Source: Alphaproteobacteria bacterium
GTDB lineage: Bacteria > Pseudomonadota > Alphaproteobacteria > Micropepsales > Micropepsaceae
Length of the DNA: 64,000 bases
Assembly (NCBI GenBank): GCA_017983635.1
Contig: JAGOBA010000012.1
Location: 62,001-126,000 of the forward strand
Reading direction: 5' to 3'
Shown here: positions 1 through 64,000 of the stretch, one piece after another
Layout of the letters: the number at the start of each line of letters is the position of its first letter
Numbering within the stretch: the first letter of the stretch is position 1
Translations under genes and position numbers: made by a program
The notes under the pieces: model-generated
What the model was told of the DNA's origin: nothing
Database searches by the model: none
What the model saw: only the letters and a program-made list of their open reading frames with translations

Positions 1-143
1 GCGCGATCAGCGACGGGCTTGCACCCCGCTTTGGCCAAGATTCGCTGCAGTATGGTCTTGCCGCGATGGCGATCCCGCAGCTACTGGCGGCCTATTGTAA
101 CTGGCGCGCCACCGAAACGCTGCGCGCCGACCTCGTAGACTAA
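1..143 (+). CDS. MFS transporter, C-terminal end (partial)
   Basis: The window opens inside a coding frame (codons from base 3) that ends with TAA at 141-143, leaving 46 visible residues. The stretch reads SDGLAPRFGQDSLQYGL, then a hydrophobic helix and a short charged tail. This resembles the last loop and final transmembrane helix of major facilitator superfamily permeases, where SDxLAPRFGxDSLRYAL is common. Substrate and start lie outside the window. The last four bases overlap the convergent FlaG-like gene. Confidence 0.6.
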   Translation, partial: AISDGLAPRFGQDSLQYGLAAMAIPQLLAAYCNWRATETLRADLVD

Positions 144-472
144 GCCTTCTCGTCCACGGCGTGGCTTCCTGCTTCGTCGCGCTGCCGGTAGCTCTCGGCG
201 CGACGCAGCACGTCCTCCGACGGCCATTGCCATACGACGTCGCCGCTCTCGATCTCGATCGAACGATAAACGAATGCGTTCAAGTCCTCGTTGCGCGTGA
301 TCGAGAGTTGCCGCGACGGCCGGCCCTGATCCTCGCCCCGGCTTTGATCGCCGCTCTTGCGATTTTCGGTTTGCGATTTCTTGGCCGGCTCGACCACCTC
401 GGGCGCAACCACAGGCGCGGCGCGCGGCACGGCGATAACGGGCGGCGGGGCTACTTGAATTTGATCTGTCAC
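140..472 (-). CDS. FlaG-like flagellar protein
   Basis: A 110-residue protein. Residues 1-60 are Pro/Ala-rich and then charged, probably disordered. The C-terminal half contains FVYRSIEIESGDVVWQWPSE, matching the FlaG pattern (vyrvidxxTGEVVrQiPxE). FlaG proteins affect filament length or flagellin assembly in other bacteria. The gene lies directly downstream of a flagellin on the same strand, separated by a strong terminator, so its expression probably relies on read-through or its own promoter. It converges on, and overlaps by four bases, the MFS gene. The family call rests on the short C-terminal motif and on position. Confidence 0.6.
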   Translation of the reverse strand: MTDQIQVAPPPVIAVPRAAPVVAPEVVEPAKKSQTENRKSGDQSRGEDQGRPSRQLSITRNEDLNAFVYRSIEIESGDVVWQWPSEDVLRRAESYRQRDEAGSHAVDEKA

Positions 473-534
473 GGTCGATCCTCCTTCGGCAAATCCGACC
501 TCGATCGGGGTTCTTGGAGTCCCTCCACTCTCGT

Positions 535-568
535 GAAAAAACGGGGCCGGCAGTTACGCACCGGCCCC
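535..568 (-). terminator. Rho-independent terminator after the first flagellin gene
   Basis: A perfect 8-bp GC stem (543-550 GGGGCCGG with 561-568 CCGGCCCC) encloses a 10-base loop. On the minus strand it is followed directly by six T residues (the A run at 535-541). It lies 25 bases past the flagellin stop codon at 594, the classic arrangement for a highly expressed gene. Confidence 0.9.
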
Positions 569-593
569 GCCACTCAACTTACGTCACGGTCGC

Positions 594-1418
594 TTAGCGG
601 AAGAGCGACAGCAACACGGTCGGCGCTTGGTTCGCGATCGACAGCGTCTGGATGCCCAGCTGCTGCTTCGTCTGCAAGGCCTGCAAGCGAGCGCTCTCGG
701 TGGCGAGGTCGGCGTCGACCAAGTTACCGATGCCGTTCTTCAACTCGTCGGTCAGCTTCGTCACAAACGACTTGTGGATGCCGAGCTTCTTCGAGTCCGT
801 ACCCAACTTCGCCAAGGCGAGGTTCAGTTCGGTGATCGAAGTGTCGATCGTCGCCACCAGAGCCGAAGCCTGCGCCGCCGTCGAAATGACGTCGGTAGCA
901 GCAACCGTCACGATCGAGCCGCCAAGCGACAGATCTTGACCGGCCGCCGTGATCAGCGACGAACCGTCAGCCGAAGCGAGTGCCTGAACGCTGGCGTTCG
1001 TGCCGTCGACCAGGTTCGCACCGTCGAACGTCGCAGCCGCGAGCGTCTTGGTGATCTGGTCGCGCAGCGCCTTGAACTCAGTGTTGTAAGCATCGCGCGA
1101 AGATTGGCTGATCGAAGCGTCTTTCGCCGCAACCGCCTTTTCCTTCATGTCCTTCAACAGGTCGGAGACGGCCTGACCGGCCGCGAGACCGGTGTCAACG
1201 ACGCTGACTGTACGGTCGAGCGAGTTGTTCACGGCGTTAAACGACTGAACGTCCGCGCGCATCTTCTGAGCAATCGCGAAAATGGCGCCGTTGTCCTTCG
1301 GGCCGGCAACCTTCAAACCGGTGTTGATGCGGTTCTGGACGTCGGCGAGATCTTTGTTGGTCGAGTTCAGGTTCTGAAGCGCGACCATCGCCGTGTAGTT
1401 GGTGTTGACTGAAAGCAT
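594..1418 (-). CDS. Flagellin (short alphaproteobacterial type)
   Basis: A 274-residue flagellin, close to Caulobacter flagellins in length (D0/D1 core with little D2/D3). The N-terminus MLSVNTNYTAMVALQNLN and the IANQAPTVLLSLFR C-terminus are the conserved D0 helices that pack in the filament core. The segment RINTGLKVAGPKDNGA is the usual N-terminal D1 signature. It has no signal peptide, as expected for type III export. A second flagellin lies upstream on the same strand, and FlaF/FlbT lie beyond that. A sigma-54-type promoter sits about 75 bases before the start, a GGAGAT ribosome site precedes the ATG, and a strong terminator follows. Confidence 0.97.
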   Translation of the reverse strand: MLSVNTNYTAMVALQNLNSTNKDLADVQNRINTGLKVAGPKDNGAIFAIAQKMRADVQSFNAVNNSLDRTVSVVDTGLAAGQAVSDLLKDMKEKAVAAKDASISQSSRDAYNTEFKALRDQITKTLAAATFDGANLVDGTNASVQALASADGSSLITAAGQDLSLGGSIVTVAATDVISTAAQASALVATIDTSITELNLALAKLGTDSKKLGIHKSFVTKLTDELKNGIGNLVDADLATESARLQALQTKQQLGIQTLSIANQAPTVLLSLFR

Positions 1419-1490
1419 AGGAAGGATCTCCGTTCTGGTTCAAGGCTTGGCGTTTTGCCGATGGAGCGTTTTGCCCCGTGAACGGAGATC

Positions 1491-1505
1491 GCAATCGCCA
1501 TGCCT
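1491..1505 (-). promoter_or_regulatory. Sigma-54-type promoter of the first flagellin
   Basis: Read on the minus strand, this is AGGCATGGCGATTGC, with the invariant GG and GC dinucleotides ten bases apart and close to the consensus TGGCACG-N4-TTGC. It lies 73-87 bases upstream of the flagellin ATG, giving a leader of about 60 bases. The second flagellin gene has a similar element at almost the same distance, which supports the call. Confidence 0.7.
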
Positions 1506-1710
1506 GAAAATCGCGCCGATTTCGTTAGGCGCTTGTCAACTATCGGGATGGCGGGGTTGGGCGAACGAGGCGCCGCGGTAACCTGGCGCTCACCACGACG
1601 GGAGCACCTCTAGCCGCCAGAGCGGCAAGAACAACCCGGCAAACTTTGCCGGTGCTGGGCACTTTTTGCCCATGAAGAGCAAAGATCGGCTTGGGCGAGG
1701 GTTAGAGGAT

Positions 1711-1739
1711 CGGCGGCGCTGGAGCCGCAAGCGCCGCCG
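1711..1739 (-). terminator. GC-rich hairpin downstream of the second flagellin
   Basis: A perfect 9-bp inverted repeat (1711-1719 CGGCGGCGC with 1731-1739 GCGCCGCCG) encloses an 11-base loop and begins 12 bases past the flagellin stop codon. No T run follows on the minus strand, so it may be a weak or Rho-assisted terminator, or a 3' stability hairpin. Confidence 0.5.
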
Positions 1740-1750
1740 TCCTTTCAGTT

Positions 1751-2578
1751 TTAGCTGCGGAACAGATTCAAGATGACCTGCGGCGCGGAGTTCGCGATCG
1801 ACAGCGCCTGGATGCCGAGCTGCTGCTTCGTCTGCAACGACTGCAGCTTTGCGCTTTCCTTGGCGAGGTCGGCGTCGACCAGGTTGCCGATACCGTTCTG
1901 CAGCTCGTCCGAGAGCTTGCCGATAAAGTTCTTGTGCATCCCGACTTTCTTCGAGTCGGTGCCAAGCTGCGACAGCGCCAGGTTCAGAGCGTTGAGCGAG
2001 TTCTGAATGGTTGTGATCATCGCGCTGGCATTTGACGAGCTCGAGATCGTCGACGTCGAGGCGATCGAGATAATCGAGCCGCCCAGCGACAAGTCGCGTG
2101 TCGGGACCGTGATGAACGAGTTGCCGTCCGCGTTGGCCAACGCCTGAATGTCGGTCACCGAACCGTCGATGATGTTCGACCCGTCGAACGAGGCGTTCTG
2201 AATGGTCTTGGTGATCTGATCGCGCAGCGCCGTAAAGTCGGCATTGTAAGCCTCACGCGCGTTCTGATCGATCGAGGGATCGCGAGCCGCCAGCGCCTTT
2301 TCCTTCATTTCCTTCATCAGGTCGGAAATGGAGGTACCGGCCGCGACCGCCGTATCGGCGACGCTCAGCGTGCGGTTCAAACTCTGGGTCACGGCATTCA
2401 GCGCCATGACGTCCATGCGCATGTTCTGCGCGATCGCCCAAACGGCGCCGTTGTCCTTGGGACCGGCAACCTTCAGGCCCGTGTTGATGCGGCTCTGTAC
2501 GCTTTCCAGATCCTGGTTGGTCTGGTTCAAGCTCTGCAGCGCGACCATCGCGCCGTAGTTGGTGTTGACGCTCAGCAT
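1751..2578 (-). CDS. Flagellin, second copy
   Basis: A 275-residue flagellin, clearly paralogous to the one at 594-1418. It shares the N-terminal MLSVNTNYGAMVALQSLN, the RINTGLKVAGPKDNGA motif and the C-terminal TKQQLGIQALSIANSAPQV. Differences are concentrated in the middle third, the surface part of D1. Most alphaproteobacteria of this kind build one filament from several flagellins, so the two are probably both filament subunits. A perfect sigma-54 consensus lies 75-90 bases upstream and an AAGGAG ribosome site precedes the ATG. FlaF is next upstream. Confidence 0.97.
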   Translation of the reverse strand: MLSVNTNYGAMVALQSLNQTNQDLESVQSRINTGLKVAGPKDNGAVWAIAQNMRMDVMALNAVTQSLNRTLSVADTAVAAGTSISDLMKEMKEKALAARDPSIDQNAREAYNADFTALRDQITKTIQNASFDGSNIIDGSVTDIQALANADGNSFITVPTRDLSLGGSIISIASTSTISSSSNASAMITTIQNSLNALNLALSQLGTDSKKVGMHKNFIGKLSDELQNGIGNLVDADLAKESAKLQSLQTKQQLGIQALSIANSAPQVILNLFRS

Positions 2579-2652
2579 TGTTCTTGGCTCCTTCCATTCT
2601 GGACTGCGTTGACCGAGCGGCTTTTCGAACGCTCGACCTCGTTAGTCATGTT

Positions 2653-2668
2653 GGCAACCGCCGTGCCA
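2653..2668 (-). promoter_or_regulatory. Sigma-54 promoter of the second flagellin
   Basis: On the minus strand the sequence is TGGCACGGCGGTTGCC, an exact match to the sigma-54 consensus TGGCACG-N4-TTGC. It is 75 bases from the ATG at 2578, leaving a leader of roughly 64 bases. Use of sigma-54 for late flagellar genes is established for Caulobacter-type flagellins. Confidence 0.88.
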
Positions 2669-2692
2669 ATGCGAAACTTGGCGGAACTCTTG

Positions 2693-2724
2693 GGAAAAAT
2701 TCGGCCCGCGCGACGGCGGGCCGA
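2693..2724 (-). terminator. Rho-independent terminator of the flbT-flaF operon
   Basis: A perfect 9-bp stem (2701-2709 TCGGCCCGC with 2716-2724 GCGGGCCGA) with a 6-base loop is followed on the minus strand by ATTTTTCCC. It lies 64 bases past the flaF stop codon and upstream of the flagellin promoter, so it insulates the flagellin from flbT-flaF transcription. Confidence 0.85.
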
Positions 2725-2787
2725 CTTCAGTTGCACTTTTTGCCGGGCATTCGATGCACGCCCGGTCATTTCTTTCCTCAAACTCTT

Positions 2788-3144
2788 CTAGGCCGCGCGC
2801 TGCGCGAGGCCCGCCATGATCGACTTGTTGACGTCGATCAGTGGTTCCAACGACCCGCCCGTTGCAACGACATCGCTCGAAAAGCGCGACACCCACAACG
2901 AAAGCGAGATGAACTGCGCCCGTAGCGCCGGCGGCAACATGTTCGCCTCGCTCGCGCAATCCGACGCCAGCGTGCTCCAAAGCCGCCTGTTCCAGTCGAG
3001 CGCGTCGACCAGCACCGGCAAATTGCTCCGGCCCAGCTTGTTCGCCTCGATCAGCGCCTGCGTCACCTGCACGAACAGCCGATACTCGGTGTCGCGCGGG
3101 GACTCTGTGTTACGCTGCGTTTTCTGATACGCTTGGAGCGACAT
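2788..3144 (-). CDS. flaF: Flagellar biosynthesis regulator FlaF
   Basis: A 118-residue all-helical protein matching FlaF: N-terminal MSLQAYQKTQRNTESPRDTEYRLF, central ALDWNRRLWSTLASDC and the NKSIMAGL tail. FlaF is needed for flagellin secretion and works with FlbT, which it opposes in post-transcriptional control of flagellin mRNA. The reading frame starts inside the end of flbT (35-base overlap), so the two are translationally coupled. The next gene downstream is a flagellin, the usual alphaproteobacterial order. Confidence 0.95.
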   Translation of the reverse strand: MSLQAYQKTQRNTESPRDTEYRLFVQVTQALIEANKLGRSNLPVLVDALDWNRRLWSTLASDCASEANMLPPALRAQFISLSLWVSRFSSDVVATGGSLEPLIDVNKSIMAGLAQRAA

Positions 3145-3529
3145 AACCCAACCTTGCTTGTTCGAAGTCGAAGAGCTGCCGGCACTTGATCAGCGCCTTG
3201 TAATAGTGTGTCTGCAACACGTCCCGCGAGATGGCGACGCAAGTCGCAAGCGCGTCGCGGTCGGTGATCGCATTCATGAACTCGCTCATGCGCAGCACGA
3301 ACTCGTCGTAATAGTGCGAGCCCTGCTCCGGATCGAGATAGAGCATCATGATCGGGAAATAGATGCGTTTGACGGGGGTGTTCGCCTCGTCTTCTTGAAG
3401 AATGTCGCGGTCGCGCAGGATCGATGCCTTATTCTCGATCACCAAGCTGGCGCGCCGGTCGCCGTTGGTGAGCACCGCGCCGTTCAACACGAATTTTTCA
3501 CCCGGCTTAAGAGAGAGTTTCAGCGGCAT
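3110..3529 (-). CDS. flbT: Flagellin mRNA regulator FlbT
   Basis: A 139-residue protein with the FlbT hallmarks: N-terminal LSLKPGEKFVLNGAV, then DRRASLVIENKASILRDRDI and KRIYFPIMMLYLDPE. In Caulobacter, FlbT binds the 5' leader of flagellin mRNA and destabilises it until the hook is complete. It is the first gene of the flbT-flaF pair and diverges from the TPR-glycosyltransferase gene across 193 bases. No sigma-54 motif was found directly upstream, so it is probably not expressed from the same promoter class as the flagellins. Confidence 0.95.
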   Translation of the reverse strand: MPLKLSLKPGEKFVLNGAVLTNGDRRASLVIENKASILRDRDILQEDEANTPVKRIYFPIMMLYLDPEQGSHYYDEFVLRMSEFMNAITDRDALATCVAISRDVLQTHYYKALIKCRQLFDFEQARLGYVAPSVSENAA

Positions 3530-3722
3530 TTTGCTCGAGGCCTCTTCTGTCGTTCTACGCTCGACGATAGGTCGTCACGGTTAAAGAAGCGCTTCGAACG
3601 CGTGAAAAATAACCTCAACAATTCGTTGATATCGCAAGCCTTCGCCGTCGCCACGCTTAGCGCAATGTTAAAGCGCTAACCCTTATATTCCGTAGACAGA
3701 TCATCCGTCTAAGGAACATTGC

Positions 3723-5426
3723 ATGGCGGCGAAGAAGTCCCGCAGGATCGAAGCGGTCGCAAAGGCGCTCAACAGCATCTCCGAGGGCGCGGGCGTCAGG
3801 GCCGATGCCCTTCTTGCAATGCGCAAAGCCGTCGCACACTACAAAAAGGGCGAGTGGGGCCCCGCCGCCATCGCCGCCGCTGAAGCGGCCGACGCCGACG
3901 TCAAGTACGCCAGTGCCTATCACCTGCTGGCACTCGCCCTCGACAATCTGGGTCAGCGTCACAAAGCGTTCGAGATGTACGAACGCGCTCTCGCCCTCAA
4001 TCCGAACGATCCGGACCTCTATCTGAACGTCGGCACCGCAGCCTGGAGCCTACGCCTTTACGAGGGCGCCGAAAAGGCATTCCGCGCCTTCATCGAAATG
4101 CAGCCCGACAGCCCCAAAGGTTATAACAACCTTGCCGGCTGCCTGCGCGACATGGGCCGCATCGACGAAGCGATCGAGCTCACCCGCAACACCCTGTACC
4201 GTATGCCCGAGGCGGCGGAGCTCTGGAACACGCTCGGTACCATCATGGGCGAGCAGTCGGATTTCGACAACGCGATCACCTTCTATAAGGAGGCCCAGCG
4301 TCTCGAACCAACGATGGCGCGCGCCTTCCACAACATGGCGCACGCGCTGAACCATGTCGGGCCGCTCGAGCAAGCGATCGAGAACTACAATCGCGCCCTA
4401 AAGCTCTGCGAGAACGATCACGACCAGGCCGAAATCACCCACGCCCGCGGCCTCTGCTACGCTTCGATGGGCCGCCTAAAAGACGGCTGGCCGGACTACG
4501 AAGTCCGCCACACCCCAAGCTTCAGCCAAACAACCTACTTCGCCGTCGACGCCCGCCGTTGGGATGGAGAGGACCTGACCGGCCGCAAGCTGCTCGTCGC
4601 CGGCGAGCAAGGCCTCGGCGACGAAATCATGCTGGCGAGCCTCATCCCCGATCTCATCAAACGCGTCGGTCCCGCCGGCAAAGTCATGATCGCTTGCGAT
4701 CATCGCCTCGTCCCGCTGTTCCAGCGCTCGTTCCCGGATGCCCATGTCGGCATTGAGATGCACACCAAACACAACGCCAAGCCCGTCCGGGTCATCCCGT
4801 GGGCGAAAGGCGATCTCAAAGCGGACTTCTATACCCCGATGGGCGCGCCGCTGATGGCGCTGCGCCCGGCGGTCGACAGTTTCCCGCGCCAAGCCTTCGT
4901 GACGCCGGACCCGGCCCGCGTGCGCCACTGGCTGAACCGCCTCGACAGCCTGGGCCCCGGCCCGTATGTCGGCATCTGCTGGAAGTCGATGCTGCAAACC
5001 ACGCAGCGCAAGAAATTCTTCAGCGCGCTCGACGTTTGGAAACCGGTCCTCGAACAGACGGCGGTGAAGTTCGTCAACCTCCAATACGGCGACTGCAAGG
5101 CCGAGATCGCCGCCGCACGCGAACAGCACGGTATCGCGATCCACGACTTCGGCGACATCGACCTGAAGATGAACCTCGACGACAACGCCGCGCTCTGCGC
5201 AGCGCTTGACCTAGTCGTCTCCGCACCAACGGCCGCCGCAGCTCTCGCCGCCGCGACAGGCACCGAAACCTGGTTCCTAACTGCCGGCCGCGTTTGGCCG
5301 CAACTCGGCACCGATCACTACCCGTGGTACGCCAACACGCGCGTCCTAACCCCGGAAAAATTCGGCGACTGGACCACGCTTATGCGGCGCCTCGCCGCGG
5401 AACTTGACGCTTACGCGCACCGTTGA
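3723..5426 (+). CDS. TPR protein with glycosyltransferase-like C-terminus (FlmG-type)
   Basis: A 567-residue cytoplasmic protein. Residues about 35-260 form a run of tetratricopeptide repeats (e.g. AYHLLALALDNLGQRHKAF and YLNVGTAAWSLRLYEGAEKAF). Residues about 280-565 form a GT-B-like domain beginning WDGEDLTGRKLLVAGEQGLGDE and including VGICWKS and a late VVSAPTAAAALAAATGTETW segment typical of the donor-binding half. This is the layout of FlmG, the Caulobacter flagellin glycosyltransferase, whose TPR part recognises flagellin and whose GT part transfers a nonulosonic acid. Position beside flbT-flaF and two flagellins supports that role. AAGGAAC precedes the ATG. No sugar-synthesis genes are in the window. 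Confidence 0.75.
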   Translation: MAAKKSRRIEAVAKALNSISEGAGVRADALLAMRKAVAHYKKGEWGPAAIAAAEAADADVKYASAYHLLALALDNLGQRHKAFEMYERALALNPNDPDLYLNVGTAAWSLRLYEGAEKAFRAFIEMQPDSPKGYNNLAGCLRDMGRIDEAIELTRNTLYRMPEAAELWNTLGTIMGEQSDFDNAITFYKEAQRLEPTMARAFHNMAHALNHVGPLEQAIENYNRALKLCENDHDQAEITHARGLCYASMGRLKDGWPDYEVRHTPSFSQTTYFAVDARRWDGEDLTGRKLLVAGEQGLGDEIMLASLIPDLIKRVGPAGKVMIACDHRLVPLFQRSFPDAHVGIEMHTKHNAKPVRVIPWAKGDLKADFYTPMGAPLMALRPAVDSFPRQAFVTPDPARVRHWLNRLDSLGPGPYVGICWKSMLQTTQRKKFFSALDVWKPVLEQTAVKFVNLQYGDCKAEIAAAREQHGIAIHDFGDIDLKMNLDDNAALCAALDLVVSAPTAAAALAAATGTETWFLTAGRVWPQLGTDHYPWYANTRVLTPEKFGDWTTLMRRLAAELDAYAHR

Positions 5427-5514
5427 GCCAGTGCTTCACGCCGAAGTGAGCAACACACACGCTGAACGTACGCGTCATAGCCGGTAGTCTCGCGCCCAAC
5501 GTAAGGGCACAACC

Positions 5515-6390
5515 ATGAACCGACGCTTGACCAGACGTGGCGCACTGACGCTCGCCACCGCGGCCGCACTCGCACCGGCCGCGATAGCCGCACCGCTGGC
5601 GCGCCCCACTGTCGGTCTCGGCTCGTGGATCACATTCAACGTCGGCGATGACGCTGCGGCGCGAGAGTCCTGCACGAACGTCATTCGCGCTTTCTTTGCC
5701 GCTGGCGGGCGCCTGATCGACTCCTCGCCTATGTACGGCTCCTCGCAAGAAGTCATCGGCTACGGCCTCAAGCGCGCCGGCAATGCAAAAGCCTTATTCT
5801 CTGCAACCAAGGTCTGGATCTCGGGCGGCGCCAACGGCCGGGCACAGATCGAAGAGTCCCGGCGTCTCTGGGGCGTGCCGAAGTTTGACCTCCTGCAAGT
5901 CCACAACCTGCTCTCGTGGGAAGAACATCTGCCAACGCTTTTCGCGATGAAGGCGCAGGGCAAACTCGGCTACGTCGGTGTCACCACTTCTCATGGCCGC
6001 CGGCATGAAGACCTCGAACGCATTATGCGGAGCCAGCCAATCGACTTCATACAGATCACCTACAATGTCGCGAGCCGCGACGTCGAAAGTCGCATTCTAC
6101 CCCTCGCACGGGAACGCAACATCGCGGTCATCGTCAACCGCCCGTTCGAAGGTGGCGACTTGATCGACGCACTGAAGGGCCGCCCTCTGCCCGCCTTCGC
6201 CGGTGCGTTAGGCGCCAAGAGCTGGGCGCAGCTCTTGCTCAAGTTCATTCTCTCGCATCCCGCGGCGCCAAGCCCGATCCCAGCAACCACGCGTGTTGAC
6301 CACGCGCAAGAGAACGTTTCCGCCGCAAGCGGCCTCCTGCCCGATGCTGCAATGCGAGCCCGCATTTTGAGCGCGGTGGGCGGTCTGTGA
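5515..6390 (+). CDS. Exported aldo/keto reductase
   Basis: A 291-residue protein starting with a Tat-type signal (TRRGALTLATAAALAPAAIA, residues 5-24), so probably periplasmic. The mature part is an aldo/keto reductase barrel. The catalytic tetrad is visible as Asp and Tyr in LIDSSPMYGSS, Lys in SATKVWI and His in LLQVHNL. The usual NADPH-binding tail is poorly developed and the protein is shorter than most (about 320), so cofactor use is uncertain. Its stop codon overlaps the start of the next gene (TGATG), indicating co-translation with the DUF6064 protein. Substrate unknown. Confidence 0.85.
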   Translation: MNRRLTRRGALTLATAAALAPAAIAAPLARPTVGLGSWITFNVGDDAAARESCTNVIRAFFAAGGRLIDSSPMYGSSQEVIGYGLKRAGNAKALFSATKVWISGGANGRAQIEESRRLWGVPKFDLLQVHNLLSWEEHLPTLFAMKAQGKLGYVGVTTSHGRRHEDLERIMRSQPIDFIQITYNVASRDVESRILPLARERNIAVIVNRPFEGGDLIDALKGRPLPAFAGALGAKSWAQLLLKFILSHPAAPSPIPATTRVDHAQENVSAASGLLPDAAMRARILSAVGGL

Positions 6391-7061
6391 TGTCGGAGTG
6401 GTGGACCTATTCGCTCTCCGACTTCCTGCTGTTCTCCCCGCGCACCTATTATCGCCTGTTCGCGCTCTACAACGATGCGGTCTGGCCCGCGCACATCGCG
6501 GCTGCAGCGCTTGGCGCTTTCTGCCTCGTGCTAGCCCGCCGCAGCGGCGCACTCGGCACGCGAGCCGTTCTCGCGATCCTCGCCGCTCTTTGGTTTTGGA
6601 TCGCATGGGCCTTTCACGCCGAGCGCTTCACGACAATCAACTGGGCCGCGATCTACTACGCCTACGCATTTGCGCTGCAGGCTGCATTGCTGCTCTGGGT
6701 CGCTTTCGTTCGACCGCCCGATGAGGCACGCGCACCGTCATCCCGCATCGCCTTCGCCGTCACGCTATTCGCAATCCTTCTCCAACCCGCGATCGGCCAG
6801 TTCCTCGGTCGCGACTGGCATCAAGCGGAAGTCTTCGGCCTGACCCCAGATCCAACCGCTGTCGCGACCCTGGCACTCCTCGCAATGCAGGCACGCCCGC
6901 CGTGGTTGTTGACGATCATCCCCGCCCTTTGGTGCATCGTGACAGGCCTCACGCTGTGGACGATGAAGGCTCCCGACGCGTTGGTAACGCCTATCGCCGG
7001 CGCTCTGGCTCTTCTGGCAGCACTATGGAAAGCTGCGCCGGATGAAACCCGCCGACATTGA
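6390..7061 (+). CDS. DUF6064 family membrane protein
   Basis: About 223 residues with six predicted membrane helices. The N-terminus SEWWTYSLSDFLLFSPRTYY is characteristic of the DUF6064 family, which has no assigned function. The ATG at 6390 overlaps the reductase stop; a GTG one codon upstream is an alternative start. The end overlaps the YjbR-like gene by 20 bases, so three genes (5515-7395) probably form one operon. The pairing with a Tat-exported reductase hints at a shared envelope role, but this is inference. Confidence 0.8.
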   Translation: MSEWWTYSLSDFLLFSPRTYYRLFALYNDAVWPAHIAAAALGAFCLVLARRSGALGTRAVLAILAALWFWIAWAFHAERFTTINWAAIYYAYAFALQAALLLWVAFVRPPDEARAPSSRIAFAVTLFAILLQPAIGQFLGRDWHQAEVFGLTPDPTAVATLALLAMQARPPWLLTIIPALWCIVTGLTLWTMKAPDALVTPIAGALALLAALWKAAPDETRRH

Positions 7062-7395
7062 AAAATTTCTGCTCGCGCTACCCGCTGCGACACTCAGCAT
7101 CCAGTGGGGCAACGACCGCGTGTTTAAGGTCGGCGGCAAGATGTTCGCCGTCATGGGCCCGCACGACGGCGAATCGAAAAGCCTATCGTTCAAGACCTCG
7201 GACGATAGCTTTCGGATCCTGACCGAACTCCCCGGCATCAAGCCTGCTCCCTACCTCGCCCGAGCGCAGTGGGTCCAAATCGACGGGCCCGCACGCCTGA
7301 AGGCAAAGGAGCTGAAGGCCTATCTCGCCCGGGCGCATACGCTGGTCGCTGCCGGTCTCCCCAAGAAGACGCAGCGCGAACTAGGCCTCCTGTAG
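7042..7395 (+). CDS. MmcQ/YjbR family protein
   Basis: A 117-residue protein with the compact YjbR fold: IEKFLLALPAATLSIQWGND, KVGGKMFAVMGP, LSFKTSDDSFRIL and the late VQIDGP segment. Members are described as double-wing DNA-binding-like proteins, but their biological role is not established. The start lies 20 bases inside the preceding gene. It ends 84 bases before the MoxR gene. Confidence 0.85.
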   Translation: MKPADIEKFLLALPAATLSIQWGNDRVFKVGGKMFAVMGPHDGESKSLSFKTSDDSFRILTELPGIKPAPYLARAQWVQIDGPARLKAKELKAYLARAHTLVAAGLPKKTQRELGLL

Positions 7396-7479
7396 GCGGA
7401 GAACGGGTGCGCGCTTGCGAGCAGCCCACCAACCCCCTAGGTTCACCCCAACAGCCATTCACAACCGTCAGAGACACCC

Positions 7480-8328
7480 ATGAAGAAGTTCGAAGGCACC
7501 AGCAGCTACGTCGCGACCGACGATCTGCGTATTGCAGTCAACGCGGCGATCACGCTCGAGCGCCCGCTCCTCATCAAAGGGGAACCCGGCACCGGCAAGA
7601 CCGTGCTCGCGTTCGAGGTCGCGAAGGCGATCGGCGTGCCGATCATCCAATGGCACATCAAGTCCACGACAAAAGCCCAACAAGGCCTCTACGAATACGA
7701 CGCCGTCAGCCGCCTGCGCGACAGCCAACTCGGCGACGAGCGCGTGAAGGACATCAAGAACTACATCGCCAAAGGCAAACTCTGGGAAGCGTTCACGAAC
7801 GACCAGCGCCCGGTCCTTCTGATCGACGAAATCGACAAGGCCGACATCGAGTTCCCGAACGACCTTCTGCTCGAACTCGACCGCATGGAATTCTTCGTCT
7901 ACGAAACCGGTGAGACGATTAAGGCGAAGCAACGCCCAATCGTTATGATTACCTCGAACAACGAAAAAGAACTGCCGGACGCCTTCCTGCGCCGCTGCTT
8001 CTTCCACTACATCAAATTCCCCGACCGCGACACGATGACGAAGATCATCGACGTCCACTACCCGAAGATCATGGACAAGCTGGTCGGCGAGGCCCTGAAC
8101 ATCTTCTACCAAATCCGCGATGTCCCCGGCCTGAAGAAGAAACCGTCGACCAGCGAACTGCTCGACTGGCTAAAACTCCTGATGGCCGACGACATCACCG
8201 CCGAAACCCTACGCGAACGCGACCCGTCCAAACTCATCCCGCCCCTCCACGGCGCGCTCTTGAAGAACGAGCAGGACGTACACTTGTTTGAGCGGTTGGC
8301 GTTCTTGGCGCGGAGAGAAAGGAATTAG
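7480..8328 (+). CDS. MoxR-family AAA+ ATPase (CoxD-like)
   Basis: A 282-residue AAA+ ATPase. Walker A is GEPGTGKT (residues 35-42) and Walker B is LLIDEIDKAD (about 111-120), with sensor-1 Asn in MITSNNEKELPDAFLRRC and its arginine finger region. MoxR ATPases act as chaperones that insert cofactors or assemble complexes, together with a VWA protein. The VWA gene follows after three bases. CoxD, the maturation ATPase of CO dehydrogenase, belongs to this class, and a CoxL-like gene lies about 17 kb downstream, but no direct link is shown. Confidence 0.93.
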   Translation: MKKFEGTSSYVATDDLRIAVNAAITLERPLLIKGEPGTGKTVLAFEVAKAIGVPIIQWHIKSTTKAQQGLYEYDAVSRLRDSQLGDERVKDIKNYIAKGKLWEAFTNDQRPVLLIDEIDKADIEFPNDLLLELDRMEFFVYETGETIKAKQRPIVMITSNNEKELPDAFLRRCFFHYIKFPDRDTMTKIIDVHYPKIMDKLVGEALNIFYQIRDVPGLKKKPSTSELLDWLKLLMADDITAETLRERDPSKLIPPLHGALLKNEQDVHLFERLAFLARRERN

Positions 8329-8331
8329 TCC

Positions 8332-9507
8332 ATGTTCCTGAACTTCTTCCACGACCTTCGCCAGGCCAAGATCCCGGTGACCTTAAAGGAATACCTGGCC
8401 CTCATGGAGGGCTTGGACCGCAAAGTCATCGATATGAAGGTCGATGAGTTCTACTACCTCTCACGCACCGCGCTGGTGAAGGACGAGCGCAACCTCGACA
8501 AGTTCGACCGCGTCTTCGCGCACGCGTTCAAGGGGCTCGAAAACCTCGACCCGACCGACCTCGCGCAGATTCCGGAAGACTGGCTGAAGGCGCTCACCGA
8601 AAAATTCCTCTCCGAGGAGGAGAAGAAGCAGATCGAATCCCTCGGCGGCTGGGAAAAACTGATGGAGGAGCTGAAGAAGCGCCTCGAAGAACAGAAGAAG
8701 CGCCACGAGGGCGGCAACAAGATGATCGGCACCGGCGGCACCTCGCCGTTCGGCGCCTACGGCTACAATCCCGAAGGTATCCGCATGGGCCAAGACAAAG
8801 GCCGCCACGGCAAGGCGGTCAAAGTCTGGGACAAGCGCGAATACAAAAACCTCGACGACAGCGTCGAACTCGGCACCCGCAACATCAAGATCGCGCTACG
8901 CCGCCTGCGCAAATGGGCCCGCGAGGGCGCGCTCACCGAACTCGACCTGCCCGAAACAATCCGCCATACCGCGCATCAAGGCTATCTCGACCTCGTGATG
9001 CGGGCCGAGCGCCACAATAAGGTGAAGGTCCTGATCTTCTTCGACATCGGCGGCTCGATGGATGCGCATATCAAGCTCTGCGAGGAGCTGTTCTCCGCCG
9101 CGCGCACCGAATTCAAGCACATGGATTTCTTCTACTTCCACAATTGCCTGTATGAGAGCGTTTGGAAAGACAATCGCCGCCGTCACAACGAGAAGCAGCC
9201 GACCTGGGACGTGCTGCACAAATACCCGCACGACTACAAAGTCGTGATCGTGGGCGACGCAACGATGAGCCCCTACGAAATCACCTACCCCGGCGGCAGC
9301 GTCGAACACTGGAACGAAGAACCGGGCGCCGTCTGGCTCGAACGCCTGACCCGCATTTACGAACATGCGATCTGGCTGAACCCCGTCCCCGAACGCCACT
9401 GGGAATACACGCCCTCGATCCAAATCATGAAGCAAATCATGAGCGACCGCATGTACCCGCTAACGCTCGAAGGCCTCGACAAGGCGATGCGAGAGTTGAA
9501 CCGGTAA
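8332..9507 (+). CDS. VWA-domain protein, MoxR partner (CoxE-like)
   Basis: A 391-residue protein. Residues 1-130 form a helical, charged N-terminal part with a Glu/Lys-rich segment. A glycine-rich linker (GTGGTSPFGAYGYNPEG) follows. From about residue 225 there is a von Willebrand A domain with a MIDAS-like FFDIGGSMD (Asp and the second Ser of DxSxS kept, the first Ser replaced by Gly). VWA proteins of this class work with MoxR ATPases in metal insertion or complex assembly. The last 780 bases (from 8730) are duplicated in decayed form at 11864-12331. Confidence 0.92.
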   Translation: MFLNFFHDLRQAKIPVTLKEYLALMEGLDRKVIDMKVDEFYYLSRTALVKDERNLDKFDRVFAHAFKGLENLDPTDLAQIPEDWLKALTEKFLSEEEKKQIESLGGWEKLMEELKKRLEEQKKRHEGGNKMIGTGGTSPFGAYGYNPEGIRMGQDKGRHGKAVKVWDKREYKNLDDSVELGTRNIKIALRRLRKWAREGALTELDLPETIRHTAHQGYLDLVMRAERHNKVKVLIFFDIGGSMDAHIKLCEELFSAARTEFKHMDFFYFHNCLYESVWKDNRRRHNEKQPTWDVLHKYPHDYKVVIVGDATMSPYEITYPGGSVEHWNEEPGAVWLERLTRIYEHAIWLNPVPERHWEYTPSIQIMKQIMSDRMYPLTLEGLDKAMRELNR

Positions 9508-9557
9508 GTTGGCGATGCAGCCCAGCTTCCAAAGTGTTGGGCTCGGGACAAAAGTTA

Positions 9558-10356
9558 ATGAGACCGGGTGAGTTCTTTGGAAATCCAAAGAAAATCACCG
9601 TTCCGTCAGGAACTGCAGTTACCGCTGTCGCCATACCCGAGATGCGCCAGCACGAGCATGCGGATTGTCATTTTGTGTTCGTTACACGAGGACTGTATCA
9701 AACTTCTGCGGTTGGAAGCGCCGGAATTATCGGCGAAGGTCAAGCGGTGTTGCACTTTCCTGGCACTTGCCACGTCGACAAACTGATCGGAGAAGGTTCC
9801 TTTTCGGCATTGTCATTTTCCACCGAATTGTTGTCCTCCGCGAGTAAGCCGACCAATTTGGCGCAGAAGAATAATTGGTTTCTCGTGAATGATGCCTCAA
9901 CAGGCACTGCTTCAGCGAGCTGATCGAGAACTCCGATTCTTCGATCCAACTTCCTACATCGCAATTGAAAGCATTATGCTCGAACTGCTCGCTGGGATTT
10001 GCAGAACCCCAGAGCACCGTACTTGTGCAACCAAGCCGGTGTGGCTCACCAAAAGCTGCTTTCGAATTCGCGAACAACTCGAGTTCCTCCCGTCGGTATC
10101 CGAACTGGCTCGCCAGGCTGGCGTTCACCCGGTCTATTACGCGCGCTCTTTTCGCGCTCATTTGGGACTCTCGCCGGGCGCCTATGTTCGGCTTGAAAGA
10201 GCAAAGCGAACGGCAGATCTTCTCGCCAAGAGCAAGTTAACCCTCGCTCAGATTGCACTGGCTTGCGGTTATGGAGATCAACCCACCTTTTCCAAAGGCT
10301 TTAAGCGTGTCGTTGGTGTTCCTCCTGGAGCCTTTCGTCAAGAATGGCGAAAATAA
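9558..10356 (+). pseudogene. AraC-family regulator split by a frameshift
   Basis: The N-terminal half (ATG 9558 to TGA 9923, 121 residues) is a cupin-like sensor domain (HEHADCHFVFVTRG, AVLHFPGTCHVDKLIG). The C-terminal half continues in another frame (open from 9889 to 10356) and holds an intact AraC DNA-binding domain with both helix-turn-helix units (PSVSELARQAGVHPVYYARSF and LTLAQIALACGYGDQPTFSKGF). The frame must change between 9889 and 9921 (skip of one base). It may be a true pseudogene, a sequencing error or two overlapping genes. It precedes the S41-like gene and could have been its regulator. Confidence 0.7.
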
Positions 10357-10436
10357 AAGTTACATTTGGACAAGATCGCCTGTCGAAGTTGGGTTAGTTT
10401 CCCCCCGATCATGAGTTCTTTGCAGGAGCCCTTGAA

Positions 10437-11822
10437 ATGCGCCAAATCATTCTGATCGTCGCGATAACGCTCTCCACACTAAGTTTTTCACTGAATTCTC
10501 ACGCGGCAGATGGGTTGCCTTTTGAAAGACTGTCAGAGGAACAACGCGTTTCAGATCTCAGGTTTCTCGCGGCCCAAATAACAACTCAACACCCGGCGCC
10601 TTTCCATAGAAACTCCGCAGACACCTGGAAGCGACGAGTCTCAGAGTTGGAATCGAATTTAGCGTCGCTCGATGCTTCAGGATTCTTTTTTCGTCTGCAG
10701 TCAATAGCGGCACTCGCCGACGACATTCACACCAGCGTATTTCCCATATCCGATCACGGGATTCTGACAACTACTTACCCTATTCGCTTGGGGCATTTCG
10801 AAGGGGGCGTTTTCATCAGAGCGGCCCGACAAGATCATGCGGCTATATTGAATGCGCAAGTCTTGCAGATTAATGGAATTGACGTCGGTGAGGTTGTGAG
10901 ACGTGCAACCGATGTTAGCCCTGGAAATTCGCGTCTCGCAAGGTCGAACGCACCTCTTGCTTATCTTCTGACGCCAGATTTCTACAAATATATTGGATCG
11001 AGTTCGGGCGGAGCGGATGCATCGTTCACAGTACGAGACGTGTCTGGTGCAATCAAAACGGCGACGCTTAAACCAGAGAATGTCAGTTTACTAACAGCTT
11101 ATGAATCTGGAAGTGTTACCGGTTGGAGCATGCCACAGGGTTGGGTCTCTTCGATTGGGGTAGCTCTGAATCCAGCAGTACCACTTTATGGTCAACGCGA
11201 CAGAATGGCGATACTTATGCCAATGCCTGATCGGCAGACGTTGGTCATTCAAATCAACCAACCCCAGCCTGATGAGCGCAACACAATCATGTATTTTCTT
11301 TCAGATCTTTTGAAGCATGTCGCCGACCACAAATACAAAAAAGTAGTGGTTGACCTAAGAGGCAATGAAGGTGGCTGGTATTCGCTCACCCAACCTCTAG
11401 CAGGACTTTTGTCCACCTTGGAATTAGCCAAAGGCGTGGAGCAAATCTGCGTTTTGATCGGTCGAGATACAGCTTCTGCTGGCGTGGTCCTGGCCGCCCA
11501 AATTGAAATGCAAACCAATGCCATTTTTATTGGTGAGGAAACGGGATCTGGCCCAAATTTTTACGGAACATATAAGCCTCGCGCCCTTCCAAATTCAGGA
11601 TTTTTCTTTCGAATCTCGAAGGAGCGAATTGTAACTTCTCTGCCTGCTGACTCGCGCACGAGCATTCATCCAGATCTTTACGTGATAGAGTCATTGCAAT
11701 CTCTTGCTGCTGGGCGAGATAAGGCGCTGGAAGTCGCGCTATCTTTGGCGCCAACGGCGCAGAATCCATTTCCTTGGTACGAGCGGTGGTCCAGACCGAG
11801 TCAAAGAATCCGAACTCAGTGA
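10437..11822 (+). CDS. Secreted S41-like peptidase family protein
   Basis: A 461-residue protein with a Sec signal peptide (hydrophobic residues 4-23, cleavage after SHA). The C-terminal half has S41 (C-terminal processing peptidase) features: VVVDLRGNEGG near residues 302-312 and LIGRDTASAGVVLA near 340-353, where the Ser of TASAG fits the nucleophile position. The N-terminal 250 residues lack a clear PDZ domain, although LQINGIDVGEVV near 142 resembles one strand of it. This layout is seen in proteins annotated as S41 family of unknown substrate. Composition is AT-richer than its neighbours. Confidence 0.75.
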   Translation: MRQIILIVAITLSTLSFSLNSHAADGLPFERLSEEQRVSDLRFLAAQITTQHPAPFHRNSADTWKRRVSELESNLASLDASGFFFRLQSIAALADDIHTSVFPISDHGILTTTYPIRLGHFEGGVFIRAARQDHAAILNAQVLQINGIDVGEVVRRATDVSPGNSRLARSNAPLAYLLTPDFYKYIGSSSGGADASFTVRDVSGAIKTATLKPENVSLLTAYESGSVTGWSMPQGWVSSIGVALNPAVPLYGQRDRMAILMPMPDRQTLVIQINQPQPDERNTIMYFLSDLLKHVADHKYKKVVVDLRGNEGGWYSLTQPLAGLLSTLELAKGVEQICVLIGRDTASAGVVLAAQIEMQTNAIFIGEETGSGPNFYGTYKPRALPNSGFFFRISKERIVTSLPADSRTSIHPDLYVIESLQSLAAGRDKALEVALSLAPTAQNPFPWYERWSRPSQRIRTQ

Positions 11823-11863
11823 CTTTTGATGTCGGGAACTCGGGGCGACAAAATGCACTGGCT

Positions 11864-12331
11864 CACCGGCGGCACCTCGCCGTTCGGTGCCTACGGCTAC
11901 AATCCCGAAGGCATCCGCATGGGCCAAGACAAAGGCCGCCACGGCAAGGCGGTCAAAGTCTGGGACAAACGCGAATACAAAAACCTCGACGACAGCGTCG
12001 AACTCTTCACCCGCAACATCAAGATCGCGTTACGCTGCCTGCGCAAATGGGCCCGCGAAGGTGCGCTCATCGAACTGGACCTGCCGGGAACGATCCGCCA
12101 TGAACCACCTATCCGGGCGGCAGCGTCGAACACTGGAACGAAGAACCCGGCGCCGTCTGGCTCGAACGCCTGACCCGCATCTACGAACACGCAATCTGGC
12201 TGAACCCCGTGCCCGAACGCCACTGGGAATACACGCCCTCGATCCAAATCATGAAGCAAATCATGAGCGACCGCATGTACCCGCTCACGCTCGAGGGTTT
12301 GGACAAGGCGATGCGAGAGTTGAACCGGTAG
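11864..12331 (+). pseudogene. Decayed second copy of the VWA gene 3' part
   Basis: Bases 11864-12101 align without gaps to 8730-8967 (about 14 mismatches in 238). Bases 12106-12331 align to 9282-9507, up to the stop codon. Between them 310 bases are missing; that is not a multiple of three and removes the MIDAS motif, so the frame is broken. Many differences are synonymous, but several change residues (Gly-Thr to Phe-Thr, Arg to Cys, Thr to Ile), as expected once selection is lost. The start and first 400 bases of the gene are absent. It lies 6 bases from the convergent citrate synthase gene. Confidence 0.92.
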
Positions 12332-12337
12332 GCCTCC

Positions 12338-13543
12338 CTACTCCAACGCATACTCCGCGCGCGGGCGGATCAGGTTGCCGCTCGTACGCTGCTCGAACGC
12401 ATGCGCGATCCAGCCGACCGACCGGCCCATCGCGAACAGCGCGAGGGCCGCACCTTGGGGCAAGTCGAAGCCGCGCTCGAGCGCCAGCAAACCAAAGTCG
12501 ACATTGGGCTCCACACCCGCCATCGATCGCCCGGCCTGCAGCGTCGCCACCATTGTCGCGTCGAGCTTCACGGCGCAGACCAACTCCGCTCCGCGCGGAT
12601 CCGCGTCGCGATAGACCGAATTGCCGAAGCCTGGAATCGTCTCGCCGCGGCTGAGCCGTGCGGCCACGGCTCCCACCGCGTCACGGGTCGCGTCGACCTC
12701 GGCAAGCAGTGCGCGCAACCGCGCCGTCGCGCCGCCGTGCTTCGGCCCGCTCATCGCCGTCAGCCCCGCTATCACGCAATTGGTAAGACCCGCACCGGTC
12801 GACGCCACGACCCTGACCGCAAAAGTCGACGCGTTCAACTCATGGTCCGCAAGCAGCACCAGCGCCCGCCGAATGTGCTCCGCCGCCTTCGGCCGCCGCC
12901 ACGCCACGCTGACCGCGCGATGGATCGGCCCTTGGTATGCGGTTTCGATTCCGGCAATAGCGGCGACCAACGCAGCAATCAATCGCGCCGCAGTCTGAAA
13001 CGCGTGCGGACCGGGCTTCCCCGCCCCCGGCACCTCCTGATCCGCTAGCAGAGAGAGCAGCAGGCTGCCGCGCGCCGTTGCACTCGCAGGCGCGCAGGTC
13101 GAAACGCTCGCACACCAACCGTTGATATCGCGCGGATCGAAGTGAACGGCGGCGAAAGGGTCCTCTGTCGTGTCCCACAACAGTCGCGCCGCCTCTTCCA
13201 GCGTCGCCTTGCGCGACAATGCAACCGCCTCCCGATCCCGGTAGAAGCAACGATCGTCCTCAAAATGCGTGATCCGCGACTTGAGCACCGGCAAGCCGTA
13301 GTCGAGTGCCGTGGCCGCGGCGGTTCGAGGCCGGCGCGTCCGACGCCGGCGGTCGATCAGCGCCATGATGTCGGCCGCCGAATAGAGACACGCCTTCGGT
13401 TCGTGCGGATGCGGCACCGAACGGATCAAGCCGCGACTGACGTAAACATAGAGCGTGGCGCGCGTGATGCTAAGCGCACGCGTTGCAGCCGCAGCATCAA
13501 GCAGCGCCCCTCGCTCGATCTTCCGCTGCCGCCCGGCGCTCAT
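12338..13543 (-). CDS. Citrate synthase-family protein with N-terminal helix-turn-helix
   Basis: A 401-residue fusion. Residues about 10-70 form a MerR-like DNA-binding segment (AATRALSITRATLYVYVSRG, then LYSAADIMALIDRR). Residues 80-400 are a citrate/2-methylcitrate synthase core, with catalytic motifs LADHELNASTFAVRV (His), SGPKHGGA (His), PNVDFGL (Asp) and the terminal LIRPRAEY. The core is a little shorter than housekeeping citrate synthase. It may be an enzyme, or a regulator that senses acyl-CoA or oxaloacetate. It is monocistronic and converges on the VWA pseudogene. Confidence 0.88.
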   Translation of the reverse strand: MSAGRQRKIERGALLDAAAATRALSITRATLYVYVSRGLIRSVPHPHEPKACLYSAADIMALIDRRRRTRRPRTAAATALDYGLPVLKSRITHFEDDRCFYRDREAVALSRKATLEEAARLLWDTTEDPFAAVHFDPRDINGWCASVSTCAPASATARGSLLLSLLADQEVPGAGKPGPHAFQTAARLIAALVAAIAGIETAYQGPIHRAVSVAWRRPKAAEHIRRALVLLADHELNASTFAVRVVASTGAGLTNCVIAGLTAMSGPKHGGATARLRALLAEVDATRDAVGAVAARLSRGETIPGFGNSVYRDADPRGAELVCAVKLDATMVATLQAGRSMAGVEPNVDFGLLALERGFDLPQGAALALFAMGRSVGWIAHAFEQRTSGNLIRPRAEYALE

Positions 13544-13638
13544 GTTAACACGTTGATTTAAGATTGACGCTCACCGGGCCAACCTCTCATGTTTTCACCC
13601 GCAGCGGAAAGCAGAAACCGCGATGGGAGAGCCAACCG

Positions 13639-14889
13639 ATGCTCCGAACTTTGTTGCTGACCGTGCTCGCGCTAGTCGCCTGGGCTGCATTTGTGGTTAC
13701 CGGAACGCTCGAAGGTTGGTGGCGTCAACCGCTGGCGCCGTTTGGCAATACGAACGCGTTCCGCGCCGCGGCGATCGCGAAAATCGACCAAGAGTACAAA
13801 GGCAATGTGGCGTTCGCGCTGCTTGAAAACGGCCACATCGCCGCCACCCATTTCGTATCGGCCGGCAAGCCCGTCGACGGCGACAGCCGCTTCCAAGTTG
13901 CCTCCATGAGCAAGTGGATCACCGCCTGGGGCGTGATGACGCTTGTGGAAGCCGGAAAGCTCGACCTCGACAAGCCGGTTTCCACCTACCTCACCCGCTG
14001 GAGACTCCCGCCGAGCCAATTCGACAACAACGGCGTCACCGTCCGCCGGCTGCTCAGCCATACGGCCGGACTAACCGACGGGCTCGGCTATGCCGGCTTC
14101 AAGCCCGGCACTCAGGTCCAGACGTTGGAGGACTCGCTCACGCATACCGCCGACGCCTCGTCGGGACACGACGGCCGCGTGCGCGTCGGGATCGCGCCCG
14201 GCACTGAGTTCAAGTACTCCGGCGGCGGCTACACGTTGCTTCAGCTGCTCATCGAAGAAGTCTCCGGCCAATCCTTCAACGACTATATGAAAGCGGCCGT
14301 ACTCAACCCGCTCGGCATGACGCGCTCGACCTTTGTGTTGGACGATGAAGCGGACGTAGCCGAGTTCTTCGATGAACGCGGACAGCCCGCTCCGCACTAC
14401 CGCTTCACCGCGCGAGCAGCCGCCTCACTCTACACAACGACGACGGACATGACGCGCTTTCTTCAGGCGCACCTTAAAGGCACGAGTGGCGAACCGCCCG
14501 GACGCGGCGCGCTGCAGCCGCAAACGCTTCTCGACATGCGCCGGCCGCACGCGTCTCAGTTCGGTGCCGATATATGGGGCCTGGGTACGATCCTCTTCGC
14601 GCCCAACAAGACCGGTGGATTCGTCATCGGCCACGACGGCGACAACGCACCCGCCATCAACACCGCAGCCCGCCTAGATCCCGCGACCGGCGACGGCATC
14701 GTGATACTCGAGACCGGCAATCCCCTGCTCGCAACCAGAATTGCAAGCGAGTGGGTCTTCTGGAATGTCGGCAAGGTCGACTTGCTGCTGTTCCTGATGG
14801 AGATTGAGGGCTTGCTGACGACGCTAGCGATCGGTTGCCTGGCGATCCTTTTCGCCGCGCTGTTCTTCGGCTGGCGTCTCCGGCGCTAG
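13639..14889 (+). CDS. Membrane-anchored serine hydrolase (class C beta-lactamase family)
   Basis: A 416-residue protein from the ATG at 13639, chosen because GGGAGAG lies 9-14 bases upstream; longer frames lack a good site. One N-terminal helix (residues 3-20) and a C-terminal helix (about 385-412) bracket a periplasmic domain. The SxxK nucleophile motif is ASMSKWIT near residue 93, followed by the YSGGGYTLLQ (Tyr motif) segment and a late GHDGDN in place of HTG. This is the esterase/D-alanyl peptidase-like beta-lactamase family, usually not antibiotic-degrading. Substrate unknown. Confidence 0.88.
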   Translation: MLRTLLLTVLALVAWAAFVVTGTLEGWWRQPLAPFGNTNAFRAAAIAKIDQEYKGNVAFALLENGHIAATHFVSAGKPVDGDSRFQVASMSKWITAWGVMTLVEAGKLDLDKPVSTYLTRWRLPPSQFDNNGVTVRRLLSHTAGLTDGLGYAGFKPGTQVQTLEDSLTHTADASSGHDGRVRVGIAPGTEFKYSGGGYTLLQLLIEEVSGQSFNDYMKAAVLNPLGMTRSTFVLDDEADVAEFFDERGQPAPHYRFTARAAASLYTTTTDMTRFLQAHLKGTSGEPPGRGALQPQTLLDMRRPHASQFGADIWGLGTILFAPNKTGGFVIGHDGDNAPAINTAARLDPATGDGIVILETGNPLLATRIASEWVFWNVGKVDLLLFLMEIEGLLTTLAIGCLAILFAALFFGWRLRR

Positions 14890-14892
14890 CCC

Positions 14893-15237
14893 CTACTCCG
14901 CCGCCTTACCGCCAAACAAGCTCCGGAACATGAGCCCACCGACCCACAGGATCAGCGTCAACACCACGACCCGCGTGAATAGAGTCATAAGCGCCAGCGC
15001 AATCGCCGTGTCGCCAACGAGGATCGCAAACAACGCCGACGGCTGACCGTAGCCCAGCGTCTCGTTCGCCGCTCCCATCACGAAGTACTTGAGACTGCCG
15101 GCCGCCTCAATGAAACCGTTCACCCATTCCGGCGTGAACCACACCATGAGCCCCAGTACCAAAAACGACATGAAGAACGAGACGATGCTGCGCCACGTCT
15201 GCCAAAGAAAATGACTCAAGCCCATGGTAAACCCCAA
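14893..15237 (-). CDS. Small hypothetical membrane protein
   Basis: A 114-residue protein with about three membrane helices (residues 17-36, a weaker one near 48-60, and 68-106 probably as two passes), ending in a short basic tail. No family was recognised. The start could also be the Met four codons later (MGLSHFLWQTW). It converges on the serine hydrolase with three bases between stops. A 185-base gap without a gene separates it from the TetR gene. Confidence 0.6.
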   Translation of the reverse strand: MGFTMGLSHFLWQTWRSIVSFFMSFLVLGLMVWFTPEWVNGFIEAAGSLKYFVMGAANETLGYGQPSALFAILVGDTAIALALMTLFTRVVVLTLILWVGGLMFRSLFGGKAAE

Positions 15238-15422
15238 TAGTCGAACTTCGATCCGATGCTCCGCGTGCGACAGCGCCGAGTCAAGGCGACCCTAGCGCCC
15301 GATCCGGCAGCAACCCTACCGGTTCATAGACGCGACGCGCAAAAGCCCCACCTTGCCTGTGCCCGCGCAGTCACGCGCCCTGTATGATCGCAAGCACGTG
15401 GGTCCCGGTTCGATCAGCCCGT

Positions 15423-16088
15423 TCACTCCGCTGCCGCCCGCGCCTGCCGCCGGGCCACCACGGCCTTGCCGGTCAGGTAGCCGACCAGCATGCGCGTCAG
15501 TTCATCCGCCAGCGCACCCGATTTCAGATCGTGCAGCCGCTCCGTCACCGCATTATGCACGATCGCCTCGACCGCACGTGTCAGCATGTATACCGCAAGG
15601 TCGAGGTCGGCGATCGCTAGCTCGGCACGCCGCACTTCCAGCACGGCCAGCACGCGCGCCGCTGCACGTTTCGAAAAGTCGCCCTGCCAATCAAGCTTGC
15701 CCAGCCGCGGCACCTCTTCCGACAACACGCGGTGCAACGCCGGATCGATCAGATGCGCTTGCACATTGTGCTCGATCGCGGCGCGTACCACCTCCGCTAA
15801 CGGCACCTTCTTCGCATCCTCCGCCATCTTATCGATCCCGGCTTCTAGATCGCTCTTATGCTGGCGCATCAACTCGCCAAGCAGCGCCTCCTTGTTCGGA
15901 AAATACTGATAGAGCGAACCGATGCTCACCCCCGCCCGCTCCGCCACGCGGTTCGTCGTGAAGGCGTCATAACCGTGCTTGACCAGAATGTGAGCCGCCG
16001 CCGCGATGATCGCGTCCACCGTCGCGCGCGAGCGGTCCTGCTCCGGCCTTTTCCGCGGTATTGCCGCCTTGCGCTTCGCCCCAGCCAT
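15423..16088 (-). CDS. TetR-family transcriptional regulator
   Basis: A 221-residue regulator. Residues 15-62 form the TetR DNA-binding domain (helix-turn-helix RVAERAGVSIGSLYQYFPNKEALL). The C-terminal 150 residues are the ligand/dimerisation part, with no recognisable ligand signature. It diverges from the ferredoxin gene across an 84-base gap that contains two palindromes (16116-16129 and 16137-16150), very likely its operators, so it probably represses both itself and the ferredoxin-methyltransferase unit. Confidence 0.93.
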   Translation of the reverse strand: MAGAKRKAAIPRKRPEQDRSRATVDAIIAAAAHILVKHGYDAFTTNRVAERAGVSIGSLYQYFPNKEALLGELMRQHKSDLEAGIDKMAEDAKKVPLAEVVRAAIEHNVQAHLIDPALHRVLSEEVPRLGKLDWQGDFSKRAAARVLAVLEVRRAELAIADLDLAVYMLTRAVEAIVHNAVTERLHDLKSGALADELTRMLVGYLTGKAVVARRQARAAAE

Positions 16089-16111
16089 CGGTCACCCTCA
16101 TGCGAGTATGA

Positions 16112-16154
16112 AATCTGAGCAAACGCTCATATAAAGCGAGCATTAGCTCAGATT
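16112..16154. promoter_or_regulatory. Putative double TetR operator
   Basis: Two 14-base palindromes with GAGC-N4-GCTC cores, TGAGCAAACGCTCA (16116-16129) and CGAGCATTAGCTCA (16137-16150), lie 21 bases apart, centre to centre. They sit inside a larger perfect 9-bp inverted repeat (16112-16120 with 16146-16154). Two helical turns of spacing fit binding of two TetR dimers between the divergent genes. Confidence 0.75.
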
Positions 16155-16172
16155 GGCCGAAAGGGCAAGCCG

Positions 16173-16475
16173 ATGACCGCAACCGACGCGAACTGCAAGC
16201 AACCGCCGAAGGTCGTCGCCCCGGTAATCAACACCTTCAAATGCGAGGGCGCCGGCGACTGTGCGGAGGTCTGCCCGTACGACGTCTTCGAGTTGCGCAA
16301 ACTTACTAAGCCGGAACTCAAGGCTCTGCCGCTCGGCCCCTGGATCAAAGTTCTTGCGCACGGCGGAAAACAAGCGTCCGTCGTCAATCCCGACGCCTGC
16401 CACGCATGCGGACTCTGCGTAACGGCCTGTCCCGAAAAGGCCATCCGCCTCACTCGATTGGAGCAACGCACATGA
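16173..16475 (+). CDS. Ferredoxin, 2 x 4Fe-4S type
   Basis: A 100-residue protein with two cysteine clusters, CEGAGDCAEVCPYDVF (residues 25-40) and CHACGLCVTACPEKAI (residues 75-90), each ending in the CP of bacterial ferredoxins. The first cluster has an extra residue between the first two cysteines (CxxxxxC). The roughly 35-residue insertion between clusters also occurs in alphaproteobacterial small ferredoxins. It is divergent from the TetR gene and overlaps the next methyltransferase (ATGA), so it supplies electrons to, or is co-regulated with, that pathway. Confidence 0.9.
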   Translation: MTATDANCKQPPKVVAPVINTFKCEGAGDCAEVCPYDVFELRKLTKPELKALPLGPWIKVLAHGGKQASVVNPDACHACGLCVTACPEKAIRLTRLEQRT

Positions 16476-17161
16476 ACATGCACATCGCGACACAGGACCG
16501 TGGTCTTGACGACGCAAGAGTTTCATCAACGCTGAAGAAACTCCACGCGCGCGCAAAGGGCGACCGCTGGATCTTCCTGCGCGCCGCGCCATCGGCGATT
16601 GCGACAACGCTGGCAGGGCGCAACGTTTTCGCTGCGGTCGAACCGCATTTGAAGAACGCTTACATCCCTGTCGATCATGACCAGGGCAAAATGCTCTTCA
16701 TCACCGCAAAAGCGATTCGTGCGCAAACGATCGTCGAGTTCGGAACCTCCTTCGGAATCTCAACGATCTATCTCGGCGCAGCTGCGCGTGCGAACAATGG
16801 TCGCGTCATCGGCACCGAATGCGAACCCGCAAAGGTTAAAGCTGCGCGTGCAAATGTCGCGGACGCAGGTCTCGCCCAATTCGTGGACATTCTTGAAGGC
16901 GATGCGATGAAAACGTTGGCATCGCTCGACGCAACGATCGATTTCTTGCTGCTCGACGGCTGGAAAGACATCTATCTTCCAATGATAAAGATGTTGACGC
17001 CCAAAATGCGCGCAGGCGCGATCGTACTTGCTGACAATATTTTCACTTTCAAAAAAACGCTGCGCCCGTACGTTGCGCACATGCAAGACCGCGCCAACGG
17101 ATTCGAATCCGTTACACTGCCGCTCGGTCACGGAATGGAATACTCGGTCCGCTTGACGTGA
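16472..17161 (+). CDS. SAM-dependent O-methyltransferase-like protein
   Basis: A 229-residue protein from the ATG at 16472, which overlaps the ferredoxin stop. The Rossmann methyltransferase motifs are IVEFGTSFGISTIYLG (motif I), VIGTECEPAKVKAARAN (motif II) and DFLLLDGWKDIYLPMI with GAIVLADNIF (motif IV region). These match the O-methyltransferase family 3/CcoAOMT group, in which LLDG/D and ADN bind metal and a catechol-like substrate. The composition is somewhat AT-richer than its surroundings. Probably part of the TetR-controlled unit; substrate not known. Confidence 0.85.
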   Translation: MNMHIATQDRGLDDARVSSTLKKLHARAKGDRWIFLRAAPSAIATTLAGRNVFAAVEPHLKNAYIPVDHDQGKMLFITAKAIRAQTIVEFGTSFGISTIYLGAAARANNGRVIGTECEPAKVKAARANVADAGLAQFVDILEGDAMKTLASLDATIDFLLLDGWKDIYLPMIKMLTPKMRAGAIVLADNIFTFKKTLRPYVAHMQDRANGFESVTLPLGHGMEYSVRLT

Positions 17162-17267
17162 TCCGAGTCACAGACGCGGTTCCTCTGCGTCATCTATTCC
17201 ATGGACGTTGAATCGGACGATGCTCATCATTACATCCGGGATAGAGCCCGGCTGGAGAGAACCGGCC

Positions 17268-17924
17268 ATGTACAGTCGAAGTTACGTGCCTGCGTTGGGC
17301 GATCATCGCCTTTCGCCTTTCTATGACGCTACGGTCGCGCTGATGACGTGCGAGCGCACGTGGCGTCGCGCCTTCGTTAAGCAAATTGCGCCCGAACCGC
17401 GCGACGTCATTCTCGACGTCGGCTGCGGTACCGGAACGCTCGCAATCCTCTTGAAGCGCGAATGCCCGGGCGCCTCGGTTTACGGTACGGACCCCGACCC
17501 CGATATCCTGTCGCGGGCGGAACTGAAGGCGCGCGACGCCGACGTTCTGGTGCATTTCAGCCAAGGCTACGCGCAGGAAACCGCAGCGGCGGCCTCGGGT
17601 ATTCGTCCGAACAAGATCGTCTCAAGCCTTGTGCTGCATCAGGTGCCGCTCGCAGGTAAGCGCGACGCGATCCTAAGCGCTTTCGCGGGCTTGCGCGCGG
17701 GCGGCGAATTGCACATCGCCGACTACGGCGAACAACGCTCGCCGCTGATGCGTCTTGCCTTCCGCCAAGTGCAATCGATCGATGGCTTCAAAACGACCCA
17801 GCCCAACGCCGATGGCGCGTTGCCCGGCATGATCGAGGAGGCTGGCTTCGTCGACATCGAAGAAACAGTGATCATCCCGACGCCGACGGGCTCGATCTCG
17901 CTCTACCGCGCGCGCCGGCCTTAA
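17268..17924 (+). CDS. Class I SAM-dependent methyltransferase
   Basis: About 218 residues from the ATG at 17268, preferred because GGAGAG sits 9-14 bases before it, whereas the upstream TTG has no site. Motif I is ILDVGCGTGTLAILL, followed by YGTDPDPDILSRA (acidic loop) and SLVLHQVP (post-II motif). This is the UbiE/COQ5-like Methyltransf_11/25 group. It follows the O-methyltransferase after about 106 bases and may or may not belong to the TetR unit. Its end overlaps the convergent YiiX-like gene by four bases. Confidence 0.88.
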   Translation: MYSRSYVPALGDHRLSPFYDATVALMTCERTWRRAFVKQIAPEPRDVILDVGCGTGTLAILLKRECPGASVYGTDPDPDILSRAELKARDADVLVHFSQGYAQETAAAASGIRPNKIVSSLVLHQVPLAGKRDAILSAFAGLRAGGELHIADYGEQRSPLMRLAFRQVQSIDGFKTTQPNADGALPGMIEEAGFVDIEETVIIPTPTGSISLYRARRP

Positions 17925-18649
17925 GGCGCCGGCGGCGCCTCTTTCGGCCGCGAGAAGGCAAAGCTCAGCTCCCTCGCCTTCGTCTCATAGATTTTGGTGA
18001 CATGCGCGTCGGCGACGATGCTCGCCGGCGTGATCACCTCTTGCTTGACCACCACTGTCCAGCACTGCTCGGCGTCGAGGTTGCGTCGCGAACAATCCTC
18101 GTTCGACGCCCAGACGCGCGAGAACTGCGAGCGCACCATTGCCAAGTCACTCGTGACCTTGCCGAGCTTCTGAACTCGGCCGAGATCGAACCCGACGTCG
18201 CTATAGGCGAGCCGCACAAGTTCGCTCGAATAGAGCGCATCCCAACTGCGCCGCAAGAACATGTCGTTAGGCTTGCCCAGCTGGCGCCGTGCCGCCGCGA
18301 CCACCTTCGCCCGTTGTTCGTCGTTCAATGCCGCAACGCGATAGACGGAGAACATGCCGTCCTTGCCGCGCTTCAGGAACGAGCTGAGCGGCGTAACCGT
18401 AACCTTGTCGGCCGCTTCGATGACCACCGGCCCCTCGGTGCCAACCTCGACAATGCCGATATGCGTCATCCCACTGCCGTCGGCGGCGAACACCGGCAAG
18501 GTATCGCCGACCTTCGCGTTCTGCACGACCAAGTCGCCACTCTTCCACTCGACCGGGTCACGCACGGTTGTCGCATACGAAATCAGATACGCAGCAAGCA
18601 CGATGGCAAACAACGCGCTGCCCAACGTAATCGCGACCCACTGCTTCAT
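17921..18649 (-). CDS. YiiX/YebB-like NlpC/P60-related protein lacking the usual Cys
   Basis: A 242-residue protein with an N-terminal membrane anchor (residues 5-27) and a permuted papain-like domain. GDLVVQ, then GMTHIGIVEV (His motif) and VVIEA precede ALYSSELVRLAY. In the YiiX family this last motif normally reads YCSELV with the catalytic Cys; here Ser (codon TCG) occupies that position. Either activity is lost or a Ser nucleophile is used. The C-terminal 80 residues are extended. It lies 80 bases downstream of a methyltransferase on the same strand. Confidence 0.75.
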   Translation of the reverse strand: MKQWVAITLGSALFAIVLAAYLISYATTVRDPVEWKSGDLVVQNAKVGDTLPVFAADGSGMTHIGIVEVGTEGPVVIEAADKVTVTPLSSFLKRGKDGMFSVYRVAALNDEQRAKVVAAARRQLGKPNDMFLRRSWDALYSSELVRLAYSDVGFDLGRVQKLGKVTSDLAMVRSQFSRVWASNEDCSRRNLDAEQCWTVVVKQEVITPASIVADAHVTKIYETKARELSFAFSRPKEAPPAP

Positions 18650-18729
18650 GGCACAAAACCCCCGTAACGCGGGATCAACCTCGCACGCACGGCGTAAAGG
18701 CCCGGGTAAGGAGTACGCTTAACGAAAGC

Positions 18730-19344
18730 CTACTTGGCGCTGCCCCAATAGTTGAAACCGGCAAACCGCGGCGTCGCCGGCAGGTACATCGTCTCCATTT
18801 TCTCGATCTCAAACCCGCCCTCGCGGATCAGATCGGGAATAGGCCGCCCCACATGGCAACCGCCGCCGATCACTTTCCAGATCGGCGTGATCCGCTCCTG
18901 CCACTTCTGGACGCTCAGATCGGGCGCCTTGCCGTGCTCGCAGAAGATCAGCCGCCCGCCCGGCTTCAACACCCGCCGCATGCCCTTCAGCGCGCGAACG
19001 ACCTCCGGAATCGTACACAGCGTATAGGTCACGAGAACCGTATCCGCCGCCTTGTCCGGCAACGGAATCTCCTCAGCCTTCAGGTCCAGAAACTCGAGAC
19101 TGAACTTGATGTCCTTGGCCCGCTTCAGCGCTCGCTCGCGCATCTCAGCCGACGGCTCAAGCCCCCAAACGTGGCTCACCTTTGCGGGGTTGTAGTGCGC
19201 AAGATTCTGCCCCGCACCGATCCCAATCTCAAGCACGCGGCCTTCGGCCAACGGCACGACCTTCTTACGCTGATAGGTGATCGGCTTGGCGCTCATCGCC
19301 GTGTCGAGCAGCCACGGCAGAATGCGGCGTTCGTAAAAACCCAT
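18730..19344 (-). CDS. Class I SAM-dependent methyltransferase (phospholipid methyltransferase-like)
   Basis: 204 residues from the ATG at 19344 (MGFYERRILPWLLD); longer frames upstream cross a terminator and look non-coding. Motif I is VLEIGIGAGQNLAHY, followed by WGLEPSAEM and VLVTYTLCTIPEV. The GxGxGxN pattern and the C-terminal GGCHVGRPIPDLI match small bacterial methyltransferases of the METTL7/PmtA-like group. Monocistronic or upstream of the YiiX-like gene. Substrate not determined. Confidence 0.85.
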   Translation of the reverse strand: MGFYERRILPWLLDTAMSAKPITYQRKKVVPLAEGRVLEIGIGAGQNLAHYNPAKVSHVWGLEPSAEMRERALKRAKDIKFSLEFLDLKAEEIPLPDKAADTVLVTYTLCTIPEVVRALKGMRRVLKPGGRLIFCEHGKAPDLSVQKWQERITPIWKVIGGGCHVGRPIPDLIREGGFEIEKMETMYLPATPRFAGFNYWGSAK

Positions 19345-19378
19345 GTGATGGCCTCGTTTCGCTTCGCCATCACATAGC

Positions 19379-19416
19379 ACAAAAAAGAAGCCGCTGACGG
19401 ACGACCCACCAGCGGC
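19379..19416 (-). terminator. Rho-independent terminator after the EAL gene
   Basis: A 7-bp perfect stem (19390-19396 GCCGCTG with 19410-19416 CAGCGGC) is followed on the minus strand by TTC and a run of six T (A run at 19381-19386). It lies 32 bases after the EAL-domain gene stop and before the methyltransferase start, so it separates the two units. Confidence 0.85.
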
Positions 19417-19447
19417 ATCAAGTCTTCCCGGAGACAACACCCCGCTG

Positions 19448-20671
19448 CTAGAAAACACCGTCCTGCGCCGCAGCCTTCCGAAGTGAAGGCCTCGCCTCGC
19501 CGGGCTTCGCCGTACGCCGTTGGACCAATCCTTCCATCGGCGGACACGGCTCAAGCGGCGGCCCAAAACCCTGACGCTTAGGTGCCCCTGGCACCGGCGG
19601 CGGTGGCGGAGCGGCCACTTCCTCATCCTCAAGAATGTCCTCAAGATCCGAAGCATCCATCACAGGCAACATCGGCGTCGCCTTCTCGACCGGCTTCGCC
19701 TGCAGCATCGGCGCAGCTGCGCGTTTTGCCCGCACCGCTTCAAGCGCCTTCTGCATATCTTCCTTGCTGACCGGATTGGTCAGGGGAGCCGCCGCAGCCT
19801 GCGGCTCGTGCTTTACAACAAGCGCTGGCGCCGCCACCTTTGGCTGAGGCGGCGCAATCGTAGCGCGCTCCATCGACACTCTTCCGCGCGCCCACTGACC
19901 GTCCCACGCCAGCAACTCATCCAGCGTCAACGGCTTTTGAATCCAAATGCCTTGTGCCGCTGTAAAGCCCACGTCCGCGAGCCCCGCCATCGTCGCCTCG
20001 TCTTCGGCGCCGACCGCCACGGCTTCAAGGTTGTACTGATGGGCAAAGCGCAGCCGCGCCGCGATCGCACCTTTGCCCTTTATTCCCAACCGTTGCGCCA
20101 ATCGAATGCTCGCCGGCCCGCCGACTTTGATCGACGTAAACGGCATGGGCACAAACTGCGAAAGATCGACCGGCACGATGCCGCCGCCGTCCAGCGCCAC
20201 ATGAACGCCGACCGCGCGCACGGCCAACAACGCCTCGCAAAGCTGCTCCGGTTCCTGCGCCACCGCGCGTTCCGGCAGCTCGACGATCACATGACGCGGC
20301 TCAAGCCCGTACTCGCGAATGAGCTGTTCCAGCGCCTCCGCAAACCCCGGCGAGGTCACCGTACCGGGCGCGACGTTCACCGACACTGACCAGTCCTTGC
20401 CCGCGTCCTTCCAGCGCTTTGCCGCCTCAAGTGCCGCGCGGAAGACGAGCCCCGTCAGGTCCGCCATCCGCCCCTGTGACTCTACGAAATCGAGGAACAG
20501 CCCCGGCGGCAACAGCCCGAACTGCGGGTGCTGCCAACGGATGAAGACCTCCGCGCCGGTCATGCGCTCATTGGCCAAATCGACCTTGGGCTGGAACACG
20601 ACGCGGAATTCGTTGCGTTCGAAGGCCTGATCGATGTCAGATGGGGCAAGCCGGAAGGACCTGTCGCTCAT
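19448..20671 (-). CDS. Degenerate EAL-domain protein, probably c-di-GMP-inactive
   Basis: A 407-residue protein. Residues 10-250 are an EAL fold: VVFQPKVDL, AEVFIRW (in place of EALLRW), SVNVAP, VELPE, LDGGGI (in place of DDFGTG), SIKVGG (in place of KID) and AVGAED (in place of AEGVE). The motif Glu and the Asn of SVN remain, but the second Asp of DDFG, the Asp of KID and the Glu of EGVE are lost. Phosphodiesterase activity is therefore unlikely. Residues 260-407 are a low-complexity Pro/Ala/Glu tail. It may bind c-di-GMP or protein partners. It diverges from the Nudix gene. Confidence 0.85.
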   Translation of the reverse strand: MSDRSFRLAPSDIDQAFERNEFRVVFQPKVDLANERMTGAEVFIRWQHPQFGLLPPGLFLDFVESQGRMADLTGLVFRAALEAAKRWKDAGKDWSVSVNVAPGTVTSPGFAEALEQLIREYGLEPRHVIVELPERAVAQEPEQLCEALLAVRAVGVHVALDGGGIVPVDLSQFVPMPFTSIKVGGPASIRLAQRLGIKGKGAIAARLRFAHQYNLEAVAVGAEDEATMAGLADVGFTAAQGIWIQKPLTLDELLAWDGQWARGRVSMERATIAPPQPKVAAPALVVKHEPQAAAAPLTNPVSKEDMQKALEAVRAKRAAAPMLQAKPVEKATPMLPVMDASDLEDILEDEEVAAPPPPPVPGAPKRQGFGPPLEPCPPMEGLVQRRTAKPGEARPSLRKAAAQDGVF

Positions 20672-20787
20672 ATCTCAAAACCTCTGTCATTCTGTCCGTC
20701 CGGTTTAACCCACGACTCTTTAAGGCAGCCTCCAGCGCGGCCGTCGCATTTGAATTTCTAAGGTTTGAAACAAAGCTGAGAGCATCG

Positions 20788-21576
20788 ATGTCGGAAACCA
20801 AAAAAATCGCAGCCCCGCTTGCTTCCGCGACCATTCTGCTGCTGCGCGACGGCGCACATGGTTTGGAAGTGTTCATGGTAAAGCGTCATCACCAGATCGA
20901 TTTCGCCTCCGGCGCGTTGGTCTTCCCCGGCGGCAAGGTCGACGAGCATGACCGCGATCCGGCGCTGCGTAACCATAGCGACGGCGCGCAGAATCTAGAT
21001 GATTTGCGCCTAAGCCTCGCCGCCTGCGCGATCCGTGAAGGCTTTGAGGAATCGGGCATTCTCCTGGCTCGCAAACCCGGCACCTCCGCCTACATCGACG
21101 CCGCAGCAGCGACGGCACTTAGCCCCTGGCGTCCCAAACTGAACGCCAGCGAAGTCGGCCTCACGGAGTTCCTCACCAAGGAAAACCTTCGCCTCGCTTG
21201 CGACACGCTCGTGCCGTTCGCGCATTGGGTCACGCCAGTGTTCATGCCCAAGCGCTTCGACACCTACTTCTATGTCGCCGAAACCCCGGTCGGCCAACTT
21301 GGCCGCCACGACGGCTCGGAGTCAGTGGACTCGGTTTGGGTCAACCCTCTCGAAGCGATCGAGGACCAACGCTGGACGATCATCTTCCCCACCAAGATGA
21401 ACCTCCTGAAACTCGGCAAGGCCAAGACCGCCGCGGAAGCGATGGCGATCGCCAAGGCAACGCCCGTCGTCACCGTCGAACCAAAGGTGGTCAAACGCGA
21501 CGACGGCCAATTCCTCACCATCCCCGAAGAAGCGGGCTACGGCAAAATCGAGGAACCGATGAGTTCTGTGCGTTAG
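20788..21576 (+). CDS. Nudix hydrolase (NUDT19-like, with insertion in the Nudix box)
   Basis: 262 residues from the ATG at 20788; the longer frame would overlap the divergent EAL gene. SGALVFPGGKVDEHD opens the Nudix box, and IREGFEESGILL supplies the REUxEExGU metal-binding core about 40 residues later. The box therefore carries an insertion, as in CoA-diphosphatase/NUDT19 relatives. Substrate may be a CoA derivative or other nucleotide diphosphate, which is inference. The next gene begins 37 bases later on the same strand. Confidence 0.87.
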   Translation: MSETKKIAAPLASATILLLRDGAHGLEVFMVKRHHQIDFASGALVFPGGKVDEHDRDPALRNHSDGAQNLDDLRLSLAACAIREGFEESGILLARKPGTSAYIDAAAATALSPWRPKLNASEVGLTEFLTKENLRLACDTLVPFAHWVTPVFMPKRFDTYFYVAETPVGQLGRHDGSESVDSVWVNPLEAIEDQRWTIIFPTKMNLLKLGKAKTAAEAMAIAKATPVVTVEPKVVKRDDGQFLTIPEEAGYGKIEEPMSSVR

Positions 21577-21613
21577 GGGTTGTTGGCGAAAGCGGCCGAG
21601 CAGAGGTTGTAAA

Positions 21614-22612
21614 ATGCCCGACTCAAAACAAAAGGTCGCCGACCTTTACGAACACCTTCTCGGTCGGAGGCCGGGACAAAAGGAGCTCGCGGAATGGACC
21701 AGCGCCCTGCAAGAGTCGGGGTTCGAGTCGCTATTCTATCGCTTTATCGCTTCACCCGAATATGCAAGGCGTCGGCGCGTAAGCTCTCTATTTCCCGCCG
21801 GCCATTTTCATTCCGCCGTAGTCGATCCCGACATCGTGAGGGAGTATGTCGAGTGGTCGGCGAGCCAACCAATTGCGGCGATTGACCTTCCGATCGACGC
21901 GATGACAACGTTCTACGCGAGGCATCTCAACTTGCTTCGCTCGACGACATTCTCGGCGGGCCCCGGTTTAGCCCAACGCTACTATATGGACGGCTCGCCA
22001 TTCCCCTACGGAGACGCACTCGTGCTCCGCGCGATGCTCGTCGAGCACCGGCCGCGAAACATCATCGAGATTGGCTCGGGCTTTTCAACCGCAGCTATGC
22101 TCGATGCCGCCGACGAGTTCAACCTGGACTTCCGAATCACCTGCATCGAGCCTTACCCGGATCGCCTCAATGCGTTGCTGCGACCGCAAGATCGAGATCG
22201 CATCTCGATCATCGAGACCGATTTGCAAAAGGTTCCGCTAGACGTCTTTGGCGCGATGGGTCCAGGCGACATTGTCTTCATCGACTCCACGCATGTAATG
22301 AAGACCGGCAGCGACGTTCACTACGAACTGTTCCACATCCTGCCGGCACTTCGGCAGGGCACGATAGTCCACATTCACGACATCCACGCGCCGTTCGAAT
22401 ACCCACCAAAGTGGATCTACGAAGACAACTACTCCTGGAACGAGATCTACGCCGTAAGGGCGTTTCTCATGTACAACCACCGCTTTCGGGTCGTTTGCTG
22501 GAACTCACTGTTTGTCCAGAAGCGCAAAGATTGGCTTCTGAAGTACTTTCCGGAGATGCTCAGTCGAAATCCTGGAGGCTCCATCTGGTTAGAGGTCGGC
22601 GGCCAAGAATGA
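21614..22612 (+). CDS. Methyltransferase with N-terminal DUF4214-like domain
   Basis: A 332-residue protein. Residues 6-50 (VADLYEHLLGRRPGQKELAEW, then FIASPEYARRR) match the DUF4214 helical repeat found in surface and glycan-related proteins. Residues 130-320 form a Methyltransf_24 domain with NIIEIGSGFSTAAMLDAADE (motif I), ITCIEPYPDRLNAL and DIVFIDSTHVMKTGSD. The base composition is lower in GC than the neighbours, suggesting transfer. DUF4214 with a methyltransferase is usual in O-antigen or glycan loci, but none is adjacent here. Confidence 0.8.
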   Translation: MPDSKQKVADLYEHLLGRRPGQKELAEWTSALQESGFESLFYRFIASPEYARRRRVSSLFPAGHFHSAVVDPDIVREYVEWSASQPIAAIDLPIDAMTTFYARHLNLLRSTTFSAGPGLAQRYYMDGSPFPYGDALVLRAMLVEHRPRNIIEIGSGFSTAAMLDAADEFNLDFRITCIEPYPDRLNALLRPQDRDRISIIETDLQKVPLDVFGAMGPGDIVFIDSTHVMKTGSDVHYELFHILPALRQGTIVHIHDIHAPFEYPPKWIYEDNYSWNEIYAVRAFLMYNHRFRVVCWNSLFVQKRKDWLLKYFPEMLSRNPGGSIWLEVGGQE

Positions 22613-22646
22613 ACCACACTCGCGTGATGACCAACCCAAGCGCTAG

Positions 22647-23414
22647 CTAACCCGTGACGAACTGCTCGGCCAAGATGCGTTCCTGCAGCGAACGGTCGGG
22701 ATCGAACAGGATCGAGACCGACACGCTCGCATCCTCCGCGACCGAAACCTCCGTCACCTCGCGGACTTCCGTGTGGTCGGCAACCGCGCTGACCGGCCGC
22801 TTGTCGGTCTCCAAAATCTCGAACAGCACTTTCGCCGAACGCGGCAGCAACGCCCCGCGCCACCGCCGTGGCCTGAACGCACTGATCGGCGTCAGTGCCA
22901 GCAAATCCGCATCGATCGGCAAGATCGGTCCGTTGACGGAAAGATTGTATGCCGTCGATCCCGCCGGCGTGGACAGCAAAATCCCGTCGCAGATCAACTC
23001 TTCCAACCGCACGATGCCGTCGATCGAAATCCGCAGCTTCGCCGCCTGCCGCGTCTCGCGCAGCATCGACACTTCGTTGAACGCCAGCGCCGTCTGCGTC
23101 TTACCGCCTGCTGTTTTCACCTTCATACGCAGCGGCCGGATCGCCTGCGCCTCGGTGATGTCGAGCCGGTCCATCAGATGATTGGGCGAATAGTCGTTCA
23201 TCAAGAACCCGACCGAACCGCAATTCATCCCAAAGATCGGCAAGCCGCGTTTATGATGCTTGTGCACGGTTTGCAGCATGAGTCCGTCGCCGCCGAGTGC
23301 CACAATCACGTCAGCGTCGGCCTTCGCATTGCCATAGCGCTTCGTCAGCTCGCGCAATGCGGCCTGCGCCTCCGGCGCATTCGAAGCAAAGAAAGCTGGT
23401 TTGGAAAAGCGCAT
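22647..23414 (-). CDS. nadK: NAD kinase
   Basis: A 255-residue enzyme that phosphorylates NAD to NADP. Motifs: [16 protein letters not shown] (GGDG, ATP/NAD site), [27 protein letters not shown] (NE motif) and [16 protein letters not shown]. The length is normal for a proteobacterial NAD kinase. The start overlaps the moaA stop codon by one base (ATGA), so the two are a translationally coupled operon. Confidence 0.96.
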
Positions 23415-24424
23415 CAGCCGCCGGTCACCGACATGTGCCGCACCATGGCCGGTGTTTTCCGCCGCCGGTCGATCACAAAGTCATGTCCCTTGGGCTTCCG
23501 CGCGATCGCCTCATCGATCGCTGTATGCAACAGCGCATCGTCCGCACTCGCCCGCAGCGGCGCGCGCAAGTCGGCGGCATCGTCCTGCCCCAAGCACATA
23601 AAAAGCGTCCCCGTGCACGTCAGCCGCACCCGGTTGCAACTCTCGCAAAAATTATGCGTCAGCGGCGTGATGAACCCAAGCCGCCCGCCGGTCTCCGCCA
23701 CGCGCACATAGCGCGCCGGCCCGCCGGTCCGGTAGTCGCTCTCGTCCAGTGTGAACTTCTGCGCCAACCTCGACCGCACCATCGACAGCGGCAGATACTG
23801 ATCCGTCCGGTCCGCGTCGACCTCGCCCATCGGCATCGTCTCGATCAGCGTGAAGTCCATGCCTTTGCCGTGCGCCCAGGTCATGAGCGTCTCGATCTCG
23901 TCCTCATTGATCCCGCGCAGCGCCACCGCATTGATCTTGACCTTGAGCCCGGCACCGAGCGCCGCCTCGATCCCTTCCAGCACTTGCTCGATCCGCCCCC
24001 AGCGCGTGATGTCGCGAAACCGCGCCGCATCCAGCGTGTCGAGCGAAACGTTGACCCGCCTCACCCCGGCCGCCTTGAGCTCATCCGCGAACTTCGCGAG
24101 CTGGCTCCCGTTCGTGGTCAGCGTCAGCTCGTCCAAAGCGCCGCTCTTCAGGTGCCGCGAGAGCCCATGCACCAGGCTCATCACATTCCGCCGAACCAAG
24201 GGCTCCCCGCCCGTCAGCCGGAGCTTACGAACGCCCTTCGCCACGAAGGCCGAGCACAGCCGCTCCAACTCCTCCAGCGTCAACAGCTCCGCCTTCGGCA
24301 GGAACGTCATGTCTTCCGCCATGCAATACGTGCAACGGAAGTCGCAACGGTCCGTCACGGAGACGCGCAAATAGCTGATCGTGCGGCCAAAGGGGTCGAG
24401 CATGAGGGGCAACTTAGCAGCCAT
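23414..24424 (-). CDS. moaA: GTP 3',8-cyclase MoaA (molybdenum cofactor biosynthesis)
   Basis: About 336 residues from the ATG at 24424 ([15 protein letters not shown]); another ATG seven codons further in (24403, MLDPFGR) is also plausible. It is a radical SAM enzyme: CDFRCTYC is the CxxxCxxC cluster in the N-terminal half. The C-terminal [18 protein letters not shown] supplies the second 4Fe-4S site. The protein ends in Gly-Gly, which is needed for MoaA function. It makes cyclic pyranopterin precursor with MoaC. A CoxL-like molybdoenzyme is encoded 2.5 kb away. It forms an operon with nadK. Confidence 0.95.
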
Positions 24425-24512
24425 AGCCCGCGCGTCCAGGGGGCCCATCGCTTCCGCTCGAAATCGTGGCTAACATCGCGTGCCGAGACACCCTTCCGCT
24501 AGAGCCCCGCCA

Positions 24513-26012
24513 ATGACCACCAAGGCCCGTAAAATCCTCTCGATCGATCAAGGCACCACATCGAGCCGCGCGATCCTCTTCGACACGCGCGGCACGCCGC
24601 TCAAGGTCGCGCAGGCCGAGCATCAGCAATTCTATCCCCAGGATGGTTGGGTCGAACACGACGCCGAAGAAATCTGGCAAGCGACTTTGAAGGTCACCCG
24701 CGAAGCCGTTACCGGCAGCGCAAGCGACGTCGCCGCGATCGGCATCACGAACCAGCGCGAGACGACGGTCCTCTGGGATCGCAAGACCGGCAAAGCGATC
24801 AGCCGCGCGATCGTCTGGCAGGACCGCCGTACCGCCGCCGCCTGCGCCCGCCTGAAGGACGAAGGCAAGGAACGCACGATCACCGCCAAGACCGGCTTGC
24901 TGCTGGACCCCTATTTCTCGGGCACCAAACTCGCTTGGCTCCTGGACAACGTGCCCGGCGCCAGAGCGCGCGCCGAAAAAGGCGAACTCGCCTTCGGCAC
25001 CATCGATAGCTGGCTCGTCTATCGCCTGACCGGCGGCAAGGTCCACGCGACGGATGCCACGAACGCGTCGCGCACCTTGCTCTACGACATCGTCCAAGGC
25101 CGTTGGGACGGCGAGATCTTGGACTGGCTCAAGATCCCCGAAGCCGTACTCCCGACCGTGCACGACTCCGCCGCCGACTACGGCACCACCGACGAAGCAT
25201 TGTTCGGCGCCGCGATCCCGATCCGCGGCATCGCCGGCGACCAACAAGCCGCAACCGTCGGTCAAGCCTGCCTGAAGCAAGGCCTGATGAAGTCGACCTA
25301 CGGCACCGGCTGCTTCGCGCTCGTCAACACCGGCCCGACGATGGCGCCGTCTCAGAACCGTCTGCTCGCCACCATCGCCTACGCGACCGGCGGCAAGCGC
25401 ACCTACGCACTCGAAGGCTCCATCTTCATGGCCGGCGCCACCATCCAATGGCTGCGCGACGGTCTGAAGCTGTTCAAGAAGTCCGCCGACAGCGCTGAGG
25501 TAGCCACGACCGCCGACAAGCGCTCGCGCGTCTACATGGTGCCCGCCTTTGTCGGCCTCGGCGCACCTTATTGGGACGCGGACGCACGCGGCGCGATCGT
25601 CGGTCTCACCCGCGACAGCGGTGTCGCCGAGATTGCGAAAGCCGGGCTCGAGAGCGTCTGCTACCAAACCCGCGACCTCCTCGAAGCGATGGCCGACGAT
25701 ATGAAGGCCGCAGGTGTGGGCTCCCCCGCTGCGTTGCGGGTCGACGGCGGCATGGTCGTCAATGACGTTTTCTGCCAGTGGCTCGCTGACCTCACCGGCC
25801 GCCCGATCGAGCGCCCCGAAGTTGTGGAAACCACCGCCCTCGGCGCCGCCTACCTCGCCGGCCTCGGCGCCGGCATCTATTCGTCCCTGGACGAAGTCGC
25901 CGCCAGCTGGCGCTGCGAACGCCGCTTCGAGCCCAAAATCAGCCCCGACGAACGCGACGCCAAATACGCCGGCTGGAAAGAGGCCGTGGGGCGCGTTTTG
26001 AACCACCGCTAG
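24513..26012 (+). CDS. glpK: Glycerol kinase
   Basis: 499 residues from the ATG at 24513. A FGGY-family kinase converting glycerol to sn-glycerol 3-phosphate in the cytoplasm. Motifs: [17 protein letters not shown] (phosphate 1), [46 protein letters not shown] (phosphate 2 region) and [11 protein letters not shown] near the C-terminus. The length and order are typical of GlpK. Neither glpF nor glpD is adjacent; a class II aldolase gene follows on the same strand. Confidence 0.96.
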
Positions 26013-26072
26013 ATTTGACAGCCGACAACCCCAGGGGCCACTCTTAGCCCACACCTGCATTGGAGACTGCCC

Positions 26073-26852
26073 ATGTCCGCCGCCCTGCACGCTCTTCCGT
26101 CCGTTCGCGAGAAGGTTTCGAAGGAGGAATGGCAGATCCGCACCGATCTCGCCGCCACCTATCGCCTGGTTGCCCATCACGGTTGGGCCGACATGATCTT
26201 CACCCACATCTCCGCACGCATACCGGGGCCGGAGCATCACTTCCTGATCAACCCGTACGGCATGACGTTCGATGAGATCACCGCCTCCAGCCTCGTCAAG
26301 ATCGACGTCGACGGCAACAAAGTGATGGAGAGCCCGCACCCCGTGAACCCGGCCGGCTTCACGATCCACTCCGCGATCCACATGGCCCGTGAAGACGCGC
26401 AAGCGGTGATCCACGTCCACACCGCCGACGGCGTCGCTGTCTCGTGCCAAGCCCACGGTCTGCTCCCAATCAGTCAGCACGCCATGCTCGTCCATGCCGA
26501 CGTCGCCTATCACGACTACGAAGGCGTCGCCCTAAATCACGATGAGCGCCCGCGCCTGGTGAAGGACCTCGGCACAAAGAACCTCTTCATCCTGCGCAAT
26601 CACGGCACGTTGACCGTTGGCAAAACCTGTGCCGACGCATTCCTGCGTCTCTACAATCTGGAACGTGCCTGCACGATCCAGGTGAAGGCGCTGGCCGGCG
26701 GCGCGAAGATCAACCAGCCGAATGACGGCGTCGCCGGCGTCGTCACGGCCCAGGTCTCGGGCATGAACGAGAGCAGCGCCTATGCCGACAAGCTGGTGTG
26801 GCCGGCGATGCTTCGCCTGCTCGACCGCAAAGATCCAAGTTATCGCAATTAG
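26073..26852 (+). CDS. Class II aldolase/adducin-family protein
   Basis: A 259-residue protein of the class II aldolase family (L-fuculose-1-phosphate aldolase, L-ribulose-5-phosphate epimerase, adducin head). It contains the HIS (FTHISARIPGPEHHFLIN), VIHVHTADGV (zinc-binding HxH) and ILRNHGTLTVGKT (His) motifs. Many relatives lack a known sugar substrate. The start is 60 bases downstream of glpK, so co-transcription is possible. Confidence 0.88.
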   Translation: MSAALHALPSVREKVSKEEWQIRTDLAATYRLVAHHGWADMIFTHISARIPGPEHHFLINPYGMTFDEITASSLVKIDVDGNKVMESPHPVNPAGFTIHSAIHMAREDAQAVIHVHTADGVAVSCQAHGLLPISQHAMLVHADVAYHDYEGVALNHDERPRLVKDLGTKNLFILRNHGTLTVGKTCADAFLRLYNLERACTIQVKALAGGAKINQPNDGVAGVVTAQVSGMNESSAYADKLVWPAMLRLLDRKDPSYRN

Positions 26853-26954
26853 GGATTGGGTTTTGGGGACTAGGGATTGGTGAGCAACGCCGTCCCCGTC
26901 CGAACCCAACCACCAGCCCCCAATCACCATTCCCTCACTTGAGGATATGACGAC
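26853..26954. repeat. Imperfect inverted repeat in an intergenic region
   Basis: Between the aldolase gene and the CoxL-like gene, AGGGATTGGGTTTTGGGGA, a second AGGGATTGGTGAG copy and a downstream CCCCCAATCACCATTCCCT form an imperfect inverted repeat about 90 bases long. It could be a terminator-like hairpin or a small repeat element. No coding content. Confidence 0.4.
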
Positions 26955-29267
26955 ATGAAGTTCGGCGCAGGCCAGCCGGTCCCCCGGCTCGAGGACGATC
27001 GTCTCATCACGGGCAAAGGTCAGTACACAGACGACCTGACGCTGCCCGGCGTCGCGCACGCGGTCTTGCTGCGCTCGCCGCACGCCCACGCGAAGCTTTT
27101 GGAGGTCGACACATCCGAAGCGCGCACCGCCAAAGGCGTCGTCGCGATCTTCACGAACAAGGATCTGGCCGCCGCCGGCGTGAAGCCACTGCCCTGCGTC
27201 GCCATCATGCCGAACCGTGACGGCAGCGCGATGGTCGTGCCCGAGCGTCACGCGCTCGCCAAAGATCACGTCGCCCATCTGGGCGTGCCCGTCGCGATGG
27301 TCGTAGCCGAGACCGCCGCGCAAGCGCGCGATGCCGCCGAACTCATCCGCGCCCACTATGACGAACTTCCCGCGGTCGTCGACACGGTCGCCGCCTTGAC
27401 CGCCGCGCCGATCCACGCCGGCATGAAATCGAACGTCGCGCTCGACCACGAACTGGGCGACAAGGCCGCGACCGATACCGCCTTCGCCAAGGCCGCGCAC
27501 GTGACGACGCTGAAACTCGTCAACCAGCGCCTCGTCGTGAACGCGATGGAGCCGCGCGCCTGCATGGGCGCCTTCGACAAGGCGACCGCCAAGTACACGC
27601 TCTACACCGGCAGCCAAGGCGTTCACGGCATGCGCGCCGCGATCGCGAAGTTCATTCTCGGCGTCGAGAACGAACAACTACGCGTCATCACCAAAGACGT
27701 CGGCGGCGGCTTCGGCATGAAGTCGTTCATCTATCACGAATACCCGCTGGTCCTGTTCGCCGCCAAGCAACTCGGCCGCCCGGTGAAGTGGGTGTCCGAT
27801 CGTTCGGAGGCCTTCCTCTCCGACACCCAAGGCCGCGACCACGTCACCGAAACATCGATTGCGCTCGACAAAGATCACCGCATCACGGCGATCCGCACCA
27901 CGACGACCGCCGCAATGGGTGGCTATCTCTCGCACTTCGCGCCATTCGTGCCCACGATGGCCGCGCCCGGCATGCAGGTCGGCGTCTACGCGATCCCGGC
28001 CTTCCACACCGCCACAAAGTGCGTCTTCACGAACACCGTACCCGTCGACGCCTACCGCGGCGCCGGCCGTCCAGAGGCCGCCTATGTGATCGAACGCCTG
28101 ATCGACAAAGCGGCTGGCGAACTCAAGGTCGATGCCACAGAACTGCGCCGCAAGAACTTCATCAAGCCGACCGACATGCCCTACAAGTTCCCGGCCGGCG
28201 GCATGCTCGACAGCGGCAACTTCGCCCACAACATGGACGACGCAATGGGCCTTGCCGAGTGGCAAGGCTTCAAATCCCGCGCCGCCGCGGCGAAGGCGCG
28301 TAGCAAGATCGCCGGCATTGGCATGGCCTACTACGTCGAGAAGACCGCCGGCGGCTTCGAGATGGCGCACATCGAAGTGCGCGCCGACGGTGAAGTGCGC
28401 GTGATCGCGGGCACGCAATCGAACGGCCAAGGCCACGAAACCGCCTATGCTCAACTTGTTGCCGAACGCCTCGGCGTGCCGATTGAGATCGTCAAAGTCA
28501 CCTCCGGCGACACCGACGCGATCAAGGCTGGCGGCGGCACCGGCGGCTCGCGCTCGCTGACCATGGCGGGTGGCGCGATCGGCGTGGCCGTCAAGGACAT
28601 CGTCGAGAAAGGCAAGGCCATCGCCTCGAACGAACTCGAAGCGGCCGCCGCCGACATCGAATACGCCGACGCAAAGTTCAAGATCGCGGGCACCGACCGC
28701 GCGATCGGCCTCTTTGAAGTCGCGCGCATCGCCAAGACGCAAGCAAACGTCGAGGACATCGAAGGCCTCGCCGCCGATGGCGAGTTCAAGAACGCGAACA
28801 ACACCTGGCCGAACGGCTGCCACATCTGCGAAGTCGAGATCGACCCTGAAACCGGCGTTACCGACATCACGCGCTACACGATCGTCGACGACTTCGGCAC
28901 GATCATCAATCCGCTCCTGGTCGCGGGCCAAGTCCACGGCGGCGTCGTCCAAGGCCTCGGCCAAGCGATGGGCGAAGTAGCGGTCTACGACAACGACAGC
29001 GGCCAGCTCGTCACCGGCTCGTTCATGGACTACTGGATGCCGCGCGCCGACAACTTCCCGATGATGACGTTCAAGACGAACGCGGTGCCGTGCAAAACGA
29101 ACCCGCTCGGCGTCAAAGGCTGCGGCGAAGCCGGCACGGTGGGCGCCGCCCCGGCCTACGTCAACGCCGCCGTCAACGCCCTCAGCCGGTTTGGCGTCAC
29201 CCATATCGACATGCCACTAACGCCGCTGAAGATCTGGGAGATCACCAAAGGCAAAGCGGCGGCATAG
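26955..29267 (+). CDS. Molybdenum hydroxylase large subunit, form II CoxL-like
   Basis: A 770-residue protein of the xanthine oxidase/aldehyde oxidoreductase/CO dehydrogenase family that binds the Mo-cytosine-dinucleotide cofactor. N-terminal RLEDDRLITGKGQYTDD, GGGFGMKSFIYHEYPL and AYRGAGRPEAAYVIERL are visible. The AYRGAGR loop is the form II CoxL signature; form I CO dehydrogenase has AYXCSFR there. The C-terminal GVKGCGEAGTVGAAPAYVNA carries the Glu that acts as base. The usual FAD and 2Fe-2S subunit genes are not adjacent. Substrate is unlikely to be CO and remains unknown. Confidence 0.92.
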   Translation: MKFGAGQPVPRLEDDRLITGKGQYTDDLTLPGVAHAVLLRSPHAHAKLLEVDTSEARTAKGVVAIFTNKDLAAAGVKPLPCVAIMPNRDGSAMVVPERHALAKDHVAHLGVPVAMVVAETAAQARDAAELIRAHYDELPAVVDTVAALTAAPIHAGMKSNVALDHELGDKAATDTAFAKAAHVTTLKLVNQRLVVNAMEPRACMGAFDKATAKYTLYTGSQGVHGMRAAIAKFILGVENEQLRVITKDVGGGFGMKSFIYHEYPLVLFAAKQLGRPVKWVSDRSEAFLSDTQGRDHVTETSIALDKDHRITAIRTTTTAAMGGYLSHFAPFVPTMAAPGMQVGVYAIPAFHTATKCVFTNTVPVDAYRGAGRPEAAYVIERLIDKAAGELKVDATELRRKNFIKPTDMPYKFPAGGMLDSGNFAHNMDDAMGLAEWQGFKSRAAAAKARSKIAGIGMAYYVEKTAGGFEMAHIEVRADGEVRVIAGTQSNGQGHETAYAQLVAERLGVPIEIVKVTSGDTDAIKAGGGTGGSRSLTMAGGAIGVAVKDIVEKGKAIASNELEAAAADIEYADAKFKIAGTDRAIGLFEVARIAKTQANVEDIEGLAADGEFKNANNTWPNGCHICEVEIDPETGVTDITRYTIVDDFGTIINPLLVAGQVHGGVVQGLGQAMGEVAVYDNDSGQLVTGSFMDYWMPRADNFPMMTFKTNAVPCKTNPLGVKGCGEAGTVGAAPAYVNAAVNALSRFGVTHIDMPLTPLKIWEITKGKAAA

Positions 29268-29309
29268 CCGTGAGCGTAGGCTGAATCTGCCGCTCACCTT
29301 GGAGAATGC

Positions 29310-29699
29310 ATGTCCAGGCAGTTGATCTCCGCGAACTCACCATTCGAGCCGGTCATCGGCTTTAGCCGCGCGGTGCGCGTCGGCAACATCATCGCTGTCT
29401 CGGGGACAGCGCCGCTCGACGCCAACGGCAAGACCGTCGCTCCGAATGATCTGAAAGCGCAGACGCGGCGCTGCCTTGAGATCATGCTTGCGGCGATAGC
29501 AAGCGCAGGCGGCCGCCCCGAAAATGTCGTCCGCACGCGCCTCATGTTGATCGACATCACGCGCTGGCGTGAGGCGGCTGAGGCGCATGGGGAAGTGTTT
29601 CGCGACATCAGACCGGCCTGCACGTTTGTCGGTGTCGCTCGCTTCATCGATCCGGAGTGGCTTGTCGAAACAGAGGCTGACCGCGTACTAAGCCATTAG
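29310..29699 (+). CDS. RidA family protein
   Basis: A 129-residue RidA/YjgF/UK114 protein. It shows RAVRVGNIIAVSGTAPLDANG, the AGGRPENVVRTRLMLIDI core with the Arg that binds the substrate carboxylate, and a late conserved DPEWLVETEADRV. RidA enzymes hydrolyse reactive enamine/imine intermediates. It follows the CoxL-like gene after 42 bases, so co-transcription is likely. Its end overlaps the convergent dienelactone hydrolase by four bases. Confidence 0.92.
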   Translation: MSRQLISANSPFEPVIGFSRAVRVGNIIAVSGTAPLDANGKTVAPNDLKAQTRRCLEIMLAAIASAGGRPENVVRTRLMLIDITRWREAAEAHGEVFRDIRPACTFVGVARFIDPEWLVETEADRVLSH

Positions 29700-30511
29700 C
29701 CCAACCGTCGCTTGAAAAACGCCAATATCTCATCCCGCGCCTCAATCGTCGGCTGCCCCGCCTCGTCGATCAGATGCTGCGTCACCACGCTATGGGGGTA
29801 GGCCACATGCGTTGCAAAGAACGGCGCGACGTCGCCGTTTGCGGCGTTGTCCGGCAACGTGCGCGCGACGAAGCGGTCGCCCAAAGCCTGCGCGTACGCC
29901 GCGAACCGCTCCGCCTTGCAGATCTTGTCGCCCGCAAATCGATAGGCAAGCACGGTCAAATCCTCGCGTTCCAGCCTCACGCGCACCGCCGCCAACTCGT
30001 CCGGCGCGATGTGCATCCCCGCCGGATCGTTCAGCGGCAATGACGGCTGCGACAACACCGGCGCCAGCATCGCGGGCTCCAGCATCATGGTGAGCGCAAA
30101 ATTCCCGGTGAAGCACATCCCGATTGCGCCGACGCCCAGCCCACCGCAAGCCTCATGCGCAAAGCGCGTCAGCGCCCGCAGCCATTGCGTCACCGGACTA
30201 CTCTCGTTTGCCGCAAAGGCGCGGAACTCAGCACTCACGCAAGCCCGCTGAAAAACGGCTGCACCCTCCGCTGCGTTCGGCACCGCGCCGTCGCGACCGA
30301 ACAAGGAGGGCATGTAGACGGTGAAGCCCGCATCGCGCACCCAACGCGCAAAACGCGCCACATGCGGACTGATCCCCGGCATTTCGGTCATCACGATCAC
30401 GGCCGGCCCGGCCCCGGCGACATGCACGGTCTTCGTGACGCCGTCGAGTGTGATCGAGAGGTGGCTGAAATCGTCGAGCGGATCGTCCTTGGTCAAATCA
30501 CGCGGCGGCAT
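29696..30511 (-). CDS. Dienelactone hydrolase family protein
   Basis: 271 residues from the ATG at 30511 (MPPRDLTKDDP). An alpha/beta hydrolase of the dienelactone hydrolase family, with a Cys nucleophile in GAIGMCFTGNFAL and supporting motifs VIVMTEMPGISPHVARFARWVRDAGF and VAYPHSVVTQH (His). It is divergent from an HxlR regulator across 83 bases containing a palindrome, so it is probably regulated by it. Substrate unknown; the family acts on cyclic esters and related compounds. Confidence 0.9.
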   Translation of the reverse strand: MPPRDLTKDDPLDDFSHLSITLDGVTKTVHVAGAGPAVIVMTEMPGISPHVARFARWVRDAGFTVYMPSLFGRDGAVPNAAEGAAVFQRACVSAEFRAFAANESSPVTQWLRALTRFAHEACGGLGVGAIGMCFTGNFALTMMLEPAMLAPVLSQPSLPLNDPAGMHIAPDELAAVRVRLEREDLTVLAYRFAGDKICKAERFAAYAQALGDRFVARTLPDNAANGDVAPFFATHVAYPHSVVTQHLIDEAGQPTIEARDEILAFFKRRLG

Positions 30512-30527
30512 AACGGGCTCCAAGTTA

Positions 30528-30544
30528 AGTCCATATTATGGACT
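30528..30544. promoter_or_regulatory. Putative HxlR operator
   Basis: A perfect 7-bp inverted repeat, AGTCCAT (30528-30534) and ATGGACT (30538-30544), with a 3-base spacer, lies midway between the divergent dienelactone hydrolase and HxlR regulator genes. The AT-rich centre could also be part of a -10 element. Such dyads are usual for winged-helix regulators, but binding is inferred. Confidence 0.6.
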
Positions 30545-30594
30545 CATCGTTACACCCCTAGCTCCAGATTTGCAACTCAGCTATTGTCCGCCCC

Positions 30595-31092
30595 ATGACC
30601 GATGCCCCGCTCGTTCGCCGTTCGCCGGTGCCTGCCTCCGTCTGCAACCTATCGAAGAGCTTCGAGCTGATCGGCGACCGCTGGACGCTCTTGATCTTGC
30701 GCTCGGCGCTCTACGGCGTATGTCGCTTCGACGACTTTCAGGCCGAGCTCGACGTGCCGCGCTCCGTGCTGAGCAACCGCCTTGCCGGCCTTGTGGAAAC
30801 CGGCATCATGGAGCGGCGCGAATACCGCGAGGGGCGCCAGCGCGCGCGCATCGAGTATCCGTTGACCGAGATGGGCAAGACACTCGCGCTGCCCTTCATG
30901 GCCATGACGGCCTGGGGCGACCGCTGGCTTGGCGAAGGCGCGCCGCCGCCGCTGACGCTGCGCTCGAAATCGTCCGGTCAAAAGGTCACGATCGCCTATG
31001 TCGACGAGCAAGGCAGGTCCACCCGTCCTGACGACGTCGAACCCGTGATCATGCCGCGCGCGAAAACAAAACCAGGCCGGAGGCCGTCATGA
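30595..31092 (+). CDS. HxlR-family transcriptional regulator
   Basis: A 165-residue winged-helix regulator. CNLSKSFELIGDRWTLLILRSAL and FDDFQAELDVPRSVLSNRLAGLVE are the HxlR pattern, and the Cys in the N-terminal part can be redox-sensing in this family. The C-terminal 45 residues are an extension rich in basic residues. It is divergent from a dienelactone hydrolase gene and converges on an MFS transporter gene; both are plausible targets. Confidence 0.93.
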   Translation: MTDAPLVRRSPVPASVCNLSKSFELIGDRWTLLILRSALYGVCRFDDFQAELDVPRSVLSNRLAGLVETGIMERREYREGRQRARIEYPLTEMGKTLALPFMAMTAWGDRWLGEGAPPPLTLRSKSSGQKVTIAYVDEQGRSTRPDDVEPVIMPRAKTKPGRRPS

Positions 31093-31132
31093 AGGCCGCC
31101 CACCAGTGGCAGAACAGCTTCGTCGACGCGTA

Positions 31133-32521
31133 TCAGGCGGCCCGGCGTGCGGCGATCGTCGACGCGACCGCAATCGCGGCAGCAACGGCGAACAGTGGCG
31201 CGATAACCGCCACAACCTCGTCCGCCGTTTGATGCGCCCGCAAGCCTGACCACGCCGCCGCCGCGCCGAACAGCGCCGTGCCGACCGAAAGTCCCGCTGA
31301 CTGCACGGTCGGCAAGGCGCCCATCGCGAAGTCGCGTTCGTCGTCCGGTGCAACGCTCATCACGTGCTCACACAGCCGTGCCCAACTGAATCCGAACGCC
31401 ACGCCGACCAAAGCCTGCGCCGCCACCGCCGCGGCAAGCGACTCGAAGATCAGCGCCATCACGTGCAGGCCAAGCCCCGCAGTCAGAATCAGCGGCGCCG
31501 GGCGAACATGAGCCGCCGCCGAAAGGCGCGGCATATGCGAGACCGCAATCGCCGTGAAGCTCCAAGAAATGGCCCCGATCGCGCTCAAGAATCCGGCGCT
31601 CAGCGGTCCAAGGCCCCACACCTTCGCTCCTAGAAACGCGACATAGATCGCAGCCGGTGCCTCGACCAGCGTCATCAGCAACACCAGCAACAATCCAGCG
31701 CCGACCGGATGCGACATCGCAAACGCACCGCGCGGCAGCAACCGCGCGGACATGCGATCATCGATGGCGACGGCTCCAACCAGCGCCGCGCAACCGGCCA
31801 CAAGCACGAACGCTGCGGCCCACGCATTCGCAATCCCGGCACAAGTCGACAGCAAGAACACACCCGCCGCAACCAAACCCAACTGCACCAGCGGCAACGT
31901 TGCCGCAACGCGCTCAGCCCCGCTTGCCCGCGGCGTACAAAGCGGCACCAATGCCATGAACACAAGCGATACCGGCACGCTCACCATCGCCGCCGCCCGC
32001 CATGACGCGAATTCGCTGATCGCGCCCGCGACCAGAGGCCCGCCGAGGGCGGCGGCGGCCCACACGACGGACTCGAGCGCGAAGACACGCGGCACCAACG
32101 ATTTCGGAAATATCTCCGGTATCAGCATGTAGCAGCATGCCATGACGACGCCCTCGCCCGCACCTTGCAGGACGCGCCCCGCGACAAGCGGCAACGCGGC
32201 ACCCGCTGTTCCGAACAGGATCGATCCGACAACGAACGCAACCGACGCGCCTAGCAAAGCGGCTTGCGCCCCAAACCGCACCTTCACCGCCGCAGCAGCA
32301 GCGCCCCCGACGATGGACGCGACGAGATAGCCGGCCGTTGCCCAACTGAGCAGCGACACCGCGTCGAGTTCAACCGCAGCACTGGGCATCGTCGTCGAGG
32401 CAATGAACGCGTTGAACGCGTGCAGCCCGATCCCGATGCTGAACATCCCCGTCGGCGCCGCATAGCGCGCCGATGCCAGCTCCGCCCAGGTTCCCGTTTG
32501 CATCATCGACATCTGTCCCAA
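31133..32521 (-). CDS. MFS transporter
   Basis: A 462-residue membrane protein with 12-14 predicted helices, the MFS fold. GRVLQGAGEGVVMACCYMLI is the drug-exporter-type motif seen in the EmrB/QacA-like subfamily. Substrate is not evident. It lies downstream of the ferredoxin gene on the same strand but with 97 bases between; it converges on the HxlR gene. The predicted start could shift to Met at residue 4 or 6. Confidence 0.88.
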   Translation of the reverse strand: MGQMSMMQTGTWAELASARYAAPTGMFSIGIGLHAFNAFIASTTMPSAAVELDAVSLLSWATAGYLVASIVGGAAAAAVKVRFGAQAALLGASVAFVVGSILFGTAGAALPLVAGRVLQGAGEGVVMACCYMLIPEIFPKSLVPRVFALESVVWAAAALGGPLVAGAISEFASWRAAAMVSVPVSLVFMALVPLCTPRASGAERVAATLPLVQLGLVAAGVFLLSTCAGIANAWAAAFVLVAGCAALVGAVAIDDRMSARLLPRGAFAMSHPVGAGLLLVLLMTLVEAPAAIYVAFLGAKVWGLGPLSAGFLSAIGAISWSFTAIAVSHMPRLSAAAHVRPAPLILTAGLGLHVMALIFESLAAAVAAQALVGVAFGFSWARLCEHVMSVAPDDERDFAMGALPTVQSAGLSVGTALFGAAAAWSGLRAHQTADEVVAVIAPLFAVAAAIAVASTIAARRAA

Positions 32522-32618
32522 CCGACTGACAACGTCGAGCGCTGGAATTAAAAAAGCAATCGCTTTCTTTATTTATCGATGCGGCGACGGTGTTGCAAGG
32601 GCAAACGCATCGCCGGCG

Positions 32619-34000
<1,382 letters not shown>

Positions 34001-34144
34001 TTATTCACGCAAACCTACATGTAGAAATTGGGTCGCGCCACAGAAATTCAATCACCCGCCCCACACTTTTGCGCGGCTGGATGACACGTTGGCGGGGCCG
34101 CTGCCCACTGCCATATCCACCCCGTCGGCGAAAGACCCAAGAGG

Positions 34145-34498
34145 ATGACACCCATGCCAGCCCCCTGGCCTGACCTTCAAGGCACGCCCGCCGCCGACTG
34201 CCACTCGATGCCTGACATCCGCCGCGAAATCGACCGCCTCGACCGCGCGCTCGTCCGCCTGCTCGCCGAGCGGCTGACCTACATCGAGCGCGCCGGCCAC
34301 ATCAAGCAAGACCGCAACAAGGTCCGCGACGAAGCCCGCATCAACGATGTGCTGGCGAAGGTAAAGGCCTCCTGCGAACGCGAAGGCTTCCCCAATACCA
34401 TCGCAGAGCCGGTCTGGCGCAAACTGATGGACGGCTGCATCGCGCACGAGTTCGAGGTGTTTGATGCCCGGACGGCGGGGCTTGCTATAACAGCCTGA
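34145..34498 (+). CDS. Chorismate mutase (AroQ/PchB type)
   Basis: A 117-residue helical protein. DIRREIDRLDRALVRLLAERLTYIERAGHIK is the AroQ N-terminal helix, and RDEARINDVL the active-site helix 2. It resembles PchB, isochorismate pyruvate-lyase with mutase activity, but is most simply a monofunctional chorismate mutase for Phe/Tyr synthesis. It appears to be a single gene, followed by a palindromic repeat. Confidence 0.9.
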   Translation: MTPMPAPWPDLQGTPAADCHSMPDIRREIDRLDRALVRLLAERLTYIERAGHIKQDRNKVRDEARINDVLAKVKASCEREGFPNTIAEPVWRKLMDGCIAHEFEVFDARTAGLAITA

Positions 34499-34503
34499 GC
34501 TAG

Positions 34504-34638
34504 CCCTTCTCCCTTCAGGGAGAAGGTGGATCGACGCCGAAGGCGGCGAGACGGATGAGGGGACACTGCACCGGGGGCCCCTCATCCGTCTGCCGCCGCT
34601 TCGCGCCGGCATCCACCTTCTCCCCGAGGGGAGAACGG
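34504..34638. repeat. Large palindromic repeat element
   Basis: A 135-base imperfect inverted repeat. The left arm begins CCTTCTCCCTTCAGGGAGAAGG and continues to ACGGATGAGGGG at about 34551-34562. The right arm has CCCCTCATCCGT (about 34579-34590) and ends CCTTCTCCCCGAGGGGAGAA. The inner arms pair well; each end also contains a short self-palindrome. Elements with this wording (GGGAGAAGGTGGAT with GGATGAGGGG) are common intergenic palindromes in alphaproteobacteria. It separates chorismate mutase from the sulfatase and may also end transcription. Confidence 0.85.
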
Positions 34639-34661
34639 CAAACATAAGACCGAGCTGCCCC

Positions 34662-36182
34662 ATGCCCCGCCCCCGAAACATCCTCTTTATCACTGCCGAC
34701 CAATGGCGCGCTGACTGCCTCTCGGCGTTGAACCATCCGGTGGTGAAGACCCCGCACCTCGACGCGCTAGCGCGAGATGGCACGCTATTCACGCGCCACT
34801 TCTCGAACACGTCGCCCTGTTCGCCGTCGCGCGCGACGCTGCACACAGGGCTCTATCAGCATAATCATCGCGTGGCGACGAATGGCACGCCGCTCGACCG
34901 CCGCCACACGAACTGGGCGATCGAGGCGCGCAAGGCGGGCTACGACCCGGCGCTGATTGGCTACACCGATCAGACGGCCGACCCGCGCGACCTCAAACCC
35001 GGCGACCCGCGTCTCTCGACCTACGAAGGCATCCTCCCCGGCCTCACGGCGATCGCTGACACCGGTATGGATCATCCGGGCCCATGGGGCGATTTCCTCC
35101 GCGCCCGCGGCTACGAACTCCCGCACGAAGAGCGCTTCGTCATCTGGATGCGTGAGAGCGGCCCCGACTACGAAGACGGCGCGCCGCATCCAAAGCCATG
35201 GATCGTCAAGGCCGAACACAATGACACGACCTGGCACGTCGACCAAGCGATCGACTATGTCAGCGAACATCGCGATGAGCCGTGGCTCCTCCACCTCTCC
35301 CTGCTGCGCCCGCATCCGCCATGGATCGCCTCCGAACCGTGGAACCGCCTCTACGATCCTGAGTCGCTGCCGCCGCCGGTGCGCCGCGAGATGGCCAAGG
35401 CCGAAGCCACCCAACACCCCTGGCTCGCCTATCAACTGAACCACCCGATGAGCCAAGCTCCCGACGACGTGCGCAAACTGAACCGCATGCGCGCGGTCTA
35501 TTTCGCGATGATGAGCGAGGTCGACGACAATCTCGGCCGCCTGTTCGCACATCTGAAACTCGAAGGCCTGTGGGACGACACGATGATCGTCTTCACCAGC
35601 GACCACGGCGAACAGCTCGGCGATCACTGGATGCTGGGCAAGTCCGGTTACTTCAACGAGTCCTACGCCGTGCCGCTGATCATCCGGGACCCGCGCACAT
35701 CCGGCGGTGCAACAGTCAGCGCGTTCACCGAGCACGTCGATATCTTGCCGACGCTGCTCGATGCAATCGGTGCCGCCATTCCACCACAATGCGACGGCCA
35801 CTCGCTCCTGCCGTTCGTTGGAGGCGGCGCGCCAGACAGCTGGCGCCGCCACGCGCATTGGGAGTTCGACTTCCGCGACCCGAGCTTCGACGGCGCCGAG
35901 CAAGCACTAGGGCTCACGCTGCATCAATGCAACTTGAGCGTCATCCGCGACGAGCGCTTTAAGTACGTCCATTTCGCGGCCCTACCACCACTGCTGTTCG
36001 ATCTTCAGCGCGATCCGAGCGAGTTCACGAACCTCGCAACCGCCAGCGACTACGCGATGGTAACGCTCGCCTACGCGCAAGAGCTGATCTCCTGGCGTCT
36101 CGCGCACGAAGACCAAACGTTGACCCACAAGATGGCAACCGACAAAGGCATGATCGAACGCGCGAGCCCGCGCTTCCGATGA
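34662..36182 (+). CDS. Sulfatase/phosphonate monoester hydrolase family enzyme
   Basis: A 506-residue alkaline phosphatase superfamily enzyme. N-terminal RNILFITADQWRADCLSAL gives the metal Asp. SPCSPSRATLHTG (about residue 52) is the CxPSR motif whose Cys is converted to formylglycine. VFTSDHGEQLGDH supplies the late metal ligands. It has no signal peptide, so it is probably cytoplasmic, as for phosphonate monoester hydrolases rather than secreted sulfatases. The next gene, a cupin, overlaps its stop (ATGA). Substrate unknown. Confidence 0.88.
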   Translation: MPRPRNILFITADQWRADCLSALNHPVVKTPHLDALARDGTLFTRHFSNTSPCSPSRATLHTGLYQHNHRVATNGTPLDRRHTNWAIEARKAGYDPALIGYTDQTADPRDLKPGDPRLSTYEGILPGLTAIADTGMDHPGPWGDFLRARGYELPHEERFVIWMRESGPDYEDGAPHPKPWIVKAEHNDTTWHVDQAIDYVSEHRDEPWLLHLSLLRPHPPWIASEPWNRLYDPESLPPPVRREMAKAEATQHPWLAYQLNHPMSQAPDDVRKLNRMRAVYFAMMSEVDDNLGRLFAHLKLEGLWDDTMIVFTSDHGEQLGDHWMLGKSGYFNESYAVPLIIRDPRTSGGATVSAFTEHVDILPTLLDAIGAAIPPQCDGHSLLPFVGGGAPDSWRRHAHWEFDFRDPSFDGAEQALGLTLHQCNLSVIRDERFKYVHFAALPPLLFDLQRDPSEFTNLATASDYAMVTLAYAQELISWRLAHEDQTLTHKMATDKGMIERASPRFR

Positions 36183-37111
36183 ACAGCCTCGACGACGCCA
36201 TCGCAGCCTACGAGCGGCGCGGCTATCGCCTCGACATGATCATGCCTGCCGACGCTCCGCGCGTCGCAGTGGTCTCGAACGCGAAAGAAATGCTCCGCCT
36301 CGTCGCCACCGACGGCGGGGTGCAAGCCGAACCGTTCCTAGGCCTCGGCCATCCGGTCATTCCGCCAAGCTCACAAGAGTTCGTCATCACCCGCGTGTCG
36401 GCACCCGCCGCCTGGATCACGGGCCGCGCCGGCTTGCAGTACCGCGACCTGATCCCCGGCCGCCTCGGCGGCCGCTACATCGCCTCGCACATCCGCATCA
36501 CGGAAGGAGGCCCGGTAGGTGATTACGTCCACCATCACCGCGTCCGGTTCCAAATCATCTTCGTGCGCAAAGGCTGGGTGCGCGTGGTCTACGAAGATCA
36601 AGGTCCGCCGTTCGTGATGCACGAAGGGGATTGCGTCTTACAGCCACCCGGCATCCGCCACCGCGTGCTCGAGTCCTCCCCCGGCCTCGAAGTCATCGAG
36701 ATCGGCTGCCCCGCCGAACACGAAACGTTTCGCGACCACGAGTTGTCGCTGCCAACAGCAACACTCAACCCAAAGCGCAACTTCGACGGCCAACACTTCG
36801 TCCACCACATCGCCGCCGACGCGCCATGGCAGCAAGGCGAAGGCTTCGAATTCCGCGACACCGGCATCGCCAAAGCAACCAACAACCTCGCCGGCGTCCG
36901 CATCGTGCGCCCAAGGACGTTCACACGAACACACAACGGCGATTTCTTATTTCTCTCGGTTCTGAAGGGTCGTGTAAAACTCGCGGGCACCACACTCGGT
37001 GAGCACACGCTCGAAGCCGACGACGCATGCACGATCCCGAGCGGTGCCGACTACACGCTCACGGCCGAAGCAAACGACGAGATCTTGGAAGTGGCGCTGC
37101 CAGCGCGTTAG
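36179..37111 (+). CDS. Double-cupin protein
   Basis: A 310-residue protein with two cupin halves. VHHHRVRFQIIFVRKGWVRVVYED at about residues 119-145 carries the His-rich metal motif of the first half, with PPGIRHRVLE later. The second half (from about 205) includes FTRTHNGDFLFLSVLKG, with fewer metal ligands. Such proteins include dioxygenases and regulators. It is translationally coupled to the sulfatase-like gene, so it may act on the same compound. It overlaps the convergent MBL gene by four bases. Confidence 0.82.
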   Translation: MNSLDDAIAAYERRGYRLDMIMPADAPRVAVVSNAKEMLRLVATDGGVQAEPFLGLGHPVIPPSSQEFVITRVSAPAAWITGRAGLQYRDLIPGRLGGRYIASHIRITEGGPVGDYVHHHRVRFQIIFVRKGWVRVVYEDQGPPFVMHEGDCVLQPPGIRHRVLESSPGLEVIEIGCPAEHETFRDHELSLPTATLNPKRNFDGQHFVHHIAADAPWQQGEGFEFRDTGIAKATNNLAGVRIVRPRTFTRTHNGDFLFLSVLKGRVKLAGTTLGEHTLEADDACTIPSGADYTLTAEANDEILEVALPAR

Positions 37112-37932
37112 ATCAAATTGATCCGCATATTGTCGCGCGCCACGAAGCATCCCGGCCAAGCCGCGAGTGCCGAAGCCTCGACCTCTTCCATGAAGTGGTC
37201 CTCATGGTCCGGGTCGTGGTGGAAGATCGCGAGCCGCTTCACGTTCGCCGCGCGCGCGAGGCGCATGCCTTCCTGCCACGTCGAGTGCCCCCAACCGCGC
37301 TTGGCCGGAAACTCGTGATCCGTGTAGGTGGAATCGTAGATCATCAGATCCGCGCCCTCGACTAGCCCCAAGATCCGCTGATCGGGTTTGCCGGGCGTGT
37401 GCTCGGTGTCGGTGATATAGCAGATCGACTTGCCCTGATACTCAAGCCGGTAGCCGGTCGCACCGTCTGGGTGATTGAGCGGTGTCGTGCGCACCTTGAT
37501 GTCGGGCGCGAGCGCAAAGGAATCGCCGGCGCGGAAATCGACGAACTCGATCTGCGCCTTCATGATGTCGATCGGCACCGGAAAGAACGGATGCGTCATC
37601 TGACCGGCCAGCACGTTCTGGATCGGCAAGCCGGTATCCAAATGCCCCGCCATGATCTTGAAGTGATAGCCCTCGACGAACGCCGGTTGAAAAAACGGAA
37701 AGCCCTGAATGTGATCCCAGTGCGTGTGCGACATGAGCACAGTCGCCTCGCGCTGCTGCTTGCGCATGAACCACTTGCCGAGATTGCGCACGCCCGTGCC
37801 GAGGTCGAAGATCACGCGCCGGCCGCCCATCGCGACCTCGACGCAGCTGGTGTTGCCGCCGAACGCCAAGTGGTTCGGGCCAGGACACGCAACTGTCCCC
37901 CGTGTACCCCAGAACTTGATCTTAAATGCCAT
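37108..37932 (-). CDS. Metallo-beta-lactamase fold hydrolase
   Basis: A 274-residue protein of the MBL superfamily. The N-terminal KIKFWGTRGTVACPGPN and GGNTSCVEV are typical of the PhnP/RNase Z-like subgroup. MSHTHWDHIQGFPFF is the HxHxDH zinc motif, and TDTEHTPG, DSTYTDHEF and AIFHHDPDHED provide further ligands. No partner gene defines a role. Monocistronic; its target could be a cyclic nucleotide or phosphodiester. Confidence 0.9.
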   Translation of the reverse strand: MAFKIKFWGTRGTVACPGPNHLAFGGNTSCVEVAMGGRRVIFDLGTGVRNLGKWFMRKQQREATVLMSHTHWDHIQGFPFFQPAFVEGYHFKIMAGHLDTGLPIQNVLAGQMTHPFFPVPIDIMKAQIEFVDFRAGDSFALAPDIKVRTTPLNHPDGATGYRLEYQGKSICYITDTEHTPGKPDQRILGLVEGADLMIYDSTYTDHEFPAKRGWGHSTWQEGMRLARAANVKRLAIFHHDPDHEDHFMEEVEASALAAWPGCFVARDNMRINLI

Positions 37933-38010
37933 CTCTAACCCTCAGCCCAGGGACACTTTAGCCGTCGGCCCGTGTCAACACAGCAAGCCAAATGCCGAAC
38001 GTGACGGGCA

Positions 38011-38331
38011 TCACAGCGGGTGTTTCCCAATAAACGCTCGCGCTTCCGCAAAAGCAGCCTTCAGCGGCGCGAGGGCGCTCTTGTCCAGAATCTTCCGCTC
38101 CGCGTCAGCTGCCGCTTCCGCCACCGCAAAGGCGCCGATACCGCGGGCAGACCCTTTCAGCGTGTGCGTCCACTGCTTCCAAGTCTTTGGGTCGTCGGCT
38201 GCCTCAAGCTCGCCAATCACTTGTTCGCTATGCGTCACGAACAGGGCCAGCACCTCGCGCATGACGCCGAGATCGCCCGCCGCTTGTATCTTGAGATGGT
38301 CGTAGTCGACCGGTCTTGCCAGTGCTGTCAT
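38011..38331 (-). CDS. Histidine phosphotransfer (Hpt) domain protein
   Basis: A 106-residue all-helical protein. WTHTLKGSARGIGA contains the phosphorylatable His of the HxLKGxA motif near residue 55. It carries no kinase or receiver domain, so it is a stand-alone phosphorelay protein. No kinase or response regulator is in the window; the partner must be elsewhere. It has its own gene with short non-coding flanks. Confidence 0.9.
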   Translation of the reverse strand: MTALARPVDYDHLKIQAAGDLGVMREVLALFVTHSEQVIGELEAADDPKTWKQWTHTLKGSARGIGAFAVAEAAADAERKILDKSALAPLKAAFAEARAFIGKHPL

Positions 38332-38406
38332 GAGGGTACCCTCCCCGAACAGCCGACTTTAGGGCGCCAGACACAACCAGCCGGTTAACGGGGCCTTACC
38401 GAACCC

Positions 38407-39114
38407 CTAAAACGGCACCCAACCGCCCGGGAAAGGCGACGCGCTGAACAGCCAGGCGTGCACGAACAGGACTCCCAAGAAAACGGCGAGAGCGACCAGC
38501 TGCCGGTAGGTCAAAAGCTCGCCCAGCATCAAACTGTTGCGCCCGGCCAAGATCGCCCCGAACGGCGCGTTCGATGTCTTGCTGGCAAAAGCACTCCAAG
38601 CCTCCCCCATCTTCCGCTGCCGCTTGGCGTCGATCGAGAACGTTCCGGCGATCGCCAATACCAAGAACGTCCCGAAGAACACGACCGACGCCGCATCGCC
38701 GTTTGCGGCCAAGTGAAACCCCGCCCACAACGCGACGCTCCAGAGGAACGGATGACGCGTGATCCGTAGCACCCCGGTGATCGCCCCCTCACGCCCGGCG
38801 ACGCTTTCCATACCGAAACTCGTCGGGTTCGGCGTAAGCAATCCTGTCACCCCGAGCAGGAACGCGATCGCCACCACGATGATGCCCATATGCGAAACGC
38901 CGGGGCCCAAGTCCCACAGCTGCGCGCTGCCCGCCGCCGCAGCCGCGTTGTAACTCATCGCGAGCCAAACGATCCCGCCGACGCTCCCAAGCGAAAACAG
39001 ACCCAAGTATCCCTGCTCGCCGGTCACCCCGACCACGGCATCGCGAAGTCGGGTCCCCGCAACAAGCAAGTGCAGTGCAAGAAAGGCGACAGCCGCCGCG
39101 ATCAGCATCGTCAT
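38407..39114 (-). CDS. NnrU family membrane protein
   Basis: 235 residues from the ATG at 39114 (MTMLIAAAVAFLALHLL). About six transmembrane helices. GVLRITRHPFLWSVALWAGFHLAANGD is the NnrU core (RHPxxWgxxLW), shared with isoprenylcysteine methyltransferase-like folds. NnrU is associated with nitric oxide/nitrite metabolism in some bacteria, but no denitrification genes are nearby. An open frame upstream ends ATGA at this start, of uncertain reality. Confidence 0.88.
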   Translation of the reverse strand: MTMLIAAAVAFLALHLLVAGTRLRDAVVGVTGEQGYLGLFSLGSVGGIVWLAMSYNAAAAAGSAQLWDLGPGVSHMGIIVVAIAFLLGVTGLLTPNPTSFGMESVAGREGAITGVLRITRHPFLWSVALWAGFHLAANGDAASVVFFGTFLVLAIAGTFSIDAKRQRKMGEAWSAFASKTSNAPFGAILAGRNSLMLGELLTYRQLVALAVFLGVLFVHAWLFSASPFPGGWVPF

Positions 39115-39406
39115 AGCGTCACTCCCAACGTGCGAATCACATCGCCGACTATCTCTGCGCGATTCGCCTGCACCTCTCCATTCGCGCCTGGCAACTCCGC
39201 TCGGTGCGATGCATTGGCGACACAACCATTGGCGCACGCCGCGCTCACAAACGCTTCGAAATCAACCAGAGCTTCGCCTCGCGCGTTAACACATTGCGAT
39301 CCACAGACCCCTTGCTGTGTTGCGAATCTTCTTCAGTGCGAACCCCCGCAAGAAATGGTAGAAGTTTGGTAAACGTATCTCGCGAAAGGCGTGGTTCGAA
39401 TCATTC
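39115..39406. other. Divergent intergenic region, no clear gene
   Basis: A 292-base gap between the divergent NnrU and TipN-like genes. It should hold promoters for both. On the minus strand an open frame runs from about 39345 to a TGA overlapping the NnrU start, with no ATG and only a GTG internal start (about 39260). It shows no recognisable domain. It may be a decayed small gene, but evidence is insufficient. Confidence 0.5.
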
Positions 39407-41743
39407 ATGCAGCGCGTTGAGCCATCCAACGTCCATGCCTTCCAAGAAGCCGTGCTCGGCGATGCACGGCTGCGCGCACGCGCGCCGGTGGACCGCGCCC
39501 CGGTTGAGGATATCGACCCACCCCGAGTTGAAGTCAGACCCGTCCATCTACCAGTGGATTCTGGCGGCGCACTTCCCTGGGGGACATTTCTATTCAGTGT
39601 CTTTTGGCTCGGTGGAATCGGTGCATATCTGGTCGGCCTGTTCGGATGGGACAGGATCTTCCAGCTTCCGATCGCGTGGTACGGTTTGATTTCGGCAGTC
39701 CTCATCGTTCCGGTCATCTTGGCGATCTTCATCGCGCTGATCGCGCGTGAAGCGAACGCTCTGCGCCGCCAATCGAACGCACTCGCACTCGCGGCCGCCG
39801 AACTCAGCGAGCCTGAAGACCACGCTGCCCGCGGCATGGCACGCCTCGGCCGCGCGATACGCCGCGAACTCGACGTCTTCAATGGCGCGGTCGAGCAGGC
39901 AACCGGTCGCATGGCGGCGCTTGAGACGGCCACGAACGAACGCATGGCGCTGATCGAACGCACCGCGATGGCCGCTCAGGAACGCGTCGACCGCGCGACG
40001 AACAAGCTGGGTTCCGAACGTGAAAAGCTCGCCCAATTCACGCAAGCACTCGACACCGCGGTGCTTTCGGCCTCCGACACGCTAACCGCCCGCCTCCAAG
40101 AGGCGCGCAACGCCGCCCGCAACGCCAGCGAAAGCCTGCACAACGAACACAGCGCCATCGCCGGCCTGATCTCGACGCTGCAAAACGCGTCGGCCACGGT
40201 CTCGAACCGCGCCGCCGAATCCGCAAAGGAAATCGAACGCCAGGCGCAACGCCTCGATGCCGCCTCGGAAGCAGCCGCCGCACGCTCGGAGCAAGTTGTC
40301 GCCCGCCACGAACGCCAACGCGCGGCCCTCGCTGAAACGATTGAGCGCCTAAAGCAAGAAAACGACCACATGGCCCGCGCGCTGGAGTTCCAGCGCGAAG
40401 GCCTGAACAAACTCGTCGGCGTTATGGTCGACGAAACGAAGAAGATCGGCACATTCACGATCGAAGGCTCGCGCCGCCTCGATGAAACCGCAGCCGTGAT
40501 GGCCCAGCGCATCATCGAAACGACGCAACTCTTCACGCGTGAGTCGGAAAAGCTGCGCACCTCGACGGAACTCACCACTTCCGGCCTCGAACAGGCCATG
40601 CAGACGATCCGCAGCGCCGGCGACTCTTCGTTCGACGCCGCCGGCCGCCTGGGCTCGGTTCTAATCGGTCTGCGTGAAACCGCGGCGACCGCCTCGCAGC
40701 AAATCGAAACCACGGTCGAACGTCTGTCGAAACTTCAACCGAGCATGCCGGCCGAAGCCGCAAACCAAGCACTGCTGCTTCGCAACGCGCTCGACAAGCA
40801 AGCCGGCGCGGCCAGCGATCTCTCCGCCCGCGTTGCCAACGCCTTCGACCGCGTCCGCCAAATCGAGCGCGACGACCCGTCGGCAGCACCCGCGCCCAGA
40901 AACCAATCCACACCCGTCGCCAAGCCAGCACCGCAGCAACCGGCCGCCCCCAACTTCAGCGTGCCGCCGGCCGCAAACCTCGCACCGCCCACGCGCGCGC
41001 CCCAGCAACCGGTCGAACGCCACGCACCGCCCGCCCAAACGCCTTACCAAGACCCGGCACCACCGCAGAACGGCGAGCAGCGCGGCTGGTTCGGTATGGC
41101 AAAGCGCTTTGTCAGCCCGCAGAACAATCACGACGCACCACCCTTGGACGACCGCGGGGGTTGGGACATGAAATCGCTGCTCGCCGCCGCCGAGACCAGC
41201 GAAAGCCAAAAACCGCTGACGCTCCAGAATCCGCTGCCACCAACGCAGCAACCGCCCAAGCGCTTGCCCGCCGACCATCACGCCGAAGAAGCGCGCCCGC
41301 AGCCGCCGCGCCGCCCCGCGCCCGCCCAACCGCAGGAGCTTCGCCCTGCCAAGGCCGGTGCCCCGGCTGCGCAAGGCCCAAACCACACCTCATCGCGTCA
41401 CATGATCGAGACGCTGCAGGCGATGGCGATCGATCTCGACCGCTTCCTGGAAGACGACCCGCCGCTCGACCTCCTGCGCCGCTATCGCAACGGCGAACGC
41501 AACGTCTTCGCCCGCCGTTTGGTCAGCGTTCTCGGCCGCGAGCAAACGGAACGGATCGGCCGCAAGTACCGCGAGGACGGCGAGTTCAAGGACACTGTCG
41601 ACCGCTACGTGCTTCAGTTCGAAGCCCTGATGGAACAAACAGCCCGTAGCGACCGCGAAAACGTGCTGGTCGAAACCTACCTCACCTCGCAAACGGGCAA
41701 GGTTTACGTGGCCCTGGCCTCGGCGATCGGGCGGCTGTCTTAG
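39407..41743 (+). CDS. TipN-like coiled-coil membrane protein
   Basis: A 778-residue protein. Two membrane helices (residues about 57-77 and 87-112) are followed by a very long Ala/Glu/Arg-rich coiled coil (about 115-480). A Pro/Gln/Ala-rich disordered linker follows (about 490-655). A conserved-looking helical C-terminal domain closes the protein (about 660-778, LDRFLEDDPPLDLLRRYRNG through VALASAIGRLS). Two N-terminal helices plus a long coiled coil is the architecture of the Caulobacter polarity factor TipN. No enzyme motif. TipN homology is structural inference only. Divergent from NnrU. Confidence 0.6.
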   Translation: MQRVEPSNVHAFQEAVLGDARLRARAPVDRAPVEDIDPPRVEVRPVHLPVDSGGALPWGTFLFSVFWLGGIGAYLVGLFGWDRIFQLPIAWYGLISAVLIVPVILAIFIALIAREANALRRQSNALALAAAELSEPEDHAARGMARLGRAIRRELDVFNGAVEQATGRMAALETATNERMALIERTAMAAQERVDRATNKLGSEREKLAQFTQALDTAVLSASDTLTARLQEARNAARNASESLHNEHSAIAGLISTLQNASATVSNRAAESAKEIERQAQRLDAASEAAAARSEQVVARHERQRAALAETIERLKQENDHMARALEFQREGLNKLVGVMVDETKKIGTFTIEGSRRLDETAAVMAQRIIETTQLFTRESEKLRTSTELTTSGLEQAMQTIRSAGDSSFDAAGRLGSVLIGLRETAATASQQIETTVERLSKLQPSMPAEAANQALLLRNALDKQAGAASDLSARVANAFDRVRQIERDDPSAAPAPRNQSTPVAKPAPQQPAAPNFSVPPAANLAPPTRAPQQPVERHAPPAQTPYQDPAPPQNGEQRGWFGMAKRFVSPQNNHDAPPLDDRGGWDMKSLLAAAETSESQKPLTLQNPLPPTQQPPKRLPADHHAEEARPQPPRRPAPAQPQELRPAKAGAPAAQGPNHTSSRHMIETLQAMAIDLDRFLEDDPPLDLLRRYRNGERNVFARRLVSVLGREQTERIGRKYREDGEFKDTVDRYVLQFEALMEQTARSDRENVLVETYLTSQTGKVYVALASAIGRLS

Positions 41744-41750
41744 CTGCGAT

Positions 41751-42404
41751 CTAGCGATCCTTCGGCGTCTTCTTCAAGTTCTCGTCGCCCGCCCTCAGCG
41801 TCCAGGCAACGGCGCGCTTCAGCACCGCACCCACGCCCTCGTCGAAAGCTTGAACGATATCGGGCACCCCTTCGCTGGCCGAGTCCTTGACCGACTCGAA
41901 GCTCTCCGACGCCACGATCTGCCCCAACGACGGGCGGACGAGCTTTAGGTTCACGCGCACGCGCACGATCGTCTTACCTTCTGCCGTTTTCTCGGCCTGA
42001 AACTCGCGCAACTCCGTTTTCAACACGAAGTCGGAGCGCAGACCGATCGACTGCCGCCCGACCGAGACAATCTTCTTCGTGTTCTCAAACGACTGAATGA
42101 GCAGCTGCTGCACCATGCGCGGCGCCCGGTCGGCCCAGCGCGAGCCGCCGAAGTACTTCACTTCAAGGGCCGACGGCGCGATCGCAATGCGATCGGTGTC
42201 GATCCCCTTCGCCGTCGACGGTTCCTCGACGACAAGCTGCCACGACACCGTCGGTAGATCGTCCGGAAACGTGCTCTTGGGCGACAGCACATAGAGATCG
42301 GGCGGCGGCCCGCTACCTAAATTCGGCAGACTGCAGCCCGCCAACCCCAGCGCCAAGGCCAGCCCCACGCCAGCGCGCAACAGAATGTTCCCCACCCGCA
42401 TCAC
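41751..42404 (-). CDS. ABC transport auxiliary lipoprotein (PqiC/DUF330-like)
   Basis: A 217-residue lipoprotein: the signal ends in the lipobox LAGC (Cys about residue 24). DLYVLSPKSTFPDD and the QLVVEEPSTAKGIDTDRIAI segment match the ABC-type transport auxiliary lipoprotein component family. It is the last gene of a four-gene lipid-transport operon, overlapping the MlaD-like gene by four bases (ATGA). It takes the place that MlaC/PqiC-type periplasmic partners have elsewhere, probably linking the inner-membrane complex to the outer membrane. Confidence 0.9.
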   Translation of the reverse strand: MMRVGNILLRAGVGLALALGLAGCSLPNLGSGPPPDLYVLSPKSTFPDDLPTVSWQLVVEEPSTAKGIDTDRIAIAPSALEVKYFGGSRWADRAPRMVQQLLIQSFENTKKIVSVGRQSIGLRSDFVLKTELREFQAEKTAEGKTIVRVRVNLKLVRPSLGQIVASESFESVKDSASEGVPDIVQAFDEGVGAVLKRAVAWTLRAGDENLKKTPKDR

Positions 42405-43270
42405 TTGCCCCCTGTCGGCTGATACTCGACCGCCTTGTCGCCGAAGATCAGCGACGACGGACTGCTTTCCAAACGTTGCGCCGCGCGGTCGATCGAGGCG
42501 ATCATCTGCCGCGCGTCGCCGATCGCGAGCAGCAGCTCCGGCAACCCGTTGCGCGCAAAGTCGCGCAACGGCGCGCGCGCCTCGTTCATCACGGTGCGAA
42601 TGTCGCTCGCCACGCCGCGAATGTCGGCGAGCGTGGCCTTCGTGTCGCCCGCGACCAGCTTGTCGATGTTCGTCGCAATGGAGTCGAACTTGTCCGACGC
42701 CTTGGCAAGGTTCCCGGACAACCGCTCAACATGCGCGATCGTATCCGAGAACTTCTTCTCGTTTTCGCCACTCAAGAACGTCGAAAGCCGATCGAGCACC
42801 GCATTGCCCCGATTGATCAACTCCGGCGCACCCGCAAACAACTTCTGGAATGTCGACTTGCGCGTCTCGATCACCGGATAGCGCTGATTGCCCTCCGCCA
42901 CCAGCGGATTGGACTTCGAACCGCCGCCCGCAATCTGGATCGCCGCAACGCCGGTTAAGCCCTGCGTCTCGAGGCTGGCGTAGGAATCTTCTTTCACGGG
43001 CGTCAAACGCTCGACACGAACCCGAACGAGCACGTTGTTCGGATTGTCTTCATCGAGCTTGAGGTCGATCACCTCGCCGACCTTGATGCCGTTGTAGAGC
43101 ACGTCGGCGGCTTTGCTGAGGCCCGAGACCGATCCCTCGAACTTGAGGTCGTAGAGCTGGTACTGCCGATTGAACTCGAACCGCCCGATCCACAGCAGGA
43201 ACGCAACCGTCAGCACGGCGATGCCGATCGCAAAACTGCCGATCAACAAATGATGCGCGCGGGTTTCCAT
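42401..43270 (-). CDS. MCE-family substrate-binding protein (MlaD-like)
   Basis: A 289-residue protein with one N-terminal membrane helix (residues 9-27) and an MCE domain (VSGLSKAADVLYNGIKVGEVIDLKL, then LTGVAAIQI). A helical C-terminal half (about 140-280, HVERLSGNLAKASDKFD) probably forms the hexameric channel extension. MlaD proteins bind phospholipids between membranes with an MlaEF transporter. It is encoded 17 bases after the ATPase gene. Confidence 0.93.
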   Translation of the reverse strand: METRAHHLLIGSFAIGIAVLTVAFLLWIGRFEFNRQYQLYDLKFEGSVSGLSKAADVLYNGIKVGEVIDLKLDEDNPNNVLVRVRVERLTPVKEDSYASLETQGLTGVAAIQIAGGGSKSNPLVAEGNQRYPVIETRKSTFQKLFAGAPELINRGNAVLDRLSTFLSGENEKKFSDTIAHVERLSGNLAKASDKFDSIATNIDKLVAGDTKATLADIRGVASDIRTVMNEARAPLRDFARNGLPELLLAIGDARQMIASIDRAAQRLESSPSSLIFGDKAVEYQPTGGK

Positions 43271-43287
43271 GACAGACGCTCCTTACC

Positions 43288-44073
43288 TCAAGATCTTGGT
43301 GGCGCAGACTTGGCGGCCATCGCCGCCCGCCCGCGCGGACCATGAAAATACTCACGAATCCAGGGATGTTCCTGGGTCATCAATTCGTCGATTGTACCCG
43401 TGACGAGCACTTTTTTCTCGGCCAGCACGGCTATCCGGTCGCAGATTGCGTAAAGACTGTCGAGGTCGTGGGTCACCATAAAGACGGTTAAGCCCAAGGT
43501 AGCCTGCAGACTGCGGATCAGCTCGTCGAACGCCGATGCGCCGATCGGGTCCAAGCCGGCTGTCGGCTCGTCCAAAAACACAATCTCCGGATCGAGCGCC
43601 AGCGCCCGCGCCAGCCCGGCGCGTTTGCGCATACCGCCCGAAAGCTCGGACGGAAACTTAGGCCCCGCTTCCGGCGGCAGACCGACCAACCCGATCTTCA
43701 GCGCCGCAATCTCGTCCATCAACTTCTGCGGCATATGCAGATGCTCTTTCAGCGCGACCTGAATGTTCTGTGCAACGGTCAGCGACGAGAACAGCGCGCC
43801 GTCCTGGAACAGCACGCCCCAGCGCCGCTCGACCGCTCGCTCTTCCGCAGCACTCATCACGCCGCGCGTTTTTCCGAAAACATCGATCCGTCCGGCGGCC
43901 GGCTTGTTGATCCCAAGAATCGTGCGCAGCAGCACCGACTTACCGGTCCCCGATCCGCCGACAATGCCCAACACCTCGCCTTTGTAGATGTCGAGATCCA
44001 GACGGTCGTGAATGACTTGCGACCCGAACTGATTGCGTAAGCCTCGAACCTCGATGATCGTTTCGCGCGCCAT
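43288..44073 (-). CDS. ABC transporter ATP-binding protein (MlaF-like)
   Basis: A 261-residue ATPase. GIVGGSGTGKSVLLRTI is Walker A, LSGGMRKRAGLARALALDPEIVFLDEP gives the signature LSGGMRKRAG and Walker B with Glu, and VMVTHD is the H-loop. LSGGMRKR is typical of MlaF-type retrograde phospholipid transporters. It lies 3 bases from the permease gene. Confidence 0.95.
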   Translation of the reverse strand: MARETIIEVRGLRNQFGSQVIHDRLDLDIYKGEVLGIVGGSGTGKSVLLRTILGINKPAAGRIDVFGKTRGVMSAAEERAVERRWGVLFQDGALFSSLTVAQNIQVALKEHLHMPQKLMDEIAALKIGLVGLPPEAGPKFPSELSGGMRKRAGLARALALDPEIVFLDEPTAGLDPIGASAFDELIRSLQATLGLTVFMVTHDLDSLYAICDRIAVLAEKKVLVTGTIDELMTQEHPWIREYFHGPRGRAAMAAKSAPPRS

Positions 44074-44076
44074 CGC

Positions 44077-45213
44077 TCAGATCCCAAGCTTCACAAAGAG
44101 GATCGAGAAGATCGCGTCGACCACGATCACCGTGAAGATACCTTCGACGACCGACGCCGTGGTGCGCTGACCGACCGACTCCGCACTGCCTTCAACTTTC
44201 AGCCCTTCGAAACATCCGATCATCGCAATCAATAGCCCGAACACCGGCGCCTTGATGAACGCGACGCCGGCGTCCCACGCATCGACCGCGTCGCGCAGGC
44301 GCTCGATATACATCGCCGGCGACATGCCGAGCTCCGTCCACACGACGAGCCCGCCGCCCAAAAGCCCCATCATCGCCGAGATGAAACCCAACACCGGCAT
44401 CATGATGAGCAGCGCCACCACCCGCGGCAGAACCAACACCTCCATCGGATCAAGCCCGAGCGTGCGCATCGCATCGACCTCTTCGCGCAGCTTCATCGAG
44501 CCGATCTGAGCCGTGAACGCGCTGCCCGACCGGCCCGCCACCATGATCGCGGTTAGAAGAATGCCGATTTCGCGCATGAACGACACGGCGACCAGATTGA
44601 CCGTAAAGATCTCGCCGCCAAACCGGCGCAGCTGCTCCGACCCCTGATAGGCAAGCACCGCCCCGATCAAGAATGAGATCAGGCTGACGATCGGAACCGC
44701 GTTCAGTCCGGTCTGCTCCATGTGATAGGCGGTCGACGTAAGCCGCATCCGGGTGGGATTGACGATCGTCTTGCCCAGCGTCTCCAACACCAGCCCGAAG
44801 AAACCGACCAGATCGCGCCCCGTCCGCCCGCCTTCGTCGAGAGCGCTTCCCATACGCGCCACGAGGTTCGTGAAGATGTTCCCGACCGGCGGTTCGACCT
44901 TGATCGGCTTGTCCGCCCGTGCGACCGCATTTATCAGCGTCGTGTGTGCGCCCGTGGCGCCGGCTATCGTCACCGTCGAGCCAGCACGTTCCAGCGTCCG
45001 CCCGGTTCGGTAAATGAGCCAGGCCCCCGCCGTGTCGAGCCGGCCTAAATGGGACAAGTCAAAGGTTGCCGCCCGCCGCTGAAACGCGTCGATCGCCTGC
45101 AACGACTTGTCGATTGTCTCGGCGTGGCGCACCACCCAGTCGCCCTGGGGCCGCAGCATTAGCGACGACGCGTCCTCAGACACGTCAAGCCACGCTTGAA
45201 CCTCCCCGGTCAT
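44077..45213 (-). CDS. STAS domain-MlaE permease fusion
   Basis: 378 residues from the ATG at 45213 (MTGEVQAWLDVS). Residues 1-100 are a STAS domain (TFDLSHLGRLDTAGAWLIYRTG). Residues 110-378 are an MlaE permease with five or six helices and the conserved FMREIGILLTAIMVAGRSGSAFTAQIGSMK and EVDAMRTLGLDPMEVLVLPRVVAL segments. In other systems the STAS part is a separate MlaB protein, so here the MlaB function is fused. It is the first gene of the operon and divergent from the DUF3754 gene. Confidence 0.92.
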   Translation of the reverse strand: MTGEVQAWLDVSEDASSLMLRPQGDWVVRHAETIDKSLQAIDAFQRRAATFDLSHLGRLDTAGAWLIYRTGRTLERAGSTVTIAGATGAHTTLINAVARADKPIKVEPPVGNIFTNLVARMGSALDEGGRTGRDLVGFFGLVLETLGKTIVNPTRMRLTSTAYHMEQTGLNAVPIVSLISFLIGAVLAYQGSEQLRRFGGEIFTVNLVAVSFMREIGILLTAIMVAGRSGSAFTAQIGSMKLREEVDAMRTLGLDPMEVLVLPRVVALLIMMPVLGFISAMMGLLGGGLVVWTELGMSPAMYIERLRDAVDAWDAGVAFIKAPVFGLLIAMIGCFEGLKVEGSAESVGQRTTASVVEGIFTVIVVDAIFSILFVKLGI

Positions 45214-45472
45214 GCACGCTCGCCCCGCCAACGCCACACGGCGCACCCGCTTGCACCGTTTACTCTCGAATCGAGAGTGTGCCCGCGCGACCAAACCGCA
45301 GCAAGTTCGTCTGCAAGTTGCGCGCCACAGCCGCACAAGTAGTTAAGCCGCAGTGATCGGCCGCACACCCCGGCGCTTGCCTTAGTGCCAAACTCGGCCA
45401 AAATCGATTCGATCTGGGGTCTTAGGCGGTGCTTCTCGCATCCCGGTTACGCCGATCGGGAGACGGAATCTG

Positions 45473-46798
45473 ATGACGGCCGAAAGCCACACACCGGAGA
45501 ATTCGCACGGTCCTGCCCCCGGCGACCCGATGCACTTCGTCCCCGTGCTGAAGGCCGACCTAGTCGCCGCCCTCGCGAACGAGAACATCGCCAAGGATCA
45601 ATTCGCCGACTTCCACACCCTCTGCACCTTCTTGGGTGCCTATTTTCATCACGACTTCTACGACGAACTGACCGAGCTAAAGGACCTCTACGCCTGGTTT
45701 GCGCCGAGCGGTCCCCGACCGTTGCGCCGCGACGACCGCGACGCGGAGAGCGCGTACAAGACGTTGGTGTCGACATTCGAAAGCGTCATGGCACGCGCGA
45801 ACTTCATGGAGCTGCCGAAGGCCGAAGTCGGCGCGCTCGGCGGCGACCACCCGCTGCTCGACGTCAAGACCCGCACGCCGTTTGAGGCCTACGAAGCTGT
45901 CCGCATCTTCTACCGCGGCCGCAACACGCAAACCGTCACCCAAGCCGCCGCGCTCGGCTTCAGGGGCAAGCCCGTTGTGCTTGACGGATTCAACGATGTG
46001 GTCGTGTTCGTCCGCTTCCGCCAGGACGTCAGTCAAAAGCGCAAAGGTCTAAGTCTAACCCGTGGCCGCCAAGCCCTCCCGGGCGGCGCCGAACCCGGCA
46101 GCATCATGGTCAAGTACTTTCGCAATATCACACGCGTCGAGTTGCCGATGCTGCTGCCGGAAGTGAATGTTGTGATGAGCCGCAAAGATGCGTTCCTGCT
46201 CGGCGGCCCCGCACTCTTGGGCGGTATCCCTGTCGCGCTGAACATTGTACCCGCGCTGTCCGTTGTCTTCCTCGTGATCGGTGCTTATCTCGGCATCTCC
46301 GGTGCGGTAACGCAAGACAAGCTGATGAAAGCAGTCGGTGCCCTCTCAGTTTTGATCGGCGCGGGTGCTTTCATGTTTCGTCAGTACTCGAACTATTCCT
46401 TCCGCAAGTTGAAGTACCAAAAGAAGGTCGCCGACAACATCTACTTCAAGAACGTCACCAACGATGCCGGCGTCTTCGAAACGCTGATCGGCACCGCCGA
46501 GGACCAAGAAGTGAAAGAGGTCATCCTCGCCTACCACGCGCTGCACGCCTGGGGGCCGGCCGCGCATGCGGGCGAACTCGACCGCCGTATCGAGGCATGG
46601 CTCAAGACCACGTTTGGCGTGAATATCGATTTCGAGGTCTCCGACGCCCTTTCGAAACTCGAAGGATTGGGCTTCCTGACCCAGAAAGACGGTAAAATGG
46701 CGGTCATCCCCCTGCCCGACGCCCTCGCCCGTCTCGACACGCTCTGGGATCGGCTCTACGACTTCTCCAAGTCGGCGCACGTCCACGCCGCAGCATGA
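45473..46798 (+). CDS. DUF3754 (TMEM143-like) membrane protein
   Basis: A 441-residue protein. FEAYEAVRIFYRGRNTQ, YFRNITRVELPMLLPE and a C-terminal YHALHAWGP segment match the DUF3754/TMEM143 family of unknown function. Two membrane helices are predicted (about residues 240-275 and 280-305). GGGAGA precedes the ATG. It is the first gene of a plus-strand run; the cyclase gene follows after 17 bases, so they probably form an operon. The divergent upstream gap is 259 bases and should hold the promoter. Confidence 0.8.
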   Translation: MTAESHTPENSHGPAPGDPMHFVPVLKADLVAALANENIAKDQFADFHTLCTFLGAYFHHDFYDELTELKDLYAWFAPSGPRPLRRDDRDAESAYKTLVSTFESVMARANFMELPKAEVGALGGDHPLLDVKTRTPFEAYEAVRIFYRGRNTQTVTQAAALGFRGKPVVLDGFNDVVVFVRFRQDVSQKRKGLSLTRGRQALPGGAEPGSIMVKYFRNITRVELPMLLPEVNVVMSRKDAFLLGGPALLGGIPVALNIVPALSVVFLVIGAYLGISGAVTQDKLMKAVGALSVLIGAGAFMFRQYSNYSFRKLKYQKKVADNIYFKNVTNDAGVFETLIGTAEDQEVKEVILAYHALHAWGPAAHAGELDRRIEAWLKTTFGVNIDFEVSDALSKLEGLGFLTQKDGKMAVIPLPDALARLDTLWDRLYDFSKSAHVHAAA

Positions 46799-46815
46799 GG
46801 GGCTAATCGGGGGAC

Positions 46816-49149
46816 ATGGCACAACGCGACACCACCACGCGCGAAAGCGCGCTCGCGATGGCCGGCCTCTCCGGCCTGCTCAGGTGGCTGGGGATCGTGC
46901 CGTGGGCGATGCTTGCGTTTGCAACGCTGATTCACGCCTTTGATCCCGGCAACGTCGTCGAGTCGCTGCGAACCCAAGTCTTCGACTTCTATCAACGCGC
47001 AAGCCCAAGACCCTACGTCAATCCCAACGACACAATCGGGCTGCAAGTTCGCTACGTCGACATCGACGAGGAGAGTATTAAGCGCATCGGTCAGTGGCCT
47101 TGGCCAAGATCGACAGTCGCCAAACTCGTTCGCAATCTGGGTGAGATGGGGACCGCCGTCGTTGCCTTCGACATCGTCTTCGCCGAGGCCGACAATACTT
47201 CACCCGAGCAGCTGGCAAAGCGCCTGCCTCCTGGCACGGAGTGGGATGCAACACGACAACAATTAAGCGGCCTGCCCCGCAACGACGCGATCCTGACCGA
47301 CGCGATCAAATCCGTTTCGACGGTAACCGGCTTTGCCTTCAACAACGAAAGCGGCGGCCGTGCACCGCGGCGAACAGGTGGTGAATCCGTCCTGGGCGAT
47401 GGCAAACCGCTTGCCGCGCTCCCGCGCCAAATCGGCGTCACCACGACAATGCCCGAACTTGAAGAAGCCGCCGCCGGCAATGGCTCATTCAACGTAGTCA
47501 TCTCGCAGCGCGAGGATTTGGTCGTCCGCAAGGTTCCGCTGCTGTTCAAATACCAAAACAAGATCTACCCAAGCCTGACCTTGGAAGTCCTGCGTGTCCT
47601 CACGGAAAAGATCGGTCAACGCGGAACTTTGCTGATCTCAACGCCGGGAACCGACAAAGAGGTCGCAGCCGGCAACGCGGACAGAATCATCTCGCTGCGC
47701 ATTGGCGACATCGTCATTCCAACGACCGAGAATGCGGAGCTTTGGCTTCACTACACCGACGAGGAGAGCGCGAAGAAGGCGACGTTCAAGCGGGCGATAC
47801 CGGCTTGGCAAGTTCTTGACGGTACGGCCGATCGCTCGCTGCTTGAAAGCTCCGCGGTGTTCATTGGAACCAGCGCGCCGGGCCTGCTCGACCTTCGTCC
47901 GACGCCGACAAATCCCGCTATGCCCGGCGTCGAAGTACACGTGCAGGCCCTGGAACAGATGCTCTTGGGCCACCATCTGGAGCGCCCCGACTTTGCGCTT
48001 GGCTTTGAGCTCATCTTCGCAACCTTGATCGGGCTTGGCGTGTTGCTCCTGATCGTACGTGTCCCGGTCTTCTGGATCGCAAGCGTAGCGATACTCGCCG
48101 TGGTCTTCGCAGTGGGCTTTTCATGGTACGCGTTTACGCAATGGCATTGGCTTGTTGATCCGATCGCGGCCTCCGTAAACATCGCCCTCGTCTTCGCCTC
48201 CGCCAGCCTCGTCAAGTTCATGCGCACCGAGGCGGAGCGCCGCACGGTGCGCAGCGCCTTCGCGCAGTACCTGCCGCCCGATGTTGTGGAGAGCATCGCC
48301 AACGACCCGTCGAAACTGAAACTCGGCGGCGAGACGCGCGAACTCTCGATCATGTTCTGCGACATCCGCGGCTTCACCCCGATCGCCGAAAGCTTCCGCG
48401 CCGACCCGCAAGGCCTGACCAAGCTCATCAACCGTGCGCTCACCCCACTCTCGCGCGAGGTGCTGAACCACCACGGCACAATCGACAAGTATATCGGCGA
48501 CTGCGTCATGGCGTTCTGGAACGCGCCGCTTGACGATGCCGATCACGCGACGCATGCCTGCGAATGCGCGCTCGCCATGATGGACGCGCTCATCGTGCTG
48601 AACCAGGAACTGACGGCCGAAGGCTTTTACAAGTCCCACAAGGTCAATCAAATCGACGTCTCGATCGGCCTGAACACTGGCACCTGCGTCGTCGGCAATA
48701 TGGGCTCCGAACTGCGCTTCGACTATTCGGCGCTGGGCGATGCCGTCAACATCTCCGCCCGCATCCAATCCTTCGCCGGCAACTACGGCTTCCCGATCGC
48801 GATCGGCGAAGACACCGAGATGATCGTGAATGAGAAGTTCGCCTTCCTCGAACTCGACTACATCGCCGTTAAGGGTCGCGCCACGCCGACACACATCTAC
48901 GCCCTGATGGGCCACGCCCACGTGCGCGAAACAAAGACGTTCCAGGACATCGAAGCGATACTGCAAGTCCTGTTCGCGGCCTTCCGCTCAAAGGATTGGG
49001 CTGGCGCTAGAGACGCCATCGCCCGCGGCCGTAGCCTCACCGGCGCCCCGGCTGCGATCTTCGACACTTATGAATCGCGCATCAATCACTACGAGCACGA
49101 ACCGCCGCCCAAGAATTGGGACGGCGCCTGGTCGGCCAAGGAAAAGTGA
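46816..49149 (+). CDS. CHASE2-domain nucleotide cyclase
   Basis: A 777-residue membrane-bound sensor-cyclase. An N-terminal helix (about 28-46) is followed by a CHASE2 extracytoplasmic sensor domain (YVDIDEESIKRIGQWPWPRSTV through FIGTSAPGLLD) and a trio of helices (about 385-465). The C-terminal class III cyclase domain (about 495-700) has ELSIMFCDIRGFTPI (first metal Asp), DKYIGDCVMAFWNAP and DYSALGDAVNISARIQ. It likely makes cAMP; Lys/Asp substrate-selecting residues were not resolved. Its stop overlaps the epimerase start (GTGA). Confidence 0.93.
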   Translation: MAQRDTTTRESALAMAGLSGLLRWLGIVPWAMLAFATLIHAFDPGNVVESLRTQVFDFYQRASPRPYVNPNDTIGLQVRYVDIDEESIKRIGQWPWPRSTVAKLVRNLGEMGTAVVAFDIVFAEADNTSPEQLAKRLPPGTEWDATRQQLSGLPRNDAILTDAIKSVSTVTGFAFNNESGGRAPRRTGGESVLGDGKPLAALPRQIGVTTTMPELEEAAAGNGSFNVVISQREDLVVRKVPLLFKYQNKIYPSLTLEVLRVLTEKIGQRGTLLISTPGTDKEVAAGNADRIISLRIGDIVIPTTENAELWLHYTDEESAKKATFKRAIPAWQVLDGTADRSLLESSAVFIGTSAPGLLDLRPTPTNPAMPGVEVHVQALEQMLLGHHLERPDFALGFELIFATLIGLGVLLLIVRVPVFWIASVAILAVVFAVGFSWYAFTQWHWLVDPIAASVNIALVFASASLVKFMRTEAERRTVRSAFAQYLPPDVVESIANDPSKLKLGGETRELSIMFCDIRGFTPIAESFRADPQGLTKLINRALTPLSREVLNHHGTIDKYIGDCVMAFWNAPLDDADHATHACECALAMMDALIVLNQELTAEGFYKSHKVNQIDVSIGLNTGTCVVGNMGSELRFDYSALGDAVNISARIQSFAGNYGFPIAIGEDTEMIVNEKFAFLELDYIAVKGRATPTHIYALMGHAHVRETKTFQDIEAILQVLFAAFRSKDWAGARDAIARGRSLTGAPAAIFDTYESRINHYEHEPPPKNWDGAWSAKEK

Positions 49150-50126
49150 GCGCGCGGCTCGCCGTCGCCGACGAGCGCTGGCCGCTGCGCGAACCCTTCC
49201 GCATCTCGCGCGGCACTAAAACCGAAGCCCACGTCGTCGTCGCCACCATCGAACGCGGGGGCCGCCTCGGGCGCGGCGAGTGCGTGCCCTACGCCCGTTA
49301 CGGCGAAACCGTCACCGGCGTGATCGCAACGATCGAGTCCGCGCGCAACGACATCGAAGCCGGCGCCACGCGCCAAGATCTGCTCCGCCTGATGAGGCCC
49401 GGCGCCGCCCGGAACGCCCTCGACTGCGCACTCTGGGACCTAGAAGCCAAAGAGGCCGGCCGCCGCGTGTGGGACCTGGCCGGTCTCCCCGAGCCCCGCC
49501 CCGCAACGACCGCCCTCACGATCGCGCTTAACGAACCCGCCGCAATGGCTGCCGCAACCCACGCCGCGAACGCGCCGCTCCTCAAGGTGAAGCTTGGGAG
49601 CGCCGACGACATGACCCGCCTCGCCGCAGTCCGCGCGGCAAGCCCCACCGCCACTCTCATCGTCGATCCCAATGAAGCCTGGAGCTTCGACCAACTCGAA
49701 AGCTACGGCGCGCAATTGAACCGCCTCGGCGTCACATTGATTGAACAACCGCTGCCCGCCGACGCCGACGCAAACCTCGCCGGCCACTCCTCGCCGGTCC
49801 CGATCTGCGCCGACGAAGCCCTGCACACCGCAGCCGACCTGCGCGGCATCGCCGGCAAATACGCCGCCATCAACATCAAGCTCGACAAGACCGGCGGCCT
49901 GACCGCGGCCCTCGAACTCGCACGCGAAGCACAAAATTCGGGATTGTCGATCATGATCGGCTGCATGGTGTCGACGTCCCTTTCCATGGCCCCCGCCTTT
50001 GTGCTTTCAAGCATGGCGCACTTCATCGATTTGGACGGCCCCTTGCTCCTCGCCAAAGATCGCCAGCCCGGCATCCGCTACGACGGCACACGCATGTTCG
50101 CGCCTGCGCGCGAACTGTGGGGTTGA
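49146..50126 (+). CDS. Dipeptide epimerase (L-Ala-D/L-Glu epimerase-like)
   Basis: 326 residues from GTG at 49146, which overlaps the cyclase stop. An enolase-superfamily muconate lactonising-type enzyme. The KxK base is APLLKVKLGS, metal ligands are IVDPNEAW (Asp), LIEQPLP (Glu) and CADEALH (Asp), and the second Lys is INIKLDKTGG. Reads as L-Ala-D/L-Glu epimerase (murein recycling) or N-acetyl-D-Glu racemase DgcA. The neighbouring M14-like peptidase favours murein-peptide recycling; a dgcN-like gene is not adjacent. Confidence 0.87.
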   Translation: MSARLAVADERWPLREPFRISRGTKTEAHVVVATIERGGRLGRGECVPYARYGETVTGVIATIESARNDIEAGATRQDLLRLMRPGAARNALDCALWDLEAKEAGRRVWDLAGLPEPRPATTALTIALNEPAAMAAATHAANAPLLKVKLGSADDMTRLAAVRAASPTATLIVDPNEAWSFDQLESYGAQLNRLGVTLIEQPLPADADANLAGHSSPVPICADEALHTAADLRGIAGKYAAINIKLDKTGGLTAALELAREAQNSGLSIMIGCMVSTSLSMAPAFVLSSMAHFIDLDGPLLLAKDRQPGIRYDGTRMFAPARELWG

Positions 50127-50128
50127 TC

Positions 50129-51211
50129 ATGAGCAAAGACTTCTTCGCCGCCAACTACACCGAGGCCCGGCAAAAATTCCTGGCCGCGGCAACGGCGCGG
50201 GGCTGCACGCTCACCGCACACCTGAACCCGCACGCCAAGGGCCCGAACGGCGAGGACCTGAATGTCGACGTCGCAGTCGCAGGCCCTGCCGGCGGGAAGG
50301 TCGGCCTGCTTCTGATCTCCGGCACGCACGGCGTCGAGGCGTATGCTGGCTCCGCCTGCCAGGTCGGCTGGCTTAAGAACAACCGCAACGACGCTTGGCC
50401 GCCCGAACTTAAAGTCGTGATGATCCACGCACTGAACCCCTACGGCTTCGCGTGGAACCGCCGCGTCACCGAAGATAACGTCGACCTGAACCGCAATTTC
50501 GTCGACCACAGCGCGCCCTACCCGACGAACGGCGGCTACGAACAACTGAAGCTCGCGATCGCCCCGCCCGACCTTGGCGCGGAAACCTTGCGCCGCGGCA
50601 GCGAACTCTTCCGCGACTTCATCAAGGAATATGGCCCCTTCACGATGCAGGAAGCGGTCAGCAAAGGCCAATACGCCCACCCGGACGGCATGTACTTCGG
50701 CGGCAACCGCGAACAATGGTCGGCCGGCATCGTCAAGCACGTCGTCCGCCGCGAACTTGCGCATTGCCGGCGAGTCGGCGTCATCGACTTCCACACCGGC
50801 CTTGGCCCCTATGGCCACGGTGAACTCATCAGCGAAGAATCACCCGAGACGCCGGCCTACGCCCGCGCCAAAGCGTGGTGGCCCGACATCTGCTCGACGC
50901 AAGCCGGGGACTCTGTTTCCGCGGCCGTGCTGGGCTCGATCGATTCTTGCATCCCGGGCCTCCTGCTGCGCAGCGACGTCGCGATGGCGTGCCTGGAGTT
51001 CGGTACCGTCTCGACGTTTGAGGTTTTCATGGCTCTTCGCGCCGACAACTGGCTCCACACCCTGGGCGATCCCAAAGGCCCCGAAGCCGCCGAAATCAAG
51101 GCCCAAATCCGCGGCGCCTTCTACCCGGACCGAGATGACTGGAAAGACATGATCTGGAGGCGCGGCGAAGCCGTCATGTCCCAAGCGATTGCAGGGCTAA
51201 CCGCACCCTGA
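50129..51211 (+). CDS. DUF2817/M14-like metallopeptidase
   Basis: A 360-residue protein from the ATG at 50129, two bases after the epimerase stop. DUF2817 belongs to the carboxypeptidase A-like (M14) superfamily. The zinc site is visible: HxxE in ISGTHGVEAYAGS, the distant His in VIDFHTGLG and the catalytic Glu in CLEFGTVS. NVDLNRNFVDHS gives the substrate Arg/Asn. In E. coli, the M14 amidase MpaA and the epimerase YcjG are neighbours and act in sequence on murein peptides, so a similar pairing is inferred here. Confidence 0.82.
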   Translation: MSKDFFAANYTEARQKFLAAATARGCTLTAHLNPHAKGPNGEDLNVDVAVAGPAGGKVGLLLISGTHGVEAYAGSACQVGWLKNNRNDAWPPELKVVMIHALNPYGFAWNRRVTEDNVDLNRNFVDHSAPYPTNGGYEQLKLAIAPPDLGAETLRRGSELFRDFIKEYGPFTMQEAVSKGQYAHPDGMYFGGNREQWSAGIVKHVVRRELAHCRRVGVIDFHTGLGPYGHGELISEESPETPAYARAKAWWPDICSTQAGDSVSAAVLGSIDSCIPGLLLRSDVAMACLEFGTVSTFEVFMALRADNWLHTLGDPKGPEAAEIKAQIRGAFYPDRDDWKDMIWRRGEAVMSQAIAGLTAP

Positions 51212-51276
51212 GCCCCCTTGCGCTAAGGGTCATCGATGCGACACACTGCACCGGTTAGCCATCCAGAGGTGCTCCC

Positions 51277-51357
51277 ATGAAAAAAGCCTGGCGCAAGCCC
51301 AAAGTCCGCGAAATCTCGGCCGCGATGGAAATCAACTGCTACTGCTCCGCCGAATAG
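51277..51357 (+). CDS. pqqA: PQQ precursor peptide PqqA
   Basis: A 26-residue peptide (MKKAWRKPKVREISAAMEIN, then CYCSAE), too short for normal ORF searches. The Glu and Tyr that are cross-linked to form pyrroloquinoline quinone are the E and Y of EINCY (ExxxY). Two cysteines flank this Tyr, which is unusual. AGAGGT lies 6-11 bases before the ATG. It is the first of five pqq genes, 65 bases after the DUF2817 gene; no separate terminator was found in that gap. Confidence 0.95.
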   Translation: MKKAWRKPKVREISAAMEINCYCSAE

Positions 51358-51433
51358 CTAGCCAACTCGTGTCATGGTCCGCGCAGGCGGACCACCCACG
51401 ACTTTCGTGCCGCGACATGGCCCGCGACATCCC

Positions 51434-52318
51434 ATGAAAGTCATCGTGCTCGGCGCGGGAGCCGGCGGCGGCTTCCCGCAATGGAATGCAGCGAGCCCCA
51501 ACAACGCCCGCGCCTTCGCCCGAGATCCCGCCGTACCACAGGCCACGCAGTGCAGCCTCGCCGTCTCCGCCAACGGCGAAGACTGGCTGCTGCTGAACGC
51601 CTCCCCCGACATCCGCCAGCAGATCCTCGCGACCCCCGAACTGCACCCGAAGTCTGCACCGCGCTCCTCGCCGATCAAGGCCGTCATCTTGACCGGCGCC
51701 GACGTCGACGCGATCGCGGGCCTCCTGACGCTTCGCGAACGCCAAGCCTTCACCGTCTGGTCCGCGGGTTATGTCCGCCGCACCATCGCGGCCAACCCGA
51801 TCTTCGGCGTCCTCGACAAGACGCTCGTGCGCTTCGAAACAATCTCGGAGACTTTCGAGCCCGTGCCCGGCCTTCGCTGCCGCCCGGTCGCGAGCCCCGG
51901 CAAACCGCCGCTCTACCTCGAACGCGAGGAAGGCATCGGCCCCGCCGAGGGCGCCTCGATCGGCGTGCGCGTGATCGACGCCAACGGCCGCTCGCTGGTT
52001 TTCCTCCCCTCATGCGCCGAAATGTCCTCCGACCTCGGCAAAGCGATTGACGGCGCCGACGCTCTGTTCTTCGATGGTACGATGTACACGGACGATGAGA
52101 TGATCCGCTCCGGCGAGGGCGAAAAGACCGCCCGCCGCATGGGCCACGTCGCGATGACCGATGCCGTGCGCGCTCTCAGCAATGTGAAGGTGGGCAGTCG
52201 CTACTTCATCCACATCAACAACTCGAACCCCACCCTGAACCGCATGTCGCCGGAGCGCAAAGCGATCGAAGCCGTCGGCTGGCACATCGCCGAAGACGGC
52301 ATGAGGATCGAGTTGTGA
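51434..52318 (+). CDS. pqqB: PqqB, MBL-fold PQQ biosynthesis protein
   Basis: 294 residues from the ATG at 51434. N-terminal MKVIVLGAGAGGGFPQWN is typical PqqB, an iron-dependent hydroxylase that modifies the PqqA tyrosine. The metal region reads VILTGADVDAIAGLLTLRE; most PqqB proteins have DHxxGLL there, so a usual His is Ala (GCG codon). The later MGHVAMTD and YFIHINNSNPTLN histidines are present. The change may reduce or alter activity. Its end overlaps the pqqC start (GTGA). Confidence 0.94.
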   Translation: MKVIVLGAGAGGGFPQWNAASPNNARAFARDPAVPQATQCSLAVSANGEDWLLLNASPDIRQQILATPELHPKSAPRSSPIKAVILTGADVDAIAGLLTLRERQAFTVWSAGYVRRTIAANPIFGVLDKTLVRFETISETFEPVPGLRCRPVASPGKPPLYLEREEGIGPAEGASIGVRVIDANGRSLVFLPSCAEMSSDLGKAIDGADALFFDGTMYTDDEMIRSGEGEKTARRMGHVAMTDAVRALSNVKVGSRYFIHINNSNPTLNRMSPERKAIEAVGWHIAEDGMRIEL

Positions 52319-53037
52319 AGCTCCTCTCGCCCGCCGAATTCGAAGCCCGCTTCAGAGCCATTGGTGCCGAGCGCTACCACAACCTCCACCCATTCCACCG
52401 CGCGTTGCACGACGGCAAGCTCAACAAGGGCCAGGTGCAAGCCTGGGCACTTAATCGCTACGTCTACCAGTCGCGCATTCCGATCAAAGATGCCGTCATC
52501 GTCTCGCGCTTGCCCACTCCCGGACTCCGCGCCACCTGGCGCGTGCGCATCGAAGACCACGACGGAACGAACGGCACCGACGGCGGAATCGCCCGCTGGC
52601 TGAAGCTGACCGATGGGCTCGGCCTCGACCGCGCGATGGTGATCTCGGAAGACGAGGCACTCCCCGCCACGATCTTCGCCGCCGACGCGTACGTCCATTT
52701 CGTCCGCGACAAGACCGTGCTGGAGGCCGTGGCCTCTTCGCTCACCGAAATGTTCGCGCCGAAAATCATCGCCGAACGGGTCGAGGGCATGCTGGCCGGC
52801 TACAACTTCGTCTCGCGCGAAACGCTCGCCTACTTCGGTGCGCGCATGACGCAGGCTCCGCGCGACGCCGACTTCGCGCTGAAATACTGCATTGAGCACG
52901 CCCGCACCTCCGAATTGCAAACGCTTTGCCTCAACGCTCTGACGTTCAAGTGCAACGTCCTCTGGGCGATGCTCGACGCCTTGCATCACGCCTACGTAAC
53001 GCCGGGGCACATCCCGCCAGGCGCATTCAAGCCATGA
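52315..53037 (+). CDS. pqqC: PqqC, pyrroloquinoline-quinone synthase
   Basis: A 240-residue all-helical oxidase that performs the final ring closure and eight-electron oxidation to PQQ. It starts with GTG overlapping pqqB. HPFHRALHDGKLNKGQVQAWALNRYVYQ and SRIPIKDAVIVSRL hold the substrate-binding His, Tyr and Arg residues, and the LNALTFKCNVLWAMLDALHHAY tail is standard. The stop overlaps the pqqD start by four bases (ATGA). Confidence 0.96.
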   Translation: MKLLSPAEFEARFRAIGAERYHNLHPFHRALHDGKLNKGQVQAWALNRYVYQSRIPIKDAVIVSRLPTPGLRATWRVRIEDHDGTNGTDGGIARWLKLTDGLGLDRAMVISEDEALPATIFAADAYVHFVRDKTVLEAVASSLTEMFAPKIIAERVEGMLAGYNFVSRETLAYFGARMTQAPRDADFALKYCIEHARTSELQTLCLNALTFKCNVLWAMLDALHHAYVTPGHIPPGAFKP

Positions 53038-53297
53038 TCGACCCGACGCCCCGCCTCGCCCCCGGCGTCAAGCTGCGCCACGACCCGAAACGCGGCGCGG
53101 TGCTGCTCGGCCCTGAGCGCATTCTCGAACTTGATGAAACCGCGCAAGCGATCGTCGCCGCCTTCGACGGCAACAAGCGTGTTTCCGAGATCGCCGCCGC
53201 GCTTGCCAAGGAATACGACGCCAACGCCGACGACATCCGCGCCGACATCGAAGTCCTGCTCAAAGACCTCACCGCAAAGGGCTATGTGAAACCGTGA
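53034..53297 (+). CDS. pqqD: PqqD, PqqA-binding chaperone
   Basis: An 87-residue peptide-binding protein of the RRE family that presents PqqA to PqqE. PRLAPGVKLRHDPKRGAVLLGPE and ILELDETAQAIVAAFDG are the PqqD pattern. The length is normal (about 90). It starts at an ATG overlapping the pqqC stop (ATGA) and its stop overlaps the pqqE GTG. Longer frames upstream are overlap with pqqC. Confidence 0.95.
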   Translation: MIDPTPRLAPGVKLRHDPKRGAVLLGPERILELDETAQAIVAAFDGNKRVSEIAAALAKEYDANADDIRADIEVLLKDLTAKGYVKP

Positions 53298-54370
53298 CCG
53301 AGCTACAGCCGATCGGCCTTCTCGCCGAACTGACGCACCGCTGCCCGCTCGGCTGCCCCTATTGTTCGAACCCGCTCGAACTGACGCGCGCCAACCAAGA
53401 ACTCGACACCAAAACCTGGATACGCGTCTTCGAAGAAGCCGCCGCCCTCGGCATTCTCCACGTGCACCTCTCCGGCGGCGAACCGCTGGCGCGCAAAGAC
53501 TTGGCTGAACTCGTCAACGCCGCGCACCTCGCCGGCCTCTACACGAACCTGATCACCTCCGCCGTCGGCCTGAACGAGCAGCGCCTGGTCGAACTGCGCG
53601 CCGCCGGCCTAGAACACGTGCAGATATCGATCCAAGGCATCGATCCCACCCGCGCGGACGCTGTCGCCCATTACAAGGGCGCCGCACGAGCGAAGCAAGA
53701 AGCCGCCAAACTCGTCGTAGAAGAAGGCCTCGCGCTCACGATCAACGCGGTGATCCATCGCGGTAACATCGCCGACCTGCCCGCTGTCATCGACCTCGCG
53801 GTCGAATGGGGCGCCGGCCGCCTCGAGATCGCCCACGTGCAGTATCACGGCTGGGCGATCCCCAACCGCGCCAGCCTGATGCCATCACGCGAAGAGTTCT
53901 TAACCGCCGCCGCACTCGTCGAAGAGGCGCGCAAGAAACTCGAAGGTACGCTCGTCATCGACCACGTGATGCCCGACTACTATGCCGAACGCCCGAAGGC
54001 CTGCATGGGCGGCTGGGGCCGGCAAGTCATCGTCGTTGCACCAGACGGCCGCGCCCTCCCCTGCCACGCCGCAGCGACGCTCCCCGGCCTCACCTTCGAC
54101 AACGTTAAAGACCAACCCCTCGGAGAGATTTGGAAGACCGGCGACGCCTTCCAAAAATTCCGCGGCACGGCCTGGATGCCCAAACCCTGCCAAGGCTGCG
54201 AGCGCGCCGAACTCGACTGGGGCGGGTGCCGCTGCCAAGCCTTTGCCATCACGGGCGAAGCCGCCAACACCGACCCCGCCTGCACCCTGTCCCCGGAACA
54301 CGGAAAGATGGGCGAGCTTGCAACCGCCGCGCCAAGCTCCACCTACCGCTTCCGCCGCATCGGCGGATAG
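53294..54370 (+). CDS. pqqE: PqqE, radical SAM peptide cross-linking enzyme
   Basis: A 358-residue radical SAM-SPASM enzyme that forms the Glu-Tyr carbon-carbon bond in PqqA. It starts with GTG overlapping pqqD. The radical SAM cluster is CPLGCPYC (residues 17-24). SPASM cysteines are seen in ACMGGWGRQ, LPCHAAATL, KPCQGCERAELDWGGCRC and DPACTLSPE. No pqqF protease follows; the operon ends with a large palindrome. No PQQ-dependent dehydrogenase is in the window. Confidence 0.96.
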   Translation: MTELQPIGLLAELTHRCPLGCPYCSNPLELTRANQELDTKTWIRVFEEAAALGILHVHLSGGEPLARKDLAELVNAAHLAGLYTNLITSAVGLNEQRLVELRAAGLEHVQISIQGIDPTRADAVAHYKGAARAKQEAAKLVVEEGLALTINAVIHRGNIADLPAVIDLAVEWGAGRLEIAHVQYHGWAIPNRASLMPSREEFLTAAALVEEARKKLEGTLVIDHVMPDYYAERPKACMGGWGRQVIVVAPDGRALPCHAAATLPGLTFDNVKDQPLGEIWKTGDAFQKFRGTAWMPKPCQGCERAELDWGGCRCQAFAITGEAANTDPACTLSPEHGKMGELATAAPSSTYRFRRIGG

Positions 54371-54371
54371 C

Positions 54372-54444
54372 CTGGGAGCGCCGGCTTCCAGCCGGCATTT
54401 CTTCTTCACTTCGGAAAGAGCCGGCAAGATGCCGGCGCTCCCAG
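54372..54444. repeat. Palindromic repeat after pqqE
   Basis: A perfect 14-bp outer stem (54372-54385 CTGGGAGCGCCGGC with 54431-54444 GCCGGCGCTCCCAG), with further GCCGGC copies inside. The 73-base hairpin lies between the convergent pqqE and MDR dehydrogenase genes and would form in RNA from either strand. Likely a bidirectional terminator or small repeat element. Confidence 0.85.
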
Positions 54445-54446
54445 AA

Positions 54447-55460
54447 TTACGCCGTCAAATCCACCACAATCTTCCCAAAATGTCCCTGCCCCATCATGCA
54501 GGTGAACGCTTCCTTCGCTTCGCCGAACGCAAACGTCTTGTGCACCACCGGTTTGATCTTGTGCAACGCCATTGCCTTGCACATCGCCTCGAACTGATCG
54601 CGCGAGCCGACCGTGATGCCCTTCACCTTTGCGTTCGGCCCCATGATGTGGCGGATCTGCAAATCCTTCACCGGCCCCGCGAGCACGCCGATGATCGACA
54701 CATGCCCGCCGATCCGGATCGACATCAAGCTTTGTTCCAGCGTCCCCGCGCCGCCGACCTCAACCACGTGATCCGCGCCGCGCCCGCCCGTGATCTCGCG
54801 CACCGCCTTCGACCACTCCGGCGTCTTCTTGTAGTTCACCAGATGATCGGCCCCCATCGCCTTCGCCCGCGCGAGCTTCTCGTCCGACGACGAGGTCACG
54901 ATCACCTCCGCCCCCGCCGCTTTCGCAAACTGCAGCGCAAAGATCGAAACGCCACCGGTGCCCTGCACGACCACGGTCTCGCCAGCCTTCAACCCGCCCT
55001 CGACAATCAGAGAGCGCCACGCCGTCAACCCCGCGCACGAGAGCGTCGCCGCCTCCGCATCGCTCATATGGGCCGGCACCTTCGACACACCCTGCTCCGA
55101 CAGGAGCATATAGTCCCGCCACACCCCATCGAGCGAACCGCCCAGCGCAGTGCCGAGCCCCGCCATCGTCGGCTCACCCGAAAGCCAGCCCTGAAAGAAC
55201 ATCGTCGCGACGCGGTCGCCGACCTTCACGCGCGTGACACCCGCACCAACGGCCGCGACCTCACCGCACGCATCCGACAGCGGCACCAGCGGCAACTTGT
55301 ACGCCGCACCAAACCCGCCCAACACCGTCGCCAAATCACGAAAGTTCAGCGACGCGGCCTTGAGCTTCACCAACACTTGGCCCACGCCCGGCTCCGGCGT
55401 CGCCCGTTCCGCCACGCGCAGGTTATCGATCCCGTATTGCGGGATCTCAACGACTTTCAT
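54447..55460 (-). CDS. MDR-family alcohol dehydrogenase/quinone oxidoreductase
   Basis: A 337-residue medium-chain dehydrogenase. The N-terminal GroES-like part has LNFRDLATVLGG and LSDACGEVAAVGAGVTRVKVGD. The nucleotide-binding motif GTGGVSIFALQFAKAAGAEV follows near residue 175. The four-cysteine structural-zinc loop is absent, which fits the quinone oxidoreductase/enoyl reductase branch better than zinc alcohol dehydrogenases. It is the last gene of a six-gene operon. Confidence 0.9.
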   Translation of the reverse strand: MKVVEIPQYGIDNLRVAERATPEPGVGQVLVKLKAASLNFRDLATVLGGFGAAYKLPLVPLSDACGEVAAVGAGVTRVKVGDRVATMFFQGWLSGEPTMAGLGTALGGSLDGVWRDYMLLSEQGVSKVPAHMSDAEAATLSCAGLTAWRSLIVEGGLKAGETVVVQGTGGVSIFALQFAKAAGAEVIVTSSSDEKLARAKAMGADHLVNYKKTPEWSKAVREITGGRGADHVVEVGGAGTLEQSLMSIRIGGHVSIIGVLAGPVKDLQIRHIMGPNAKVKGITVGSRDQFEAMCKAMALHKIKPVVHKTFAFGEAKEAFTCMMGQGHFGKIVVDLTA

Positions 55461-55481
55461 GAGAACTCTCCGATGTGAAAA

Positions 55482-56021
55482 CTATTCGGCCGCGCGACGA
55501 AACTCGCTCGCCTTGTGAATCTGAATCGACTTCGGCGGTTTCGAGTGCGGCACCTCGTTCGACGTCACCGCCCTCAGCGCCTCATCTTTGTCGGCTTTTG
55601 TGAACTGGCCCGTCGTCACGCAGTACTCGACCATCGTCCCGTTCGGATCGGTCGTATAGACCGAGTGGCACCAATTGTGGTCGATCTCCATCACGTCGTG
55701 CCCGCCAGCGAGCCACATGTCGCGCTTGGCCGCCAAATGCTCCATCGTTGGCGAATAAAACGAGATGTGGTTCACCCATTGCGGCAACCCGGCGGCCTTC
55801 GACAGCGCCGTCTCGAACGGCTTGTCGTACTGCTCGCCATGCAGCTCCCAGAACGCAATGAAGCGATCCGGCTCGATCTCGTAGAAGAAATGCTTTGCCC
55901 AACCGCCGCCCGGCGTCGGCCCGACCTCGACCTTCTTCAGATCGAATCCCATGACCTCGCGATAGAAATGATCGATCGCCTTCATGTTGCGCGTGGCGAG
56001 CGCGAGATGATGATAACCCAT
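55482..56021 (-). CDS. VOC-family (glyoxalase/dioxygenase) protein
   Basis: 179 residues from the ATG at 56021 (MGYHHLALATRNMKAIDHF). A vicinal oxygen chelate fold, one repeat unit plus extra. Probable metal ligands are His in HHLALAT and HISFYSP, and Glu in GTMVEYC. The family includes glyoxalase I, extradiol dioxygenases and fosfomycin resistance proteins; context of a catabolic operon suggests an enzyme. It ends with a basic tail (KSIQIHKASEFRRAAE). Confidence 0.88.
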   Translation of the reverse strand: MGYHHLALATRNMKAIDHFYREVMGFDLKKVEVGPTPGGGWAKHFFYEIEPDRFIAFWELHGEQYDKPFETALSKAAGLPQWVNHISFYSPTMEHLAAKRDMWLAGGHDVMEIDHNWCHSVYTTDPNGTMVEYCVTTGQFTKADKDEALRAVTSNEVPHSKPPKSIQIHKASEFRRAAE

Positions 56022-56052
56022 GGCCGTCTCCGGTTGCGTGATGGCCCCAAGG

Positions 56053-57276
56053 TTAGGCGACCGGCCGCTCCTCGTCCACCGCCTCGTCGCGAACCGGCAG
56101 AACGCCGCCGTCCCAAAGCCGCCCGAGCAGGTAAGACAACACCAGCGCCACCGCACTGAACCCCACCATCAAGAAGTAGCCGTGGCTTCCCACCGTCGCA
56201 AACAGTGCGCCGGACCCGTACTGTCCGATTGAAAAGAATACACCCGTCATCACCGCGAAAAGCACACTCTGCGCCGTTCCCACGAGATGCGCCGGTGTCG
56301 CACGCTGAATGAAATGCATCGTGCCGAGGTGCACAGCGCAGAACGTCCCTGCATGCAGCAACTGCGCCAAGAGCACGACCCACAGCGCCGGTGACAGCGC
56401 GAGCAGCGTCCACCGGACGATCCCCGCCGCCGCTCCCAGCATCATAAGGTTCGCCACGCCGACGCGCCGCACCACACGCGCCGAAAACATCAGCACCGCG
56501 ATCTCCGCGATCACGCCCAAGGCCCACAGCGCCCCAATCAGGTCGGCGCTATGCCCGAGCTTCTGCCAGTTCAGCGTTCCAAACCCGTAGTAGAAGGTGT
56601 GCGACGCCTGCGCGATTCCCGCCGCGCAAACCAGCAAGACGAACAACGGCTGACGCGCCAGCTGCCACGCGTCCCGCCCGACCGAGCGCACACCGGCTCG
56701 GACCTCCGGCCGCTCGTCCCGCGGCAACGCAAAGCCGCCCACGACCGCGAACGCGGCCGAACCGATCAAGATCGGCAAGAACGCATCGATGCCATAGACC
56801 GCGATCGCCGCGCCGCCCGCAAAGTTCATGACAACGAAAGCGGCCGATCCCCAAAGCCGAACCCGCCCATAGTCGAACCCGCGCGATGTCGCCGCCGAAA
56901 CGGTCATACCCTCCATCAAGGGCCCGATCGCGGAGAACGCCGCACTCGCGATCAGCGAAAACGCGACGACAAAAACCGCGCCCTCAAACGTCGCATAACC
57001 CGCATAACAAGCGCACGCGATCGCCATCAACCCGATCATAAACAACCGCCGTGCATGAAACGCATCCGATGCCACACCCAAGAGTGGCCCGGTGACAACG
57101 CGAATCACGTTCATGGAGGCCAGCAACAACCCCGACGCATACGGATCGAACCCCACGCTCTTCAGCCAAACCGTGAAGAACATCACGTGGATGCCGTTCA
57201 GAAAGTTCAACCCAACAAAGAACGGCACGAACCGCACCGCATCCGGATGCAGCCGCCCCCGCAAATATGAGATCAT
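56053..57276 (-). CDS. MFS transporter (HcaT/PPP-like)
   Basis: A 407-residue 12-helix transporter. RFVPFFVGLNFLNGIHVMFFTVWLKS and VIRVVTGPLLGVASDAFHARR are typical of the MFS_1-like group that includes the phenylpropionate permease HcaT. Placed three bases after the hypothetical gene and before a VOC protein gene, it probably imports the compound metabolised by this operon. Confidence 0.85.
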   Translation of the reverse strand: MISYLRGRLHPDAVRFVPFFVGLNFLNGIHVMFFTVWLKSVGFDPYASGLLLASMNVIRVVTGPLLGVASDAFHARRLFMIGLMAIACACYAGYATFEGAVFVVAFSLIASAAFSAIGPLMEGMTVSAATSRGFDYGRVRLWGSAAFVVMNFAGGAAIAVYGIDAFLPILIGSAAFAVVGGFALPRDERPEVRAGVRSVGRDAWQLARQPLFVLLVCAAGIAQASHTFYYGFGTLNWQKLGHSADLIGALWALGVIAEIAVLMFSARVVRRVGVANLMMLGAAAGIVRWTLLALSPALWVVLLAQLLHAGTFCAVHLGTMHFIQRATPAHLVGTAQSVLFAVMTGVFFSIGQYGSGALFATVGSHGYFLMVGFSAVALVLSYLLGRLWDGGVLPVRDEAVDEERPVA

Positions 57277-57279
57277 TGG

Positions 57280-57714
57280 TTACATCGCCGGCAGATGTAC
57301 CTGCCGAGCCGCCGCCGCCTCGCTCAAAAACCGCAAGATCCGCAGCTCTAACGCCCTATCACCCACGCTCTCCGCATGCGCCTGCAACTCAATCAGCAAG
57401 CGCTTCAGCTCGCCGTTCGCCCGATCGAGTCCGGCAACGGTCAGGTCCTCGTCCCGCATCCCGACGACAGCGCGCAACTTCACACCAAGCTCGCCACCCA
57501 CACTCTTCGCCGCATCGCCGAACAGTGCCCGCATCACGCGGTTCTCCCGCGCGCGGATGTCGGCCGCCCGGTCGAATTCCTGAGCCGTCATCAAAAGCAG
57601 CACGGCCAACGTCGTCGCCGAGCCCTGCCCATAGCCCGGCGGCAGCGCAGGACCCATCTCCATCGCGATCTTCGCGAAGGCATCATTCAACACGAGTTCC
57701 GGTGTCGGTTTCAT
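57280..57714 (-). CDS. Hypothetical protein, operon partner of phosphotransferase
   Basis: A 144-residue soluble protein from the ATG at 57714 (MKPTPELVLNDAFAKIAMEM), one base after the phosphotransferase stop. Mostly helical, with conserved-looking GQGSATTLAVLLLMTAQEFDRAADIRARENR. No domain recognised. It ends 3 bases before the MFS gene. The tight spacing makes it a likely functional partner of the phosphotransferase. Confidence 0.75.
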   Translation of the reverse strand: MKPTPELVLNDAFAKIAMEMGPALPPGYGQGSATTLAVLLLMTAQEFDRAADIRARENRVMRALFGDAAKSVGGELGVKLRAVVGMRDEDLTVAGLDRANGELKRLLIELQAHAESVGDRALELRILRFLSEAAAARQVHLPAM

Positions 57715-57715
57715 C

Positions 57716-58744
57716 TCAAGCCGCCTCCCGCGCCGCAAGCAACATGTCAGCCAGCCGCTTGCTGTGAAACGGCAGGCAATAGAGGCCGGAAAACGCCATC
57801 ACCGGATCGGTGTTGGTCCCAGCCTGAAACTCCTTCGCCGACGAAATCCAAATCGCAGCCCCCTTGAACGACGCAAACATCGACCACCACGCGAGCGCCT
57901 TTGCATCGGCCTTCAAACCACTCGCCTGCTCCCAGACGGCAATCGCGGCCTCCCGCGAGAGCATGCCGCCAGGATGCGCCCTATCGCTCGACCACAGGGG
58001 ATCGAGCGCCCACGCCAAATCCTCCAGCGGATCGCCTATATGCGCCATCTCCCAGTCCAGGATCGCGCGGATCATGCCCGTGCCGTCGAACAAGAAATTC
58101 CCGGTCCGATAATCGCCATGCACGACGGACACCTTCTGCGCCGGCGGCGGCGGGTTGCGCCGCATCCAGCGGATCGCCGCACGCACGATCGGTTGGGGCT
58201 CAAGCTCGTCTTCGTCGACAACCTTCTCCCACTTCGCAAGTTCCAGCTTCCATGCCTCGTCCGCCTTTGCCGCCGGAACCTGCTTCGCCAAATCGGATGT
58301 CGCCACGTCGCGCTTGGCGATGTGCCCCAAGATGGAAAAGAACTGCTCGCCGATTTTCTGCCGATGCGGACCGTAAGGATCCGCCGCCAGGATAGATCCG
58401 GCCGTGCAGCCCTCGACCTCTTCCATCACGAAGAACGGCCGCTCCAACCACTCCAGGTCGCGCTCCAAGAACAACGCACGCGGCACCGGCACGGCAGAGT
58501 CCATGTATGACCGATACGCCGCAAACTCGACCTCCCGCTCCGTCTCGATCAAGGTCGAGATAGGATCGCGCCGGAAGATCAGACCGCGCTCGCCACCGCG
58601 CTCCGCATTAATGCGCACGCGAAACGTCTCGCGGCTCGCCCCGCCGTGAATACGCGAGAGCGCAACCACCGACACCCGCCCCGCCTCCGGCATCCGGTGC
58701 GCAAGATAGCGAACGATGCGTTGCTCCAAATCTTGGCTCATCAC
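57716..58744 (-). CDS. APH-family phosphotransferase
   Basis: A 342-residue kinase-like protein of the aminoglycoside phosphotransferase (APH) family, in the ACAD10/11 N-terminal branch. The catalytic loop is VVHGDYRTGNFLFDG, followed by AILDWEMAHIGDPLEDLAWAL (metal Asp). Relatives phosphorylate hydroxylated acyl-CoA for beta-oxidation, but the substrate here is unknown. Four-base overlap (ATGA) with the upstream gene. Confidence 0.88.
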   Translation of the reverse strand: MMSQDLEQRIVRYLAHRMPEAGRVSVVALSRIHGGASRETFRVRINAERGGERGLIFRRDPISTLIETEREVEFAAYRSYMDSAVPVPRALFLERDLEWLERPFFVMEEVEGCTAGSILAADPYGPHRQKIGEQFFSILGHIAKRDVATSDLAKQVPAAKADEAWKLELAKWEKVVDEDELEPQPIVRAAIRWMRRNPPPPAQKVSVVHGDYRTGNFLFDGTGMIRAILDWEMAHIGDPLEDLAWALDPLWSSDRAHPGGMLSREAAIAVWEQASGLKADAKALAWWSMFASFKGAAIWISSAKEFQAGTNTDPVMAFSGLYCLPFHSKRLADMLLAAREAA

Positions 58745-59841
58745 TTCGCTCCATCCAGCAACGCCATGAACCCGCTTGGCCCGTGCGGCCCGATGATCAA
58801 CTGCTCAAGCACGCCGTGTCCCCCTCGCACGAGCCCGTTCGGGCCGGTCAGCACCGCGTGCGAAAACGCCTGCACATGCAGGTAGTGGAACTCGCTCTCA
58901 TTCACCTTCGCGGTTTCGATGACGTCGTACCCAACCGCCAACTCGCCGCGATAACGCCCATGACCCCATTCCGGGTGCGTGTAGCCAAGCCCGCTCATGT
59001 AGAAATTCCACTGCGGCTTCAACTCGATGCGATACTCAAGCCCCTCTGCATCGCGCATCGCAATCGCAGCTGCCTTCGCGTGCCGTGTCCCCGAATTGAA
59101 CGCAACCTCGGACGAGCACGACGCCATATGCGCGACCGCCCCCTCGCCCGTCACCGCCATCACCGCATGCGTGTTCCACGGCTTGCCCTCGCCGTCCGCA
59201 TTGTTGTGATAGAGCGTAATCCGATCCTCGAAGTTCATCGGCGCCCACAGCCAATAGAACTGCGGCGACCGCGGCGGCGCGACACCTTGCGAGTCCTGTG
59301 CCCCCACGGGCCGAATACCCCACGACCGGTCGCGCGTGCCGAGGAAGCCGGCAACATCGATCCGTCGCCCCTGCACCTCGACCCATCCCTCGTAGGATCC
59401 GTTCTGCGTCAGCCGCGTATAGTCCATCACCACCCGCGGCCCTGCGCGGTACGTGAAGCGTGGCTCCTCGATGGCCGCCGCCCGCGCGCGGAACAAAACG
59501 TCGGCAGCAATCCCGTGCTCGTTCTTGTCCACCCGCACACGCAACGAGTGCAGCGGCTCCACGACATCTACGCGCAACGGTCCAACACGCGTATCCATCC
59601 GCTCCATGCCGAGCACGCGCGAGGCCCGCAGGTTGTGCTGCACCCCATCCACCACAACGCAAAACGCCCCGTCCATGACGTTCAGCGCCGGATAAACGCC
59701 AAGCGCGACGGCAAAGAACACCGCCCCGTCCGGCGCATAACCGTTGAAGAAGTAGCGGTCGTAAAAGTTCCGGTCCGTGCCCGTATAGGCAATCGGCTCC
59801 GCCGTTTGATGCACGGGATAATCGTCGGCCTTCGTGAGCAT
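58741..59841 (-). CDS. Hypothetical protein, possibly lipocalin-like
   Basis: A 366-residue soluble protein, first gene of the operon, with no signal peptide. A mainly beta-strand sequence, with YFFNGYAPDGAVFFAVALGVYPALN, RDRSWGIRPVG and FYWLWAPMNFEDRITLYH. The last motif resembles AttH/CrtC lipocalin-like hydratases (DRSWG...W), but similarity is loose. It overlaps the phosphotransferase gene by four bases, so they probably act on the same compound. No certain function. Confidence 0.7.
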   Translation of the reverse strand: MLTKADDYPVHQTAEPIAYTGTDRNFYDRYFFNGYAPDGAVFFAVALGVYPALNVMDGAFCVVVDGVQHNLRASRVLGMERMDTRVGPLRVDVVEPLHSLRVRVDKNEHGIAADVLFRARAAAIEEPRFTYRAGPRVVMDYTRLTQNGSYEGWVEVQGRRIDVAGFLGTRDRSWGIRPVGAQDSQGVAPPRSPQFYWLWAPMNFEDRITLYHNNADGEGKPWNTHAVMAVTGEGAVAHMASCSSEVAFNSGTRHAKAAAIAMRDAEGLEYRIELKPQWNFYMSGLGYTHPEWGHGRYRGELAVGYDVIETAKVNESEFHYLHVQAFSHAVLTGPNGLVRGGHGVLEQLIIGPHGPSGFMALLDGAK

Positions 59842-59991
59842 GCGCGGGGTCTTTTCAGAAATGGCGGGTTGCGCACCTTGGCGCGCCGCCGCCCTTCGTG
59901 CAATCAGTTGCCACAGCCTTCGACCCTCGATTCAAAGAATTTTTGTACAAGCAGCCACCACCGGCCTGGTCAAGTCCTAATGGAACCTCCG

Positions 59992-60366
59992 ATGCCCCGT
60001 TTTTGGCTGATCGCCGGCGCGCTGAACATGCTGCTCGCACTGATCGTAGCTGCCGCAGCCGGCCACCGGCTCGACGGCGAGTTCGTCCCCATCATCCGCG
60101 ATATCTTCGGCACCGCCCGCGAGATGCACTTTGTCCACGCGCTTGCGCTCATCGCAGTGGGCCTCGCGAGTGCCCGGTTCGGTCCAAGCCGTCTGCTCAA
60201 CTTTGCCGGATACGCCTTCCTCGCCGGCATCCTCTTCTTCTGCGGCGGCCTCTACCTAGGCCACGGCCCGCTCCCTGCCGTTCGCCCAATGATCCCGTTC
60301 GGCGGAGCGAGCTTCATGCTCGGTTGGATCTTGTTCGCGGCAGCGATGCTCAATCCAAGGCGCTAG
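59992..60366 (+). CDS. DUF423 family small membrane protein
   Basis: About 124 residues from the ATG at 59992 (an ATG four codons upstream is also possible). Four predicted membrane helices. MHFVHALALIAVGLA and FAGYAFLAGILFFCGGLYLGH match the YgdD/DUF423 family (four-helix membrane protein of unknown function). It is divergent from the six-gene operon; long antisense frames overlap it. Confidence 0.87.
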   Translation: MPRFWLIAGALNMLLALIVAAAAGHRLDGEFVPIIRDIFGTAREMHFVHALALIAVGLASARFGPSRLLNFAGYAFLAGILFFCGGLYLGHGPLPAVRPMIPFGGASFMLGWILFAAAMLNPRR

Positions 60367-60459
60367 CCCGCAGAACGGACGCTACGGCAGCGCGGCCCCT
60401 CGACAGACAGCCTCATTCGGCTACATCTAGCCCAACCGCTATTGAGCAAAGGACAGCCT

Positions 60460-61932
60460 ATGACCGAACGCGTCGCCGTCATCGGCGCGGGCATCGCAGG
60501 CCTCGGCACGGCGATGGCACTCGCTCGCCCAGGCCGCGAAATATTGGTGATCGATCGCGACCCGCCGCCACCGGCAAGCGTCGAGACCGCCTTCGACACG
60601 TGGGAGCGCAAGGGCGTCACCCAACTGCGCCACAGCCACGTCTTCCTGGGCTGCCTCGTCACCTTGATCCGCGAGAAGCATCCGCGCCTGCACGCGATGC
60701 TACGTGAGGCCGGCGCGCGCGAAATCGGTTTCGAGGAAAGCCTGCCGCTGCGCCTGCGCGATCTTTACACGCCCGAAGAAGAGGACCGCGACCTCGCTTT
60801 CCTATTTTCCCGCCGGACGACGCTGGAGCATGTGATGCGCGCCTACGTCGAGACGCTTGGCGGCGTCCGTTTCATCACCGGCGCAATCGTCCGCACTCTA
60901 ACGCTCGATCGCGCCCAGCCGACGCCCATGATAACGGGCCTCGTCATCGAGCGCGAGGGTAGCGCGCCCGAAGTAGTCGCCGCCGATATCGTAATCGACG
61001 CCTCCGGCCGGACGACAATCATCATCGACTGGCTGCGCGAGAACGCCATCGTCATCGAGGAAGAAAAAAGCCCCGCCGGCATTCTCTACTTCACCCGCCA
61101 CTATCGCCTGCGCGAAGGCCAAGACGAACCGCCGCGCGACATGATCCCAGGGGCCGGCGACCTCGGCTACATCAAGTACGGCGTCTTCGCCGCCGATAAT
61201 CGGCACTTCTCGATCACGCTCGCGGTGCCCGAGATCGAAAGCGAACTGCGCGTCGCAACCGTAAAGCCCGAGACCTTCGACACCATCTGCCGCCAGATCC
61301 CCGGCATAGCACGCTGGATCGATCCGGCGCGCGCTGAACCCGTTACGAAGGTCTTCGGCATGGGCAACCTGCACAATGTCTGGCGCCATTTCGTGAAAGA
61401 CAGCGAGCCGGTCGCGCTAAACTTCTTTGCGGTCGGCGACGCGGCGTTGCGAACGAATCCGCTCTACGGCCGCGGCTGTTCGTCCGCGGTGATGCACGCG
61501 CACATTCTGGGTGAGGTTCTGGAAGGCTCGCCCGATGCGCGCGAGCGTGCCTTGGCGTTCGACAAGCGCACCAAGCGCGAGCTGCGCCCGTTCTGGGACG
61601 CGATCATGAAGCAAGATCTGGGCGCCATCCGGCGCGCAAGAAACGAGCAGGACCCCGCCTACAAGCCCCGCCTCAAAGCCCGCCTGATCAAAAGCTTTGC
61701 CGAGGACGCCGTTGGCCCCGCCACACGGAGCAACCTCGGCGTCTACCGTGCAATCATGCGCGGCTTCCACATGCTGGCAACACCCACCGCCTGGCTAACG
61801 CAGCCCACCATCGTGGCGCGTGTGCTTGCAATGTGGCTCACGCCCAAGCGCCGCAAACTATCGCTCTACCCGCCGAAACTCGGACCAGAGCGCGCCGAGA
61901 TGCTGGCCGCATTGGGTCTTAATGGCGCTTGA
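60460..61932 (+). CDS. FAD-dependent oxidoreductase (monooxygenase-like)
   Basis: 490 residues from the ATG at 60460, with AAAGGA just upstream. The FAD-binding GxGxxG is VAVIGAGIAGLGTAMALA (residues 5-22), and FFAVGDAALRTNPLYGRGC is the second FAD motif (GDA) at about 325. This is the flavin monooxygenase/geranylgeranyl reductase/tryptophan halogenase superfamily; no halogenase WxWxIP motif was seen. The next gene, an epoxide hydrolase, follows after 51 bases, suggesting oxidation followed by hydrolysis of a substrate. Confidence 0.87.
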   Translation: MTERVAVIGAGIAGLGTAMALARPGREILVIDRDPPPPASVETAFDTWERKGVTQLRHSHVFLGCLVTLIREKHPRLHAMLREAGAREIGFEESLPLRLRDLYTPEEEDRDLAFLFSRRTTLEHVMRAYVETLGGVRFITGAIVRTLTLDRAQPTPMITGLVIEREGSAPEVVAADIVIDASGRTTIIIDWLRENAIVIEEEKSPAGILYFTRHYRLREGQDEPPRDMIPGAGDLGYIKYGVFAADNRHFSITLAVPEIESELRVATVKPETFDTICRQIPGIARWIDPARAEPVTKVFGMGNLHNVWRHFVKDSEPVALNFFAVGDAALRTNPLYGRGCSSAVMHAHILGEVLEGSPDARERALAFDKRTKRELRPFWDAIMKQDLGAIRRARNEQDPAYKPRLKARLIKSFAEDAVGPATRSNLGVYRAIMRGFHMLATPTAWLTQPTIVARVLAMWLTPKRRKLSLYPPKLGPERAEMLAALGLNGA

Positions 61933-61983
61933 CCGCTAAGCCTCGCACTGCTCCGCTGCACCGAACGGATATTTGAGAGAAGC

Positions 61984-62949
61984 ATGATGTCGATCAACTG
62001 GAACACACCGCGCTACGTCGAAACGAACGGCATCCGTATGGCGGTTTACGAGCAGGGCGGCGGCATGCCTGTCGTGCTGTGTCACGGCTTTCCCGAACTA
62101 GCATATTCGTGGCGCCATCAAATGCCGGCGATCGCAAACGCCGGCTTCCATGCCATCGCGCCGGACCAACGCGGCTACGGCCACACCGATCGCCCCGAAC
62201 CGATTGCGTCGTACGACATTCACCACCTAACCGGTGACCTCGTCGGCATGCTCGACGCGATGAAGATCGAGAAGGCGGTCTTCGTCGGCCACGACTGGGG
62301 CGGCTTCGTCACCTGGCAGATGCCGCTCCTGCACCCGAACCGCGTCGCTGGTGTCATCGGCGTCAACACGCCGTTCATGCCGCGCGCGCCGATGGACCCG
62401 ATCGCCTTGATGCGCATGGCCTATGGCGAAGACATGTACATTGTCTTCTTCCAAAAGCCGGGCGTCGCCGACGCACTGCTCGGCCGCGATCCCGCGAAGA
62501 CGTTGCGCCTCTTCTATCGCAAGTCGGGAGTAACGCTCGAAGAGTTCGACAAGCGCCCACCCGAAGAAAAGAACTTCGCGCTCGCGCGCGCTTTCGACGT
62601 CGACGAGAGCCTGTGGCCCGGTCAGGTCCTACTCAAGCCGGAGGAACTCGACGTCTATCACGAGGCTTTCGCGCGCACCGGCTTCACCGGTGGCATCAAC
62701 TGGTACCGCAACTTCACCCGCAACTGGCAGACCACCGAAGGCGTCACGCAAAAGGTCAACGTCCCCTGCCTCATGGTGATGGCCGCGAACGACGTCGTCC
62801 TTCGCCCGTCGCTCGCCGACGGGATGGAGGCTTTCGTCCCCGATCTGGAAAAACACTTGATCGAAGACTGCGGCCACTGGACCCAAGCCGAGAAGCCGGA
62901 CGAGTTGAACCGCGTCATCACCGGCTGGCTCAAGCGTCGCTTCGGTTAA
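61984..62949 (+). CDS. Alpha/beta epoxide hydrolase
   Basis: A 321-residue alpha/beta hydrolase. HGFPELAYSWRHQ is the oxyanion-hole motif, VGHDWGGFVTWQ carries the Asp nucleophile, and LIEDCGHWTQAEKP supplies the catalytic His. Cap-domain tyrosines in RLFYRKSG and NWYRNF are those that activate the epoxide. Soluble microsomal-type epoxide hydrolase. Downstream of a flavin oxidoreductase that could make its substrate. It converges on the tannase gene. Confidence 0.92.
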   Translation: MMSINWNTPRYVETNGIRMAVYEQGGGMPVVLCHGFPELAYSWRHQMPAIANAGFHAIAPDQRGYGHTDRPEPIASYDIHHLTGDLVGMLDAMKIEKAVFVGHDWGGFVTWQMPLLHPNRVAGVIGVNTPFMPRAPMDPIALMRMAYGEDMYIVFFQKPGVADALLGRDPAKTLRLFYRKSGVTLEEFDKRPPEEKNFALARAFDVDESLWPGQVLLKPEELDVYHEAFARTGFTGGINWYRNFTRNWQTTEGVTQKVNVPCLMVMAANDVVLRPSLADGMEAFVPDLEKHLIEDCGHWTQAEKPDELNRVITGWLKRRFG

Positions 62950-62952
62950 GCG

Positions 62953-64000
62953 TCATCCGCCGGGTTTGAACCGTTGCTTCGGCAACGGCGGCAGAGGAAC
63001 AGGCGTTTTCCAAATCTGCTTCGGTAGAAAGATGTTCGGCTTCACGATCAATGGCGGGATCGAGCATGACCAGCTTGTTGCAAGGTTGGGATTCCCCACG
63101 CCGTTGTAACGCGGTAGCTGAGGATAAGGGCACAAGGGACGCTCGAAGTTCGGCCCGCGATGACGCGCGATGATGCGATCCGGCGCCACGCCGTGTTCGA
63201 CCCACCGCTCTAACGCAAGCATCAGGTCGTGCTCAGCGTCAAGCGCGGAGCCTCGAACGCCGTTGCCGAATTCGTTCGCTCCGGCACCGCCCTCGCAATG
63301 CCCCAAGCCCGGCACCATGAACAGCCGATAGAAGCCGTCGAAATCCGACCGGCGAAGTGCCGGACGAACCTGCTTCATCTTCGCCCACACGGAACCCCAA
63401 TAGTTGATCGAGTTTCGCGGCGCCACGGCGGCATCGTCGAACCCGTGATATTGCAGGAGCTTACCCCGGCGATCATAGAACGGTGTGAGGTCGGGATCGA
63501 TCGCATTGAGGGCCGGACCGAAATCCGCATCCACCTGATCGATGTCGGTCGAAAAATTGAGCGTCCGGATATCGTAGGAAAGTGATCCATGAACGAAGTA
63601 GCCGAAGAAGCCCCAACCGAACAATGCTTGCGCACTGAGGTTGCTCCCGCTTCCGTCCAGTTTGGGCAATCCGGTGACCCAAAGCGGCCAGTTGAAGGGG
63701 TGGCCTTCGGCCCCGGGCTCCAGTCCTGGATAAATCTGTTGTCCGCTTACGGCATGCGTCGGCCCGGCGTAAATTCGTTGCACGATCCCTATTTCGGTTG
63801 AGGTCAAGCAACCATCGGTCGATAGGCCCGCGCACTGAAGCGGCGCGAGCTTCACCTGGCAGGCTGGAGGGTTGGTCAAGAACTTGTCGCTTGCCAATCC
63901 TCCGTCGTGGCCCGCGCACTGCGCGCGAACGGCGTTGCTCAAAATCGGCACGCGTGAGGCATGCAGGCGCGGCTCTACCGGACCACCCGCCGCCGGATAG
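62953..64000 (-). CDS. Tannase/feruloyl esterase family protein (partial)
   Basis: The frame is open through the end of the window, so only the C-terminal about 349 residues are seen. Motifs of the tannase/feruloyl esterase family: LLQYHGFDDAAVAPRNSINYW (Asp of the triad, in HGxxDxxVxP) and FMVPGLGHCEGGAG (His plus the Cys that pairs with the nucleophile-adjacent Cys). The GCSxGG nucleophile segment would be upstream. Such enzymes hydrolyse aromatic esters of plant polymers or, as MHETase, terephthalate esters. Confidence 0.88.
   Translation of the reverse strand, partial: YPAAGGPVEPRLHASRVPILSNAVRAQCAGHDGGLASDKFLTNPPACQVKLAPLQCAGLSTDGCLTSTEIGIVQRIYAGPTHAVSGQQIYPGLEPGAEGHPFNWPLWVTGLPKLDGSGSNLSAQALFGWGFFGYFVHGSLSYDIRTLNFSTDIDQVDADFGPALNAIDPDLTPFYDRRGKLLQYHGFDDAAVAPRNSINYWGSVWAKMKQVRPALRRSDFDGFYRLFMVPGLGHCEGGAGANEFGNGVRGSALDAEHDLMLALERWVEHGVAPDRIIARHRGPNFERPLCPYPQLPRYNGVGNPNLATSWSCSIPPLIVKPNIFLPKQIWKTPVPLPPLPKQRFKPGG

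Follow-up and report, generated by a model that had tools for sequence, protein, structure and literature searches.

The window (the whole 64,000-nucleotide stretch of DNA analysed) lies at C32:62001-126000 in a genome of 4.59 Mb in 34 contigs, which has Caulobacterales/Parvibaculales-like organisms and alphaproteobacterial MAGs as its relatives. The locus consists of a MoxR-type ATPase gene followed after 3 bp by its partner, an intact VWA (CoxE-like) gene, then a low-GC insert, a displaced piece of the VWA 3' end, and a citrate synthase family gene with an accompanying hydrolase (Table 1). Across the family, the gap between MoxR and VWA can be as small as 3 bp or as large as several kb. Elsewhere in the window, towards its left end (597-2406), lies a pair of diverged direct repeats (68-76%, spacing 1160) that are likely tandem paralogues.

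Table 1. Features of the VWA locus, in window coordinates
Feature	Position	Strand	Basis
MoxR-type AAA+ ATPase, VWA partner gene	7480..8328	+	PF00004/PF07728; orthologues occur beside VWA in relatives, in many cases separated from it by further genes
Intact VWA (CoxE-like) gene, copy A	8332..9507	+	PF05762 (1e-9); full-length matches in congeners, 93-99% protein identity
Duplicated part of VWA, nt 399-1176	8730..9507	+	Sequence comparison of the copies
Low-GC cargo insert	9508..11863	.	Missing at the equivalent place in G004, G010 and G007
AraC-type regulator, N-terminal half	9558..9923	+	ORF table; frame differs from that of the HTH half; no Pfam match on its own
AraC-type regulator, C-terminal HTH half	9889..10356	+	PF12833 (1.1e-21)
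Secreted S41-like protein	10437..11822	+	PF03572 (8.7e-10)
Copy B, left piece of the displaced VWA 3' end (VWA nt 399-636)	11864..12101	+	94.1% identity
Copy B, right piece of the displaced VWA 3' end (VWA nt 948-1176, to TAG)	12103..12331	+	94.3% identity
Citrate synthase family gene, right flank	12338..13543	-	PF00285 (9.9e-54); same order in G004, G007 and G010
Serine beta-lactamase-like hydrolase, accompanies citrate synthase	13639..14889	+	PF00144 (1.2e-48)
Small membrane protein, right anchor of the genus-wide variable interval	14893..15237	-	Collinear in congeners

Self-comparison revealed two pairs of direct repeats, 8730-8967/11864-12101 and 9279-9506/12103-12330, each 94% identical, and these VWA pairs are the only long direct repeats near the insert. 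They bear out the preliminary description, in which the VWA 3' end was said to recur at 11864-12331 with about 94% identity and about 310 nt missing: the fragment joins VWA nt 399-636 to nt 948-1176, lacks the ~310 nt between them and is 94% identical over 468 nt. The copies remain alike up to and including the third stop-codon base (TAA for the intact gene, TAG for the fragment), again as described, and the fragment's right half no longer lies in frame. A search of the whole genome for additional VWA-derived DNA found it only at 11864-12331 (E values down to 1e-101). From the stop codon of the fragment to that of citrate synthase there are 6 bp.

The insert measures ~2.36 kb and its GC content falls to ~0.48-0.53 over 9500-11750 vs 0.58-0.65 in the surroundings, with Pfam matches to AraC and S41 only, so that the reported lower-GC DNA with an AraC regulator and an S41-like protein was recovered with one refinement. 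The two halves of the AraC gene lie in different frames, so that it is probably broken, as a pseudogene or through an assembly indel. The absence of transposase and integrase genes also held, as no transposase, integrase or recombinase ORF was among the ORFs listed for 5000-16000. The best match of the S41-like protein among 100 relatives was 28% identical, and within the sparse sampling of these relatives, 385 genomes of the class and plasmids we found neither a close relative of it (matches of 23-35% only) nor a donor in which VWA is joined to AraC-S41. The exotic look thus appears confined to the cargo and does not extend to the donor VWA, and a functional link between VWA and the cargo that was kept is improbable.

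Comparison with congeners established an empty site. The preliminary description had proposed looking in close relatives for the order MoxR-VWA-citrate synthase without the segment; in G004 and G010, VWA directly adjoins citrate synthase with a stop-to-stop gap of 5-6 bp, and the alignment passes straight from one gene to the other. Given that the gap between the fragment and citrate synthase is the same 6 bp, the fragment stands in the position of the resident VWA 3' end. The earlier view of the fragment as resident debris beside citrate synthase is to this extent supported, while the roles of the two copies are not separable by tree. Farther out, the interval from VWA to 14893 holds other genes, without citrate synthase and hydrolase, in G005, G001, G002 and G009. 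The cargo found there among congeners comprises citrate synthase with hydrolase, a PIN-type toxin-antitoxin-like set, TPR with MBL and amidohydrolase genes, and an NTF2-like or 148-aa gene (gene names of the last-listed sets were taken from reading the sequence). These differing contents indicate a variable interval between conserved anchors.

Remnants of VWA are present in this interval in other congeners as well. The order in G007 is VWA-citrate synthase-hydrolase, a shrunken VWA piece, a PadR regulator, a nitrilase/acyltransferase-like gene and a second VWA piece; after the latter there is an apparent remnant of the hydrolase 3' end (L034, oriented 4470-6990). G010 probably carries VWA debris too, judging from a short VWA 3'-end remnant past the hydrolase that none of 2000 shuffles equalled (E 0.002). 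Because of this debris in G007 and G010, citrate synthase and the hydrolase may themselves have arrived together by the same one-sided route. Among 80 further alphaproteobacterial loci, clear VWA debris was found in G007 only. In G002 (L046, C16), MoxR is followed by a VWA paralogue, and the usual VWA is found on a different contig; the VWA-like N-terminus next to MoxR was considered as possible debris and rejected, since it belongs to this 50% identical paralogue. On phages, the sole VWA match was 51%, in two Acinetobacter phage records.

To tell whether the copies are duplicates or xenologues, a point raised in the preliminary description, we compared them codon by codon in the VWA frame. 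Copies A and B differ in 25 of 154 codons, 20 differences being synonymous and 5 non-synonymous (dS 0.22, dN 0.02), and dS between copy A and G004, the nearest sampled species, is 0.26. The synonymous bias is present also in the now out-of-frame right half of the fragment. In simulations of neutral decay that held the observed number and type of changes, 6.6 synonymous to 18.9 non-synonymous differences were expected, and none of 5000 runs came near the observed 20:5. This excess indicates that A and B diverged under purifying selection, as working genes in different lineages, and were joined later. The copies are therefore separate functional alleles and not near-identical, as a recent tandem duplication would have left them. 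The VWA tree resolves less: A and B are grouped weakly (80/75), and a grouping of A with G004 is not rejected (p-AU 0.235), so that resident and donor copies cannot be told apart.

These data bear directly on a duplication in place, by which the VWA 3' end would have been copied in tandem or as a segment, the downstream copy would have decayed, and an independent insertion would have separated the two. The weak sister grouping and the high identity (94%) fit such an origin, but the codon pattern, with a ratio of 20:5 against about 7:19 for neutral decay, rejects it, and it requires an extra, separate insertion event; we regard it as very unlikely.

We consider it probable instead that the locus arose by one-sided additive homologous recombination between two haplotypes of the variable interval downstream of VWA. 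DNA of a congeneric strain would have brought a VWA gene, or at least its last ~780 nt, followed by the AraC and S41 cargo, and would have recombined on one side inside the resident VWA, the presumed anchor. No long homology would have guided the joining of the other side, which would have come about through homology-facilitated illegitimate recombination (HFIR) of a linear fragment or through a single crossover of a fragment that had recircularised; both routes would yield the same product. The outcome would be a full-length VWA that is probably a chimera, followed by the cargo and then by the former VWA 3' end, left next to citrate synthase; this 3' end would since have suffered a deletion of ~310 nt and a loss of frame. 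The mirror event, in which VWA3'-citrate synthase arrived at a resident VWA-AraC-S41, would be equally possible; the identity of the resident copy, the form of the DNA and the joining chemistry are what we infer here. The sharp end of likeness at the stop codon is accounted for where the neighbours of donor and recipient differed from the stop onward, as those of VWA orthologues do. Upstream of the fragment, homology and microhomology are at chance level (370 of 2000 shuffles were as good) and the junction is old. ComEC, DprA and Ku are encoded in the genome, the first two also in most control genomes; they permit uptake and end joining and do not prove either. The empty site and the codon pattern thus agree with the original proposal of additive recombination with foreign DNA carrying a related VWA gene, qualified in that the VWA donor was probably congeneric and not distant, the copies being grouped weakly and their dS lying slightly below that to G004.

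Next, each predicted gene in 2.39 Mb (52%) of the genome was compared with its own 10 kb flanks, using a home-made gene finder trained on this genome. This survey revealed a recurrence that had gone unseen in the first reading: the pattern of intact gene, cargo and 3' fragment occurs at seven places, VWA and six more. The latter are an acyl-CoA synthetase gene (C8; 255 nt fragment, 100% identity), DnaJ (C10; 177 nt, 97%, cupin cargo), a SpeD-like decarboxylase gene (C24; ~210 nt, 86%), an alpha/beta hydrolase gene (C29; 199 nt, 91%, CPCC-protein cargo), a PyrD-like gene (C17; 51 nt, 82%) and an aminotransferase gene (C21; 207 nt, 68%, GIY-YIG-like cargo), names lacking a Pfam match having been read from the sequence. 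All seven fragments lack the 5' part of the gene but retain its 3' end as far as the stop, and the kinds of cargo are unrelated across loci (AraC and S41, cupin, CPCC protein, TPR and AraC). Differences between copies were mostly synonymous at C29 (13 synonymous to 4 non-synonymous) and C10 (4:1). Other arrangements were met only twice: as a mirror case with a 5' fragment upstream (C21 205905-206792), and as a 3' fragment that precedes its own gene (C29 5048-5722). In the mirror case, which extends over C21 205905-209226, the gene is D-amino-acid aminotransferase-like, and 99 nt of its 5' end recur upstream, past a cargo gene.

An empty site was found for C8, where the joined flanks match G005 over 1-698 of 700 and G009 as two collinear segments; the join at C29 or C10 was not spanned by any relative. 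Downstream at C8, a second repeat (18917-19092/20884-21059, 100% over 176 nt) interleaves with the first, which looks like two haplotypes joined in series. The interleaved 100% repeats, at 15827-21059 (L171), surround TPR, AraC and S41-like genes. Identity of 100% ending at the stop codon is less obvious under one-sided recombination, and later gene conversion is a possibility. In control loci totalling 1.46 Mb, from other genera and some congeners, we found no downstream 3' fragment of >100 nt and one of 34 nt, a contrast with the genome that is suggestive, given the home-made gene finder and the short control loci.

The recurrence weighs on two further explanations. By the first, a mobile element whose integrase targeted VWA would have restored the gene with its own copy of the 3' end, as in island attachment within a gene's 3' end, and the integrase would since have been lost. 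The topology matches exactly, with a restored gene, cargo and a displaced 3' end, and the pattern recurs in the genome. Nevertheless, the insert holds no integrase or recombinase ORF, and the arms of 780, 255, 199 and 177 nt far exceed att cores and vary in length and gene by locus; moreover, the cargo types are unrelated between loci and the VWA arm is a diverged allele. No integrase has so far been found at VWA in relatives, and we judge this the least probable of the explanations, highly improbable as it stands. By the second, a full second VWA, a xenologue that came with the cargo by another route, was later cut at its 5' end and in its middle, without any special one-sided event. The ~310 nt internal deletion makes a 5' deletion possible too, and old debris at other loci is eroded; yet none of the relatives has two full VWA genes at this locus, an arrangement that the preliminary description would have counted against itself, and random erosion is not expected to leave seven of seven fragments without a 5' part and with the 3' end to the stop. 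We hold it to be unlikely, if a little less so than duplication in place.

One-sided additive recombination is itself already known experimentally, and the part of interest is its recurrence at non-toxin genes. In an E. coli assay, 56 of 60 clones were single-crossover products with duplications of 109-950 bp, true HFIR being rarer (PMC3240628). The partial locus duplication in that work has the arrangement seen here, comprising an intact side of the gene, foreign DNA and a copy truncated at its 5' end, with the duplications here spanning 177-780 bp; it is, however, an experimental plasmid system, whereas the copies here are natural, fixed, decayed and found at several genes. HFIR has been proposed for the serial displacement of effector ends in Vibrio (PMC5361080) and for dimorphic loci (PMC2884548). 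As these two papers cite it (de Vries & Wackernagel 2002; Prudhomme 2002; Meier & Wackernagel 2003), HFIR likewise anchors one side of the incoming DNA by homology and joins the other illegitimately, but its textbook outcome is insertion with a deletion in the recipient and 3-10 bp of microhomology, whereas in the present case the anchor gene is partly retained and no microhomology is evident. Rhs C-terminal displacement and T6SS orphan immunity arrays (PMC2935791, PMC5361080) resemble the present loci in that a module enters by a conserved upstream gene, the old 3' end is shifted downstream and serial orphan 3' pieces are left. Those systems displace polymorphic toxin ends under selection, whereas here the anchor is a whole conserved non-toxin gene and the debris is dead. 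The minimal mobile elements of Neisseria (Saunders & Snyder 2002), as defined in PMC3898611, are strain-variable cassettes between two conserved genes without mobility genes, a description that the VWA-to-14893 interval fits. By that definition they swap by two-sided homologous recombination without anchor debris; here, in contrast, cargo was added, and VWA debris is present in the window and in G007.

Together, the data suggest that additive one-sided recombination supplies accessory genes in this organism, with seven loci in half a genome. We propose, tentatively and at somewhat less than even confidence, that the genus adds small cassettes behind housekeeping genes by a recurrent one-sided route, in which the anchor is always regenerated and the old 3' end is left as a datable scar. 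The 3' bias could be explained by selection, as an insert behind a gene would spare the gene's promoter. If the proposal is true, the scars would document, across the whole genome, genes gained additively without mobile elements and with a strong 3' bias (seven cases vs one 5' case). For most small genomic insertions no mechanism can be seen; a displaced anchor 3' end with mostly synonymous differences marks the merger of alleles from two lineages and gives its direction and rough age, and such additive one-sided events would be countable in other genomes by a simple scan.
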